A stretch of 47,880 nt of DNA from Oscillospiraceae bacterium (GTDB lineage Bacteria; Bacillota; Clostridia; Oscillospirales; Oscillospiraceae). This document shows positions 1 to 47,880 of the stretch, piece after piece. Where the stretch lies: positions 1-47,880 of the forward strand of contig SVLV01000010.1 in NCBI GenBank assembly GCA_015067765.1, read 5' to 3'. The notes under the pieces were generated by a model. That model did no database searches and was not told the DNA's origin. It worked only from the letters and a program-made list of their open reading frames with translations. Position numbers and translations under genes: made by a program. The first letter of the stretch is position 1; every line of letters starts with the position of its first letter.

Positions 1-68
1 GCTTTTTGCAAATTTCAGCGTTGCTGCCTTTTGCAAAAACTTGTTGGGCAACATCCCAAACCCTTCAA

Positions 69-103
69 CGATTTTTTCAAAATCGGCTACGCTCCTGCGG
101 AGC
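69..103. repeat. Two adjacent short inverted repeats beside mobC
   Basis: A 7-bp stem (CGATTTT/AAAATCG, 69-85) is followed by a 5-bp stem (GCTCC/GGAGC, 91-103). They lie just after the stop codon of the MobC-like gene. Positions 1-109 hold no credible gene, and TTTTGCAAA-type words recur there. Such structure next to a mobilisation gene could be part of an oriT or a weak terminator. The element continues beyond the window edge, so this cannot be decided. Confidence 0.35.
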
Positions 104-109
104 TGAACA

Positions 110-457
110 TCACTCTATCTTGGAAAGCGAAGCAAGGATTTTTCGGATTCCCTCGTAAATTTCTTCTTGGTTCTTTTTGATTTCTTCAATATCTGCTTCG
201 TAGATGTTGCCGGTGGAATTGACACGTTTGGCGATTTGGTTTTCGCTGTTGGAGATGCTTTTCATTCTAAGGGTCAGCTCACGAAGTTCGGGCATATCCA
301 ATTTAACAACGTACCCGTCGATTACCATTTTGCGGATATAGGCACTCATATTCTCAATGCCCGCCTGTTCCATTTTCTTTTTTATTAGAGCTTGCTCTTT
401 TTCATCTACGAAGAACTTTACCTGTATCGGTCGCTTTCGATTTCTGTTATCTGGCAT
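110..457 (-). CDS. MobC-like plasmid mobilisation relaxosome protein
   Basis: This 115-residue basic protein resembles the MobC/relaxosome accessory family of conjugative and mobilisable elements, which bind oriT next to a relaxase. The N-terminus is basic (residues 1-13). It is followed by a ribbon-helix-helix-like segment (about 14-50, with SAYIRKMVIDG typical of the family). The C-terminal helix (about 60-115) contains an N-Q-I-A-K/R-V-N pattern common in MobC. The start is supported by GGAGAG a few bases upstream of ATG. A relaxase would be expected downstream on the same strand, beyond the left edge. The call rests on family resemblance read by eye. It places the left end in an integrative or mobilisable element. 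Confidence 0.8.
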   Translation of the reverse strand: MPDNRNRKRPIQVKFFVDEKEQALIKKKMEQAGIENMSAYIRKMVIDGYVVKLDMPELRELTLRMKSISNSENQIAKRVNSTGNIYEADIEEIKKNQEEIYEGIRKILASLSKIE

Positions 458-505
458 TTGTATCTCTCCTTACAAGTGCTGGTTGTTGTGCTGAGAGGAG
501 AGTAA

Positions 506-1351
506 TTATTCTACATACGCCCATTCGCAAATTTCGTAATGGTCATATTCCTCCGGAATATAGTTCGGATAGAATCGATCCTCATCCTTGGTATTCGGCT
601 GAAGATCGCCCATGGCAGCGGTGCACTCGGCAATAACCTCACCGTCTGCATCATAGTACACAATCTGAGCTCCGCAGGCTTCAATTTTTTCGCCAGACTT
701 ATTTACGACAATCAAGGTATCTTCTTCATCATAGCAAAAGTAAACTTCGCTATCTTCTGTATAGCCGATTTCCAAGAAGGTGTATTTAGGCTTCTTTACC
801 TCAACGATCTTATAGCTAACTCTCTCGCCATCTTCTTCAGCATCAAACTCCAGCAGACGGCTTTTACCCGCAGGAATGTTTGCGCCCAGAGTATCCGTTT
901 CAACAATATCATCGTATTCGCCATACTGCGTAACTTCAATCTTCACATATGCAGGCTGATCACCGTTATTGGTTACAAGATAAGCATACTTATCCTCAGT
1001 GCTTTCGCCCAGGATGCCTTCTTCGATAATCTCCCAATTATGATATTCGACATCAATATCATACGCCTGCGGCTGTCCAGAATCATAGCAAATGAAAACA
1101 ACTACGACAGCAGCGGCCAGAACGAAAATCGACAACATGATACGAAGGGGTGTTTTGAAACACCATGCAAGGCCGGATCGAACAGTCTCACCAAACTTCT
1201 GCCCGGTCTTGGTTTCTGCAACACACTTACCAATAATGTAGACCAAGGTAAACAAAACAACAGCTGCGCCAATAACAAATAGTGCGTACATCTGTATGTA
1301 CATCCAGGCTGCGTAACAAAGGACAACGATCAAAAGTAATAAAAATAACAT
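506..1351 (-). CDS. Membrane protein of unknown function, three transmembrane helices
   Basis: This 281-residue protein belongs to no family I recognise. Residues 1-40 form two closely spaced hydrophobic helices, and a third lies at about 71-90. Residues 95-281 form a soluble, acidic domain rich in Tyr, Glu and beta-type sequence, probably outside the membrane. A good ribosome site (AAAGGA, eight bases before ATG) fixes the start. It sits between the MobC-like gene and another membrane protein in the AT-rich mobile-element segment, in the same direction, so it is probably cargo or an accessory gene. No export, toxin or immunity motif is visible. Confidence 0.7.
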   Translation of the reverse strand: MLFLLLLIVVLCYAAWMYIQMYALFVIGAAVVLFTLVYIIGKCVAETKTGQKFGETVRSGLAWCFKTPLRIMLSIFVLAAAVVVVFICYDSGQPQAYDIDVEYHNWEIIEEGILGESTEDKYAYLVTNNGDQPAYVKIEVTQYGEYDDIVETDTLGANIPAGKSRLLEFDAEEDGERVSYKIVEVKKPKYTFLEIGYTEDSEVYFCYDEEDTLIVVNKSGEKIEACGAQIVYYDADGEVIAECTAAMGDLQPNTKDEDRFYPNYIPEEYDHYEICEWAYVE

Positions 1352-1394
1352 AACGATTTTCCTTTCTCCAATATGTTTTTGACTTAAAAATTAT

Positions 1395-1964
1395 TTACTC
1401 TGGCTTAGTGGGGACATCACTCTCAAACATTGATAGAACAAGTGGCGAGAGAGAATTGTTATGTTCAAATGCACGTTTTATCATGTCAGCGTTGAAGCTA
1501 TGGGATTTATATTTTTTTCGTATGGTATCAACAACGATAATTCTGCATTTGCCTTCTTTGTATTTTTCAAGCATTATTTCTGGTAGTGCTCGAAACCTAA
1601 ATCTATACACATATTCTTGCTGCGGTAATATCTCTACTGGAAATTTAGTCCCTGGATTCATCAAGGAAAACATATTACCGGTTGATGTTCTGTAAGGCAA
1701 GCTCAAGTCTATTGACGAAACATATTTTACTTGATTACCCTTATTCACAATTCTTATAAAGCAGACGGTCGGTCCTCTAATGACTTTCCCATCTATCCCA
1801 GCGGTCATGCTGTCTCGAAACTCCACTGAGACTTTCAACCTTGACCATTTTTCCAAAAGGGCAAGTACAATGTTCCAAACAAGAGCGATTGTTGATATTA
1901 TGGATGCGTATATAGTCAGTAGAATTTCTGGAGTTACCCAATCTGGCATGGAAAACCATTCCAT
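1395..1964 (-). CDS. Hypothetical protein with one N-terminal membrane helix
   Basis: This 189-residue protein is unrecognised. A hydrophobic helix lies at about residues 10-35 (ILLTIYASIISTIALVWNIV), followed by a mostly polar domain with beta-strand character. I start it at the ATG at 1964, not the GTG three codons earlier, because GGAGG lies eight bases upstream of that ATG and the GTG falls inside the ribosome-site spacing. It has its own strong promoter (TTGAAA-17-TATAAT) and a 14-bp palindrome at the transcription start region, so it is probably regulated separately from the genes downstream. It belongs to the AT-rich mobile-element segment. Confidence 0.65.
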   Translation of the reverse strand: MEWFSMPDWVTPEILLTIYASIISTIALVWNIVLALLEKWSRLKVSVEFRDSMTAGIDGKVIRGPTVCFIRIVNKGNQVKYVSSIDLSLPYRTSTGNMFSLMNPGTKFPVEILPQQEYVYRFRFRALPEIMLEKYKEGKCRIIVVDTIRKKYKSHSFNADMIKRAFEHNNSLSPLVLSMFESDVPTKPE

Positions 1965-2005
1965 TAACTGCACCTCCGCTCAATCATTGTTCTTCACACA
2001 CGCAT

Positions 2006-2019
2006 TGTGTGTACACACA
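2006..2019. promoter_or_regulatory. 14-bp perfect palindrome, candidate operator
   Basis: TGTGTGTACACACA is self-complementary. It lies immediately downstream of the -10 box of the promoter for the gene starting at 1964, where a repressor would block initiation. No regulator gene is visible in the element fragment here. Confidence 0.5.
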
Positions 2020-2021
2020 TT

Positions 2022-2050
2022 ATTATACATGGTTTTCTCAGTTTTTTCAA
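2022..2050 (-). promoter_or_regulatory. SigA-type promoter for the 189-residue protein
   Basis: On the minus strand, TTGAAA (2045-2050) and TATAAT (2022-2027) are separated by 17 bases. This is a near-consensus promoter. Confidence 0.75.
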
Positions 2051-2097
2051 GATGATACGATAAAATTCATCACATTAAAGTGTAACTTTTTTAAAAA

Positions 2098-2124
2098 CAC
2101 GCCCCAAGATAACCTTGGGGCGTG
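2098..2124 (-). terminator. Intrinsic terminator of the DUF6061-type gene
   Basis: An 11-bp perfect stem (CACGCCCCAAG/CTTGGGGCGTG) with a 5-base loop is followed on the minus strand by a run of T, just after the stop codon at 2131. Confidence 0.85.
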
Positions 2125-2130
2125 AGAAAA

Positions 2131-2376
2131 TCAATCAAGCGGTTTGTATTCTGTTACTGCCTTTAGGTAGGCTTCGGGATTGCTGTTGAGTATCAAATCG
2201 GCGTATGCAATCGGGTCATTGTAGATAAGATAGTCAAGCTCTGACCGCTGATACATATTGTCAGCCACCTCATTTTCAACGGCAATGGTATCAATGGCAA
2301 TCATAGTGCCGTCTGAGAACTTCAGCTCTACACAGACCGTATCAATGTTAAATTCGCATGATAATAGGCGTTTCAT
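2131..2376 (-). CDS. DUF6061-type small protein
   Basis: This 81-residue acidic protein resembles the DUF6061 family, small proteins common near conjugative transposons of gut Clostridia. I recognise the opening (MKRLLSCEFN) and the central I-A-I-D-T-I-A-V-E-N-E-V segment. No function is established that I know of. The start is set by GGAGG about seven bases before ATG. It is flanked by its own terminator (2098-2124) and an upstream hairpin (2415-2454), so it is a single-gene unit inside the element. No catalytic or membrane features are visible. Confidence 0.75.
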   Translation of the reverse strand: MKRLLSCEFNIDTVCVELKFSDGTMIAIDTIAVENEVADNMYQRSELDYLIYNDPIAYADLILNSNPEAYLKAVTEYKPLD

Positions 2377-2414
2377 GGTAAAACCTCCGTAATTTCAAGG
2401 ATTTTGAGATAGAA

Positions 2415-2454
2415 AAAGAACGATGTTAAGTCTTTCGACTCGACATCGTTCTTT
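2415..2454. terminator. Long hairpin upstream of the DUF6061-type gene
   Basis: A 12-bp stem (AAAGAACGATGT/ACATCGTTCTTT) holds an inner 4-bp stem (AGTC/GACT). On the minus strand it is followed by TTTTTC and sits about 40 bases before the start codon at 2376. It could insulate the gene from upstream transcription or act as an attenuator. On the plus strand it is also followed by a short T run. Confidence 0.6.
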
Positions 2455-2460
2455 TCGTAG

Positions 2461-2564
2461 TTGTGTTCCAACCCTGTCAGACAGATGCCGTAAAATAGTA
2501 ATTTTTTAGAATTACTGTCTTACGAGCACCCGTCTAACTCCCGGGGGCTTTTTCTGTCCTCTGT
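2461..2564. other. Probable junction between mobile element and chromosome
   Basis: No gene is visible here. Base composition changes across the stretch from AT-rich (left) to GC-rich (right). It contains an AGTAATT/AATTACT inverted repeat (about 2497-2518) and a near-palindromic AGCACCCG/CGGGGGCT stem followed by TTTTT (about 2524-2554). That stem could be a terminator read on the plus strand. The exact attachment site cannot be placed without the other element end. Confidence 0.35.
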
Positions 2565-3647
2565 TTACTGTTCCAGTTTTTGGGTCAATTCATTGCTCAG
2601 GCGCACGGCACCGTACAGATTCTTGGCGCTGCATCCGGCCCGGCCGCCACCGGCGCAGGCGCATGCGCAGGCACAGGCGCAGGCACAGCTGCTGGCGCAG
2701 CGGCTGCCACCGCCGAATCCGCCGCCGCCAAATCCGCCGCCCCGGCTGCCGCCGCCGAAACTGCTGCTGCGGGGCGGAGCGGGCTTGTGTTTTGTTCCCC
2801 GGGCACCGGGACGGGGTTTGCCGTCACGTCCCGCCGGGTACCACAAGTGGTTCACATAGACATACTGGGTTCCAAAGCCGCCGGCATAGCCGTCATTCTG
2901 GGAGGCCGCCGCAATGGCGATCACCGCAATGACGATCATCGCGATAACAAAGAGGATGATGAGTCCCACAATGGCATCATCGTCGTCACTGTACTCCTCC
3001 GGCAGATTTTCGGCACTGTTTTCCCAGTACAGCTGATTGGGCCAGGTCGCATAGTCGGCTTTCAGCTGCATTCTGTCCCCGTGCTCCAGATCCCAGGCCT
3101 CCATCACCAGCGCCGTCCCCTCCCAGCGGGACTGGGCACCCTCACAGGATGCCGCCAGATCAAATTCCGGCAGCAGGTCGGCGGGATTGTTCCAGGTCAG
3201 CTGCATATGGCCGATTCTCGCCTCATCGAACCAGCCGGGGGTGTAGTCATAGGTCACGGCATTGGTCTCTGTCAGCGTGTACATATACTCCTGCACCCAG
3301 CGATAGGAGAAGGTAAAGGTCTCCCCGTCATCATAGTCCTCTTCGAAGTAGACATACATATAGCTGTTGTCATACTCCAGACTCTCGATGTTGTCGGTCA
3401 ACGGAGTTGCTTCCCGGATCGATCCGTTGGGAATGCCGATCTGCAGCCAGGAGACGGGACCCTCATCCAGCACCGTCCACTCCAGATCCACCTGCATCAG
3501 CAGGCTGCCGTCGGACTCGTTGGGGGTCACCGTGATCTGATAGTCCTCGATATAGTCCAGATCCCCTGCATAGGCAGGCACCGGCATAACGGGGAGCAGC
3601 AGCGCCGCCAGCAGGAGACTCAGGAGAAGTTTGCTCAGTTTCTTCAT
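2565..3647 (-). CDS. Membrane protein with Cys-Ala-repeat tail, candidate radical SAM substrate
   Basis: This 360-residue protein has a signal peptide (1-27, ending PVPAYA), an extracellular beta-type domain (about 30-220), one membrane helix (about 226-248) and a Gly/Ser/Arg-rich tail. The tail carries a block with eight Cys: R-C-A-S-S, six consecutive Cys-Ala units, then GGGRAGC. With a cleaved signal and one helix, this block should face the cytoplasm. The start at 3647 is chosen because GGAGG precedes that ATG and a signal peptide follows. The longer frame runs into the upstream gene. One base separates it from the stop of the radical SAM gene, so they are co-transcribed. I recall similar Cys-Ala tails beside radical SAM genes in Clostridia, with no known function. 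The enzyme-substrate link is inference. Confidence 0.8.
   Translation of the reverse strand: MKKLSKLLLSLLLAALLLPVMPVPAYAGDLDYIEDYQITVTPNESDGSLLMQVDLEWTVLDEGPVSWLQIGIPNGSIREATPLTDNIESLEYDNSYMYVYFEEDYDDGETFTFSYRWVQEYMYTLTETNAVTYDYTPGWFDEARIGHMQLTWNNPADLLPEFDLAASCEGAQSRWEGTALVMEAWDLEHGDRMQLKADYATWPNQLYWENSAENLPEEYSDDDDAIVGLIILFVIAMIVIAVIAIAAASQNDGYAGGFGTQYVYVNHLWYPAGRDGKPRPGARGTKHKPAPPRSSSFGGGSRGGGFGGGGFGGGSRCASSCACACACACACAGGGRAGCSAKNLYGAVRLSNELTQKLEQ
2631..2699 (-). repeat. Cys-Ala codon repeat block
   Basis: Six TGY-GCN units encode Cys-Ala, preceded by one Cys and followed by GGGRAGC. The units mix TGT/TGC and GCC/GCA, so they are not a pure DNA microsatellite. This suggests selection on the protein sequence. 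Confidence 0.85.
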
Positions 3648-3648
3648 C

Positions 3649-5037
3649 TCAGCAGCCCTCCTTCTGCACATTGCCGCTGCGCAGCTGGCAGATGTGCTCC
3701 ATCTTGGCACTTTCGGCGCGGATCTCAGCGCAGGCAGCATGATTCCAGATGGTACTCCACGAGTCGGTCTGCAGATCGCCCAGTGTCACACCGCCCAGCC
3801 AGCTCTGGCAGGGGACAACCTTTCCATCGGGCGTAACCGCCATATTGCTGAGGCAGGCGCCGCAGCTGGGCACCAGCTGCAATCCCATACCGCGCAGAAT
3901 ATCCTCCGCCAGCCAGCCAGGGCTGGTGAAATCCAGTTCCATCCCCAGTTCGCGGGTCACTTCCACAGCCTCCCGCAGGATTTGCTCCAGCTCCTCCGCT
4001 GACAGACGAGTGGCCATGCTCTCCTCTCCCGCCGCACCGCCGGAGGGGATCAGGCCGGAGCAAGTGGCATAGCGCACACCCATGCTGTGGGCCAAACGCA
4101 GCGTATCAGCATAATTCCGGTTGAGGCTGCACAGCGGCGTATTGATGGAGACAATCAGGCCTGCCTCCACCGCGTTGCCGATTCCGGCAATGGTATCCTG
4201 ATAACCCGGCGCACCAACCAGTGTATTATGGACCGTCTCCTCCGCACTGTAGAGTGTCACCTGCACGCTGTCCAGACTGGCTTCATACAGCCGGCCGCAC
4301 AACTCTTTTGTCAGCAGACGGCCGTTGGTGTTGAGGCGGGTAACGAACCACTGGGCCGCCTCCACCAGTTCCACCAGATCGTCGCGCATGGTGGGTTCTC
4401 CGCCGGTGAAAGTCACCTGCGGAATATTGGCCTGCCGCAGCTTCTTCAGCAGCTGTTTCCAGGTCTCCGTATCCAGTTCCGCTGTCTCACCCATGGGTTG
4501 GCCCGCTGCATAGCAGTGCAGGCATTTCTGATTGCAGTGCCAGTTCCCCTCCCGGGTCATGGCGCTGACCATCAAGTCCATCCGGTGGGGCGCAGTCATT
4601 TTATCGGCATATTCCCCGAGACTCAAGACCTCCACCTCAGCCTCCGGCTCGCGGTGCTGGGCAATATCCAGAAGAGACTCCATCATCAGGGACAGTTCCT
4701 CCTGCAGCTGTGCCAAAGTGGTGCCCGGATATACTTTGCGGGCCTGACGGGCAGCGGTCTGGGCCATAGCCTGCCAATCCTTCTCCTCCAGCTCCCGGCC
4801 CACCGAGGACTCCAACTGATCCATAAAGCAGGTCAGCAGAACGGCCCAGGAGAGATTCAGCGGCACCAGCTGCGCGCCGTTGAGCAGCAGCAGAAACGGA
4901 TCGGACGCACTGTCCGTTCCCGGAGGGATCAGATGCATGCGCAGCACACCCGGTCCCTTGGGATCCAATGTAATATGACGCACACAGTTCAACTTCTGCG
5001 CGCGGTAGCGTTTTTCGCGCCAGGTCATCTTGGTCAT
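3649..5037 (-). CDS. Radical SAM protein with SPASM-like C-terminal cysteines
   Basis: This 462-residue enzyme has the radical SAM signature CNQKCLHC (Cys168, Cys172, Cys175, a CX3CX2C motif), then TGGEPTMR, typical of peptide-modifying enzymes. Near the C-terminus, CGAC, a further Cys after PDGKVVP, and two final Cys look like a SPASM-type auxiliary iron-sulfur site. Residues about 30-130 (LLLNGAQLVPLNLSWAVLL and following) form an extra N-terminal domain that may bind a substrate peptide, though I cannot identify it. I start at the ATG at 5037 because GAGGAGG precedes it. A promoter lies at 5070-5097. The next gene starts one base after its stop and carries the Cys-Ala tail, the obvious candidate substrate. 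Confidence 0.85.
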   Translation of the reverse strand: MTKMTWREKRYRAQKLNCVRHITLDPKGPGVLRMHLIPPGTDSASDPFLLLLNGAQLVPLNLSWAVLLTCFMDQLESSVGRELEEKDWQAMAQTAARQARKVYPGTTLAQLQEELSLMMESLLDIAQHREPEAEVEVLSLGEYADKMTAPHRMDLMVSAMTREGNWHCNQKCLHCYAAGQPMGETAELDTETWKQLLKKLRQANIPQVTFTGGEPTMRDDLVELVEAAQWFVTRLNTNGRLLTKELCGRLYEASLDSVQVTLYSAEETVHNTLVGAPGYQDTIAGIGNAVEAGLIVSINTPLCSLNRNYADTLRLAHSMGVRYATCSGLIPSGGAAGEESMATRLSAEELEQILREAVEVTRELGMELDFTSPGWLAEDILRGMGLQLVPSCGACLSNMAVTPDGKVVPCQSWLGGVTLGDLQTDSWSTIWNHAACAEIRAESAKMEHICQLRSGNVQKEGC

Positions 5038-5069
5038 ACGACTCCTCCTCGTCGCTTTTTGCTGCCCAC

Positions 5070-5097
5070 AGTATAGCACATTCCACAAAAATCGCAA
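5070..5097 (-). promoter_or_regulatory. Promoter of the radical SAM/Cys-Ala operon
   Basis: On the minus strand, TTGCGA (5092-5097) and TATACT (5070-5075) have 16-bp spacing and lie about 33 bases before the start codon. The rest of 5098-5434 holds no gene, only the hpf promoter and leader. Confidence 0.6.
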
Positions 5098-5336
5098 GTA
5101 CTCCCCTCCTTTGCAAATGGGCCGTTTTTCGGCAAAACGCAAAAAAGGAGCCGCCCTGCAAGCAGAGCGGCCCAAACGGGTGGGATATTGGAAAGCCTCC
5201 GTAGTCTATGATAAACTATTCAATCTTCCCTGTAAACAGGAACTTTTGTCAGAAATTGTCTGCTTTTGTAGCGCGGAGTCGATTTCCTCTCTTCTGCCGC
5301 ATTTTTGTGAATTATTTACAAAAAGAATTCGGGTAC

Positions 5337-5365
5337 TTTTCAAATCCTCAGCATTGTGGTATAAT
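5337..5365 (+). promoter_or_regulatory. Promoter of hpf
   Basis: TTTTCA (5337-5342) and TATAAT (5360-5365) are spaced by 17 bp, giving a leader of about 60 bases before hpf. Confidence 0.65.
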
Positions 5366-5434
5366 TCTTAAAAGGAAAAGGGGAAATTCCTCCCTGACCC
5401 TTGCTCACAGTCCCATAAGGAAAGGAGCAGTACT

Positions 5435-5971
5435 ATGAAGTTCACATTTACCTGCAAGAAAGTCCCCCTCAACGATTCCATCAAGGAATATGCCGAGAAG
5501 AAGATCAGCAAGCTGGATCGGTATTTCCCCAAGGAAGCGGACGCATTTGTGATCTTCGCCGTGGAGAAGAACAACCGCTGCGTAGTGGAGCTGACCATTC
5601 GCAGCAGCAACGGCACTCTGTTCCGTGCACAGGAGGAGGATCCTGACGGTGATATGCGCAGCGCCATCGACGGTGCCGTCAACTTCATCGATCGCCGGAT
5701 CCGCAAGAACAAGACCCGTCTGGCCAAGAACCTGCGGGCCGAGGCTCTTACTCCCGATGTCCCGGCAGAGTTTGATGTGGTGGAAGATGCGGAGTTCAAC
5801 GTGGCGCGCACCAAGCGTTTCACGGTCAAACCCATGAGCACAGATGAGGCCATCCTGCAGATGAATCTGCTGGATCACTCCTTCTATGTGTTCCGCAACA
5901 TCGACACCAACGAGATCAATGTAGTCTACCGCCGCAAGGACGGCGATTATGGTCTGATCGAGGCCGAATAA
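5435..5971 (+). CDS. hpf: Ribosome hibernation promoting factor, long form
   Basis: At 178 residues this is the long HPF type of Gram-positive bacteria. The N-terminal domain (about 1-100) matches the S30AE/YfiA fold that binds the 30S decoding region in stationary phase. It includes KISKLDRYFPKEADAFV and DMRSAIDGAVNFIDRRIRKNK. The C-terminal domain (about 120-178: RTKRFTVKPMSTDEAILQM, then HSFYVFRN and YRRKDGDYGLIE) mediates dimerisation, giving 100S ribosomes. AAAGGAG lies eight bases before the ATG. The gene stands alone, with its own promoter and a strong terminator, which is usual. Nothing is odd about its length or key segments. Confidence 0.95.
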   Translation: MKFTFTCKKVPLNDSIKEYAEKKISKLDRYFPKEADAFVIFAVEKNNRCVVELTIRSSNGTLFRAQEEDPDGDMRSAIDGAVNFIDRRIRKNKTRLAKNLRAEALTPDVPAEFDVVEDAEFNVARTKRFTVKPMSTDEAILQMNLLDHSFYVFRNIDTNEINVVYRRKDGDYGLIEAE

Positions 5972-5982
5972 ATTATCCTTTC

Positions 5983-6009
5983 AGGAGCCGGGTTTTCCCG
6001 GCTCCTTTT
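5983..6009 (+). terminator. Intrinsic terminator of hpf
   Basis: A perfect 10-bp stem (AGGAGCCGGG/CCCGGCTCCT) with a TTTT loop is followed by TTTTC. Confidence 0.9.
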
Positions 6010-6033
6010 CTTTATCTCGGTTCCGCCTTCTCC

Positions 6034-6063
6034 TTGACAAGTCCCATATGGGCGGGATATACT
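6034..6063 (+). promoter_or_regulatory. Promoter of the flavin reductase operon
   Basis: A consensus TTGACA (6034-6039) and TATACT (6058-6063) have 18-bp spacing. Transcription would start inside or at the edge of the palindrome at 6069-6088. Confidence 0.8.
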
Positions 6064-6068
6064 ATCAG

Positions 6069-6088
6069 TATGTGAACATGTTCACATA
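6069..6088. promoter_or_regulatory. Perfect 20-bp palindromic operator
   Basis: The 20 bases with half-site TATGTGAACA are exactly self-complementary. They begin five bases after the -10 box, an ideal repressor position. The symmetry and TGTGAAC half-sites suit a dimeric TetR-, MarR- or GntR-type repressor. No such regulator gene is adjacent. Confidence 0.75.
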
Positions 6089-6139
6089 AGGGCAGGAGAC
6101 ACAATTTCTCACGACAAGAATGATAAGGAGAGAGACACT

Positions 6140-7066
6140 ATGTCCAGTTTTGAAAACCTGCGCGTGGTAGACAATTTCTACCAGACCTCCCTGTTTTTCC
6201 CTATGCCCACGGTGGTGATCAGCACGCTGTGCGAAGACGGCTCCACCACGCTGGGTCCCTACTCTTTGGTACAGCCTTACTACATCGCCGGCAAAGAGTA
6301 TTATGCCATGCTGCTGTGCTGCCGCAACTCCTCCAACACGGCGCAGAACATCCTGCGCAACGGCAAGTGTGTCATCAACTTTGTGGATGACAATCCTAAG
6401 ACCTTCAAGGAGTGCGTGAAACTCTCCTGGCCCGGCGACAAGCCCGAGGACAAGATGCCCAAGTGTAAGTTCGTTCTGGAGCCCAGCCAGATTCAGGAGG
6501 AGACCGGCGAGCAGCGTCCCATGGTGCTGCGGGATGCCATCCAGGCCATTGAATGCACCTGGGTCCGCGAGCTGGACAACGCACAGAACGACCAGCCCGG
6601 TCAGCTCAGCGGCTACGAGCCTCCCTACCATGATTTCAACGGTATCACTTCCCAGTTTGGTGCACACTTCATTCTGAAGGTGGACCGCATCCTCATGAAG
6701 AAGAAGTATTCCGATGCCATCATCAACGGCGTGAAAGCCGGCGACTTCCCTCCCCTCCCTGTGGATTACGGCTATCGTGACAGCAAGAACTTCTGGTTCC
6801 ACCGCAAGCGCCGGATGCGCGCAGAGCTGCTGCCCATGCGCAAGGCCTCTCTGGAATCTGTCCGCTATGCCGCTGACCGTGTGGATGATAAGATCAAGTT
6901 TACCGATGATGCGCTGGAGACCATCCTGAATGTTCCCCGTGTCTTCCTGCCGGTGGTGCTGCGCGGCTGCGTGGATTGGGCCCGCGAGAACAATGTGGAG
7001 CTGATCACCGCCGAACATATGCAGATCATCAACGACAAGCGGGCCAAGGAGAAGAACAAGAAATAA
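6140..7066 (+). CDS. Flavin reductase-like protein with C-terminal PCP_red-like domain
   Basis: This 308-residue protein starts with a flavin-reductase-like FMN-binding split barrel (about 10-200; FPMPTVVISTL, GPYSLVQP and NGKCVINFVDD suit this fold). The C-terminal 50 residues (ALETILNVPRVFLPVVLRGCV, then WARENNVELITAEHMQ) resemble the small PCP_red domain of protochlorophyllide-reductase-like proteins. That part is a tentative match. GGAGAG precedes the ATG. It is the first gene of a three-gene operon with two membrane proteins, controlled by a strong promoter and a palindromic operator. A role in flavin-linked reduction of an aromatic or lipid-like compound, or in detoxification, is possible but not shown. 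Confidence 0.7.
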   Translation: MSSFENLRVVDNFYQTSLFFPMPTVVISTLCEDGSTTLGPYSLVQPYYIAGKEYYAMLLCCRNSSNTAQNILRNGKCVINFVDDNPKTFKECVKLSWPGDKPEDKMPKCKFVLEPSQIQEETGEQRPMVLRDAIQAIECTWVRELDNAQNDQPGQLSGYEPPYHDFNGITSQFGAHFILKVDRILMKKKYSDAIINGVKAGDFPPLPVDYGYRDSKNFWFHRKRRMRAELLPMRKASLESVRYAADRVDDKIKFTDDALETILNVPRVFLPVVLRGCVDWARENNVELITAEHMQIINDKRAKEKNKK

Positions 7067-7078
7067 GGAGGGTGACCC

Positions 7079-7699
7079 ATGGAGTTTTCTGTCCCCATGG
7101 CACTGGTGGATTTTATCCCGGTAGCCCTCTTTCTGGCCGGTGCCATCCTGCTGCAGCAGGATCTGTATCCTCACATGAGTAAAGGAGCTTTCTCCCTCTT
7201 TTCCGCCGGCACCATCAACATCTTCTGCGCCGGTGCACTGAAGGCCACCTATAAACTGCTGTATGCCCTGCAGATCTGCAACTTTGAAAAGCTCAATGCC
7301 ATGTTCTTCCCGGTGCAGTCCATTGGCTTTCTGTTGGCCGGTTTGGGTATGGTCCTGTACCTGCGCAAACCTCGGAAGCGGATACGCGCCGTGGCGGCAG
7401 CCCCGGCGGTATTCTCCGGAACATTCCTGTTTGTTGGGCTCATGGTGGCCGGTCTTGCCATGATAGACGCCGTCCTGATCGTGCTGGCCAAACGACAGCG
7501 TCAGTGGGGCGCTATTGTCTGCCTCGCGGTATCCTTCCTGTGCTGCCTTTGCATGGGATACCTTTCCTCCCAGAATTTCGCACAGGCCTCCATGAACTGG
7601 CTGGCCGAGGGCATCAATATCATTGGTCAGGGCGCTTTCCTGACCGCCGCCGTCTCCCTGCACCGGTCCGGACTGGGAAATCACGGCGCAACCAACTGA
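7079..7699 (+). CDS. Polytopic membrane protein of unknown function
   Basis: This 206-residue protein has about six hydrophobic helices (roughly 8-25, 38-60, 75-95, 110-135, 143-160, 170-195) joined by short loops, with a basic stretch (RKPRKRIR) after the third. I recognise no family. GGAGGG lies seven bases before the ATG and the gene follows the flavin reductase by 12 bases, so they are one operon. No catalytic or transporter motif is visible. It may work with the DUF1295 protein encoded next. Confidence 0.7.
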   Translation: MEFSVPMALVDFIPVALFLAGAILLQQDLYPHMSKGAFSLFSAGTINIFCAGALKATYKLLYALQICNFEKLNAMFFPVQSIGFLLAGLGMVLYLRKPRKRIRAVAAAPAVFSGTFLFVGLMVAGLAMIDAVLIVLAKRQRQWGAIVCLAVSFLCCLCMGYLSSQNFAQASMNWLAEGINIIGQGAFLTAAVSLHRSGLGNHGATN

Positions 7700-7715
7700 T
7701 AAAGGAGTATTTGTT

Positions 7716-8516
7716 ATGACTTTTCCCGTTCTCATTTGGGCGCTGCTGGCAGCTGCCCTGCTGATCAGTTCCATCGGCTTTAAGAAATATGTGTGGTTCA
7801 TCTCTCTGGGCTATGGCTTTTCCATCGCCGGTATGGGCCTGCTCATGCTGATCGTTCTGAGCAAGAATCTGACTCTGGGCACCATTCTGGCCTGCGTTCT
7901 GTTTGTCATCTACGGCTGCCGTCTGGGCGGTTATCTGCTGATCCGCGAGTTGAAGAGCGCCTCCTACAATGCCACCATGAAGACGGAGATCAAGGATGGC
8001 AAGACCATGGGCTTCGGCGTCAAGTGTGCCATCTGGATCACCTGCGCTCTGCTGTATGTCCTGCAGGTGGTTCCTGTCTTCTACCGCCTCATCAACGGCA
8101 GCGGCAGCGATATCTGGTGCTATGTGGGTGTTGCCGTCATGGCATTCGGCATCATCTTTGAATCCGCCTCCGACTGGCAGAAAAATCAGGCCAAGAAAGT
8201 CAATCCCAAGCGTTTCGTGGATACCGGCCTGTTCCGCATTGTCCGCTGCCCCAACTATCTGGGCGAGATGATTTTCTGGACCGGCGTGCTCATCTCCGGC
8301 GCCAACATCCTCACCGGCGGCCAGTGGGTACTGGCACTGCTGGGCTACTTCGGCATCATCTTCGTGATGTTCAGCGGCGCCCGTCGTCTGGAGCTGCGCC
8401 AGAACAAGAACTACGGCAGCGACCCCGAATACCAGAAGTATGTGAAGTCCGTGCCCATCCTGGTTCCCTTCATCCCCCTGTACAGCGTGGAGAAGTACAA
8501 GTTCCTGGTGGCCTGA
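7716..8516 (+). CDS. DUF1295 / steroid 5-alpha-reductase-like membrane protein
   Basis: This 266-residue protein has six or seven membrane helices and the C-terminal signature of the DUF1295 (3-oxo-5-alpha-steroid 4-dehydrogenase-like) family. The signature covers FVDTGLFRIVRCPNYLGEM, then a Trp/Gly-rich helix and the closing RRLELRQNKNYGSDPEYQKY. Members are thought to be NAD(P)H-dependent reductases or methyltransferase-like enzymes acting on lipids, and most bacterial ones are uncharacterised. AAAGGAG precedes the ATG. It is the last gene of the operon, ending at a strong terminator. The pairing with a flavin reductase suggests a reductive membrane-lipid or steroid-type reaction, which is inference. 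Confidence 0.8.
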   Translation: MTFPVLIWALLAAALLISSIGFKKYVWFISLGYGFSIAGMGLLMLIVLSKNLTLGTILACVLFVIYGCRLGGYLLIRELKSASYNATMKTEIKDGKTMGFGVKCAIWITCALLYVLQVVPVFYRLINGSGSDIWCYVGVAVMAFGIIFESASDWQKNQAKKVNPKRFVDTGLFRIVRCPNYLGEMIFWTGVLISGANILTGGQWVLALLGYFGIIFVMFSGARRLELRQNKNYGSDPEYQKYVKSVPILVPFIPLYSVEKYKFLVA

Positions 8517-8533
8517 TCCCTCATCAAGAAAAG

Positions 8534-8568
8534 AAATCCCCCGACGCCTGTGGCGCCGGGGGATTTTT
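8534..8568. terminator. Bidirectional terminator
   Basis: Long GC-rich stem (AAATCCCCCG...CGGGGGATTT) with a T run on both strands. It lies between the convergent DUF1295 and enolase-superfamily genes and can serve both. Confidence 0.9.
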
Positions 8569-8583
8569 CGTTGATTGTGGGAT

Positions 8584-9813
8584 TTACAGGCTCATGCGGC
8601 CCTCGTGCAAATCCTTCAGATAGGGGCGCAGGAACATGGCGCCGTAGTAGTGGTTCTCGGTGGTGAACTCCAGACCGGCCTCCAGAATATCCTTCACATA
8701 GGCCTCGTGGTACTTGGCCAGCTTGTCCTCGTCGATCTCCACGCCCAGACCGGGGCCCTCAGGCACATCGCAGTAGGGACCGTGGAACTGGAACAGGCCG
8801 CCCTTGATCACATCGTCCTCCAGCATGTCATACTCACTGTGCTGGTGGGGCAGGGTGGCATTGGGGGTGGCGGCGCACAGATGCAGGAACATGGCAAAGG
8901 CGACGCTCAGTTCGAAGAAAGCATGGCGCACGCACTGGATACCGGCAGCCTCGGCAATGCCGGCGCTGATGCGGGAACCGGTGATGCCTGCATCAAAGCG
9001 GGGATCCAGATGGACATAGTCCACTGCGCCGGACTTGACCACATTCAGCATATCATACATGGTCCAGCCGGACTCATGGGCTGCGATGGGCACATGGACG
9101 GAATCATGCACATGCTTCAAAGCGTCCAGATTGTACATCAGCACGGGCTGATCGATGAACTCCATGCCGAACTGCTCAAAGTTATTGATGATATGGATGG
9201 CCTCACCGGTGTTCCAGGACTGGTTGGCATCCACACGGATCTTTACATTGGGATCGGGTGCACCGGCACGGATAGCGGCCAGGGCCTCCATATCGGAATC
9301 CAGGCCGAAGCCCACCTTGGTATAGATGGTATGATATCCCTCGTCGGCCAAACGCTTTGCCACCTGGGTCATACCGGCAGGCTCCTGACGGTCGATATCG
9401 CCAAAGAACTCGATCTGCTTGCGATAGGCACCGCCCCACAGCTGATACAGAGGCATACCGGCGCGCTTGCCGGCAATATCCCAAAGGGCCATCTCCACAC
9501 CGTTGACTGCCCAGCAGCCGGAGTGGATATGGAAGTGACTCAGGGAGTACTGGGCATACAGGGAGCGGACCAGCAGATTGATGTTGGCGGGATCCTTGCC
9601 CACCAGCAGAGTCTTGGTGGTCTCAATGAACTGTGCGGAGATCTGGCCGCCCAGCAGCTGGGGTGCTTCACCGACACCAACGATTCCCTCGTCGGTAAAC
9701 ACCTGCACAATGATGGAGGGCATCACACGGGGACCGGCCACCACCTTGGACTGGGTGGGGGAGTGTTTCATGGGCACCACTACGGGAGTCGCTTTCACAT
9801 CGGTAATTTTCAT
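8584..9813 (-). CDS. Mandelate racemase / muconate lactonizing family protein (enolase superfamily)
   Basis: This 409-residue protein has the family's N-terminal capping domain (1-125) and barrel (about 135-370). WAVNGVEMALWDIAGKRAGMPLYQLWGG is a textbook match. The metal-binding positions look like the D of RVDAN, the D of FIDQP (usually Glu) and a residue in AAHES (usually Asp-Glu). The KxK motif reads YTK, and the usual distal Lys appears absent (HLDPRFDAGIT). So it is probably a sugar-acid dehydratase-like or divergent member, not a standard cycloisomerase or epimerase. The start at 9813 follows GGAGGA; the longer frame lacks support. It is a single gene with its own promoter (9912-9941). 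Substrate unknown. Confidence 0.85.
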   Translation of the reverse strand: MKITDVKATPVVVPMKHSPTQSKVVAGPRVMPSIIVQVFTDEGIVGVGEAPQLLGGQISAQFIETTKTLLVGKDPANINLLVRSLYAQYSLSHFHIHSGCWAVNGVEMALWDIAGKRAGMPLYQLWGGAYRKQIEFFGDIDRQEPAGMTQVAKRLADEGYHTIYTKVGFGLDSDMEALAAIRAGAPDPNVKIRVDANQSWNTGEAIHIINNFEQFGMEFIDQPVLMYNLDALKHVHDSVHVPIAAHESGWTMYDMLNVVKSGAVDYVHLDPRFDAGITGSRISAGIAEAAGIQCVRHAFFELSVAFAMFLHLCAATPNATLPHQHSEYDMLEDDVIKGGLFQFHGPYCDVPEGPGLGVEIDEDKLAKYHEAYVKDILEAGLEFTTENHYYGAMFLRPYLKDLHEGRMSL

Positions 9814-9911
9814 AACGCAGTATCCTCCTTCACAGGGCCGCTTTCGCCGCCCAAAAATCAGCGCAGAGAAAAGTGCACAGCTTCTCTCCTTGTTCACTTT
9901 GTGTCAGGTGT

Positions 9912-9941
9912 ATGCTACCACACGGGCTGCCTGACTGTCAA
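9912..9941 (-). promoter_or_regulatory. Promoter of the enolase-superfamily gene
   Basis: On the minus strand, TTGACA (9936-9941) and TAGCAT (9912-9917) are separated by 18 bp, about 100 bases upstream of the start codon. Confidence 0.65.
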
Positions 9942-10011
9942 TGCGCCCCGCCGGATTTTGGGCGAATTACCAGTTTCCTTCGAATTGCTCTGTTCAAATA
10001 GCCAATAGTCA

Positions 10012-10046
10012 AAAATCACCCGCTCTCCTGAGGAGGCGGGTGATTT
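10012..10046 (-). terminator. Intrinsic terminator of the RND transporter gene
   Basis: Stem AAAATCACCCGC/GCGGGTGATTTT, followed by a T run on the minus strand, 16 bases after the stop codon. Confidence 0.9.
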
Positions 10047-10061
10047 TATATGATGAAATAA

Positions 10062-13000
10062 TCAAATGTCCAGGATCTCCAGTTCGCTGTCTTCCACCTT
10101 CCGCAGCTCCTTCTTGTTCATGATGTCGTACATACAGGGGACCACGAACAGAGTCATCAGCGTGGCATAGAGAAGACCGCCGATACAGACCACGGCTACC
10201 GGCTGCATCAGGGCCGTACCGGCATCCTGCCCCAGAGCCGTCACGATCAGGCCCAGAATGGTGGTAAAGGAGGTCATCAGAATAGGCCGCAGACGAGTGG
10301 TACCGGCTTCGATAATTGCCTGTTCCCGTTCCACACCTTCCAGCCGCAGCTGATTGATATAGTCCACCAGCACGATACCGTTGTTGACGATGATACCCAC
10401 CAGCATCACAAAACCGATCATAGAGATAACACTGACTTCCAGCCCCGTGATCAGCAGCGCCAGGAAACCACCGGTAAATGCCAGCGGGATGGTAAACATG
10501 ACGATAAACGGAGATTTCAGAGACTGGAACTGGGCCACCATAATCAGGTACACCAGCACAATGCCCAGCAGCAGCATCAGCAACAGCTGCTCCATAGCTT
10601 CCATGATCATCTCGTTTTCACCGTCGAACTGAGCAGTGATTCCATCGGGCAGGTCCATACCCGCGACCGCCTGCTGGACAGCTGCCGTGACTCTCGTCAC
10701 ATTGTGGCCATCTGCCACACCGGCAGTAACCGTCAGATAGCGGCGCTGCTCAGAGCGGGAGATGGCGCTGAGACTGACCGTCTCCTCAATGGTAGCTACC
10801 TCCGACAGGGGGAAGGAATTCTTTTCCTCATTCTCTGTGGTGGTCATGCCGCCCATTGCGGCAGCAGAGCCACCACCCATGGAGGACATCCCCGCTCCGG
10901 AGGAAGCACCCATCATGGCGGCACTGCCCATAGACCCGGAGGAATTCAGACTGATTTCCAGAGCCATCAGCTTTTCCCGATCCAGGCGGGCGCTCTCCGG
11001 TGCCTGCACCAGCACATCCACCTTGGTTCCATCCAGCGTCATTTCCGCGGAACTGGCAGAGGTGGTCAACGCCTCCGCGATCTGCATATAGATTTGAGCC
11101 ACGGTGATGCCCTTCTTCATGGCGGCATTCCGGTCAATGGCCACATGCAGGGCGGGAGCGGCATCCTCCAGGCCGTCGGACACCTCGGCCGTCCCCTCCA
11201 CGGTCTCCAGCACGGAGGCGATCTCCTTCGCTGCACTCTGCAGCTGCTCCATATTATCGCCGTAGAGATTCAGGGACACACCGGAGCCGGTCATCATGGT
11301 GGTCATGGAGTCCATGGCACCGGAGGCAGACACCTTACAATCCAGATCCTCGCACAGCTCCTGGATCTTCTTGCCGGCCTCAATGCCGGACTCGCCTTCC
11401 GCCAATGTGACATAGACCGTCACATCGTAGGAGCTGCCGTCACCACTGCCTCCGCCGCCCAACATGCCCATGCCGCCTCCACCGGACATCTGGGCGCCGG
11501 CAGTCTCCACATGCTCCACAGTCTCGATGCGGCGGAGCACTTCATCAGCCAGCTCCACAGCTTCCTCCCGGGAAATGTTCTCCGGCATGGTCACAGCCAC
11601 ATTAAAGGTATTCATGTCCATCTCCGGCATGAAGATGAAGCCGCGGCCCACGGCCAGTACGGCGGAGCTTACCAGCAGCACCACGGAGGCCAGCAATACC
11701 ACCGCCTTATGATGGATGGACCACTCCACCGCCTTCATGTAGGCCGGATAAATTCTGTCCAGAATTTGCGCCTTCTGCGGAAGTGCCCGCTTCAGCATAC
11801 CGGAGGCCATGGCAGGTACCAGAGTCAGTGCCACAACCAGAGAAGCCAGCAGTGCATAGGTCATAGTCAGAGCCAGATCCGTAAACAACTGGCGGGTCAG
11901 ACCCTCAACGAACACAATGGGCGCAAAGACGCACACCGTAGTCAGTGTGGATGCCGTAACGGCACCCAGCACCTGCCCGGCACCGGACACCGCCGCCTGA
12001 CGGACGGTGGCACCCTTGCTCCGCAGGCGGTAGATGTTCTCAATGACCACCACCGAGTTATCCACCAGCATGCCCACAGCCACAGCCAAGCCGGACAGGG
12101 AGATCATATTGATGGTCACTCCGGAGAAATACATCAGCACGATAGCAAAGATCACACTGATCGGAATCGACAGCAGGGTAATAATCGTCGGCCGCAGATC
12201 CCGCAGGAACAGGTACAGGATCAGCACCGCAAACACGGCACCCCAACCGAGGCTGGACAGGATGGACTCGATGATCATATAGATATAGTCACCCTGATCC
12301 ATCAGCGGGGTAAATTTCAAACCACTGTACTCCTCGGACAGTTCCTCAAAGCGGGCGGCAATGTTGTTGGACGTCTCTGCCGTAGCATAGTTGGACTGCT
12401 TGGTGAAGGTGGCGATCACACTGTCGTCCCCATTGAGCTTGGCATAGATCTCCGCTGTGTTATCGGTGAAGAACACATCCGCCACATCCTGCAGGGTGAT
12501 GGCCTCCATGTCCTTCAGCCCCAGATCAAAGAGCACCATGTTCTGCAGATCGGCGCTGGCGGAGATGGTATCCCCCACGGAAACCATATAGCTGATCCCC
12601 TCCTCCTGCAGATAGCCGGCAGGCATGGAGAAGTTCTGTGCCGTCAGCAGGGAGGTGATGGTGGAAATATTCAACGCCTTGGAGAGATCCGCCTGATTCA
12701 GGGCTGTCTCCCGGCTCTCCTCCAGTGTTTTCAGACCATCATCGATCTGGGCCAGAGCAGAATCCAGCTGGATATTGGCCATAATGATCTGCTGTACGGC
12801 CTCTGTCAGCATCAGCACACCTTCACTGACCTGATCCGTCAGTTCGGCCACCGCCTCCTCGTCCTGCAGGAAGGCATCCAGCTGGTCGTTCAAATCGCCC
12901 AGCGTGCCCTCCAGTCCATCCTGCACCCGATCTACATCTTCCCAGGACAGGCCCAGCGCCGCCAGCCGCAGATCCAGTGCCGCCAGTTCGGCCTGCAGCT

Positions 13001-13949
13001 CCACATAGCGGGGTTCCGCCCGGATTGCCGCAATCTGCTGTGCCTTCTCCTCAGCGGAAAGGGCGGGATTATTCTCAATAGCATCGATGCGCTCCTGATA
13101 GACGGCGTTCTCTGCATCCAGAACTTCCTTTTTGGCAACGATATCATTCAGTTCATCCAGGGTATCCTGCATCTCATCCCGGCTGCCTTCCAGCTCATCC
13201 CGGTTTTCCAGAATGACCTTCACCGCCTCGGTGACGGCCTGCTCAATGCCACTGGTCTGTGCGTTCTGCAGCTGGTTCTTGGCGCTCTGTACCTGTGCGC
13301 GGGCATCCTGCAGCTGTTTTTTGGCCTCGGCCATCTGCTTTTCGATGGCCTCCCGCAGCTGCTCAGACAATTTGTCCAGCTTTTCCTGGCTCAGCAGAAT
13401 ATTCATCTGCTGCTCCACCATACCGCTGATATCCACGCTGGCCACACCGGAGATGCCTTCCATCTTGGAGGTCAGGACGTCTTCCACAAAGTCGGACAAC
13501 TCCTCCACATTCTTCCCCTCATAGGAGATGGCCACCACTTCCACCGGCAGCATGGAGGGGTTGATCTTCAGCACATAGGGTGTTCCCACCGTATCGTCCC
13601 AGGCGCCCTGCAGGGCAGAAATTTTCTGCTGGATATCCACGCTGATGGCGTCCATATTCACGGACTCCTCAAACTCCAGCATCACCATGGACACACTGTC
13701 CCGGCTGGTGGAGGAGAGTGACTTGATCTGATCCAGTGTGGCCATGGTCTGCTCCATGGGTTTTGTCACCGTCGACTCCACCGACTCCGGGCTTGCACCC
13801 GGATCCGTTGTCACGATGATCACATAGGGAAAGTTCATATTGGGCAGCAGGTCGGGGGTCATTTTCAAATAGGCCACCACGCCCAGAACCAGTATTGCGA
13901 TCACGGCAACAAATACAGTCAGCGGTTTTTTAACGCTGAATTTCGGCAT
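10062..13949 (-). CDS. RND-family efflux transporter with coiled-coil insert
   Basis: At 1295 residues this exceeds the usual 1030-1060 of AcrB-type pumps. Typical RND features are present. There is a first helix after a basic start, a large extracellular loop, then a helix cluster with GLAVAVGMLVDNSVVVIENI (the proton-relay helix region), and the same pattern in the second half (MIGFVMLVGIIVNNGIVLVDYIN). The extra length is mainly a helical, heptad-rich segment (about 190-430) in the first loop, plus Gly/Met/Ser-rich stretches near 870 and 1060. No adaptor or TolC gene is nearby, as in Gram-positive RND proteins such as SwrC. The start at 13949 gives AGGAGG six-base spacing. Drug, lipid or surfactin-like export is possible. 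Confidence 0.9.
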   Translation of the reverse strand: MPKFSVKKPLTVFVAVIAILVLGVVAYLKMTPDLLPNMNFPYVIIVTTDPGASPESVESTVTKPMEQTMATLDQIKSLSSTSRDSVSMVMLEFEESVNMDAISVDIQQKISALQGAWDDTVGTPYVLKINPSMLPVEVVAISYEGKNVEELSDFVEDVLTSKMEGISGVASVDISGMVEQQMNILLSQEKLDKLSEQLREAIEKQMAEAKKQLQDARAQVQSAKNQLQNAQTSGIEQAVTEAVKVILENRDELEGSRDEMQDTLDELNDIVAKKEVLDAENAVYQERIDAIENNPALSAEEKAQQIAAIRAEPRYVELQAELAALDLRLAALGLSWEDVDRVQDGLEGTLGDLNDQLDAFLQDEEAVAELTDQVSEGVLMLTEAVQQIIMANIQLDSALAQIDDGLKTLEESRETALNQADLSKALNISTITSLLTAQNFSMPAGYLQEEGISYMVSVGDTISASADLQNMVLFDLGLKDMEAITLQDVADVFFTDNTAEIYAKLNGDDSVIATFTKQSNYATAETSNNIAARFEELSEEYSGLKFTPLMDQGDYIYMIIESILSSLGWGAVFAVLILYLFLRDLRPTIITLLSIPISVIFAIVLMYFSGVTINMISLSGLAVAVGMLVDNSVVVIENIYRLRSKGATVRQAAVSGAGQVLGAVTASTLTTVCVFAPIVFVEGLTRQLFTDLALTMTYALLASLVVALTLVPAMASGMLKRALPQKAQILDRIYPAYMKAVEWSIHHKAVVLLASVVLLVSSAVLAVGRGFIFMPEMDMNTFNVAVTMPENISREEAVELADEVLRRIETVEHVETAGAQMSGGGGMGMLGGGGSGDGSSYDVTVYVTLAEGESGIEAGKKIQELCEDLDCKVSASGAMDSMTTMMTGSGVSLNLYGDNMEQLQSAAKEIASVLETVEGTAEVSDGLEDAAPALHVAIDRNAAMKKGITVAQIYMQIAEALTTSASSAEMTLDGTKVDVLVQAPESARLDREKLMALEISLNSSGSMGSAAMMGASSGAGMSSMGGGSAAAMGGMTTTENEEKNSFPLSEVATIEETVSLSAISRSEQRRYLTVTAGVADGHNVTRVTAAVQQAVAGMDLPDGITAQFDGENEMIMEAMEQLLLMLLLGIVLVYLIMVAQFQSLKSPFIVMFTIPLAFTGGFLALLITGLEVSVISMIGFVMLVGIIVNNGIVLVDYINQLRLEGVEREQAIIEAGTTRLRPILMTSFTTILGLIVTALGQDAGTALMQPVAVVCIGGLLYATLMTLFVVPCMYDIMNKKELRKVEDSELEILDI

Positions 13950-14000
13950 AGTCATCCTCCTACAACAATGTGTTCCATACACGACTTTTCGTAACGATTG

Positions 14001-14029
14001 ATTGTATCATTTTTCCCTGCTGAACGCAA
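14001..14029 (-). promoter_or_regulatory. Promoter of the RND transporter
   Basis: On the minus strand, TTGCGT (14024-14029) and TACAAT (14001-14006) have 17-bp spacing. Confidence 0.65.
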
Positions 14030-14067
14030 TAATTTGCGAAAAATGTTCACGGATCTGTTACAAAAAA

Positions 14068-14096
14068 GAATCACCCGGCACAAAACCGGGTGATTC
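14068..14096 (-). terminator. Intrinsic terminator of the divergent GAPDH gene
   Basis: Perfect 11-bp stem (GAATCACCCGG/CCGGGTGATTC), followed by TTTTTTG on the minus strand, 15 bases after the gene end. Confidence 0.9.
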
Positions 14097-14110
14097 GCCA
14101 AAAAACCTGT

Positions 14111-15142
14111 TTATTTCTCTGCAGATTCCATGTCTACGGTGTACATGTGCTCCAGCATACGCACCACCATGTTGCTGTAACCCCACTCATTATCGTACCA
14201 CGCAATCAGCTTCACGAAGTCACGATCCAGCATGATGCCGGCGGTCTCGTCGAAGACGCAGGGGCAGGGGTTGGCGATCATATCCGTGGAAACCACCTGA
14301 TCGCGGGTGTAACCGATGATCCCCTTCATATAGGTCTCGGAGGCGTGGAGGATCTCATAGCAAATATCCGCATAGGTCACCATACGGCTGAGGCGGGCAG
14401 TCAGGTCCACCACGGACACATCGGCTGTGGGAACGCGGAAGGCCATACCGGTCATCTTTCCGCGCAGGGAGGGGATCACGCGACCCACGGCCTTGGCAGC
14501 GCCGGTAGAGGTAGGAATAATATTGTTGAGGATAGAGCGGCCGGTACGCCAGTCACTGCCGCCGCGGCTGTCCACAGCCTTCTGCTTTGCAGTGGAGGCA
14601 TGGATGGTGGACATGAGAGACTGCTCAATGCCGAACTCCTTGTGGATCACATAGGCCAGAGGGGCCAGGCAGTTGGTGGTGCAGCTGGCATTGGAGATCA
14701 CCCGCATATCCGCGCGGTACTCATCGCTATTGACGCCGAACACAAAGGTGGGCGTGGCATCATCCTTGGCGGGAGCGGTGAGGATAACCTTCTTTGCGCC
14801 GCCTCTAAAGTGGCGGCTGGCCTTATCGGTGGTGTTGTTGGCACCGGTGGACTCAATGATGTACTCGGCACCGCAGGTGCTCCAATCGATCATGGCGGCA
14901 TCCGACTCACTGAACACCTTGATCCGCTGCCCGTTGACCACCAGGTCACCGCCCAGATGCTCTACCGTGCCGGGGAAATTGCGGAAAACGGAGTCATATT
15001 TCAACAGATACACCATGTAATCAATGTCCGCCTTACGCAGGTTGATTCCGCAGATCTCATACTTCTCAGGATTCTCGCAGAGAATGCGCAGAACGATACG
15101 GCCGATACGACCGAAACCGTTGATACCAATTTTGATGGCCAT
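14111..15142 (-). CDS. Glyceraldehyde-3-phosphate dehydrogenase-like paralogue
   Basis: This 343-residue protein is a full-length type I GAPDH. It has an N-terminal Rossmann domain with [10 protein letters not shown], the catalytic [12 protein letters not shown] (active Cys), and [14 protein letters not shown] in the catalytic domain. It differs from the canonical copy at 16384-17394. After the second beta strand it reads [10 protein letters not shown] where NAD-dependent enzymes have N-D-L, so the Asp that grips the adenosine ribose is missing and basic residues follow. This may mean NADP use or another role; I infer that from family knowledge only. It has its own promoter and terminator. 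A GntR regulator gene lies upstream in the same direction. Confidence 0.9.
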
Positions 15143-15218
15143 AACAGATTCTCCTTTTCATGCCGGCAGGATGCCGGTTCATTTTCCGTCCGGGACGGTC
15201 TTTTTTTGTTCCACCTAC

Positions 15219-15227
15219 ATTATATCA
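15219..15227 (-). promoter_or_regulatory. Extended -10 promoter of the GAPDH paralogue
   Basis: On the minus strand, TGATATAAT is an extended -10 box. No good -35 is visible. The leader of about 70 bases contains a CCGGCA/TGCCGG hairpin (15163-15177) just before the ribosome site. Confidence 0.6.
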
Positions 15228-15374
15228 ATATCCGTGTCCTTTTGTTCTCTTTTTTCGGAAAATGGTGTACGAATTTTCCTCCCTCCGCCTGTACAATTTG
15301 AACATTTTTTCTAAATTTTTTCGAAATTTTCCCCAAATATTCCATACATTTGCAACATTTTTGGTACACTTTCG

Positions 15375-15408
15375 AAAAAAGAGACCTGACCGATATCGGC
15401 CAGGTCTC
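15375..15408 (-). terminator. Intrinsic terminator of the GntR/UTRA gene
   Basis: Long stem (GAGACCTG...CAGGTCTC with an inner CCGATATCGG), followed by TTTTTT on the minus strand. The rest of 15143-15417 is very AT-rich and holds no gene. Confidence 0.9.
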
Positions 15409-15417
15409 TTCGATGAA

Positions 15418-16194
15418 TCAATCAATGGTACGCACAAAAGTCATGCCGCTCTTCTGCATCTGGACATCCAGCTGCACCCGGTCCGCCCGGATATAGCTGC
15501 GGGTATACTCATAGATGCGGCCATCCTCCGTCTTGGTGCGGCGCTGATGGTAAAATGCACAGCTGCCGGAATCCACCCCCAGCAGGCTTGCCCGGGGTCC
15601 ATCCAGAACAACGGCTTCATAGGTATCCTCTGCAGAGGCAGGGGTGATGCCCACATGATACAGCAGGCTGTAGAAGCTGTGGGTCTGCACCAAGTCACGG
15701 GTCAGATTGGGATAGATGTACTGGGGATAATAGCTGGTTTCCAGAATCAGCGGTTCCCCATCCACATTACGCACACGGGTGAAGCAGTACACCTTGATGC
15801 CCTCCTGCAGCTCCATCTTCCGGCAGACAGCAGGCGAGGGCTCAATCACATCAAAATCCACCAGCGTGGAGGAGGGGACCTTACCCAGAGAGGAGACCTC
15901 TGTGGTGAAGGAGTACTTCACGCCACGGCGGTTGGTGCTGGGATCGGCTACAAACGTGCCCTTGCCACGCTTGCGAACCACCAGGCCCTCATCTTCCAGA
16001 TCACCAATGGCCTGCCGGACCGTATTGCGGCTGACATCCAGCGTGCGGCACAACTCTGCCTCAGAAGGCAGCAGATCGCCTACCGCCAGTGCGCCGGAAG
16101 AGATGCTTTTCTTGATGATGCCCACCAACTGGGCATACAGGGGAATATCGCTGTTGATGGACAGCTTTCCCTCCAGAATCGGATTATTACTCAT
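15418..16194 (-). CDS. GntR-family regulator, HutC/UTRA subfamily
   Basis: This 258-residue regulator has an N-terminal winged helix (about 15-85). LPSEAELCRTLDVSRNTVRQAI and LEDEGLVVRKRGKGTFV are classic GntR motifs. A C-terminal UTRA ligand domain follows (about 100-250), which usually binds a sugar phosphate, sugar acid or amino acid derivative. GGAATC-type spacing and an extended -10 promoter precede the ATG. It lies between two GAPDH genes, all on the same strand but each with its own promoter or terminator. Control of one or both GAPDH genes is a reasonable guess. No shared operator longer than TTTCGAAA was found in the flanking promoters. Confidence 0.9.
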   Translation of the reverse strand: MSNNPILEGKLSINSDIPLYAQLVGIIKKSISSGALAVGDLLPSEAELCRTLDVSRNTVRQAIGDLEDEGLVVRKRGKGTFVADPSTNRRGVKYSFTTEVSSLGKVPSSTLVDFDVIEPSPAVCRKMELQEGIKVYCFTRVRNVDGEPLILETSYYPQYIYPNLTRDLVQTHSFYSLLYHVGITPASAEDTYEAVVLDGPRASLLGVDSGSCAFYHQRRTKTEDGRIYEYTRSYIRADRVQLDVQMQKSGMTFVRTID

Positions 16195-16233
16195 GATGGG
16201 GATTCCTTTCCCACACTTTAAACTTATTGTACC

Positions 16234-16242
16234 ATTATATCA
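16234..16242 (-). promoter_or_regulatory. Extended -10 promoter of the GntR/UTRA gene
   Basis: On the minus strand, TGATATAAT lies about 40 bases before the start codon. A TTTCGAAA octamer sits a few bases upstream (16249-16256). Confidence 0.6.
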
Positions 16243-16306
16243 CGCACATTTCGAAAAAGATAGTATTTTTTGAGGAGAAATCGGGAAATTGCAAGTTTCT
16301 GCACAA

Positions 16307-16346
16307 CGGAAACAGCGCCGACCACAAAAAGTCGGCGCTGTTTCCG
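16307..16346. terminator. 16-bp perfect hairpin after the canonical GAPDH gene
   Basis: CGGAAACAGCGCCGAC pairs perfectly with its complement across an 8-base loop. It follows the stop at 16384 on the minus strand. There is no strong T run directly after the stem, so it could be an imperfect terminator or a 3' stabilising structure. Confidence 0.65.
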
Positions 16347-16383
16347 GAACAAAAAAAGAAGGAAAGTGGGAAAACGTATGGTC

Positions 16384-17424
<1,041 letters not shown>

Positions 17425-17446
17425 TCAAACATATGGTACGTTTAGT

Positions 17447-17474
17447 ATTATATGCTCTTTTTTTTAAATTGCAA
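17447..17474 (-). promoter_or_regulatory. Promoter of gap
   Basis: On the minus strand, TTGCAA (17469-17474) and TATAAT (17447-17452) have 16-bp spacing, with a very AT-rich spacer. Confidence 0.7.
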
Positions 17475-17522
17475 TAGTCTTCGACAAAATTTTCGCAAAA
17501 TTATCAAATAAAGATCTCCTTC

Positions 17523-17551
17523 TTGTTTTTTCGCTTCAGCTTTGCTATATT
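17523..17551 (+). promoter_or_regulatory. Likely promoter of the kinase-like gene
   Basis: TTGTTT (17523-17528) and TATATT (17546-17551) have 17-bp spacing. The -35 is weak. Confidence 0.5.
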
Positions 17552-17637
17552 GATAGCAACATATCCCGCAGACTGCCTGTATTTCCCGGGAATGACCGGG
17601 TGCAGAAACGGCATTCTATGGGGGAGAGGAGGCAACT

Positions 17638-18465
17638 ATGGAAGAAAATCGGGAACAGCGGCAGGATCTTTTGATGGATCTGCTGCCTCAGGTATCCTCC
17701 CAGCTGCGCGGCTCTCTGGGCAATATCCATGGTGCGCTGAACCATTTGCTGCCTCCGGAGAAACTGGAAGGCGATCTGTCTGCCCAGCAGCACACGGCCA
17801 TTCTCTGGCAGAGCTATTATCGGGTGTTGCGGGTGGTCAATAATCTGTCCGCCGCCCCCCTGCTGATGGAGGAGACTCCTTTTGAAAAAGAGAATATCGA
17901 GTTGGTGGAGTGGCTGAGCGACCTGTGCCGACAGGCCCAGCCTTTGGCAGAACTGAAAGGCGTGGCGCTCTCCTTCCGGACAGAAGTTCGCTCCCACATT
18001 GCCGCTATCCATCGGGGGCATCTGGAACGGTTGGTGTGGAATCTGCTGTCCAACGCCCTGAAGTTCACCGACAAGGGCGGCAGCATCTGTGTGGAACTGG
18101 TCTGCGGCGACGGGCAGCTGACCCTGAAGGTCTCCGACACCGGCTGCGGAATCTCTTCCCAGCTGCAGGATACGATTTTTGACCGCTATCGGCACACGGA
18201 GCGGATGGATCCTCTGCCGCACGGCTTGGGGCTCGGTCTTCCTCTGTGCCGGTGTATTGCCCAGCGCCACGGCGGCCGGCTGCTGCTGCAGTCTGAGGAA
18301 GGCCGCGGCACTACCGTACTGGTCTCTCTGCCCGATGTCCGGCAGCATCCCGATGTGATGCGCGATAACCCCTTCCATTATGCCGGCGGCTTCCAGCCGG
18401 TGCTGATGGAACTGTCCGACGCACTTCCCCATCAGGCTTATCTTCCCCAGTATCTGGATGAATAA
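17638..18465 (+). CDS. Histidine-kinase-like ATPase lacking the phospho-accepting His
   Basis: This 275-residue soluble protein has no membrane helix or sensor domain. Residues about 10-75 resemble the dimerisation and phosphotransfer helices of sensor kinases, ending RVLRVVNNL. But the H-box reads VSSQLRGSL where S-H-E-L-R-T-P-L is expected, so the acceptor His is Ser. The ATP-binding domain looks intact: N-box NLLSNALKFTDKGG, G1 DTGCGI, F-box FDRYRH and G2 GLGLGLPLC. The last 50 residues are an unrecognised tail. GAGGAGG precedes the ATG. No response regulator is adjacent; mnmA follows 59 bases later. It may be a pseudokinase or an anti-sigma-like regulator; its role is unknown. Confidence 0.75.
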   Translation: MEENREQRQDLLMDLLPQVSSQLRGSLGNIHGALNHLLPPEKLEGDLSAQQHTAILWQSYYRVLRVVNNLSAAPLLMEETPFEKENIELVEWLSDLCRQAQPLAELKGVALSFRTEVRSHIAAIHRGHLERLVWNLLSNALKFTDKGGSICVELVCGDGQLTLKVSDTGCGISSQLQDTIFDRYRHTERMDPLPHGLGLGLPLCRCIAQRHGGRLLLQSEEGRGTTVLVSLPDVRQHPDVMRDNPFHYAGGFQPVLMELSDALPHQAYLPQYLDE

Positions 18466-18473
18466 CACATTCC

Positions 18474-18504
18474 GGTCCCGGCCCATGCCGGGGCCGCGCA
18501 CTTT
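18474..18504 (+). terminator. GC-rich hairpin between the kinase-like gene and mnmA
   Basis: A CCCGGC/GCCGGG core with flanking pairing is followed by only CTTTT ten bases later. It is a weak terminator at best, so mnmA may be partly co-transcribed. Confidence 0.45.
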
Positions 18505-18524
18505 TCAGCAAAGGAGGTCACAGC

Positions 18525-19574
18525 ATGGCCCAAAAACGCGTATTGGTCGCCCTGTCCGGCGGCGTGGACAGCACGGCAGCCGCCCTTTTGCTGCAGCAGC
18601 AGGGCTATCTCTGCAGCGGAGCCATGCTGCAACTTCTGCCGGGTCAGCAATCCGCGCTGGAGGATGCCCGTAGCGCGGCCCGGCGGCTGGGAATGGATTT
18701 TCATGTCATCGACCGCCGGGAGCATTTCGCCCGGCAGGTGATGGATCGCTTTGTCGCGGAGTACTGCGCCGGAAACACACCCAACCCCTGTCTGGACTGC
18801 AACCGCTGCCTGAAGTTTGGTCAGCTGATGGACTTCGCCCTGGCCCAGGGCTTTGATTATCTGGCCACCGGTCACTATGCCCGGGTGGCGCAGGACCCGG
18901 AAACCGGACGGTACCTTCTGCTGCGCGGCGCAGACCGCAGCAAGGATCAAAGCTATGTCCTCTACCAGCTGACGCAGCAGCAGCTGGCACACCTTCTGCT
19001 GCCGGTAGGCGGATTCGACAAGCCCTCCATCCGCCAGGCTGCCCGCCAGGCCGGGCTGGAGAACGCCGATCGGGCAGACAGTCAGGACATCTGCTTCATT
19101 CCCGACGGGGATTATGTGCAGTTTTTGCAGAATTACGGGAAAGTATCCCTGATTCCCGGAAATTTTGTGGATCACGAGGGGGCTGTCCTGGGGCAGCACA
19201 GAGGTCTGCCCTGCTATACCTGCGGCCAGCGCAAAGGTCTCGGTGTTTCGGCCGGAAAGCCCGTCTATGTCATCAGCAAAAATGCAGCGGACAACACCGT
19301 CCTGCTGGGAGATAATGAAGATCTGTTTCGCAGGGAGCTGACCGCAAACCGGGTCAACTGGATCTCCGGAGAAGTTCCCTCTGATTCTTTTCTCTGTACC
19401 GCCAAGACCCGCTATAGCCAAACGGAGGCGGAGGCCACCGTTTACATGCTGCCTGACGGGCGCATCCGCGTGGTGTTCCAGCAGGCTCAGCGCGCCATCA
19501 CCGCCGGGCAGGCAGTGGTTCTCTATAACGGAGATGAGGTGCTGGGCGGCGGCACCATCGAGCCCGCCCAATAA
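18525..19574 (+). CDS. mnmA: tRNA-specific 2-thiouridylase MnmA
   Basis: This 349-residue enzyme makes the 2-thio group of U34 in Lys, Glu and Gln tRNAs. The P-loop-type ATP pyrophosphatase motif is SGGVDSTAA (about 9-17). The catalytic Cys pair sits in NPCLDCNRCLKF (about 88-99) and DSQDICFI (about 186-193). ATGHYARV and TCGQRKGLGV are further family motifs. The C-terminal beta domain (about 270-345) contacts tRNA. GGAGG lies eight bases before the ATG. A terminator follows the gene. Confidence 0.93.
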   Translation: MAQKRVLVALSGGVDSTAAALLLQQQGYLCSGAMLQLLPGQQSALEDARSAARRLGMDFHVIDRREHFARQVMDRFVAEYCAGNTPNPCLDCNRCLKFGQLMDFALAQGFDYLATGHYARVAQDPETGRYLLLRGADRSKDQSYVLYQLTQQQLAHLLLPVGGFDKPSIRQAARQAGLENADRADSQDICFIPDGDYVQFLQNYGKVSLIPGNFVDHEGAVLGQHRGLPCYTCGQRKGLGVSAGKPVYVISKNAADNTVLLGDNEDLFRRELTANRVNWISGEVPSDSFLCTAKTRYSQTEAEATVYMLPDGRIRVVFQQAQRAITAGQAVVLYNGDEVLGGGTIEPAQ

Positions 19575-19593
19575 TTGCACGCCCCAGAAGAAA

Positions 19594-19625
19594 GCACCCA
19601 AAGGGAACTCCCTTTGGGCGCTTTT
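19594..19625. terminator. Bidirectional terminator after mnmA
   Basis: Stem CCCAAAGGG/CCCTTTGGG with flanking partial pairs is followed by TTTTT on the plus strand. It also lies directly downstream of the 23-residue ORF on the minus strand. Confidence 0.85.
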
Positions 19626-19696
19626 TATCGCTCACTGATCCGCCATTCATCCTGATAGATCAGATCATCCACATCCAGTGGTCGCTTCGGCTCCAT
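19625..19696 (-). CDS. Candidate 23-residue small protein
   Basis: An ATG with an excellent ribosome site (AAGGAGG, seven bases upstream) opens a 23-codon frame starting MEPKRPLDVDD and ending WRISER. The frame is highly charged (several Asp, Glu, Arg, Lys) and has no membrane segment. It lies between two terminator hairpins (19594-19625 and 19764-19803), so it would be its own transcript. A TTGACA lies about 55 bases upstream, but no well-spaced -10 was found. No family is known to me. The spaced ribosome site, clean stop and following terminator favour a real gene over chance. Confidence 0.5.
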   Translation of the reverse strand: MEPKRPLDVDDLIYQDEWRISER

Positions 19697-19763
19697 CTTA
19701 TCCCTCCTTACGGTGTCTACCTGATATTCTATGCATCCACCGCCAAAAGGATTCCTGTCAAAT

Positions 19764-19803
19764 CAAAAACACCGGCTGACCCAAGGACAGCCGGTGTTTT
19801 TTT
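19764..19803. terminator. Terminator of the TCS/inositol-phosphatase operon
   Basis: 12-bp stem (AAACACCGGCTG/CAGCCGGTGTTT), with T runs on both strands. It lies next to the stop codon at 19802. Confidence 0.9.
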
Positions 19804-20563
19804 ACTGCATCAATTCTGTGCGCAAGCTATGGCAAAGACCGTTGGTGGCAAAGACCGAGGAAGGCTTGCGCATACTCAGGGGGCTTCCATCCAGCTGGGT
19901 CACGCAGCCGCCCGCCTCCTGCAGGATCAGACTGCCTGCCGCATAGTCCCAAGGGCGCAGGCGACACTCGCAGTAGATTTCCACGCGGCCTGCTGCAATA
20001 TAGCATAGATCCAGCGCCGCAGAGCCAAAGCGGCGAAAGTCCAGGCAGCGGTCATAGAGCAAACGCATCATCCGGAAAAAGTCATCCGTCAGCTCGTCGT
20101 CATACAGAGTGGAACCGAACATCACCACCGAATGATCCGGATCGTTGCCGCTGACCTGCAGGGGCTGCCCGTCACAGAACGCGCCCTGCCCCCGCCGGGC
20201 ATAAAACATCTCATCCGTAAAGGGATTGTAGACCACGCCGATCTCCACCTGCTCCCCCCTGGCCAGCGCCACGGAGATGCCGCTGTTGTGGAGATTCCGG
20301 ACAAAATTGGTGGTGCCGTCGATGGGATCCACGATAAACACCCACTCCTGCGTCAGTTCCTCGTGATCTCCTTCTTCTCCTAAAAATCCTGCCTCCGGCA
20401 GCAGCGCCAGCAACTCCTGCCGCAAAAAGGCCTGCACGCTCTCGTCATATTGTGTTACCAGATCGGCAGGCCCGTTCTTCTCCCGGGTCACATCCTCCGG
20501 ATGGTGAACATCCCGGATCATATCGCCCGCCCGGCGGACGATGGATACCATCTTTCCCAGCAT
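19802..20563 (-). CDS. Inositol monophosphatase family protein
   Basis: This 253-residue enzyme belongs to the Mg-dependent, Li-sensitive phosphatase family that includes SuhB and CysQ. Metal-binding motifs are visible: GEEGDHE (about 62-68), DPIDGTTNFV (about 79-88) and the C-terminal LRPWDYAAGSLILQEAGG. The substrate could be inositol phosphate, fructose-1,6-bisphosphate or 3'-phosphoadenosine phosphate, and cannot be told from sequence. The AGGAGA site is well placed. It follows the sensor kinase by 16 bases on the same strand, so it is the last gene of the two-component operon. Confidence 0.9.
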   Translation of the reverse strand: MLGKMVSIVRRAGDMIRDVHHPEDVTREKNGPADLVTQYDESVQAFLRQELLALLPEAGFLGEEGDHEELTQEWVFIVDPIDGTTNFVRNLHNSGISVALARGEQVEIGVVYNPFTDEMFYARRGQGAFCDGQPLQVSGNDPDHSVVMFGSTLYDDELTDDFFRMMRLLYDRCLDFRRFGSAALDLCYIAAGRVEIYCECRLRPWDYAAGSLILQEAGGCVTQLDGSPLSMRKPSSVFATNGLCHSLRTELMQ

Positions 20564-20579
20564 GAATTTTCTCCTGTTG

Positions 20580-21782
20580 TTAACGCTGCAGCGGAAGCAT
20601 CACCTGAAAACGGGTGGCTTGCTGATCGCTCTGGCAGCGAATTGTTCCATGAAGTGCCTGCACAATACTGCGGGCAATGGGCAGACCCAATCCAAACCCC
20701 TCCTGCCGGGACCGGGATTCATCCGCCCGATAGAAGCGGTCAAAAAGGTGCTCCAGCTGCTCCGGCGGGATCGGCCGGCCGGGATTGGATACCTGAAGCA
20801 GTGCATTTCTCTCTGTCCGCTGCAGGGACAGGGTAATCTCCTCACCAGCGGGGGCATATTTGATGGCGTTGTCCAGCAAAACCGACATCACTTGCCGCAG
20901 CTGATCCGGCTGCCCCAGCACCTGCAGATCCGGCGCCACATGACAAACCAGCTTCTGCCCCGCCTCATAGGCTACCGCCTCAAAAGTCAGGGCCGTATCC
21001 ATAGCCAGTTCCGACAGATTGACCGGCACCGGCTCCGCCATACCCTGCCCACTCTCTGTGCGGGCCAGGGTCAGCATGCTGTCTACCAGCCGTTTCATCC
21101 GGCCGGACTCCTCCCGGATATTCTCCAGATAGCGGCCGTTTTCTCCCGCCGGCTGTTGTTCTGCCAGCAGCTCCGCGGAGGAGAGGATTACCGTCAGCGG
21201 TGTTTTCAGTTCGTGGGAGGCATCGGACAGGAATTGCTGCTGCTCCCGCCAGGCCTTCTCCACCGGACGGGTGGCCAGACCGGCCAGCAGATAGCTGCAG
21301 AAGGTCAGCACCAGCAGGGCTGCCGCTCCGATCAGTAAACTGCTGCGCACCAGGGCCCGCAGGGTATCCTGCTCCACCGTGCTGTCGGTGAAGGCGATTC
21401 GGGTATAGAGGGGGCCATCACTGCGCAGATAGCGCAGACTGTATTCCTCCAGCAATCCGGCCGACTCCTCCCGCTCCATACAATCCCGAATCAGCTCCAT
21501 GATCAGCGCCTCATCATCCAGCCGGTAATAGCTGCTGCCGCTGACCCGCGCCGTGCCATCCCGATAAATGTCGGCAATAAAGCAGGGCTGGGCACTCTCC
21601 TGTCCCGGCCGCATGGGGTCGTAGTTGAGGTCTCCCCGCAGGGCTTTGTGCAATTCCTGCTCACTGCGCTGCACCAAACTGGCACGGGAGGTCATATAGA
21701 CACCGCCAAAGATGGCCAAGAGCACCGCCGTCACAAACAGGAGGTTGATGGCTACGATTTTCCATCGAAGTTTTTGTATCAT
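20580..21782 (-). CDS. Sensor histidine kinase
   Basis: This 400-residue kinase has an N-terminal membrane helix (about 9-27), an extracellular domain of about 100 residues, and a second helix (about 135-157). The kinase core carries the phospho-acceptor His in ASHELKTPLTVILSS (about 190-205), the N-box LLDNAIKYAPAGE, a family-variant G1 (SNPGRPI) and G2 GFGLGLPIA. Its start overlaps the response regulator stop by four bases (ATGA), so the pair is translationally coupled. No ligand can be inferred. The DUF4340 lipoprotein upstream and the phosphatase downstream are its operon neighbours. Confidence 0.93.
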   Translation of the reverse strand: MIQKLRWKIVAINLLFVTAVLLAIFGGVYMTSRASLVQRSEQELHKALRGDLNYDPMRPGQESAQPCFIADIYRDGTARVSGSSYYRLDDEALIMELIRDCMEREESAGLLEEYSLRYLRSDGPLYTRIAFTDSTVEQDTLRALVRSSLLIGAAALLVLTFCSYLLAGLATRPVEKAWREQQQFLSDASHELKTPLTVILSSAELLAEQQPAGENGRYLENIREESGRMKRLVDSMLTLARTESGQGMAEPVPVNLSELAMDTALTFEAVAYEAGQKLVCHVAPDLQVLGQPDQLRQVMSVLLDNAIKYAPAGEEITLSLQRTERNALLQVSNPGRPIPPEQLEHLFDRFYRADESRSRQEGFGLGLPIARSIVQALHGTIRCQSDQQATRFQVMLPLQR

Positions 21783-22462
21783 TCCGCCACCTCCTCCAGA
21801 CAGTACCCCACCATGCGAAGGGTTTTGATGCGAACCCGGGAGCCCAAATGGGTCAGTTTCCGCCGCAAAAAGGAGATATACACCTCCACATTGTTGTCCT
21901 CCGCCTCGCTGTCATAGCCCCAGACCTTCACCAGCAACTGCTCCTTGGTGAGGACCTTTTGGCCGCTGCGCATCAGCAGTTCCAGCAGGTCATATTCCTT
22001 TCGGCTCAGGCGTATGCTGCGCTGGGCACAGGTCAACTGAAAGGTTCCCTGCTCCAGCTGCAGATCTCCAAAGCGGATCCCGTCCTCCGGCCGGCTCTCG
22101 CCGCTGCCTCTGCGCAGCAGCAGCCGCACACAGGCCAGCAGTTCCTGGGACTCAAAGGGTTTGGTCAGATAATAGTCCGCGCCGTAATCCAGTCCCCTCA
22201 CCCGGTCAGCCACATCGCTGCGGGCAGTCAGCATCAGCACCGGCAGGGGGCTGCCCTCTTTGCGCAGCTGCTGCAGCACACCGAAGCCATCCAGCCCCGG
22301 CAGCATCACATCCAGGATCAGCAGGTCATACCGATCTGACAGGGCCTCGTCCAACCCGGAGGTGCCGTCATAGCAGATGTCCGTCCGATACCCTTCCCGA
22401 TTCAGCAGATCTGCCAGAGTCGCCGCCAATCTTTTTTCGTCCTCTACGATCAAAACGCGCAT
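21779..22462 (-). CDS. OmpR/PhoB-type response regulator
   Basis: This 227-residue regulator has a receiver domain (1-115) with acidic DE near the start, the phospho-acceptor Asp in ILDVMLPGLDG (about 51), Thr in LMLTARS, and Lys in LTKPF. A winged-helix DNA-binding domain follows (about 130-225, with LSRKEYDLLELLM and the closing VRIKTLRMVGYCL). GGAGAAGACG precedes the ATG. An intrinsic terminator ends only 15 bases before the start codon, so expression needs read-through or a promoter inside the DUF4340 gene. The kinase partner is the next gene. Confidence 0.94.
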   Translation of the reverse strand: MRVLIVEDEKRLAATLADLLNREGYRTDICYDGTSGLDEALSDRYDLLILDVMLPGLDGFGVLQQLRKEGSPLPVLMLTARSDVADRVRGLDYGADYYLTKPFESQELLACVRLLLRRGSGESRPEDGIRFGDLQLEQGTFQLTCAQRSIRLSRKEYDLLELLMRSGQKVLTKEQLLVKVWGYDSEAEDNNVEVYISFLRRKLTHLGSRVRIKTLRMVGYCLEEVAE

Positions 22463-22476
22463 CGTCTTCTCCTTGT

Positions 22477-22506
22477 AAAAACCGCCCGGGAGCTGTTCCC
22501 GGGCGG
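22477..22506 (-). terminator. Terminator between the DUF4340 gene and the response regulator
   Basis: 10-bp perfect GC stem (CCGCCCGGGA/TCCCGGGCGG) followed on the minus strand by TTTTT. It separates the lipoprotein gene from the two-component genes by position, leaving no room for a separate promoter. Confidence 0.88.
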
Positions 22507-22513
22507 CTCCCTC

Positions 22514-23482
22514 TTATTGCGTCTCTGTCTTTTCCGGTGCCAGCGCCAACAGCATATCTGCCGTCGTCTGAGGCAGGCGATAAATGGTGGTATCCTCATT
22601 CACCAGCACATAGTATCCACCACTGCAGGCATCGCCCAGCCGCAGGGTCAGAACACTTTCCGTCCCCACCGAGTTGGTGTATGTCACCGTCACCACGCTC
22701 CGGGGCTGGTCCAACCCACACACGGCAGCCGCACCGCTGCTGGGGGCATAGTCCACGCAGCGATCCACCGCCAAAGTCTGCAGCGTTTCTGCCAAATGCA
22801 CGGTCTTTTCCAGTTCCACAGCCCCCGTCACTTTCCATGTCACAGTCCCTTCTTCCACTTTCGCGGAAAGCACATTGGGCACCGTGCCCTCTGCACCGGT
22901 CACTTCCATGGACTTCACCTGCGCCGCATCGATCTGCGGCAGCTGCGGCAGGACCGCCATATCGTAAATGCTGCGGGAAATCAGCTGCTTCCACACGGCC
23001 GGCACCACATAGATCTTCTCCGGTACACCATCCTGATACATATAGTTGCCGCCGGACTCCACATCATTGCCCAGATAGTAAGTAACGCTGCTGCCATCGG
23101 GCTGGGTCACCGTCAAATACAGATCCGGCTCATCCAGATCGTACTCCTTCAGTTCACCGGGCTGCTCCAGCGGGACCAGCTGCGTCAGACCAGCCACCTG
23201 ATCCAGCAGCTGCTGCACGCATGCCTGATCCAACGGAAAGCTCTCATCCTCACGCCACAGCCACTTGCCGTCTTCCTTCTTGATGAGCCGGAGCGTTGCC
23301 TTCTCCGTCCTGCACAGGATGGAGCCAGCCTCCTTGGTCTGCTGCACAGAGGAATCCCCCTGCTGCTGTCCCTGTCCCGGATCTGTCTGCCCATTGCCGC
23401 CCTCGGTGCTGTCCGCTCTTCCGCAGGCGCTTACCAGCAGGACCAGCGCTGCCAGCAATGCAAGTATCTGATATCGTTTCAT
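22514..23482 (-). CDS. DUF4340 domain lipoprotein
   Basis: This 322-residue protein begins with a lipoprotein signal whose lipobox is VSACG (Cys about 20). A Gly/Gln-rich linker follows, then a domain matching DUF4340 (about 50-310). LYLTVTQPDGSSVTYYLGNDV and the Asp/Pro-rich segments are typical. DUF4340 proteins are often found with ABC-2 type transporters, but none is next to this gene. GAAGGAG precedes the ATG. It lies directly upstream of the two-component system on the same strand and might act as its sensor partner. That is inference. Confidence 0.85.
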   Translation of the reverse strand: MKRYQILALLAALVLLVSACGRADSTEGGNGQTDPGQGQQQGDSSVQQTKEAGSILCRTEKATLRLIKKEDGKWLWREDESFPLDQACVQQLLDQVAGLTQLVPLEQPGELKEYDLDEPDLYLTVTQPDGSSVTYYLGNDVESGGNYMYQDGVPEKIYVVPAVWKQLISRSIYDMAVLPQLPQIDAAQVKSMEVTGAEGTVPNVLSAKVEEGTVTWKVTGAVELEKTVHLAETLQTLAVDRCVDYAPSSGAAAVCGLDQPRSVVTVTYTNSVGTESVLTLRLGDACSGGYYVLVNEDTTIYRLPQTTADMLLALAPEKTETQ

Positions 23483-23562
23483 GGATAGGACTCCTTCGGT
23501 TCATCTGTTTTTTATAGTATAACAATTTTCCGAAAAAAAGGGAAGAGCCAATCGCGGAGCGC

Positions 23563-23591
23563 TTGTTTCGACTGACCGGGTGTGGTAGGAT
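23563..23591 (+). promoter_or_regulatory. Promoter of the DUF3783 gene
   Basis: TTGTTT (23563-23568) and TAGGAT (23586-23591) have 17-bp spacing, about 30 bases before the start. Confidence 0.5.
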
Positions 23592-23621
23592 AAGGGAAAA
23601 TCAACCAAAGGAGCACCTGCC

Positions 23622-24002
23622 ATGAGAGCCACCCTTTTGACCGTAAACCTCCCACCCCAGAAGGAGACCTCCCTGCGTGTTCTGGCCGTCCGGCTGGGTC
23701 TGCAGGTAAAGTCTGTTCCCGCCCAACAGGCTGGTCACACACTGACGCAGCTGTTGTTCGGCCTGACCGATCCTTCCATCCCGGCCACTCCTGATTTCAC
23801 CGGGGAACTGCTGCTGATGGCAGGCCTCACCGGCAAGACCATGGACCTCCTGCTGCAGGGTCTGCGCCGCCAGCGGGTCAACATCCCTCTGAAGGCCGTG
23901 CTGACCGAGACCAATGCCTCCTGGTCGCTGGTGCAGCTGCACCAGGAACTGTGCCGGGAGCGGGATGCCTTCGCTGCCGGACAGAATGCCCACGAGGAAT
24001 GA
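23622..24002 (+). CDS. DUF3783 domain-containing protein
   Basis: This 126-residue protein fits DUF3783, a small family of unknown function common in Clostridia. Family traits are MAGLTGKTMDLLLQGLRRQRV in the middle and KAVLTETNASWSLVQLHQEL near the end. No membrane, catalytic or DNA-binding motif is visible. AAAGGAG precedes the ATG. It is a single gene, convergent with the glucokinase gene, with a hairpin terminator between them. Function unknown. Confidence 0.85.
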   Translation: MRATLLTVNLPPQKETSLRVLAVRLGLQVKSVPAQQAGHTLTQLLFGLTDPSIPATPDFTGELLLMAGLTGKTMDLLLQGLRRQRVNIPLKAVLTETNASWSLVQLHQELCRERDAFAAGQNAHEE

Positions 24003-24022
24003 AGCCTTTCCCGGAAAACAAG

Positions 24023-24054
24023 CACACGGCGTGCACTTCTGTGCACACCGTGTG
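24023..24054. terminator. Bidirectional terminator between DUF3783 and glucokinase genes
   Basis: Long imperfect stem (CACACGGCGTGCAC/GTGCACACCGTGTG) with a TTCT loop, followed by TTCTTCTTTTT on the plus strand and a T-rich stretch on the minus strand. Confidence 0.8.
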
Positions 24055-24063
24055 TTCTTCTTT

Positions 24064-24996
24064 TTACAGGGCCGCTGCGCCGATGATGCCGGCCTCATTG
24101 CCCAGCTTGGCCACATCCATCACCGGGATCGCGCCCTCCCGCTGGCCGAAGCAGTGGGTCGCCACATATTCCCGGATGGGCTCCAACAGACGCTCCCCCT
24201 GGCGGCTGACACCGCCGCCCAACAGGATCATCTCCGGCGCAAGACTGTTGACCAGATCCGTGCAGCCGGCGGCAATATAGGTGCAGTAGCGGTCAATCAC
24301 CTGCTGCGCCGCCCCGTCGCCCCGGTCGGCAGCATCAAAAACGGTCTGTCCGTTGACTTCCTCCGCCGGGATCTGTGCCAGCAGGGATTGGGAAAATTCT
24401 TTCCCGGCAGCGATGGTCTGGCGGATGAGGGCCGTGGCGGAGGCATAGGCCTCCCAACAGCCCCGGCGGCCGCAGGTACAGGGTTCTCCCTCCAGCACCA
24501 GCAGCATGTGGCCCAGCTCCGCACCGGCTCCATACATGCCGGCATGGATCTTTCCGTCCAGAATGATTCCACCGCCCACACCGGTCCCCAGGGTAATGAG
24601 CACCATGTTGCGGCAGCCCACGGCAGCGCCCGCTACCGTTTCCGCCAGAGCGGCACAGTTGGCATCATTGCCCAGTCGGGCCGGCAGATGAAAATGCTCC
24701 TCCAGCATGCGGCATAACGGCACATGATGCCAGCCCAGATTATAGGAGCGCACCACTTCCCCTGTCTGCGGGTCACAGGTGCCGGGGGATCCTACGCCGA
24801 TCCCGGCACACTCCGACAGGGCGATGCCCGCCTGCTGCAGCACCGCTTCCACCGCGGCACACATATCCGCCACTACGGCCTCTGCCGGCCGGTGCGCCCC
24901 TGTGGGCACACTGTGACGGGCCAAAATACGATACTGTTCGTCCACAACCCCTACGGCAATATTGGTGCCGCCCAGGTCGATGCCGATCCGATACAT
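24064..24996 (-). CDS. ROK-family glucokinase
   Basis: This 310-residue sugar kinase has the ATP-binding DLGGTN near the start (IGIDLGGTNIAVG) and LGTGVGGGIILDG mid-protein. It has the ROK zinc site: GAELGHM followed by CTCGRRGCWEAYAS (three Cys). These suit a glucokinase rather than a ROK repressor, as there is no DNA-binding domain. The start at 24996 is chosen because it opens with the beta strand of the fold and GAGGTGAG lies upstream. The longer frame is not supported. A TTGCGG-18-TATAAT promoter drives it. It likely feeds intracellular glucose into glycolysis. Confidence 0.92.
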   Translation of the reverse strand: MYRIGIDLGGTNIAVGVVDEQYRILARHSVPTGAHRPAEAVVADMCAAVEAVLQQAGIALSECAGIGVGSPGTCDPQTGEVVRSYNLGWHHVPLCRMLEEHFHLPARLGNDANCAALAETVAGAAVGCRNMVLITLGTGVGGGIILDGKIHAGMYGAGAELGHMLLVLEGEPCTCGRRGCWEAYASATALIRQTIAAGKEFSQSLLAQIPAEEVNGQTVFDAADRGDGAAQQVIDRYCTYIAAGCTDLVNSLAPEMILLGGGVSRQGERLLEPIREYVATHCFGQREGAIPVMDVAKLGNEAGIIGAAAL

Positions 24997-25045
24997 TCTT
25001 CTCACCTCATCTGCACAGGCGGATGCCTGGTTTCTTTCTGCTGCC

Positions 25046-25075
25046 ATTATAGCAAAACAGGCCCGATCGCCGCAA
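25046..25075 (-). promoter_or_regulatory. Promoter of the glucokinase gene
   Basis: On the minus strand, TTGCGG (25070-25075) and TATAAT (25046-25051) have 18-bp spacing. Confidence 0.65.
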
Positions 25076-25123
25076 CCTTCTGACAGATATTTTACGATGT
25101 ATCATTTCTTCTGCCGGTTTCCC

Positions 25124-25151
25124 TTGCCTTTTTTCGATTTTTTGTTATACT
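25124..25151 (+). promoter_or_regulatory. Promoter of the LysE-type gene
   Basis: TTGCCT (25124-25129) and TATACT (25146-25151) have 16-bp spacing. Confidence 0.65.
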
Positions 25152-25182
25152 GATGGAAAATAGAAAAAGGAGTGAACTGCAT

Positions 25183-25800
25183 ATGGAAATCTATCTGCAG
25201 GGGCTGACCATGGGTCTGGCCTATGTGGCTCCCATCGGGCTGCAAAATCTCTTTGTCATCAATACTGCACTGACGCAGAAGCGGCAGCGCGTTTTTCTGA
25301 CGGCTCTCATCGTCATTTTCTTTGATATCACCCTGGGCCTGGCCTGCTTTTTGGGTGTTGGCGCCCTGATGGAAGCGCTGCCCTGGCTGCAGCGGGTCAT
25401 CCTGGGCATCGGAAGTCTGATCGTTCTGTGGATCGGTTTGGGGCTTTTGCGCAGCAAGGCCTCTCTGGAGGGTGGCCGGGATGTGAATGTGCCCATTTGG
25501 AAGGTCATCACCACCGCCTGCGTGGTTACCTGGTTCAACCCCCAGGCCATCATTGACGGCACCATGATGCTGGGCGCTTTCCGCGCCAGTCTGCCGGAGG
25601 GGATGGATCTGTTCTTCATCGGTGGATTTGCCTCCGCCTCCGTACTGTGGTTCCTGGGAATCTCCGCCATCATCTCCCTGTTCAGTGCCCGGTTCAACGA
25701 CAAGATCCTTACCGTCATCAATAAAGTCTGCGGTGCGGTCATCATTTTCTACGGACTGAAGCTCCTGCACAACTTTATCCAGCTGATGGGGTGGCTGTAA
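25183..25800 (+). CDS. LysE/ArgO-type amino acid exporter
   Basis: This 205-residue protein has about six membrane helices and the LysE opening GLTMGLAYVAPIGLQNLFVINTAL, with the conserved P-I-G-x-Q-N motif. A second-half segment (TWFNPQAIIDGTMMLGAF) matches the family's N-P-x-A-x-x-D pattern. Members export basic amino acids such as Lys or Arg. The substrate is not clear here. I chose the internal ATG at 25183 because AAAGGAG lies upstream and the first helix starts there. A terminator follows. Confidence 0.88.
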   Translation: MEIYLQGLTMGLAYVAPIGLQNLFVINTALTQKRQRVFLTALIVIFFDITLGLACFLGVGALMEALPWLQRVILGIGSLIVLWIGLGLLRSKASLEGGRDVNVPIWKVITTACVVTWFNPQAIIDGTMMLGAFRASLPEGMDLFFIGGFASASVLWFLGISAIISLFSARFNDKILTVINKVCGAVIIFYGLKLLHNFIQLMGWL

Positions 25801-25808
25801 TTTATGAT

Positions 25809-25845
25809 AAAATCCACCGGAAATGTCTTTTCCGGTGGATTTTTT
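25809..25845 (+). terminator. Terminator of the LysE-type gene
   Basis: A 15-bp stem (AAAATCCACCGGAAA/TTTCCGGTGGATTTT) continues into a T run. Confidence 0.9.
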
Positions 25846-25855
25846 GGTCACTCTT

Positions 25856-25864
25856 TGATATAAT
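25856..25864 (+). promoter_or_regulatory. Extended -10 promoter of truA
   Basis: TGATATAAT, an extended -10 box, 38 bases before the truA start. It lies just after the upstream terminator. Confidence 0.55.
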
Positions 25865-25901
25865 GACCCATACACAGACAAAACGAGGAGAGACCTGCGG
25901 C

Positions 25902-26639
25902 ATGGAGAAAAATTATAAATTGGTCATCGCCTATGACGGCACCCGCTTTTTCGGCTGGGAACGTCAGCCGGGTCGTGATACCATCCAGGGAAAACTGGAA
26001 AGTGTTCTGCAGCGGCTGCAGGGAAGTCCGGTGGATGTGATCGGTGCCGGCCGCACCGATGCCGGCGTCCATGCCCGGGCCATGGTGGCCAATGTGCGGC
26101 TGGATGTGCCCCAGAGCCCCGACGAGATCCGGGACTACCTGAACCGCTATCTGCCCGATGCCATCGCCGTCCGGGATGTGAAGGAGGCGGGGGACCGGTT
26201 CCACGCCCGCTATAACGCACTGGGCAAAACCTACCGCTACACCTGTTTTGACGGACCGGTCAAACCGGTGTTTGACCGCCGCTATGTGACTATGCTGGAC
26301 TACAGTCCCGATGTGGAACGGATGCAGCAGGCCGCCGCTCTGCTGACCGGTCAGCATGATTTTGCCAGTTTCTGCGGCAATCCCCGCATGAAAAAATCCA
26401 CCGTCCGACTGGTGGACAGCATCACGGTGGAGCGGCATCGGGATCGGATCCATTTTACCTTCCACGGCACCGGCTTTCTGCAGAACATGGTCCGCATTCT
26501 GGTGGGCACACTGCTGGAGGTGGGCCGCGGATACTGGGAGCCGGAGCAGGTAACGACGATTCTGGAATCCCGGGACCGCAAACAGGCGGGTCCTACCGCA
26601 CCGCCGGAGGGCCTGTGTCTGATGAAAGTGGACTATTGA
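25902..26639 (+). CDS. truA: tRNA pseudouridine synthase A
   Basis: This 245-residue enzyme forms pseudouridine at positions 38-40 of tRNA anticodon stems. The catalytic Asp is in GAGRTDAGVHA (about residues 47-57). Other family segments are YDGTRFFGWERQP near the start, NALGKTYRYTC, GQHDFASFC and FLQNMVRILVGTLLEVGRG. The start at 25902 follows GAGGAG; the upstream extension overlaps the terminator. It is followed 22 bases later by a radical SAM gene, probably in one transcript. Confidence 0.95.
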   Translation: MEKNYKLVIAYDGTRFFGWERQPGRDTIQGKLESVLQRLQGSPVDVIGAGRTDAGVHARAMVANVRLDVPQSPDEIRDYLNRYLPDAIAVRDVKEAGDRFHARYNALGKTYRYTCFDGPVKPVFDRRYVTMLDYSPDVERMQQAAALLTGQHDFASFCGNPRMKKSTVRLVDSITVERHRDRIHFTFHGTGFLQNMVRILVGTLLEVGRGYWEPEQVTTILESRDRKQAGPTAPPEGLCLMKVDY

Positions 26640-26661
26640 TCCACCTGGAGGAGGTGCTCCT

Positions 26662-27528
26662 ATGAATTATGAAGGGCAAATCTGCCGCTCCCCCATGGAG
26701 CGCGGCTCCTTTATGCTGCCGGTGGCAGTGGGCTGCTCCTACAATGCCTGCACCTTCTGCACCCTCTTTAAACACCTGACCTACCGTCAGTTGGATCGGG
26801 AGCAGATCGAGCAGGAGCTGCAGCGGGTGCAGCAGTTGGGCGGCAACCCCAAAACGGTCTTTTTGGGGGATGGCAATGCCTTCGGTTTGGACACTGACCA
26901 TCTGCTGTGGATTTTGGAGCGGGTCCACCACTATTTCCCTGCCTGCACCACCGTCAATATGGATGCCACTGTCACCAACATCAGTTTGAAGTCCGATCAG
27001 GAACTGAAGGCCTTGGCGGAGCAGGGTGTCCACGGTCTGTATCTGGGCATCGAAAGCGGTTTGGACGATGTGCTGCAATTTTTCCGCAAGGACCACACGC
27101 TGGAACAGGCCTATCGCCAGATCCCCCGGATCCAGGAAGTGGGCATGGTCTACAATGCCCATATCATGACCGGCATCGCCGGCCGTGGAAGAGGATTGGA
27201 AAATGCGGAGGCCACCGCAGCCTTCCTCAACCGCACCAAGCCCAACAATGTGACCAACTTCAATATGTTCCTCCACTGGAAAGCTCCCCTGTATCGCGAG
27301 GTGGCTGCCGGCAACTATCAGGCCTCGGATGAACAGGAGGATCTGCGGGAGGAGCGGCGTTTTCTGGAATGTATCGAAACCCCCATCATTTACGATGCCC
27401 TGCACGATGTGGTGGAGGTCCGCCTGAAGGGACAGCTTCCCCGGGACCGGGAAAAGCTTTTGGCCAAGGTAGATCAGGCCATTGCCTACTGGGAAACCCA
27501 GTCTCCCTGCATCAAGTGGTATCCCTGA
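26662..27528 (+). CDS. Radical SAM protein of unknown function
   Basis: This 288-residue protein has GCSYNACTFC, a CX4CX2C variant seen in COG1032-type radical SAM proteins, at about residues 24-33. The barrel continues with VFLGDGNAFG, TVNMDATVTN and GLYLGIESGLDDVL, which are typical S-adenosylmethionine-binding positions. There is no extra Cys cluster, B12 domain or SPASM domain. The family is widespread in Clostridia without a known reaction. GGAGG precedes the ATG. It follows truA and ends at a strong terminator. Confidence 0.88.
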   Translation: MNYEGQICRSPMERGSFMLPVAVGCSYNACTFCTLFKHLTYRQLDREQIEQELQRVQQLGGNPKTVFLGDGNAFGLDTDHLLWILERVHHYFPACTTVNMDATVTNISLKSDQELKALAEQGVHGLYLGIESGLDDVLQFFRKDHTLEQAYRQIPRIQEVGMVYNAHIMTGIAGRGRGLENAEATAAFLNRTKPNNVTNFNMFLHWKAPLYREVAAGNYQASDEQEDLREERRFLECIETPIIYDALHDVVEVRLKGQLPRDREKLLAKVDQAIAYWETQSPCIKWYP

Positions 27529-27533
27529 TTCAT

Positions 27534-27567
27534 AAAAATCCCCGATTCCAAGGAATCGGGGATTTTT
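27534..27567. terminator. Bidirectional terminator
   Basis: 15-bp perfect stem (AAAATCCCCGATTCC and complement), two-base loop, T runs on both strands. It serves the radical SAM gene and the convergent cohesin gene. Confidence 0.92.
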
Positions 27568-27571
27568 TGTT

Positions 27572-29341
27572 TTACATATCGCGGATATCCTTCAGCAGAT
27601 CATCCAGGGACATCCCGTCCAGTTCCTCCAGCGTCTCGGAGGGACGGGCCGGCTCCACGGGTTTCGGCAGTGCGTCCACCCTCTCATCGGCATCAGAATT
27701 TACTTCCTCTGCTTCCGAAATTTTCGTTTCCTCTGCAGGGATCTCTTCCGCGGAAATCTCCTCTGCAGCCTCTTCCACCGGGATCTCCTCTGCGGGAGTT
27801 TCCTCCTGTGCAGGCCGTTCCTCCGTGGTCTCTTCCACAGGGATCTCTTCTGCAGGAACTTCCTCTGCCGGAGTTTCTTCTGCAGGACTCTCTTCGGCCA
27901 CTTCTGCCACAGGCTCCTCTTCCGCAGGAGTCTCCTCCGCAGGCACCTCCTGCGGCTCTTCCGCCACCGGTTCCGGTGCAGGGGAGTCCTCTCCCTCTGC
28001 CGGTTGTTTCTCCTGCTCCAGTTGCTCTGCCAAGCGGGTCAGCAGGGCGGGGGGCTCCTCTTCCGGCACAGCCATCAGCGCCCGCTGGGCCTTTCTGCGG
28101 CCACCGGCACGACCCAGGAAGTAGGCTAAAATCACCAGCAACACCAGCAAAAGGCCAAATCCGATCGCCGCCAATGCCCACACGGGCAGCCAACGGTCCG
28201 TATAAGGCAGAGTCACCGGCAGCCACAGGGCAGCGGACAGGCTCTCCCACAGGGTGGGGGGTTCCGGCTCGGGCTCAGGTTCTGCATCGGGAGAAATGAT
28301 CTCCGGCAGAACACCGGCATAAGCGGGCATCCGGATCACATGCACGGTATAGTCCAGGGTGGTGATCCCATCCTCCGCCGTGCAGCGGATGGATACCAGA
28401 TTTTCACCCTCAATCAGAGGCTTCTCCGCTTTCGTCACACTGAGCGCCTTACTGTCGTGGGCCACACCGGACAGGCTGATATGCTCCGCCTCATAGGGCA
28501 GATACACCACATAGTCGGTGATCTCCGAAGAGAAGGCGGGAGACAGCGCACCGTCCGAGATGCTCAGCTCCGACAGGGTGGCATCTGTGCTGGCCACATA
28601 GTTGGGATCCTGCTGCCGAGTCACATAGATGTAGTAGCGCTTGGTATTGCCGTTGGCCGCCGTCACCTTGACGGTAACGGTGTTGCTGCCCACGGACAGG
28701 TCGTTGCCGGACACGGAGTAGTCTGCGCCGGAATCCGCTGTCCGCACGGACAGGGACAGCTTGCTGACCGAGTAGGGCACTGTGGTGCTATACTCCGTGG
28801 TACCGGAGGAGAAGGAGGGAGACAAGTCTGCATTGGAGCAGGACAGGCCCTCCAGATTGGCATTGCCGGACAGGGGCGCGGCGATGGTCGCCGACCAGGA
28901 CGCCGAGCCAAGGGAGGTGTCGCTGGCTCCATCGGAGACGGTAATGCCCGTGATGGAAGCGGACACGGAAGTGCCGGGAGAGACGGAACTCTTGACCTTG
29001 AAGGTCACGGAGAACAGAGACTTATCGCCGTTGATGGGACTGGTTTGCTCCGAATCCCACAGGATATACTTGCTTCCACTGGTTTTCATATCCCAGGTTC
29101 CGCCGATGATCTGCGAACTGCCGGTCATCTCCAGCGAACCGCTGTCATAGGTCAGATTGGCATCAACACCCAGGATATTGCTGCCGCTGACAGAGAAGGT
29201 CACCTTAACGGTATCTCCGGCCCGCAGGGTGCCGGAGCCCTTGAAACTGGCTCCTGCCGCCTCTGCCCGCTGCGGCATCAGGAAAACGACCAGCAGCAGC
29301 GCCAACAGTACTGCGGGGAGTTTATGGGAAATTCGTTTCAT
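27572..29341 (-). CDS. Membrane-anchored cohesin protein with long acidic cytoplasmic tail
   Basis: This 589-residue protein has a signal peptide (1-29) and a cohesin-like domain (about 30-155; ASFKGSGTLRAGDTVKVTFSV, then a strand-rich fold). Two cadherin-like beta-sandwich domains follow (about 160-243, 250-338), then a Pro-Glu linker, one membrane helix (about 386-409) and a 180-residue tail. The tail is built of Pro-Ala-Glu-Glu repeats and ends LEELDGMSLDDLLKDIRDM. Topology puts the cohesin outside and the acidic tail in the cytoplasm. I use the ATG at 29341, where the signal peptide begins; a TTG 27 bases earlier overlaps the upstream stop but lacks a ribosome site. The upstream gene encodes a dockerin protein, its likely partner. 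Confidence 0.8.
   Translation of the reverse strand: MKRISHKLPAVLLALLLVVFLMPQRAEAAGASFKGSGTLRAGDTVKVTFSVSGSNILGVDANLTYDSGSLEMTGSSQIIGGTWDMKTSGSKYILWDSEQTSPINGDKSLFSVTFKVKSSVSPGTSVSASITGITVSDGASDTSLGSASWSATIAAPLSGNANLEGLSCSNADLSPSFSSGTTEYSTTVPYSVSKLSLSVRTADSGADYSVSGNDLSVGSNTVTVKVTAANGNTKRYYIYVTRQQDPNYVASTDATLSELSISDGALSPAFSSEITDYVVYLPYEAEHISLSGVAHDSKALSVTKAEKPLIEGENLVSIRCTAEDGITTLDYTVHVIRMPAYAGVLPEIISPDAEPEPEPEPPTLWESLSAALWLPVTLPYTDRWLPVWALAAIGFGLLLVLLVILAYFLGRAGGRRKAQRALMAVPEEEPPALLTRLAEQLEQEKQPAEGEDSPAPEPVAEEPQEVPAEETPAEEEPVAEVAEESPAEETPAEEVPAEEIPVEETTEERPAQEETPAEEIPVEEAAEEISAEEIPAEETKISEAEEVNSDADERVDALPKPVEPARPSETLEELDGMSLDDLLKDIRDM
27720..28000 (-). repeat. Pro-Ala-Glu-Glu tandem repeat region in the cohesin protein tail
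   Basis: Degenerate short repeats encode P-A-E-E-x-P-V/A-E-E units. The DNA shows recurring TCTTCTGCAGG-like words. Copy number may vary between strains. Confidence 0.75.
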
Positions 29342-29364
29342 CAAAACAGGCACCTGCTTTCTGA

Positions 29365-31764
29365 TCAATTGGGCTGAATGGAACTGCGGCCCAGGAGAAC
29401 GGAGGTCATCTGAACCATATCCGTAATGGTCACCTTTCCATCGCCGTTCAGGTCTGCCGCCTGGAAAGCTGCCGTAGACAGGGACGCTCTTCCCAGCAAC
29501 TGCGCCTGCAGCTGGACCATATCGGTCACGGTGCTCTTTCCGTCACCGTTCAGATCACCGGTCACCACTACAGTCAAAGTCTCTGCCACACCGCCGTTGA
29601 GGGTGCGCTCCACCACCATGCCGGTAGCGATCTGCTCATTGGTGACCGCATCACCCTGACGGATGGTCACCACATTCTTGGGGAGCAGGTCTCCCAGCAC
29701 GGTCTCTACGGAAGTCCCCAGCGGGATGGCCCGCAGGAATCCGTCCTGCGCCTTATAGGTGGGGCTGGCGATGGGCTCGTCACCGGCCAGTTCCTTGGCC
29801 TCATACTGGGCCACGAAGATGATATCACTGCTGCCCATCTTCATCCCTGCCGTATAGCCGCCCCAACCGGTAAACTCATAGTAATGGGTATTGTCGGAGG
29901 GTCTGGCGGGAACTTCGGTGGGTGCGGGGATCTCCGTTCCCTCCGTCAGCGTTCCGGAGCTTATCACAGACTGATCGTAGTTCTGGAACTGATAGGTATA
30001 CAGCTTACTGTAACGGGCGTAGATGGTAATGTCGCCGGACGGCATGATGGAGCTGGCCGTGATCTGCTCGCCGCCCTCCTTGGCCGTAAACCAGCCTACA
30101 AAGGCATAGCCCTCAAGTGTCGCTTCGGGCAAAGTGCCGTAGACCTGACCGGGCTTGACCTTGCGGCTGCCTTCGCTGACACTGCCGCCGTTGGCATCAA
30201 AGGTAACCGTCTTTTCTCCCGTAGATACGTAGAAGGGGGATTCCAGCACAAAGGTTCCGTCGGTAGGGGAGGTACTGGTGGCTGTGATGCGCAGGGTATA
30301 GTTGCCGCCGGGCAGACGACTGAAGGCCACATCGTCATCCAGCTTCTTCAGGTCATAGCTGGTGGCATTGGGACTTGCCGTTGCCGGGGTGAACGCATCC
30401 TTCCCGGCACTGTTGAGCACGGCCACCTTTACCGTCTGGATGGGGTAGGCGCAGCGCAGAGTGCCGCGGAAATAGAAGGTGGAGTTGCCCTCCTGCAGGC
30501 CGCTTTCATAGGTGGGATAGCTGGCACCGGAGAGGGACCAGCCGGACCCGGCCAGGGACAACTGCCACTGCGCGGCCTCCGCTCCGGTATTCAGCCGGCC
30601 GCCGGCAGAATAGCTGGAGGCGGTCAGATACTTTTCCGTGCCGCGGTTGAGCAGGGAGAAGCCGCTGTTGAGGTTGGCGATCTGCCACATCTGCTCGTTG
30701 CCGGTGGAGGGTTCCGCCAAAGAGACGGAGCCGTCACTGTTACCGGTCAGTCGCAGGCCGGTCACCACATTTTCAATGGTATAATATCCGCTGGCGTAAT
30801 AGGTAAAACGAAAGCGCTGCTGATCGGAATCCGCCAGAGCATTGAGGAGGATGCCGTCATCGCCGACCACTGCCGTCAGATTGGCATTCTCAGCCACCTG
30901 CAGCCGGTAAACACCCTCCGCCAAGGGGGCATCGGCATATCCGTACTGCACCAGCATCTGCTGCGCTACCGAGGGTTCATTGATCCGCAGGCGCTCATAG
31001 ACGCCGATCTGAATGCCCGAGGAGTTGCCGCTGAAATAGTACAGGGATTTCCCGGCGATGCCGTATTTTTCCGCCGTCTTGCCGCTCATCATATAGGAGC
31101 CTTCCGTGCCGACACGGCCGGACTCTGCATAGATGGCGTCAATCAGGATTCTCTCGGCCTGATTGGTAAAGCCGCCCAACGCCGTGAATGCCCGGGTGAT
31201 CACATTCTTTGCACCGCCGGTACCATGCTGCACGGCGCGGGACCAAAACACATTGCGCAGGGCAATGCTGTAGTTGTCCATGTCAAAACCCGGCACCGCA
31301 GACTCAATTCTGTCGACGATGGGATCATAATAGCCGCGGCGCACATAGTTGCGTTGGGCCTGCTCAAAGCCGGCACTGTTTTCCTCCGCCAGTTTGCGCC
31401 ACTCTGCATCAAAGTTGCTGCCATAGCCGGCACCGCCATTGTAGTAAGCTGCATGCAGACGGTCGCCGATCTGTTTATAATATGTATTTTCCGAGGCCTG
31501 GCACCACTCAAAGAAGTGCTTGGGACCATCCGATGCGCTGGCAAACTGATAGGAACCGTAGGACTTGCCGCCCAGGTCCCCGACACCGGTGGAGATATGG
31601 CCGGGACCGGAGGCCTCATATCGGGCACTGAGGGTGCCCAACAGGTCCTCCTCCTGATCGTCCGCCGCCGTGGCAAATGCCATCAGCAGACTGGTTCCGA
31701 CCAGCAGGACCAGCGCCAGAAAAACGCCTGCGATGATCCAGTTTTTATGGCGTGCAGCAGTCAT
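29365..31764 (-). CDS. Dockerin-bearing muramidase-like surface protein
   Basis: This 799-residue protein has an N-terminal signal or anchor helix (9-32). A domain at about 40-280 opens with YEASGPGHISTGVGDLGGKS, then YGSYQF, resembling the VgrG3-like muramidase domain; Glu50 is the candidate catalytic residue. A ricin-type lectin-like region (about 283-405), Listeria-Bacteroides beta repeats (from about 535: TVTFDANGG, GYAFVGWFTAKEGG) and a C-terminal dockerin (about 735-799) follow. The dockerin has two DLNGDGK calcium-loop repeats, each followed by a TDMVQ helix. GAGGAG precedes the ATG. It lies upstream of the cohesin gene in one operon, so an adjacent dockerin-cohesin pair tethering a wall hydrolase is likely. 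Confidence 0.8.
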   Translation of the reverse strand: MTAARHKNWIIAGVFLALVLLVGTSLLMAFATAADDQEEDLLGTLSARYEASGPGHISTGVGDLGGKSYGSYQFASASDGPKHFFEWCQASENTYYKQIGDRLHAAYYNGGAGYGSNFDAEWRKLAEENSAGFEQAQRNYVRRGYYDPIVDRIESAVPGFDMDNYSIALRNVFWSRAVQHGTGGAKNVITRAFTALGGFTNQAERILIDAIYAESGRVGTEGSYMMSGKTAEKYGIAGKSLYYFSGNSSGIQIGVYERLRINEPSVAQQMLVQYGYADAPLAEGVYRLQVAENANLTAVVGDDGILLNALADSDQQRFRFTYYASGYYTIENVVTGLRLTGNSDGSVSLAEPSTGNEQMWQIANLNSGFSLLNRGTEKYLTASSYSAGGRLNTGAEAAQWQLSLAGSGWSLSGASYPTYESGLQEGNSTFYFRGTLRCAYPIQTVKVAVLNSAGKDAFTPATASPNATSYDLKKLDDDVAFSRLPGGNYTLRITATSTSPTDGTFVLESPFYVSTGEKTVTFDANGGSVSEGSRKVKPGQVYGTLPEATLEGYAFVGWFTAKEGGEQITASSIMPSGDITIYARYSKLYTYQFQNYDQSVISSGTLTEGTEIPAPTEVPARPSDNTHYYEFTGWGGYTAGMKMGSSDIIFVAQYEAKELAGDEPIASPTYKAQDGFLRAIPLGTSVETVLGDLLPKNVVTIRQGDAVTNEQIATGMVVERTLNGGVAETLTVVVTGDLNGDGKSTVTDMVQLQAQLLGRASLSTAAFQAADLNGDGKVTITDMVQMTSVLLGRSSIQPN

Positions 31765-31817
31765 CGTGTCTCCTCAGCTCCCTCTCCGGAAAGATTTACA
31801 TAATAAGATACGGTAGC

Positions 31818-31847
31818 AGTATACCATGCAGTTGTCCAGACTGTCTA
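31818..31847 (-). promoter_or_regulatory. Promoter of the dockerin/cohesin operon
   Basis: On the minus strand, TAGACA (31842-31847) and TATACT (31818-31823) have 18-bp spacing. Confidence 0.7.
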
Positions 31848-31909
31848 CCACAAAACACGAAAAAACTCGGATTTGGCCACATTTTTCCTTGCACTCCACA
31901 AGATTTAGG

Positions 31910-31938
31910 TGGTAATCTGTCGAAGATTCCCGTATAAT
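31910..31938 (+). promoter_or_regulatory. Promoter of the glycoside-hydrolase-like gene
   Basis: TGGTAA (31910-31915) and TATAAT (31933-31938) have 17-bp spacing. The -35 is weak but the -10 is perfect. Confidence 0.6.
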
Positions 31939-32021
31939 GGGAGGCGGAAACAGGCTCTTTTCGGCAAGACCATGGATGCCGCCGAAAACTGCTTCCGGAA
32001 AATGACAGTTCGAGGTGTATT

Positions 32022-33689
32022 ATGTCAACTGCAAAAAGAGAGGCACGATCCGGAAAGAAGTGGGTCCTGCCCGTAATGATCGCAGCTGTGGTCGTTATTG
32101 CCCTGCTGGTTCTGCTGCTGTACAAAAAGCCGGAGGAACTGGCAAGCGGTTATATCGCCGGTCCTTCCCCCGCGGTGGAGATGCTGGACGAAGAGGGTGC
32201 CGTACTGGGTACATTGACCCGCGGCAGCCAGATCACCTATGTAGTCGTAGAGGAGGATGAGGAACAGGAGCTGGTGAAGATCTATCCTCAGGAGGATTCT
32301 CCCGCCTGGATCCCCGTCGAGAATCTGGTGCTCGATGTGGCACAAGTGGTTACCACCCCCGCCGTCTATGTGCGCACTCCCGTCAGCCTGACGGACGAGA
32401 AGGGGCTCACTCCCTATGAGCCGGTGGAGCAGGGTACGGCTCTGACCGTCACCGGATACAGCGGCCTGCAGGCAGACGGCTCCGTTGCCGCCTATCAGGT
32501 CAAGCGCACGGATGGCACCGGCTATATCCGTGCCGACTATGTGACCATGGAGAAGAGCACTGCCATGGCCCACTATGATGAGGAGATCTATCAGCTGCAC
32601 GCTTCCCGCGGCGACAGCTGGGGCGGCGGCGATGCGGCCGGTCTGGACTACTATCCCCGGAAGAAGGGTGACTTTGCCGCGCAGGGCAACACCATGCCCG
32701 AGGAAGTCCGGGCCCTGTACCTCAATGGCGGTGTGCTGGACATCCTGCCCACTTATCTGGAGATCGCCGACAACTGCGGCATCAATGCCTTTGTGGTGGA
32801 CATTGTGGACGGCGAAGCCATCAGCTACGCCTCCCCGGTGATGCAAAAGTACTCTCCCTCCGCCTACGCCGATGCCATCAGCACCATGGAGGAGTATCGC
32901 ACCGCCATCAAGACGCTGAAGGATGCCGGTTACTATGTAATCGGCCGCATCACGGTCTTTAACGATGCCAATCTGGCCAAGGATCACCCGGAATGTGTCA
33001 TCGCCGACCGGTCCGGTTCTCCCATGCGTATCAGCGGCATGTACTGGCCCAGCGCCTATAGCCGCTATGTGTGGCAGTACAAGACGGATCTGGCAGCGGA
33101 GGCCGTTACCGAAATGGGCTTTAACGAGATCCAGTTCGACTATGTCCGCTTCCCCGACGGCACCTGGCGTTACAAGGACGGAGAGATCGACTATCGCAAC
33201 CTCTACAACGAGAGCAAGGCGCAGGCCGTGCAGCGGTTTTTGACCTATGCCTGCGACCGGCTCCATGAGATGGGCGTTTATGTCTCCGCTGACGTGTTCG
33301 GCGAGTGCGCCGAGGACTATGTATGCGCCTACGGCCAGTACTGGCCCGCTATCAGCTCCGTGGTGGATGTGATCAGCGGCATGCCCTATCCCGATCACTA
33401 TAATGCCCAAGGCAGTTATCTGCCGTGGGAGCATCCCTACGAGACTCTGTATACCTTCGGCAGTCTGGCCGCTCAACGGCAGAAGGAAACTGCCTCTCCC
33501 GCCATCGTGCGCACCTGGATCCAGTGCTACAATGCCATCCGGGAGCCCTACAATACATATGGGCCGGATCAGGTATGGGCCGAGATCAAAGCCCTGCGGG
33601 ATACCGGCAACACCGGCGGCTATATGACCTGGAACGGCGGCTCCTCCGCCCCCAAGTACCGCAGCCTTATGTCCGCATTTGACAAGTAA
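32022..33689 (+). CDS. Membrane-anchored putative glycoside hydrolase (DUF4015)
   Basis: This 555-residue protein has one N-terminal helix (about 15-35). Two SH3-like beta domains follow (about 40-105 and 110-175), of the kind that bind cell-wall peptides. The C-terminal barrel (about 220-550) matches DUF4015, a putative glycosidase family related to the GH13 fold. Motifs are INAFVVDIVDGE, YYVIGRITVFND, FNEIQFDYVRFPDG (candidate catalytic Asp), VYVSADVFGE and MPYPDHY. GAGGTG precedes the ATG. It is transcribed away from the dockerin operon, and both encode envelope proteins. No specific substrate is known for the family. Confidence 0.85.
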   Translation: MSTAKREARSGKKWVLPVMIAAVVVIALLVLLLYKKPEELASGYIAGPSPAVEMLDEEGAVLGTLTRGSQITYVVVEEDEEQELVKIYPQEDSPAWIPVENLVLDVAQVVTTPAVYVRTPVSLTDEKGLTPYEPVEQGTALTVTGYSGLQADGSVAAYQVKRTDGTGYIRADYVTMEKSTAMAHYDEEIYQLHASRGDSWGGGDAAGLDYYPRKKGDFAAQGNTMPEEVRALYLNGGVLDILPTYLEIADNCGINAFVVDIVDGEAISYASPVMQKYSPSAYADAISTMEEYRTAIKTLKDAGYYVIGRITVFNDANLAKDHPECVIADRSGSPMRISGMYWPSAYSRYVWQYKTDLAAEAVTEMGFNEIQFDYVRFPDGTWRYKDGEIDYRNLYNESKAQAVQRFLTYACDRLHEMGVYVSADVFGECAEDYVCAYGQYWPAISSVVDVISGMPYPDHYNAQGSYLPWEHPYETLYTFGSLAAQRQKETASPAIVRTWIQCYNAIREPYNTYGPDQVWAEIKALRDTGNTGGYMTWNGGSSAPKYRSLMSAFDK

Positions 33690-33693
33690 ACAC

Positions 33694-33731
33694 AAAAAAG
33701 CTCCGCAGACAAAAGTCTGCGGAGCTTTTTT
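33694..33731. terminator. Bidirectional terminator
   Basis: 17-bp perfect stem (AAAAAAGCTCCGCAGAC and complement) with a four-base loop. It serves the glycoside hydrolase gene and the convergent RidA operon. Confidence 0.92.
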
Positions 33732-33747
33732 ATGAAATGGATTTCGA

Positions 33748-34134
33748 TTACACACCAGCAATGCAGGTGATCTCGAACAGATAGGGCTCAGCCACGGTGG
33801 GAGCAACCACGGTGTAGCGAGCGGGGCCCACATCCATACCCAGGAAGTAACGATCCCACACCTCATTGGCAACAGCGCGGTCCTCACGCTTGCCGATGAA
33901 GATCTGGCAGAACAGAACCTTCTCCAGGCTGGAGCCGGCCTCTTCCAGAACCTTCTTCATGTTCTCGAAAGCCTGAGTGACCTGAGCCTCCAGACCCTCC
34001 TTCAGAACCTCGTTCTTGTCCTCGCCGACCATGCCGGAGACGAACACCAGATTGCCATACTTGACAGCCTGAGAAACGTTATGAGTGGGGGTAGCGACCT
34101 CGGGGCAAAAAACCTTTTCCTTCTTGAATTCCAT
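33748..34134 (-). CDS. RidA/YjgF-family imine deaminase-like protein
   Basis: This 128-residue protein fits the Rid family, which hydrolyses reactive enamines and imines. It has the FVSGMVGED loop, the catalytic-type Arg in GPARYTVV (about 103) and Glu in YLFEITCIA (about 122). The usual G-P-Y-S near the N-terminus reads T-H-N-V-S, so it belongs to a divergent Rid subgroup. GGAAGTACAGAC precedes the ATG. It is the last gene of an operon with the two AcnX subunits, 23 bases from the small subunit. If the AcnX product is an unstable imine, RidA would complete the step. That is inference. Confidence 0.9.
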   Translation of the reverse strand: MEFKKEKVFCPEVATPTHNVSQAVKYGNLVFVSGMVGEDKNEVLKEGLEAQVTQAFENMKKVLEEAGSSLEKVLFCQIFIGKREDRAVANEVWDRYFLGMDVGPARYTVVAPTVAEPYLFEITCIAGV

Positions 34135-34157
34135 GTCTGTACTTCCTTTCCTTATGT

Positions 34158-34592
34158 TTACTTATTTTCGGCAGGCACCAGGATCTCCACAGTGCCGGCA
34201 TCGCCGTCGAGACGGATGTAGTCGCCGTCATGGATCTCTGCACAGGGATCCACGCCATCGGGGAAGTCGGCCACACAGGGACGACGGGTGTTGAAGATGG
34301 CTGCACCGCACTTGGAGTCCATCTTGGTAAACACATAGCCGATGGGGCCAACGCCATTGTACTCACTGTTGCGGAAGGTATCGGACCAGCCCAGAGAGCC
34401 GCGGCTGCAAGGCAGCACGATGATCTTGCCGGCAAAGCTGTCGCCGTAATGGACATGACCTTTTTCCACCACCACACCGGTCTTCACATCGGCACCGGCC
34501 CAGCCCACGATGCTGTCGGGGCAGACGAACGCATAACCTTCCACGGAGGGGCCCCATACGGGACGGCCCTTGATCACTTTATTCTCACTCAT
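34158..34592 (-). CDS. Aconitase X small (swivel, DUF126) subunit
   Basis: This 144-residue protein matches the swivelling domain of AcnX dehydratases. The family's Ser-containing GRGS-type motif appears as PCSRGSLGWS (about 60-69), and RPCVADFPDGVDPCAEIHDGD follows. Together with the large subunit it should form a dehydratase. Known AcnX enzymes act on cis-3-hydroxy-L-proline (bacteria) or phosphomevalonate (archaea). The specificity here is unknown. The start overlaps the large subunit stop by eight bases (ATGAGTGA), showing translational coupling. Confidence 0.88.
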   Translation of the reverse strand: MSENKVIKGRPVWGPSVEGYAFVCPDSIVGWAGADVKTGVVVEKGHVHYGDSFAGKIIVLPCSRGSLGWSDTFRNSEYNGVGPIGYVFTKMDSKCGAAIFNTRRPCVADFPDGVDPCAEIHDGDYIRLDGDAGTVEILVPAENK

Positions 34593-35904
34593 ATCTTCTC
34601 TTTACCTCCCAATAGCCGCTGACAGCAGCGTCACAGACTTCCTCATCGGTGCCGTAGTAGCCGGGGCAATCGCGCTCATCCTTGCTGCCGGTAGCCAGCT
34701 TGAAGGAGGACAGGCCCACAGACTTTGCACCCTTGGCCACATTGATGGTACGGGCGATGCAGCCGCTGGTCAGGATCTCCACGCCGCACTCCTTCAGGTC
34801 CTGAATGACATGAGCCTGCTCGGCCATAGCGTACTGAGCGATGTTGGTGAACACGCAGAAACGCACGCCTTCCTTGACCTTCTTGCCCTTCATGTAGCGG
34901 GCGATCTTGATCAGCTCCTCGGCAGAGCAGTTGGGGCAGCCGATCTGCAGGTAGTCGGCGGGGCCGGACTCCTGGCAGCAGACCTCTTCCCAGTATTCCT
35001 GCAGCATGGAGTTGGTGATGGTGAATTCTGCCACCGGCTCATGGCCGCCCATGGCCATCTCATAGGTCTGAGCCTCGGGGGACACACCCACGATCAGGCA
35101 CATCTCGCAGCCGCTGGCCACAGCCAGAGCGGTGAAGAAGGTCTTCAGCTTGATCAGGTCGGGACGCTCAAAGTCGCCGCAGATCACGGGGATCGCATTG
35201 GGGGACAGACGACGGGCCACGGCTACGCCCAGCAGATCCCAGTCGGTCTTATCCTTGGTATCGCAGGCCACGTGGAACACGTGGGTGCCGTGACGGTTCT
35301 CGGGCAGGTGCAGGCCCCACTTGGGAGCACGGCCGCAGATAGCGGAGCAGAACGTGGTGTTGCCGCCGCCGCCGTTGCCGCGGGCGCCCAGAACGGAGTT
35401 GCAGTACAGCACATTACTGGACTCGGTGGTCACGAAATACTCGCCCATCAGAGGCAGCCAGCCGGCCAGATAGGGGGCGCAGGTGGAACCGATCATTACG
35501 CCGCGATCCGCTGCATCGGAGAGGATCTGGCGGTTGTTCTCATAGAACTCCTTGGTCTGCTGAGTCCACTCCCACTGGAAGGTATCGCAGCAGTGTACGT
35601 CATCCATGACGTAGGTGCTCTCATTAAAGCTGTTGAAGGTCTCGGGATCCATATCCGGGCACTTCAGCTTGGTCTGCCAGTCGTGGTAGCCCATGGCCAG
35701 GATGTCGGGACGGTCCAGGTTGCCATCGGGGAAATCAGCGGGCTCGCAGGTGGAGCCGCAGCACAGATGGGCCTTGGTGATCGGCACCAGCTCCTCGGCG
35801 CCCAGGATCTTGGCATAGTCAATAATCTTCTGCAGAGCGACCTGCTTGGCAGCGCCGAATTCGCCATCCAGCATGCGCTGCTCATAGGGGGTCAACCGAA
35901 TCAT
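34585..35904 (-). CDS. Aconitase X catalytic (DUF521) subunit
   Basis: This 439-residue protein matches the DUF521 catalytic part of AcnX enzymes. It opens IRLTPYEQRMLDGEFGAAKQVAL, typical of the family. Cys residues likely to bind iron-sulfur or iron occur in HLCCGSTCE (about 50), GSTCAPY, YLQIGCPNCS (about 335) and TSGCIAR (about 395). ARGNGGGGN is another family stretch. The start at 35904 follows GGAGATTGCACG; the longer frame covers the promoter. It is the first gene of the minus-strand operon. It likely dehydrates a hydroxy acid or hydroxy-imino acid. Its divergent neighbours are sugar-rearranging enzymes under the same presumed operator. Confidence 0.88.
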   Translation of the reverse strand: MIRLTPYEQRMLDGEFGAAKQVALQKIIDYAKILGAEELVPITKAHLCCGSTCEPADFPDGNLDRPDILAMGYHDWQTKLKCPDMDPETFNSFNESTYVMDDVHCCDTFQWEWTQQTKEFYENNRQILSDAADRGVMIGSTCAPYLAGWLPLMGEYFVTTESSNVLYCNSVLGARGNGGGGNTTFCSAICGRAPKWGLHLPENRHGTHVFHVACDTKDKTDWDLLGVAVARRLSPNAIPVICGDFERPDLIKLKTFFTALAVASGCEMCLIVGVSPEAQTYEMAMGGHEPVAEFTITNSMLQEYWEEVCCQESGPADYLQIGCPNCSAEELIKIARYMKGKKVKEGVRFCVFTNIAQYAMAEQAHVIQDLKECGVEILTSGCIARTINVAKGAKSVGLSSFKLATGSKDERDCPGYYGTDEEVCDAAVSGYWEVKRRYE

Positions 35905-35946
35905 ATCGTGCAATCTCCTCTCATATTGTTTTGTTCTCAATTCCGC

Positions 35947-35962
35947 CTGTGGTATACACAAG
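35947..35962. promoter_or_regulatory. Candidate GntR operator in the AcnX promoter
   Basis: On the minus strand, CTTGTGTATACCACAG is an imperfect palindrome around GTATAC. It overlaps the -10 box of the AcnX promoter and resembles the perfect palindrome at 36108-36121. Confidence 0.55.
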
Positions 35963-35980
35963 TCGGCTTCTTGGAAACAA
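35951..35980 (-). promoter_or_regulatory. Promoter of the AcnX-RidA operon
   Basis: On the minus strand, TTGTTT (35975-35980) and TATACC (35951-35956) have 18-bp spacing, about 50 bases before the start codon. Confidence 0.55.
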
Positions 35981-36081
35981 TCATAGCCGCAAATTTTCGA
36001 ATTGTAAATATCTTTTTTGAAAGGGGGTTCATTTTGGTGAGTTTGCACAGTTATTTGGCCCTTCTGTTGCCAAATTGCGGC

Positions 36082-36110
36082 TTGACTTTTTGCCCCCAAT
36101 ATACTATCTT
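36082..36110 (+). promoter_or_regulatory. Promoter of the RpiB-to-PfkB operon
   Basis: TTGACT (36082-36087) and TATCTT (36105-36110) have 17-bp spacing. A TATACT at 36100-36105 is closer to consensus but too near the -35. Confidence 0.6.
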
Positions 36111-36121
36111 GTATATACAAG
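36108..36121. promoter_or_regulatory. 14-bp perfect palindromic operator
   Basis: CTTGTATATACAAG is exactly self-complementary and overlaps the -10 and start region of the plus-strand operon. It is the best candidate binding site for the GntR regulator encoded at 41929-42669. Confidence 0.7.
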
Positions 36122-36164
36122 TAAAGCACAGCGAAAATTGAACTGTGAGAAAGGATATGATTCT

Positions 36165-36605
36165 ATGAAAATCGCAATCGGAAATGACCAGCACGGCCTG
36201 GCCTACAAGCAGATGATCATGAAGACTTTCCCCGAGCATGAATATGTGGATGTGGGCTCTTACGATACCGAGCCGGTCAGCTATCCCGGCGTGGCTGAGA
36301 AGGCCGCCAAGCTGGTGGCTGACGGCACCTGCGACCGCGGCATCCTGATCTGCGGCACCGGTATCGGCATGGCTATGACCGCCAACAAGATCAAGGGCGC
36401 TTATGCCGCTGTCTGCCACGACATCTATTCCGCTCAGCGTATGATCCTGTCCAATGACGGCAATGTCCTGTGCATGGGCGCTCTGGTCATCGGTATGAAG
36501 ACCGCCGAGGAGATCGTCCGCCAGTGGCTGCCCCTGCAGTTTGATACCACCAGCGCCTCCGCCGCCAAGGTGGCTCATCTGCGCCAGATCGAGGAGAACA
36601 ACTGA
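36165..36605 (+). CDS. RpiB/LacA/LacB-family sugar isomerase-like protein
   Basis: This 146-residue protein has the ribose-5-phosphate isomerase B fold. The family motif GILICGTGIGMAMTANKIKG carries the catalytic Cys (about 66), and NVLCMGALVIG follows. Residues that bind phosphosugars in RpiB differ. The opening G-S-D-H-A-G reads GNDQHG, with Gln for the His. The R-x-H-N stretch reads RMILSN, losing the second His. So the substrate is probably not ribose 5-phosphate. The start at 36165 follows AAAGGATATGATTCT. Its stop overlaps the transketolase start by one base. It opens the six-gene operon under the palindromic operator. Confidence 0.9.
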   Translation: MKIAIGNDQHGLAYKQMIMKTFPEHEYVDVGSYDTEPVSYPGVAEKAAKLVADGTCDRGILICGTGIGMAMTANKIKGAYAAVCHDIYSAQRMILSNDGNVLCMGALVIGMKTAEEIVRQWLPLQFDTTSASAAKVAHLRQIEENN

Positions 36606-37447
36606 TGAAAGCATTTGATCGCGAGCAGCTGGAGCGTTTGGCGTTTGGCATCCGCCGCAATATCATCTCCACCATCGCCACCAATGGCGAGGGCCATGCC
36701 GGCGGCGCTCTGTCCGCCACCGATGCCATTGCCGTTTTGTACGGCGCTATCATGAACTATGACCCCGAGGATCCTCAGGGCCGCGACAAGTTCATCCTCT
36801 CCGGCGGCCACAAGTGCCTGGCTCTGTATGGCGCCATGGTGGAGCTGGGTGTGCTGCCCAAGGAGTCCCTGAAGACCTACAATCAGCTGGGCACCGTGTT
36901 CCCCGGTCATCCCGATGCCACCAAGCTGCCCTGTCTGGATTTCTCCACCGGCAGTCTGGGTCACGGCCTGCCTCTGGGCTGCGGCTATGCACTGGCCGCC
37001 AAGATGCAGGGCGCTGACTACCGCACCTATGTGCTGATGGGTGATGGTGAGCAGGGTGAGGGCAGCCTGTGGGAAGCTGCCGCCTTTGCCGCACACAAGA
37101 AGTTGGATAATCTGGTTGCCATTCTGGATGAGAACTCTCTGCAGATCAACGGCCGCACCACGGAGGTCTGCAAGGCCACCGATTTTGAGGACCGTTATGC
37201 TGCCTTCGGCTGGTCCGTCCGTGCAGTGGACGGCAACGATGTGGGTGCCCTGTACGATGCACTGGCCGCCGTTCCCTTCGAGGAGGGCAAGCCCTCCATG
37301 ATCGTCTCCAAGACCACCAAGGGTAAGGGCATCTCTTTCCTGGAGGATCAGGCCAAGTATCACCACTGGAATCCCAAGCAGGAAGAGGGCCAGCGTGCTC
37401 TGGATGAATTGGACGCCATTGCGGCAGAAAGGGGCTGGCAGGAATGA
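36605..37447 (+). CDS. Transketolase N-terminal (thiamine-diphosphate) subunit
   Basis: This 280-residue protein is the N-terminal half of a split transketolase. It holds the thiamine diphosphate and metal-binding pattern GDGEQGEGSLWEAAAFAAHKKLDNLVAILDEN (about 140-170). FPGHPD, and GSLGHGLPLGCGYALAAKM, are further family motifs. The sequence suits the split transketolases of Clostridia, which may act on sugar phosphates other than those of the pentose pathway. It overlaps the RpiB-like stop and the C-terminal subunit start (ATGA). It works with the next gene product as one enzyme. Confidence 0.93.
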   Translation: MKAFDREQLERLAFGIRRNIISTIATNGEGHAGGALSATDAIAVLYGAIMNYDPEDPQGRDKFILSGGHKCLALYGAMVELGVLPKESLKTYNQLGTVFPGHPDATKLPCLDFSTGSLGHGLPLGCGYALAAKMQGADYRTYVLMGDGEQGEGSLWEAAAFAAHKKLDNLVAILDENSLQINGRTTEVCKATDFEDRYAAFGWSVRAVDGNDVGALYDALAAVPFEEGKPSMIVSKTTKGKGISFLEDQAKYHHWNPKQEEGQRALDELDAIAAERGWQE

Positions 37448-38367
37448 AAGATCCCAGAAAAGCATTTGAAATGAAGCTGGTGGAACTGGCCCGTAAGGAT
37501 CCCCGGATCGTGGCCGTTTCCTGCGACTCCTGCTCCGGCGGTGGCCTGAGCGCCTTCTTCCAGGAGTTCCCTGAGCGCAGCATCGAGACCGGCATCAGCG
37601 AGCAGAACGCTGTGAGCCTCTGCGCCGCTTTGGCCCGCCAGGGTCTCAAGCCCGTTCTGGTCATCATCAACCCCTTCCTGACCATGCGCGCCTATGAGCA
37701 GGTCCGCGATGATGCCGGTTACATGAACACCAATGTGGTCATGGTCGGTTCCGGCGGCGGTCTGGCCTATTCCACTTTGGGTTCCACCCACATTGCTGTG
37801 GAGGATGTGGGCCTGATGCGTTCCGTACCCCATCTGACCATCCTGGCTCCCGGCGATGGTGACGAGGTGGAGTTCGCTCTGGAGCAGGCTCTGTCTGTGG
37901 ATGGCCCCGTCTATATCCGTATGCCCCGTCAGGCCCGCAATGCTCCTGTAGAGGGTGAGCGGAAGATGGAGCTGGGTAAGGCTGAAGTGCTGGCCGAGGG
38001 CAGCGAGGCTCTTCTGTGCGCCTACGGTCCCAGCGCCGAGGAGGCCATGAAGGCCTGCCGTATCCTGCAGGAACAGGGCAAGGCCATCACGGTGCTGAAT
38101 TTCACCACCGTCAAACCTCTGGATGCCGAGGCCGTTCTGGCCCACACCAAGGGCAAGAAGGCCGTCTTCACTCTGGAGGAGCACGCCCCCGTGGGTGGTC
38201 TGGGTTCCGCTGTGGCCGAGGTACTGGCTGAGGCCGGTGCCGGCGTGCCGCTGCACCGTCTGGCTGTGCCCGAGGGCGCCAAGCAGACCGGTCCCTATCC
38301 CGAGTTGGTTGCTTACTACGGTCTGGATGGCGAAAGTGTCGCCAAGCAGATCGCAGAAGTTCTGTAA
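37444..38367 (+). CDS. Transketolase C-terminal (pyrimidine-binding) subunit
   Basis: This 307-residue protein is the second half of the split transketolase. It has the pyrimidine-binding stretch RSIETGISEQNAVSLCAALARQG (about 40-63, with the cofactor-activating Glu) and a C-terminal domain with KAVFTLEEHAPVGGLGSAV. The overlap with the N-terminal subunit gene (4 bases) ensures equal synthesis. A thiamine-dependent two-carbon transfer in a catabolic pathway is expected. The acceptor and donor are not readable from sequence. A weak internal promoter may lie after it (38373-38401). Confidence 0.93.
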   Translation: MKDPRKAFEMKLVELARKDPRIVAVSCDSCSGGGLSAFFQEFPERSIETGISEQNAVSLCAALARQGLKPVLVIINPFLTMRAYEQVRDDAGYMNTNVVMVGSGGGLAYSTLGSTHIAVEDVGLMRSVPHLTILAPGDGDEVEFALEQALSVDGPVYIRMPRQARNAPVEGERKMELGKAEVLAEGSEALLCAYGPSAEEAMKACRILQEQGKAITVLNFTTVKPLDAEAVLAHTKGKKAVFTLEEHAPVGGLGSAVAEVLAEAGAGVPLHRLAVPEGAKQTGPYPELVAYYGLDGESVAKQIAEVL

Positions 38368-38372
38368 ATCTA

Positions 38373-38401
38373 TTGCGCCCCGCAAGAAAAAAGTGTAAAA
38401 T
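38373..38401 (+). promoter_or_regulatory. Possible internal promoter
   Basis: TTGCGC (38373-38378) and TAAAAT (38396-38401) have 17-bp spacing in the 81-base gap before the transaldolase-like gene. It could boost the last three genes of the operon. Confidence 0.4.
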
Positions 38402-38448
38402 ATTGTAATGTAGACGAACCGCTACAGAGTATGAAAGGAGTAATCGTC

Positions 38449-39795
38449 ATGACTGTAAATTATCGTTCCCAGGGCGAGGGCACCATGGGTGTCAGCTTCC
38501 CCCTGTGCGCACTGAATGCTCCCGCCGCCCGCGGCGATGAGGATTACGTCGCCCGTGTTAAGAACCTGGCTCTGACCGCCGAGCAGTATGCTCTGCTGAA
38601 CGGCACCGTGAAGTATGTGGGTGTGACCCCCCGCTTCCGCGATGTGATCAAGACCTTCGATGTTCCCGCCGGTGAGACCCCCGCCGGTTTCCGCATCGAG
38701 AGCACCCTGCAGGCCGATGGTCTGCTGGAGGTGGACCTGGTCCGTGATATCTCCTATGATAAGAACGGCATGAAGCGTCCCACCCGCATGATCTTCTCCG
38801 CTGACTCCGCCAACCCCTATGAGGTGGCTCCCATCGCCCCCCTGCTGGGTAACCTGACCTGCAACCCCGGCATCGTGTACGACCTGTTCATCAATAATCC
38901 CCAGGCCAATGTGGGCGGTCTGTTCAAGACCCGCGAGGAAGTCATGGGTGAGCTGGGCCGCATCCTGGGCCCCGGCTGCGATATCAGCGTTGAGCTGAAC
39001 AACCCCTTCGAGAAGGACTTCAACAAGATCCTGGAGGAGTGCGAGCAGTTCAAGGAGATGCTGTCCGAGTACCGTCTGGTGGTGAAGGTTCCCCACACCG
39101 GCCCCGTGAACGCCGATAACGTCCACGAGCTGCTGGAGGGTGACAAGCGCTTCTCCAAGCGTTACAACCAGGGTTCCACCGCCGACGCTCTGGCCGGCCA
39201 CAACCTGGCTCTGAAGCTGCGCGAGCACGGCTACCGCATCAACTACACCCTGATGTTCGAGCCCTATCAGACCGCTATGGCTCTGCAGGCCAAGCCCTAC
39301 TTTATCAACAGCTTCGTCCGTCACCGCGCCAAGCTGTCCGAGGTCATGAAGCGCCTGGTCAGCTTCTTTGAGATGACCGGTGACCGCAAGTACCTGGAAG
39401 AGCTGCGCAAGGAGCTGCTGGCTGCCGACATGCTGCACAAGGGTGAGGCTGACTGCGACCTGCTGGAGGTCCTGCGCATCGCTAAGGATTCCCTGGCATA
39501 CCGCAACTACAACAATGCCGAGGGTTCCGACGGTCTGGACGGCGTGCGCCACAACCTGCGCCTGCTGCGTCAGAACAACCTGCCCGATACCCGCCTGATT
39601 ATCTGCTCCATGGAGGGCGACTACAACTATCCCGATATCGACAAGCTGATGGCAGATCCCGAGTATGCCGATATGATCGATCGTATCGTCATCACTGCCG
39701 AGCCTCAGTATCTGGCCCGCTTCACCAGCACCAACCAGGTGGTTTCCTACCAGAGAAGATTCATGAACGCCGTCAACAACGACAGCAAGAAGTAA
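38449..39795 (+). CDS. Transaldolase-like protein with extra N- and C-terminal domains
   Basis: This 448-residue protein is not a standard family member. Its middle (about 145-290) reads like the transaldolase/fructose-6-phosphate aldolase barrel: NPGIVYDLFINNPQAN, then LVVKVPHTGPV with a Schiff-base-type Lys, then GYRINYTLMFEPYQTAMAL and YFINSFVRHR. Known transaldolases of this class are 210-330 residues; here about 140 residues precede and 150 follow the barrel. The N-terminal part is strand-rich, and the C-terminal part is helical with no known domain. I start at the ATG at 38449, after AAAGGAG. An aldolase or transaldolase role on a pathway intermediate is inferred from motif and neighbours. 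Confidence 0.7.
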   Translation: MTVNYRSQGEGTMGVSFPLCALNAPAARGDEDYVARVKNLALTAEQYALLNGTVKYVGVTPRFRDVIKTFDVPAGETPAGFRIESTLQADGLLEVDLVRDISYDKNGMKRPTRMIFSADSANPYEVAPIAPLLGNLTCNPGIVYDLFINNPQANVGGLFKTREEVMGELGRILGPGCDISVELNNPFEKDFNKILEECEQFKEMLSEYRLVVKVPHTGPVNADNVHELLEGDKRFSKRYNQGSTADALAGHNLALKLREHGYRINYTLMFEPYQTAMALQAKPYFINSFVRHRAKLSEVMKRLVSFFEMTGDRKYLEELRKELLAADMLHKGEADCDLLEVLRIAKDSLAYRNYNNAEGSDGLDGVRHNLRLLRQNNLPDTRLIICSMEGDYNYPDIDKLMADPEYADMIDRIVITAEPQYLARFTSTNQVVSYQRRFMNAVNNDSKK

Positions 39796-39811
39796 GATCG
39801 GGGAGGACACT

Positions 39812-40708
39812 ATGGATAAGAAACTGATGGGCGTATTTGCGCCGATCTCCACTCCCTTTACCACCGAAGGCAAGGTGGACTATGAGGGTCTGGCTGCCAA
39901 CGTCAAGCGCTATGCCGCTGCCGGTCTGAAGGGCTATCTGGCCCTGGGCTCCAACGGTGAAAACAAGAGCCTGTCCAACGAGGAGAAGCTCCGCGTTCTG
40001 GAAACCATCGTTCAGAACAAGGGCGCCGATCAGACCGTTATGGCCGGCTGCATCTTTGAATCCACCATCGAGACCATCGAGATGGGCCGTGAGATGTGCA
40101 AGCTGGGGGCCGACTTCCTGACGCTGCTGCCTCCCTGCTATTTCAAGAAGCAGATGACCGACGACGTGCTGCTGCGCTACTTCTCCGATGTGGCCGATGC
40201 CGTCAGCGTTCCCTGCCTGGTTTACAACGCCCCCCAGTATGCCGGCGGCGTTGGCCTGAGCCCCAAGCTGATCCGTCGCTGCGCCGATCACCCCAACATC
40301 GTTGGTGTGAAGGACAGCTCCACCGGCAACATGGAGAGCATCCTGTTCGCCGTGAAGGATAAGCCCAACTTCACCGTGATGGCAGGCTCCGTCAACAACT
40401 TCTTTACCGCAATGACCATGGGCGGCGCCGGCGGTGTGCTGTCCCTGTCCAACTCCTTCCCCGAGATCACCGTGGAGCTGTATGACCTTCTGGCTGCCCA
40501 GAAGTGGCCCGAGGCCATTGCCCTCAACACCCGTCTGCTGGAGATCAACCGTGTCATCGGCGGCGCCGGCGGTGTACCTGCCGTGAAGGCCGCTATGGAT
40601 ATGAACGGTCTGGTGGGCGGTGAACCCCGTCTGCCTCTGCTGCCTCTGACTGAGGCACAGAAGGAGGACCTGAAGGCCAAGATCGTTGGCTTCGGTCTGC
40701 TGAACTGA
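39812..40708 (+). CDS. Dihydrodipicolinate synthase/N-acetylneuraminate lyase family aldolase
   Basis: This 298-residue enzyme has the class I aldolase barrel of the DapA/NanA family. Visible motifs are GSNGE (about 48-52, pyruvate carboxylate contact), YNAPQY with the conserved Tyr (about 138), and IVGVKDSS with the Schiff-base Lys (about 166). Family members cleave or dehydrate 2-keto-3-deoxy acids or condense pyruvate. Its place next to a PfkB kinase and a split transketolase suggests a catabolic 2-keto-acid aldolase, not lysine synthesis. GGGAGG precedes the ATG. It lies 17 bases from the upstream gene, in the same operon. Confidence 0.9.
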   Translation: MDKKLMGVFAPISTPFTTEGKVDYEGLAANVKRYAAAGLKGYLALGSNGENKSLSNEEKLRVLETIVQNKGADQTVMAGCIFESTIETIEMGREMCKLGADFLTLLPPCYFKKQMTDDVLLRYFSDVADAVSVPCLVYNAPQYAGGVGLSPKLIRRCADHPNIVGVKDSSTGNMESILFAVKDKPNFTVMAGSVNNFFTAMTMGGAGGVLSLSNSFPEITVELYDLLAAQKWPEAIALNTRLLEINRVIGGAGGVPAVKAAMDMNGLVGGEPRLPLLPLTEAQKEDLKAKIVGFGLLN

Positions 40709-40746
40709 TCACCAACCAAATTATTTATAATTGGAGGAAGCAAACT

Positions 40747-41817
40747 ATGGCAAAGTATGATTTTATGAGCTTCGGTGAGGCAATGGTCCGCTTCACCCCT
40801 CCCGGACATGACCGTCTGGGCCAGGCAGAAGAGCTGCAGCTGGGCATTGCCGCCGCTGAGCTGAACTGCTGCGTCAACATCTCCAACCTGAGCCGCAAGC
40901 TGCTCAAGCCCCAGCTGAAGACCGCCTTCGTCACCAAGATGGTGGATGCATGGGATGGCGATTACATCATCAAGCATGCTCAGATGCACGGCGTTGATAT
41001 GTCCAACGTGGTCGTGATGCCCTACGACAAGATCGGTCGTAACGGCCGTAACGGCAAGTGCTTCATCGAAGTGGGTATCGGCCCCCGTCCCAGCTATCAG
41101 ACCTATGACCGCGGCCATTCCGCTGTTGCCCGCATCCAGCCCGGCGACATCGATTGGAAGAACGTTCTGGATACCCGTTGGTTCCACTCCACCGGCATCG
41201 TGACCGCCGTCGGCGAGCACACCGCCACCGAGGTTCTGGCTGCTCTGAAGGCCGCCAAGGAGAACGGTGCTACCACTTCCTTCGACCTGAACTACCGTCA
41301 CACTCTGTGGAGCCAGGAAGCCGCTCAGGCCGCCATGGTGGAGCTGATGCCCTACATCGATGTCATCATCGGTAATGAGGAAGACTTCGCTACCATGCTG
41401 GGCATCAAGGCCGACAACACCGATGAGAACTACTCCAAGATCGATCCCATGTGCTACAAGAAGGTAGCCGAGAAGGTCATGGAGAAGTATCCCAACGTCC
41501 AGGTGGTTGGTAACTCCCTGCGTGAGGTCACTTCCGCTTGCCTGAACAACTGGCAGTGCGTCATGATGACCCGTAACGGTTACTTCGTCTCCCGCAAGTA
41601 CATGAACATCGAGATCTATGACCGCGTGGGCGGCGGTGACTCCTTCGCCTCCGGCCTGATCTGGAACCTGCTCAACGGCAAGCCCGAGCAGGAGTGCATC
41701 GACTTTGCCGCTGCTTACTCCGCTCTGTGCCACACCATCCGCAACGACTGGAACCTGGTCACCACCGAGGAAGCTTACGACGTCATGAAGGGCGGCTCCG
41801 CCCGCGTGAAGCGCTAA
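40747..41817 (+). CDS. PfkB-family carbohydrate kinase
   Basis: This 356-residue kinase belongs to the ribokinase/PfkB family. It opens YDFMSFGEAMVRFTPP, like 2-keto-3-deoxygluconate kinases. The closing signature is VGGGDSFASGL, with the catalytic Asp and anion hole (about 296-306). FDLNYRHTLW and IIGNEEDF are central family stretches. A KDG-type substrate is plausible given the adjacent keto-acid aldolase, but not shown. TTGGAGGAAGC precedes the ATG. It is the last gene of the plus-strand operon, followed by two terminators. Confidence 0.9.
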   Translation: MAKYDFMSFGEAMVRFTPPGHDRLGQAEELQLGIAAAELNCCVNISNLSRKLLKPQLKTAFVTKMVDAWDGDYIIKHAQMHGVDMSNVVVMPYDKIGRNGRNGKCFIEVGIGPRPSYQTYDRGHSAVARIQPGDIDWKNVLDTRWFHSTGIVTAVGEHTATEVLAALKAAKENGATTSFDLNYRHTLWSQEAAQAAMVELMPYIDVIIGNEEDFATMLGIKADNTDENYSKIDPMCYKKVAEKVMEKYPNVQVVGNSLREVTSACLNNWQCVMMTRNGYFVSRKYMNIEIYDRVGGGDSFASGLIWNLLNGKPEQECIDFAAAYSALCHTIRNDWNLVTTEEAYDVMKGGSARVKR

Positions 41818-41838
41818 GCTGTCACAGGATAACTCCAC

Positions 41839-41870
41839 AGGGAGGGCACCGATGGTGCCCTCCCTGCTTT
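41839..41870 (+). terminator. Terminator of the six-gene operon
   Basis: 12-bp perfect stem (AGGGAGGGCACC and complement) with a three-base loop, then GCTTTTCC. Confidence 0.88.
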
Positions 41871-41881
41871 TCCGAAGCAAC

Positions 41882-41920
41882 AAAAAGGGTCCGTATTCCA
41901 ATGGAATACGGACCCTTTTC
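41882..41920. terminator. Terminator of the GntR gene, bidirectional
   Basis: 17-bp perfect stem (AAAAGGGTCCGTATTCC and complement) with a three-base loop and T runs on both strands. It separates the operon from the convergent regulator gene. Confidence 0.92.
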
Positions 41921-41928
41921 TCTTGTTT

Positions 41929-42669
41929 TCACAGTTCCATGGTGATCTTGATCTTCTCCCCACGGAAAACCACCTTGCTGTACTCAAAGGTGCGGCCTTC
42001 GGCATCCATGATCTGATCCCGCAGCAGCAAAAGCGGCTGACCGGTAAAGATATTCAACAGATTGGCTTCCTCCGGATTGGCCGCCACGGACTCCAGTGTC
42101 TCCACCGCCCGAGCGCGGTTCAGCCCATACTCCCGGCTCAGAATGGTGCACAGCTGCTCACCGCTGAGATCATACTGATCAATCCCGGGGCAGTAGGCCT
42201 CCGGCAGGTAGGAAATATGGATGCTGAGCGGCTCCCCCTTCAGGTAGCGCAGACGCCGCAGCACATAGACGCTGGGATCCGCCAGTCCGGGGAAGTGCTT
42301 CATCAGCTTCCGGTCCATGGTCTCCTTGCCGATGGAGATCAGCTTGGTGGAAACCTCATATCCCATCTGCTCCAGCTGCTCCCGGATGCCTGCATAGGAC
42401 AGGGAGTGGGCCACGATTTTGGGTTCGGACACATAGGTACCCTTACCGGGCACACGGAACAACAGCCCCTCCTGCACCAGTTTGGTGATCACATTGCGCA
42501 CAGTGGTGCGGCTCACTTTATAGATGGCACTCAGCTCATTCTCCGAGGGAATCACAGAGCCCGGAGCCCACTCCTTGGTCTCCAGCTGCTTGCAGATCAT
42601 CTCCTCAATTTGCGTGTGCAAGGGCTTGCCATTGGTTTTGTCAAGGGCGTGCAATCCAACACGGTCCAT
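41929..42669 (-). CDS. GntR-family regulator, UTRA subfamily, likely regulator of the adjacent operons
   Basis: This 246-residue regulator has a GntR winged helix (about 15-80). IPSENELSAIYKVSRTTVRNVITKL and LVQEGLLFRVPGKGTYVSEP are near-consensus. A UTRA ligand domain follows (about 95-245). GGAGG precedes the ATG at 42669; the longer frame has no ribosome site. It lies convergent to the RpiB-to-PfkB operon, and its own promoter contains a TGTATACA core like that of the two divergent operons. I infer that it represses the operons and itself, released by a pathway sugar phosphate or acid. Confidence 0.92.
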   Translation of the reverse strand: MDRVGLHALDKTNGKPLHTQIEEMICKQLETKEWAPGSVIPSENELSAIYKVSRTTVRNVITKLVQEGLLFRVPGKGTYVSEPKIVAHSLSYAGIREQLEQMGYEVSTKLISIGKETMDRKLMKHFPGLADPSVYVLRRLRYLKGEPLSIHISYLPEAYCPGIDQYDLSGEQLCTILSREYGLNRARAVETLESVAANPEEANLLNIFTGQPLLLLRDQIMDAEGRTFEYSKVVFRGEKIKITMEL

Positions 42670-42728
42670 GGCTTTAACCTCCAACGAAATTATCTTCGAA
42701 ACGGGAACGCAAAATCTCCCGGCTTGTT

Positions 42729-42736
42729 TGTATACA
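42729..42736. promoter_or_regulatory. TGTATACA core at the GntR gene promoter
   Basis: A perfect 8-bp palindrome just downstream of the -10 box of the regulator's promoter. It shares the TGTATA core with the operators at 35947 and 36108, suggesting autoregulation. Confidence 0.5.
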
Positions 42737-42745
42737 TATAGAGAT

Positions 42746-42774
42746 AGAATACATGATTTTGCCCCATATTTCAA
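42746..42774 (-). promoter_or_regulatory. Promoter of the GntR regulator gene
   Basis: On the minus strand, TTGAAA (42769-42774) and TATTCT (42746-42751) have 17-bp spacing. Confidence 0.65.
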
Positions 42775-42816
42775 GACTTTCCTTCCAAAAAGACCTGTTT
42801 CCCCACAAAATGTCAC

Positions 42817-42851
42817 AAAAGAGACCCCTCGCTGTGCAAGGGGTCTCTTTT
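42817..42851 (-). terminator. Terminator of the ABC transporter operon
   Basis: 13-bp perfect stem (AAAAGAGACCCCT and complement) with a T run, 15 bases after the stop of the substrate-binding protein gene. Confidence 0.9.
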
Positions 42852-42865
42852 GGCATTTTCGGCAC

Positions 42866-43858
42866 TCAGCTTACCGCTTTTCGGGCAAAGGAATTATCCA
42901 CCAGCTGTCCAAAGTCCACCCAATCCTTCCGCTCCAGTTCGCCGGCCTGTTCCATCACGGTCTCCAGCCGCTCCAGTGCCGCCTGCTCCATCACAGGGGT
43001 TGCGTTCCAGGCGTCGATCTCCCGATGACGGGCCGTCACCTTCTCCAGCACCTCCAGAGAGGTATCCGGGAACTGGTCGGCGATGGCCTCCGCCACCTCC
43101 CGATCACTGTGGGTGGCGATCCACTTCTGGGCACGGGCGATGGCGTTGGTAAAGCCTTGAACCACATCGGGGTTCTGCTCCAAATAGCTGCGGTTGGCAA
43201 AGTAGGCGGTATAGGGGATCTCACCGCTCTCTGTGCCGATGGAACAGAGCACATATCCCTTGCCGGCCAGTTCCACCTCCGTGGCGGTAGGTTCAAAGAG
43301 CGCTACATAGTCCCCGTGGCCGCCGGTAAATGCACCGGCCATCATATTGAACTGCACGGAGGTGTCCACCACCGCATCCACATGGGGCTCCACTCCGTTG
43401 AGACGCATCACATACTCCAGCGTCATCTCCGGCACTCCGCCGGCGCGGCCGCCGATGACGGTCTTTCCCCGCAAATTCTCCCAGGAAAAGGTCTCCTGGG
43501 TGCGCCCCACCAGGAAAGATCCATCCCGCTTGGTCAGCTGCGCGAAAATGACAGGAGCATCCTCTTTCCCCTGGTTGTGTACATAGATGGCAGCCTCCGG
43601 ACCGGCCAGCCCAATATCGGATTGCCCGGACACCACTGCCGTCATCACCTTGTCGGCTCCACCACCGTTGGTCAATTCCACCGTCAGTCCTTCCTGGGCA
43701 AAGAAGCCCTGACTCATGGCCACATACTGCGGTGCATAAAACACAGAATGGGTAACCTCATTGAGTCTGACCACCTGGTTTTCCTGCTTTGTACCGCAGC
43801 CACTCAGGGCAGACAGCAGCATCAGCAGGGCACAGACACCGGCAAATACTTTTTTCAT
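42866..43858 (-). CDS. NitT/TauT-type ABC substrate-binding lipoprotein
   Basis: This 330-residue protein has a lipoprotein signal with lipobox LSGCG (Cys about 21). It has the NMT1/SsuA-like binding fold: YAPQYVAMSQGFFAQEGLTVEL, then SGQSDIGLAGPEAAIYV, and LRGKTVIGGRAGGVPEMTLEYVM. Members bind sulfonates, taurine, nitrate, bicarbonate or thiamine precursors. The specificity here is unknown. The start at 43858 begins the signal; GGGGGT lies upstream. It overlaps the permease stop by four bases and is the last gene of the operon. Confidence 0.9.
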   Translation of the reverse strand: MKKVFAGVCALLMLLSALSGCGTKQENQVVRLNEVTHSVFYAPQYVAMSQGFFAQEGLTVELTNGGGADKVMTAVVSGQSDIGLAGPEAAIYVHNQGKEDAPVIFAQLTKRDGSFLVGRTQETFSWENLRGKTVIGGRAGGVPEMTLEYVMRLNGVEPHVDAVVDTSVQFNMMAGAFTGGHGDYVALFEPTATEVELAGKGYVLCSIGTESGEIPYTAYFANRSYLEQNPDVVQGFTNAIARAQKWIATHSDREVAEAIADQFPDTSLEVLEKVTARHREIDAWNATPVMEQAALERLETVMEQAGELERKDWVDFGQLVDNSFARKAVS

Positions 43859-44670
43859 GGTATAACCCCCCAGAATCGATTCAAATATTTCTCCGCCCAC
43901 AGCACCAGGCGGTACATCACAACTGCCGCCGCTGCCAGCAGCAGTACGCTGGTCATCACCAGATCCATATTAAATACCTGCGATCCATAGACGATCAGAT
44001 ATCCCAGACCGGCTCTCGACACCAAAAACTCTCCCATAATCACGCCCACCCATGAAAGACCCACATTGACCTTCAAGGTGTTCAGTAGGGTGGGGTAGTT
44101 GGCAGGAAACACCAACAGCCACAGAATCTGCCCGCGGCTGGCATTGAGGGTGCGCATCAGCCGGATCTTCTCCGGATCCGTACCGAGAAAGCCCTGATAC
44201 ATGGAGAGAATGGTGACAATCAGGGAGATGGCCAGCGTCATCACAATGATGGAGCCCATCCCCGCTCCCATCCAAACGATAAAAATCGGCCCCAACGCCG
44301 TTTTGGGCAGGGCGTTGAGCACCACCAGATAGGGATCCAGAATCCGAGCCAAATCCTCGGACCACCACATGGCGATGGCCACCAGCGTCCCCAGTAGGGT
44401 CCCCGCCAGAAATCCTACCACCGTCTCCAGACAAGAGGTTGCGATATGCAACGGCAGTTCTCCGGTGCGGCAGAGATTGAGGAAGGTCTGCACCATCCGG
44501 CTGGGACTGCTGGTCAAAAAGCCGTCTGACAGCCCCACATGTGTACTCAGCTCCCAGAACCCGAACACGCCTACCAACAGCAGAATCTGCCAGATCCGGA
44601 TGATTCTGCGCCGCTTGCGACGTTGGGCCAGCCACTGCAGCCGACCGGGTGACGGCGCGTTTTCATGCAT
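43855..44670 (-). CDS. NitT/TauT-type ABC permease
   Basis: This 271-residue protein has a basic start (RKRRRIIR), then about six membrane helices. The permease loop that contacts the ATPase reads EKIRLMRTLNASRGQILWLLVFPANYPTLLNTLKV, close to the EAA motif. LSWVGVIMGEFLVSRAGLGYLI is characteristic of the SsuC/TauC-type permeases. It overlaps the ATPase gene by eight bases and the binding-protein gene by four, so the three are tightly coupled. Confidence 0.92.
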   Translation of the reverse strand: MHENAPSPGRLQWLAQRRKRRRIIRIWQILLLVGVFGFWELSTHVGLSDGFLTSSPSRMVQTFLNLCRTGELPLHIATSCLETVVGFLAGTLLGTLVAIAMWWSEDLARILDPYLVVLNALPKTALGPIFIVWMGAGMGSIIVMTLAISLIVTILSMYQGFLGTDPEKIRLMRTLNASRGQILWLLVFPANYPTLLNTLKVNVGLSWVGVIMGEFLVSRAGLGYLIVYGSQVFNMDLVMTSVLLLAAAAVVMYRLVLWAEKYLNRFWGVIP

Positions 44671-45421
44671 GGGTATTCAGCTCCTTCCAAATGGCGTTGA
44701 AAAAGGTATGGAAAGCCTCGGTATCCCGCCGGGCCAGCGGATCCATCTGCCACAATCCATCCATATGAAAGTCCGCCTGCACCACCGCCGGGCGATGACT
44801 CAGCACCAACACCCGGTCGGACATACTGATGGCCTCGGAAATATCATGGGTCACCAGCAGAGCGGTCTTGTGTTCCTGCCGAATGATCTGCCAAATATCG
44901 GAAGATACACTGAGCCTGGTCTGATAATCCAGCGCAGAGAACGGCTCATCCAACAGCAGGATCTTCGGATTCGTAGCCAGCGTCCGGATCAGTGCGCAGC
45001 GCTGCCGCATCCCGCCAGATAACTGACTGGGCCGCATCTGCGCGAAATCTGCCAGTCCATAGCGGTCCAACAACCGCCGTACCTGCGCAAACTGCTCCTC
45101 CGTCCGCTGCCGGTGCAGAGTTAACCCCAGGGTCACATTGTCCCAAATAGTACGCCACTCAAAGAGTTGATCCCGCTGGGGCATAAAGCCGATTTTTGGT
45201 GTCGGACCGCAGACCGGCTCTCCGTCCACGGCAATACTGCCGCCGAAGAGGGGCTCCAGCCCTGCGATGGCGGAGAGTAGTGTGGATTTTCCACAGCCGG
45301 AGGGTCCCACAATGCTGCAAAACTCCCCCTCTGCCATGGAAAACGAGATATCCCGCAGGGCTTCTACCTCCCCCTCGGGAGCTTGATAGACAAAAGCCGC
45401 CTGTTTCAGTTCAATCAGCAC
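44663..45421 (-). CDS. NitT/TauT-type ABC transporter ATP-binding protein
   Basis: This 252-residue ATPase has Walker A GPSGCGKST (about 39-47), the signature LSGGMRQRCALIRTL (about 132-146), Walker B ILLLDEPFSALD (about 154-165) and the switch His in VTHDISEA. It powers the importer with the two downstream genes. The start is GTG at 45421, with AAGGAGG seven bases upstream. An ATG two bases earlier opens a two-codon frame (ATG TGC TGA) that is not the true start. Confidence 0.92.
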   Translation of the reverse strand: MLIELKQAAFVYQAPEGEVEALRDISFSMAEGEFCSIVGPSGCGKSTLLSAIAGLEPLFGGSIAVDGEPVCGPTPKIGFMPQRDQLFEWRTIWDNVTLGLTLHRQRTEEQFAQVRRLLDRYGLADFAQMRPSQLSGGMRQRCALIRTLATNPKILLLDEPFSALDYQTRLSVSSDIWQIIRQEHKTALLVTHDISEAISMSDRVLVLSHRPAVVQADFHMDGLWQMDPLARRDTEAFHTFFNAIWKELNTHA

Positions 45422-45459
45422 ATACTTGCCTCCTTTCCCGGAATAATACTCTCCGTGGC

Positions 45460-45465
45460 ATTATA
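45460..45465 (-). promoter_or_regulatory. -10 box of the ABC transporter operon
   Basis: On the minus strand, a perfect TATAAT lies 39 bases before the GTG start. No convincing -35 is visible. Confidence 0.45.
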
Positions 45466-45490
45466 TGCCGCGGGCCAAAACCGGTGTCTC

Positions 45491-45520
45491 TTGCCAGAGG
45501 GGCTCCGCATTTGGTACAAT
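45491..45520 (+). promoter_or_regulatory. Promoter of dapF
   Basis: TTGCCA (45491-45496) and TACAAT (45515-45520) have 18-bp spacing. It overlaps the divergent ABC promoter region. Confidence 0.6.
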
Positions 45521-45554
45521 AGGCACAGAAGATTTCCGCGAAAGGAGTGCGCGT

Positions 45555-46394
45555 ATGAAATTTTGGAAGATGAACGGTGCCGGCAACGATTTTATTCTGC
45601 TGGATAACCGCCAGCTGCAGCTGCCTCAGGAGTGTTTCTCCCAGTTGGCCCGCCATCTGTGCGAGCGGAGATTGTCTCTGGGTGCAGACGGCCTGATGGT
45701 GGTAGAACATCCCCGGGAGGACGGCGACTACCGGATGATTTTTTATAATGCCGACGGTTCCATGGGGGAGATGTGCGGCAACGGTGCCCGTTGTATCTGT
45801 CGCTATGGGTACGAAAACGGTCTGGCCGGTGAGATTCAGCGGGTGGAGACCACCGCCGGACTTCTGACCGGTCAGCGGATCGATGCTCGTCAGTATCGCA
45901 TCCGCCTGCAGGATCCTTCCGTGATCCGGTTGGAGGACAGGGTGGAAGTGGATGGTATCCAATATCCCTGCGCCTATGTGGAATTGGGCAATCCCGGAAT
46001 TCCTCATGCGGTAGTCCCTATCGAAAATCTGCGGCAGATCCCGGAGGAGGAGCTATTTGCTTTGGGCCGCAAGCTGCGATATCATCCGGCCTTCCCCAAG
46101 GGCGCCAATGTGAACTTCTATGAGATCCTGGGGCCCAACCACATCTACGAGCGCACCTGGGAGCGCGGTGTGGAGGGCTTCACCTATGCCTGCGGTACCG
46201 GGACAGGCTCTCTGGCCGTTGTTCTGACTCTGCAGGAAAAGGTCACCTGTGCCCCCATCCGGGTGGATATGACCGGCGGTCAGCTGGTGGTGGATGCACA
46301 TTGTGAAAACGGACACATCTCTCACTTGTATCTTACCGGCCCTACCAATATTGTTGCTGTGGGTGATATCACCGATGAGGAACTCCCTCTGTAG
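45555..46394 (+). CDS. dapF: Diaminopimelate epimerase
   Basis: This 279-residue enzyme converts LL- to meso-diaminopimelate for lysine and peptidoglycan. Its two catalytic Cys are in MCGNGARC (about 74-81) and YACGTGTGS (about 213-221). NGAGNDFILLDN at the N-terminus and KGANVNFYEIL mid-protein are family motifs. The start at 45555 follows AAAGGAG; an upstream extension overlaps the promoter. It is a single gene, divergent from the ABC operon. Length matches the family. Confidence 0.95.
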   Translation: MKFWKMNGAGNDFILLDNRQLQLPQECFSQLARHLCERRLSLGADGLMVVEHPREDGDYRMIFYNADGSMGEMCGNGARCICRYGYENGLAGEIQRVETTAGLLTGQRIDARQYRIRLQDPSVIRLEDRVEVDGIQYPCAYVELGNPGIPHAVVPIENLRQIPEEELFALGRKLRYHPAFPKGANVNFYEILGPNHIYERTWERGVEGFTYACGTGTGSLAVVLTLQEKVTCAPIRVDMTGGQLVVDAHCENGHISHLYLTGPTNIVAVGDITDEELPL

Positions 46395-46478
46395 CGGTTC
46401 TCATCCCCATTTGGTTTTCACATCACAAAAAGCCGCTCTTTTTTCCTTCTTTTTTATGGAAAATGCACCATTGGCCGC

Positions 46479-46508
46479 TTGACGGGCGGCACCCGGCGGT
46501 GATAAAGT
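46479..46508 (+). promoter_or_regulatory. Promoter of the alanine-dehydrogenase-like gene
   Basis: TTGACG (46479-46484) and TAAAGT (46503-46508) have 18-bp spacing. It gives a leader of roughly 85 bases. Confidence 0.5.
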
Positions 46509-46530
46509 CATACTAGAAACCAAGAAAAAC

Positions 46531-46557
46531 GGTGGGACTTCCCCTTAGAGTCCTACC
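46531..46557 (+). promoter_or_regulatory. Leader hairpin of the alanine-dehydrogenase-like gene
   Basis: GGTGGGACT pairs with AGTCCTACC (one G-T pair) across a nine-base loop in the 5' leader, followed by an A run and then the ribosome site. It has no T run, so it is not a terminator. It may stabilise the mRNA or be a regulatory structure. Confidence 0.4.
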
Positions 46558-46601
46558 TGAAAAAAACACGGTATCTGCAAAATTTTAAGGAGGATATTGC
46601 T

Positions 46602-47717
46602 ATGATTATTGGTATTCCTAAGGAAGTTAAGGATTCCGAGACCCGACTGGGCCTGACCCCCCCTTACGTCCGCTCCCTGACTCAGCAGGGCCACACCGTC
46701 TATTTCCAGAAGAACTGCGGTCTGGCCGGCGGTATGTCCAATGAGGATTTCCTGGCGGCTGGCGGCCAGATGGTCGACACCATGGAGGAAATCTACAACA
46801 AGTGCGAGATGATCGTCAAGTTCAAGGATCTGGAGCCCGAAGATCTGGCCATGCCCTTCCGCAAGGGTCAGATGATCTTCACCGCCTTCCACATGGGCGA
46901 GAATACTGCTAAGCCCGAGCAGGTCAAGCGCCTGCAGGAAGCCGAAGTCACCTGCGTATCCTATGAGATCACCCGTTTCGCCGATGGCACCCGCGCTCTG
47001 ACCCGTCCCATGGGCGAGATCGCCGGCCGTATGGCTCCCCTGCTGGGTGCTCAGTATCTGCAGCGCCAGTACGGCGGCAGCGGTGTGTGCATGATGCCCA
47101 TTACCGGTGCCAAGCGCGCCCGCGTCGTCATCATCGGCGGCGGTGTAGCCGGTCTGGGTGCCGCTGAGACTGCTCTGGGCCTGGGTGCCGAAGTTGTGGT
47201 CTTTGAGAAGGACCTGCGCCGTCTGGAGTACCTGCGCAGCGTGATCCCCAATGCCGCTCTGCGCATCATGGAGGAGACCTCCTTCGCCGAGGAAGTCGCC
47301 CGCGCCGACGTGCTGATCAACTGCATCTTCGCCTTCCCCGGCATGAAGGTGCCCGTTGTCACCCGTGAGATGGTCCGCAGCATGGCTAAGGGCTCCGTCA
47401 TCGTGGATATCGAGGGCGAGCGCATCATCGAGACCGCTCAGTACACCACCATCAGCAATCCCTACTTCATCGAAGAGGGCATTGTCCACGTGGGCATCAC
47501 CAACATCCCCGCTATGGTTCCCGCCGCTGCCAATGTGACCTTCCCCGCCGCCATCTACTCCATCGTGGAGGATACCGCCAACTACGGCCTGAAGGAAGGC
47601 GCCAAGCGCAACTTCGTGCTGCGTTCCGGCATCATGATGGTGGAAGGCAAGATGACCAGCCCCCTGGTTGCCAAGACTCAGGGTGTGGAGTGCGTTCCTC
47701 TGGACGACGTTCTGTAA
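46602..47717 (+). CDS. ald: Alanine dehydrogenase / PNT-family protein
   Basis: This 371-residue protein has the alanine dehydrogenase and transhydrogenase N-terminal fold. It opens IIGIPKEVKDSETRLGLTP with the substrate Arg. Lys in MIVKFKDLEP (about 75) and His in AFHMGEN (about 97) match the catalytic pair. The NAD-binding loop is VVIIGGGVAGLGAAETALGLGAEVVVFEKD (about 180-210). The sequence diverges from classical Ald in the C-terminal motif (IVDIEGERIIET). It interconverts pyruvate and alanine, or acts on a related amino acid. AAGGAGG precedes the ATG. Codons are strongly biased, indicating high expression. An insertion sequence begins 36 bases after its stop. Confidence 0.85.
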   Translation: MIIGIPKEVKDSETRLGLTPPYVRSLTQQGHTVYFQKNCGLAGGMSNEDFLAAGGQMVDTMEEIYNKCEMIVKFKDLEPEDLAMPFRKGQMIFTAFHMGENTAKPEQVKRLQEAEVTCVSYEITRFADGTRALTRPMGEIAGRMAPLLGAQYLQRQYGGSGVCMMPITGAKRARVVIIGGGVAGLGAAETALGLGAEVVVFEKDLRRLEYLRSVIPNAALRIMEETSFAEEVARADVLINCIFAFPGMKVPVVTREMVRSMAKGSVIVDIEGERIIETAQYTTISNPYFIEEGIVHVGITNIPAMVPAAANVTFPAAIYSIVEDTANYGLKEGAKRNFVLRSGIMMVEGKMTSPLVAKTQGVECVPLDDVL

Positions 47718-47790
47718 GCCAACTTACCGCATACATCAAAAGCGCCTGCCGACTGAACTGAACCAGTAAAAACGGACAATAGACAAAAAG

Positions 47791-47824
47791 CCCCCTGATG
47801 TAGGATAATAACTACATCAGGGGG
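47791..47824 (+). promoter_or_regulatory. Hairpin that includes the transposase ribosome site
   Basis: A 13-bp perfect stem (CCCCCTGATGTAG and complement) has an 8-base loop. Its right arm supplies the AGGGGG that acts as ribosome site for the ATG at 47832. Transcripts entering from outside would fold it and hide the site, which is a known way for IS elements to avoid read-through activation. Confidence 0.65.
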
Positions 47825-47831
47825 TGTTATT

Positions 47832-47880
47832 ATGTCCGGTAAGAAAGGCATGAAAAAGTATCCTATAGGGATACGAGAAG
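47832..47880 (+). CDS. IS3-family transposase OrfA-like, partial
   Basis: Only the first 16 codons are in the window (MSGKKGMKKYPIGIRE). Basic starts of this kind, followed by Y-x-x-x-x-R-E, are typical of the small helix-turn-helix OrfA of IS3/IS150 elements. The frame is open to the window edge. The preceding inverted-repeat-like sequence supports the call, but this is a short fragment. Confidence 0.6.
   Translation, partial: MSGKKGMKKYPIGIRE

Follow-up and report, generated by a model that had tools for sequence, protein, structure and literature searches.

A putative two-module, GntR-controlled catabolic regulon with AcnX, Rid and a split transketolase in an Oscillospiraceae bacterium

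The catabolic genes described here lie within a 47,880-nucleotide stretch of Oscillospiraceae DNA (the window) and are best explained as two separately inherited modules joined under one switch. In the form that we favour, and to which we give about an even chance, this regulon would be repressed by GntR, with AcnX and Rid converting a 2-amino-3-hydroxy sugar acid and an isomerase, a transketolase and TAL, a transaldolase-like aldolase, taking the sugar fragment. Open reading frames and domain profiles define two diverging operons, RidA-AcnX(small)-AcnX(large) and RpiB-TktN-TktC-TAL-DapA-PfkB, followed by a convergent GntR gene (Table 1). At three junctions neighbouring genes overlap, by 8, 1 and 4 bases, which favours tight coupling. 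An earlier note on this DNA had described divergent operons with a convergent regulator, shared palindromes and tight coupling, all of which the reading frames, domains, three operator-like sites and overlaps confirm; its "nine enzymes" are indeed nine genes, but these make seven enzymes, since AcnX and the transketolase each take two. Terminator-like hairpins number seven against 5.9 expected, the one between PfkB and GntR having 17 pairs, and scans of the window with Rfam (at gathering scores) and for tRNA genes gave no match.

Table 1. Genes and sites of the regulon (window positions)
Feature	Position	Strand	Evidence
Rid-family imine/enamine deaminase, 128 aa	33748..34134	-	PF01042, 84.7 bits
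AcnX small subunit (swivel domain), 144 aa	34158..34592	-	PF01989, 53.1 bits
AcnX large subunit, 439 aa	34585..35904	-	PF04412, 309 bits
Operator-like palindrome TGGTATACACAA, 1 mismatch	35950..35961		upstream of AcnX
Perfect operator palindrome TTGTATATACAA	36109..36120		overlaps -10 of RpiB promoter match
RpiB/LacAB-family isomerase, 146 aa	36165..36605	+	PF02502, 156.6 bits
TktN, split transketolase, N-terminal subunit	36605..37447	+	PF00456, 161 bits
TktC, split transketolase, C-terminal subunit	37444..38367	+	PF02779/PF02780
TAL, transaldolase/FSA-superfamily class I aldolase, 454 aa	38431..39795	+	PF00923, 32.2 bits (cut-off 27)
DapA, DHDPS-family 2-keto acid aldolase	39812..40708	+	165.6 bits to 3s5n
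PfkB-family kinase, KDG-kinase-like	40747..41817	+	224 bits to KDG kinase 2afb
Terminator-like hairpin, PfkB/GntR gap	41883..41919	+	17 pairs
GntR/HutC-type (UTRA) regulator, convergent	41929..42669	-	PF00392, PF07702
Operator-like palindrome TTGTATACATAT, 2 mismatches	42728..42739		upstream of GntR

The distribution of the two gene sets shows that they are separable. In tblastn searches only one of 80 TAL loci has both AcnX and Rid within 9 kb; conversely, AcnX-Rid occurs in genomes G018 and G002, both of which lack TAL and have no TktC relative above 37% identity. In a sibling species (L021) a single co-directional run, AcnXL-AcnXs-Rid-Eda(KDPG aldolase)-KdgK(KDG kinase), is found in a genome in which a search for TAL gave nothing, and in another (L020) AcnXL-AcnXs-Rid diverges from Eda-KdgK. 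In G897 the operon beside AcnX is reduced to remnants, while an intact six-gene operon 39 kb away has its own convergent GntR and no adjoining AcnX. The tblastn-based counts are unaffected by the choice of antisense reading frames in GC-rich loci, among them the window and L029, which makes neighbour counts from greedy longest-ORF picking lower bounds. The earlier note had named homologous clusters without AcnX/RidA as a finding that would refute its reading, and such clusters are what these loci show. One indivisible pathway of all nine enzymes is thus not supported, and we reject that reading as stated.

Do the two modules act on one compound at all? Two units sharing a regulator and an intergenic region might degrade different, co-occurring compounds, an arrangement that is compatible with the other readings and that we consider somewhat improbable. 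The absence of AcnX within 9 kb of 79 of the 80 TAL loci and the AcnX-Rid genomes without TAL are in its favour, and the complete AcnX-free operon of G897, with its own GntR, is compatible with two independent units as well. Against it, L029 has the same full arrangement as the window (tblastn), and DapA and PfkB of the sugar operon provide the very kinase and aldolase functions that partner AcnX-Rid in L020 and L021. All five AcnX-Rid genomes or loci have both a kinase of the KDG type and an aldolase for keto acids; in G897 both sit in the intact operon copy, and in the L020 and L021 genomes the window's PfkB matches no protein but the kinase of the cluster.

A common switch for the two modules is suggested by operator-like palindromes, which are present at all three promoters of the regulon. 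Relative to sigma-70-like promoter matches (nine in the region, 4.2 expected), the palindrome at 36109 overlaps the -10 element, and those at 42728 and 35950 sit 6 and 18 bases downstream of one. Matches with up to two mismatches number six in the window against 1.74 expected, a count reached by one of 100 shuffles, which is modest evidence on its own as it takes both strands of two sites. Stronger evidence comes from enrichment of the core TGTATATACA across loci: of 81 loci, 26 carry it no more than 350 bp upstream of module genes, a count that includes related, non-independent loci, and none of 19 composition-matched control palindromes occurs in more than one of the same 81. Among the 27 loci with a relative of the window GntR, the exact core is absent upstream of the examined genes in 12. 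In L029 and G897 it also precedes genes for a family-5 solute-binding protein of an oligopeptide-type ABC transporter (the L029 protein matches that of L020 at 75%) and for an Asp/Glu-racemase-family protein. The transporter homologue in the genome that the window comes from lacks any operator-like site; the racemase homologues there have only a site with one mismatch, 71 bp ahead of the first of three genes, on a stretch that holds three other near-matches of the same kind. GntR would sit on the promoter palindromes and be released by the substrate or an intermediate.

In the first module, AcnX, a two-subunit Fe-S dehydratase, is predicted to dehydrate a 3-hydroxy acid, for which a 2-amino-3-hydroxy sugar acid is the likeliest candidate, and Rid to hydrolyse the resulting enamine or imine to a 2-keto-3-deoxy acid and ammonia; DapA, a predicted 2-keto acid aldolase of class I, would then act with PfkB to yield pyruvate and a three-carbon unit, the order of these steps being our proposal. 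As a first guess, the substrate would be a 2-amino-2-deoxyhexonate (hexosaminate). The Rid protein falls below the archetypal RidA cut-off (TIGR00004, 64.8 against 106.25 bits). Its Arg106, which we take to be the conserved activity-essential arginine, aligns with an arginine in all five solved Rid proteins shown. A conserved arginine is described as required for activity across the Rid superfamily (PMC4433059), and by this feature the window protein has predicted imine-hydrolysing potential. DapA and PfkB look like a 2-keto acid aldolase and a KDG-type kinase, the former being closest among solved structures to human 4-hydroxy-2-oxoglutarate aldolase (3s5n, 165.6 bits, against 122.5 for YagE) and the latter matching KDG kinase 2afb at 224 bits, below the NCBIfam equivalog cut-offs listed. 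In the two sibling species KDPG aldolase and another KDG-type kinase would carry out this step instead. Eda and DapA fall in different Pfam families, so the function that they share as partners of AcnX-Rid would be cleavage of a 2-keto-3-deoxy(-phospho) acid. The partners in the sibling species are also new evidence for the earlier suggestion that an unusual sugar acid or amino sugar acid is degraded.

The same partners, a KDG-type kinase and KDPG aldolase, would also suit a nitrogen-free aldonate that AcnX turned into a 2-keto-3-deoxy acid, leaving Rid and the racemase to do something else. In L039, moreover, TAL-DapA-PfkB is paired with a galactonate dehydratase (NCBIfam, 337.8 bits, cut-off 311), so that another dehydratase occupies the position that AcnX has in the window, an observation that counts in favour of our preferred reading too. 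We nevertheless consider a plain aldonate unlikely, given that a racemase-family gene follows the operator in L029 and G897 and that Rid adjoins AcnX throughout the clade, lying within 1.4 kb in 5/5 members as against 1/36 other AcnX loci (within 1.7 kb). For the amino sugar acid that we prefer, a precedent exists in net chemistry. D-Glucosaminate dehydratase and D-glucosaminate 6-phosphate ammonia-lyase are PLP enzymes. D-Glucosaminate degradation, as described, converts an amino sugar acid to a 2-keto-3-deoxy acid and ammonia (PMC9529869), the same net reaction as proposed for the window's AcnX and Rid, which would however use an Fe-S enzyme and Rid instead of PLP.

The window AcnX has the features of the heterodimeric type II enzymes, namely separate subunit genes, AcnX and swivel domains and three cluster cysteines. 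Like characterised AcnX enzymes it keeps the family's catalytic Ser, Glu and Lys and the cluster Cys: Ser66 of the small subunit aligns with the catalytic serine of solved AcnX, and the three Cys, the Glu and the Lys of the large subunit are invariant in an alignment of 13 AcnX. It differs from them in belonging to a separate clade (support 100/100; five sequences from one bacterial family) with a specific insertion of about 13 residues and other gene partners, and in not keeping the amine-binding residues and the Tyr four positions after the Lys. The phosphate-binding region of phosphomevalonate dehydratase (AcnX IIb; Gly48-Val49-Ser50, Asn53, Asn79) gave a weak, 13.4-bit alignment. The amino-group-binding residues of hydroxyproline-type AcnX are not retained, so the case for an amino substrate depends on Rid and the racemase family.

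Hydroxyproline or dihydroxyproline itself, going via a cyclic imine to a 4-hydroxy-2-oxo acid that a HOGA-like DapA would cleave, seems to us quite improbable as the substrate. Characterised AcnX enzymes do act in this way and the closest solved relative of DapA would fit; furthermore, a 38%-identical AcnX (L131) lies near an FAD oxidoreductase of the DAO family and a DHDPS-family gene, a neighbourhood that resembles hydroxyproline clusters. The single-chain NCBIfam model for cis-3-hydroxyproline dehydratase, however, gives 172.1 and 32.2 bits against a cut-off of 700, the equivalents of Thr72 and Asp203 are Gly and Cys (the Cys from a weak 7.7-bit segment), and KDG kinase and KDPG aldolase would have no obvious role. 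More distant AcnX relatives adjoin methyltransferase or oxidase genes. In a plasmid collection every AcnX match is below 60% identity and TAL has no match; of three regions inspected, from 160 records, one carries no annotation and the other two hold distant AcnX amid unrelated genes.

The second module, in which the RpiB-like isomerase, split transketolase and TAL occur with GntR and the operator core, is found in several phyla; record titles place the isomerase-transketolase-TAL set in Clostridia, spirochaetes, actinobacteria, Bacteroidota and Planctomycetes. In the window TktC, Gly104 replaces the phosphate-binding histidine, giving R-G-F-G-R for the ordinary RSFHR; this histidine is absent in 30/30 module copies and present in three of four second copies at the same loci. 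The canonical histidine of the RpiB-like proteins is changed in all 18 readable sequences, the canonical Arg positions are also not kept, and the window protein lacks the DH and GGRHxRR positions of the one canonical reference compared. It passes subfamily models (PRK05571, 146.1 over 135; TIGR00689, 113.4 over 88.3) and falls below the strict cut-off for ribose-5-phosphate isomerase B (TIGR01120, 121.3 against 138.65). These phosphate-site changes suggest an unphosphorylated sugar substrate, from which the isomerase, the transketolase and an FSA-type aldolase would shift C2/C3 units to glyceraldehyde-3-phosphate or a similar acceptor. TAL exceeds the superfamily cut-off (Table 1), and its Lys219, presumably the Schiff-base lysine by motif, is invariant in 32 aligned sequences.

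Our model for this module is the sulfo-transketolase pathway (SqwGH, SqwI), described as using an isomerase and a split transketolase with an altered phosphate motif on an unphosphorylated sugar (PMC11659671). The window shares the isomerase, the split transketolase and an altered motif, but has R-G-F-G-R where that pathway has RAFDR (SqwGH and SqwI being compared by motif and description), and it adds DapA, PfkB, AcnX and Rid. The co-occurrence of isomerase, split transketolase and transaldolase had raised the sulfoquinovose pathway itself, which we reject because the transketolase motif differs and phmmer matches to TAL up to E=1 comprise only 4mu9 and 1vpx, with no sulfofructose transaldolase (8BC4). 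The D-apiose pathway likewise has a catabolic two-gene transketolase, AptA/AptB (PMC13001218), compared here by description, whereas a profile search of the ten window proteins found no FGGY domain (apulose kinase).

The earlier description of an uncharacterised catabolic regulon is supported. Among the papers listed by searches of the open PMC library, judged by titles and abstract openings and by passages of some, none describes the cluster or the sugar route of the second module. A broader proposal, which we offer tentatively and regard as possible though doubtful, is that the AcnX clade and Rid together make up an iron-sulfur dehydratase-deaminase that works on 2-amino-2-deoxyaldonates without PLP, set beside an isomerase-transketolase-aldolase route for unphosphorylated sugars that is widespread and GntR-controlled. 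What bacterial AcnX types IIc-IIf do was given as unknown in 2023 (PMC10040528). The hydroxyproline signature is missing from the window's clade, whose operon partners offer a concrete substrate class, and the cluster could show the role of an unassigned aconitase-family branch in a gut-type bacterium; if the proposal is true, one of the unassigned type II branches of bacterial AcnX would have its first function. The second module has an operator that is conserved across phyla, which suggests that its sugar route is common in anaerobes.

All ten genes that the earlier note had described are present, and at three junctions adjacent genes of the cluster share 8, 1 and 4 bases. The placement of the short palindrome TGTATATACA, the operator core, relative to sigma-70-like promoter matches would suit a repressor; these matches are to the consensus only, with 9 in the region against 4.2 expected.

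Genes of the cluster and palindrome copies in the window
Feature	Position	Strand	Remark
RidA	33748-34134	minus	diverges from plus-strand operon
AcnX small	34158-34592	minus	diverges from plus-strand operon
AcnX large	34585-35904	minus	diverges from plus-strand operon
RpiB-like, TktN, TktC, TAL, DapA, PfkB	36165 (RpiB-like start) to 41817 (PfkB end)	plus	six genes, in this order
GntR-UTRA gene	41929-42669	minus	convergent with PfkB
Palindrome	36109-36120		perfect; overlaps the -10 of a sigma-70-like match
Palindrome	35950-35961		imperfect; 18 bases downstream of the -10 of a sigma-70-like match
Palindrome	42728-42739		imperfect; 6 bases downstream of the -10 of a sigma-70-like match

Beyond the GntR gene lie an NMT1/SsuA-type ABC transporter (42866-45421, minus strand) and an alanine-dehydrogenase family gene (46602-47717, plus strand; 65% to that of locus L020), which may be linked to the cluster. 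Elsewhere in the window are a multi-domain protein with VgrG3-like C-terminal, Listeria-repeat, ricin-type lectin and dockerin domains (29365-31764, minus strand) and an enolase-superfamily protein (8584-9897, minus strand), whose top NCBIfam match, galactonate dehydratase, scores 157.8, far below the cut-off of 311.

The window is contig C12 of a 1.54-Mb genome (79% complete). TAL, the transaldolase/FSA-superfamily aldolase, occurs in one of 40 genomes of relatives searched, the window's own, and in four of 295 genomes of the order, the window's own counted. Within the genus, three of 32 genomes have AcnX matches below E 1e-200 (that of the window, G018 at 87% and G002 at 72%) and 11 have some match at E 0.001; at E 1e-60, four of 350 family genomes have an AcnX match (the window's, G002, G897 at 91% and G1032 at 38%).

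In a large-subunit tree of 45 rows (40 different, five being duplicates), the AcnX proteins of the window, G897, G018, G002 and locus L029 (titled Candidatus Flavonifractor merdavium) form one clade on a long branch, with 100/100 support. Rid lies ∼1.3 kb from AcnX, centre to centre, in all five; of 36 further distinct AcnX loci, whose flanks mostly extend 1.5 kb or less, one has it within 1.7 kb and another at 4.4 kb. Cys143, Cys324, Cys383, Glu162 and Lys403 (numbering that counts one codon ahead of the start) are invariant across 13 AcnX proteins. The five clade members share an insertion of ∼13 residues in the 50s-60s and lack a Tyr, four residues past Lys403, that the other eight have. 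Passages of PMC8184944 list Trp35, Ser70, Thr72 and Asp203 among the residues of a solved AcnX enzyme that contact cis-3-hydroxyproline; by a mapping in which we took the numbering of the paper to differ by 10 from that of the chain, the window enzyme keeps Trp35 and Ser70, has Gly for Thr72, and aligns Cys with Asp203 in a segment of 7.7 bits. Bacterial AcnX types IIc-IIf are described in passages of PMC10040528 as having no known function. The window Rid falls below the archetypal RidA cut-off; its Arg106, presumably the one needed for activity, aligns with Arg in all five solved Rid proteins shown. An Arg is essential for imine hydrolysis in Rid proteins, according to passages of PMC4433059. 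Two AcnX proteins 39-44% identical to the window's are found near an MTTB-family methyltransferase (L129) and near a B12-binding protein (L130), the latter locus also having two racemase-family genes.

AcnX and Rid also occur apart from the sugar module. In L021 (from G002), the order AcnXL-AcnXs-Rid-Eda-KdgK is found on a single strand, with an IclR-like gene divergent and then an alanine-dehydrogenase family gene. In L020 (from G018), IclR, Ald, EamA and a racemase-family gene precede AcnXL-AcnXs-Rid, and Eda, KdgK and a family-5 solute-binding protein are divergent from these. A genome search found TAL in neither G018 nor G002; their TktC relatives are 26-37% identical, and in each the sole match to the window's PfkB is the KdgK adjoining AcnX. 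Eda passes the KHG/KDPG aldolase subfamily model (170.3 against a cut-off of 156.05), and in an aldolase-kinase fusion model, with a cut-off of 700 for the whole fusion, the kinase half gives KdgK a score of 580. Eda and DapA belong to different Pfam families, so that the two AcnX-Rid contexts share a KDG-type kinase plus a 2-keto acid aldolase.

The plus-strand operon can also stand by itself. On the single contig of G897 (99% complete), AcnX, Rid, transporter, GntR and racemase-family genes match over essentially their whole length, and the plus-strand operon adjoining AcnX survives only as fragments that match RpiB 2-45, TktC 66-109 and PfkB 211-356 (L139:17905-18787). Some 39 kb away is a complete copy (L168:5106-11607) with unchanged gene order and identities of 78% (RpiB), 79% (TktN), 63% (TktC), 78% (TAL), 69% (DapA) and 88% (PfkB). 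A GntR gene (64%) converges on this copy, two operator cores lie ahead of its RpiB, and the 19.5 kb read around it gave no AcnX match. The six genes and GntR are thus a unit able to stand without AcnX, and G897 keeps both parts.

A TAL-alignment scan of ∼85,000 species genomes found 177 relatives, and the best 80 were analysed further; contig ends cut many of these, and 44 retain 4 kb or more on each side. Within 9 kb of TAL at E 1e-20, these 80 loci have TktN in 30, TktC in 28, GntR in 25, RpiB in 17, DapA in 9, PfkB in 7, and AcnX and Rid in one each. L029 is the sole full match among them, with the whole gene set in the window's order at 78-96% identity. PfkB follows DapA in all seven loci where DapA identity exceeds 55%. 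In L039 (Peptococcaceae label), a galactonate dehydratase (337.8 bits, cut-off 311) is followed by a 2-hydroxyacid dehydrogenase-like gene, TAL, DapA, a second dehydrogenase-like gene and PfkB, so that a sugar-acid dehydratase fills the slot of the window's AcnX-Rid. Four loci labelled Bacteroidales or Bacteroidetes (L065, L067, L080, L087) have the order TAL-DapA-SerA-PfkB, and neither galactonate dehydratase nor AcnX-Rid was found in the stretch examined.

Clustering of neighbouring ORFs in 84 loci (the 80, the window and three others, one of which, L006, is a repeat of L091) gave DeoC in at least 28, FGGY kinase in at least 20, class II aldolase in at least 17 and a HAD-type gene in at least 15, the first three families being checked on one member each. 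Widespread clusters combine TAL and split transketolase with as many as four DeoC copies in tandem, an FGGY kinase, a class II aldolase and PHP- and HAD-type genes; the operator core is present in those of L050, L052, L056, L059 and L083 and was not seen in those of L064, L073, L074 and L095. In eight further loci (L071, L075, L079, L084, L085, L086, L088, L098) TAL adjoins DeoC in apparent nucleoside clusters with phosphopentomutase, BMP-type ABC transporter, deaminase and phosphorylase genes, named by eye, and the stretch examined has no transketolase match. TAL is also near dihydroxyacetone-kinase genes in L027 (Dak1 domain confirmed), L045 and L089 (by clustering only), hinting that TAL makes or uses dihydroxyacetone.

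The operator core lies up to 350 bp upstream of TAL, RpiB, TktN, AcnX or GntR in 26 of 81 loci, compared with one locus for the best of 19 composition-matched control palindromes. Upstream zones, 4.4% of the sequence, hold 30 sites, and 18 are elsewhere, several of them preceding DeoC, class II aldolase or HAD-type genes within the same clusters. The core is present in 15 of the 27 loci that have a GntR relative in the stretch examined; its absence from the other 12 implies either that the GntR relatives there read another site or that the genes are bound differently. No such core was found in L020 or L021, which carry IclR instead. In L029 the core is found ahead of a solute-binding protein (4976), at the AcnX-RpiB divide (7662) and ahead of a racemase-family gene (14628), and in G897 it precedes the same transporter and racemase-family genes; transport and racemisation are thus probably part of the pathway. 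On other contigs, the window's genome has a 69% homologue of the solute-binding protein and five racemase-family copies, three in tandem (L157:10163-12629) and two on contig C18 (L159). The only such site near these genes is a one-mismatch core 71 bp upstream of the first of the three tandem genes, in a 19.5-kb stretch that holds three other near-matches.

What kind of sugar does the module handle? Aligned to the split enzyme 6yaj, with motif columns set by E. coli numbering, the window TktC has R5-G32-F78-G104-R162 at the phosphate-motif positions. The comparison comprised 34 rows from 30 loci, the lower-identity copy being put aside, post hoc, in four two-copy loci. None of the 30 retained copies has His at the His position or Asp at the neighbouring Asp position. 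Three excluded copies (L049, L054, L058) keep both, with Ala at the Ser position in two of the three; both are missing from the fourth, L090_1, a distant paralogue at 26% identity. Ser is kept in 17 of 30 and the last Arg in nine of 30, so that only His and Asp are changed throughout. Passages of PMC11659671 give the phosphate motif as RSFHR in transketolases of known structure and RAFDR in sulfofructose transketolase, from which the R-G-F-G-R of the window enzyme differs. Relative to one canonical reference, the other RpiB of the window's genome (L162), the RpiB-like proteins have His replaced in 18 of 18 readable cases and one Arg in 18 of 19; a second Arg is Lys, a mild change, in all 19, and all 19 keep the catalytic Cys. 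From these losses at the phosphate sites of both enzymes we infer that the substrate sugar may be unphosphorylated or otherwise decorated.

The enzyme families of the cluster are all known ones. Neither the AcnX-Rid-kinase-aldolase unit nor the proposed unphosphorylated-sugar module was found in the titles, abstract openings and passages of the literature surveyed, mainly from non-subscription journals. Among solved structures, DapA is closest to human 4-hydroxy-2-oxoglutarate aldolase (165.6 bits), then YagE (122.5), named as a probable 2-keto-3-deoxygalactonate aldolase; the nearest to PfkB is the KDG kinase 2afb (224 bits). The simplest joint reading is that AcnX would dehydrate a 2-amino-3-hydroxy sugar acid and Rid would deaminate the product to a 2-keto-3-deoxy acid, which kinase and aldolase would take to pyruvate and a C3 unit, the latter supplying glyceraldehyde-3-phosphate, which the transketolase/TAL set would require as acceptor.
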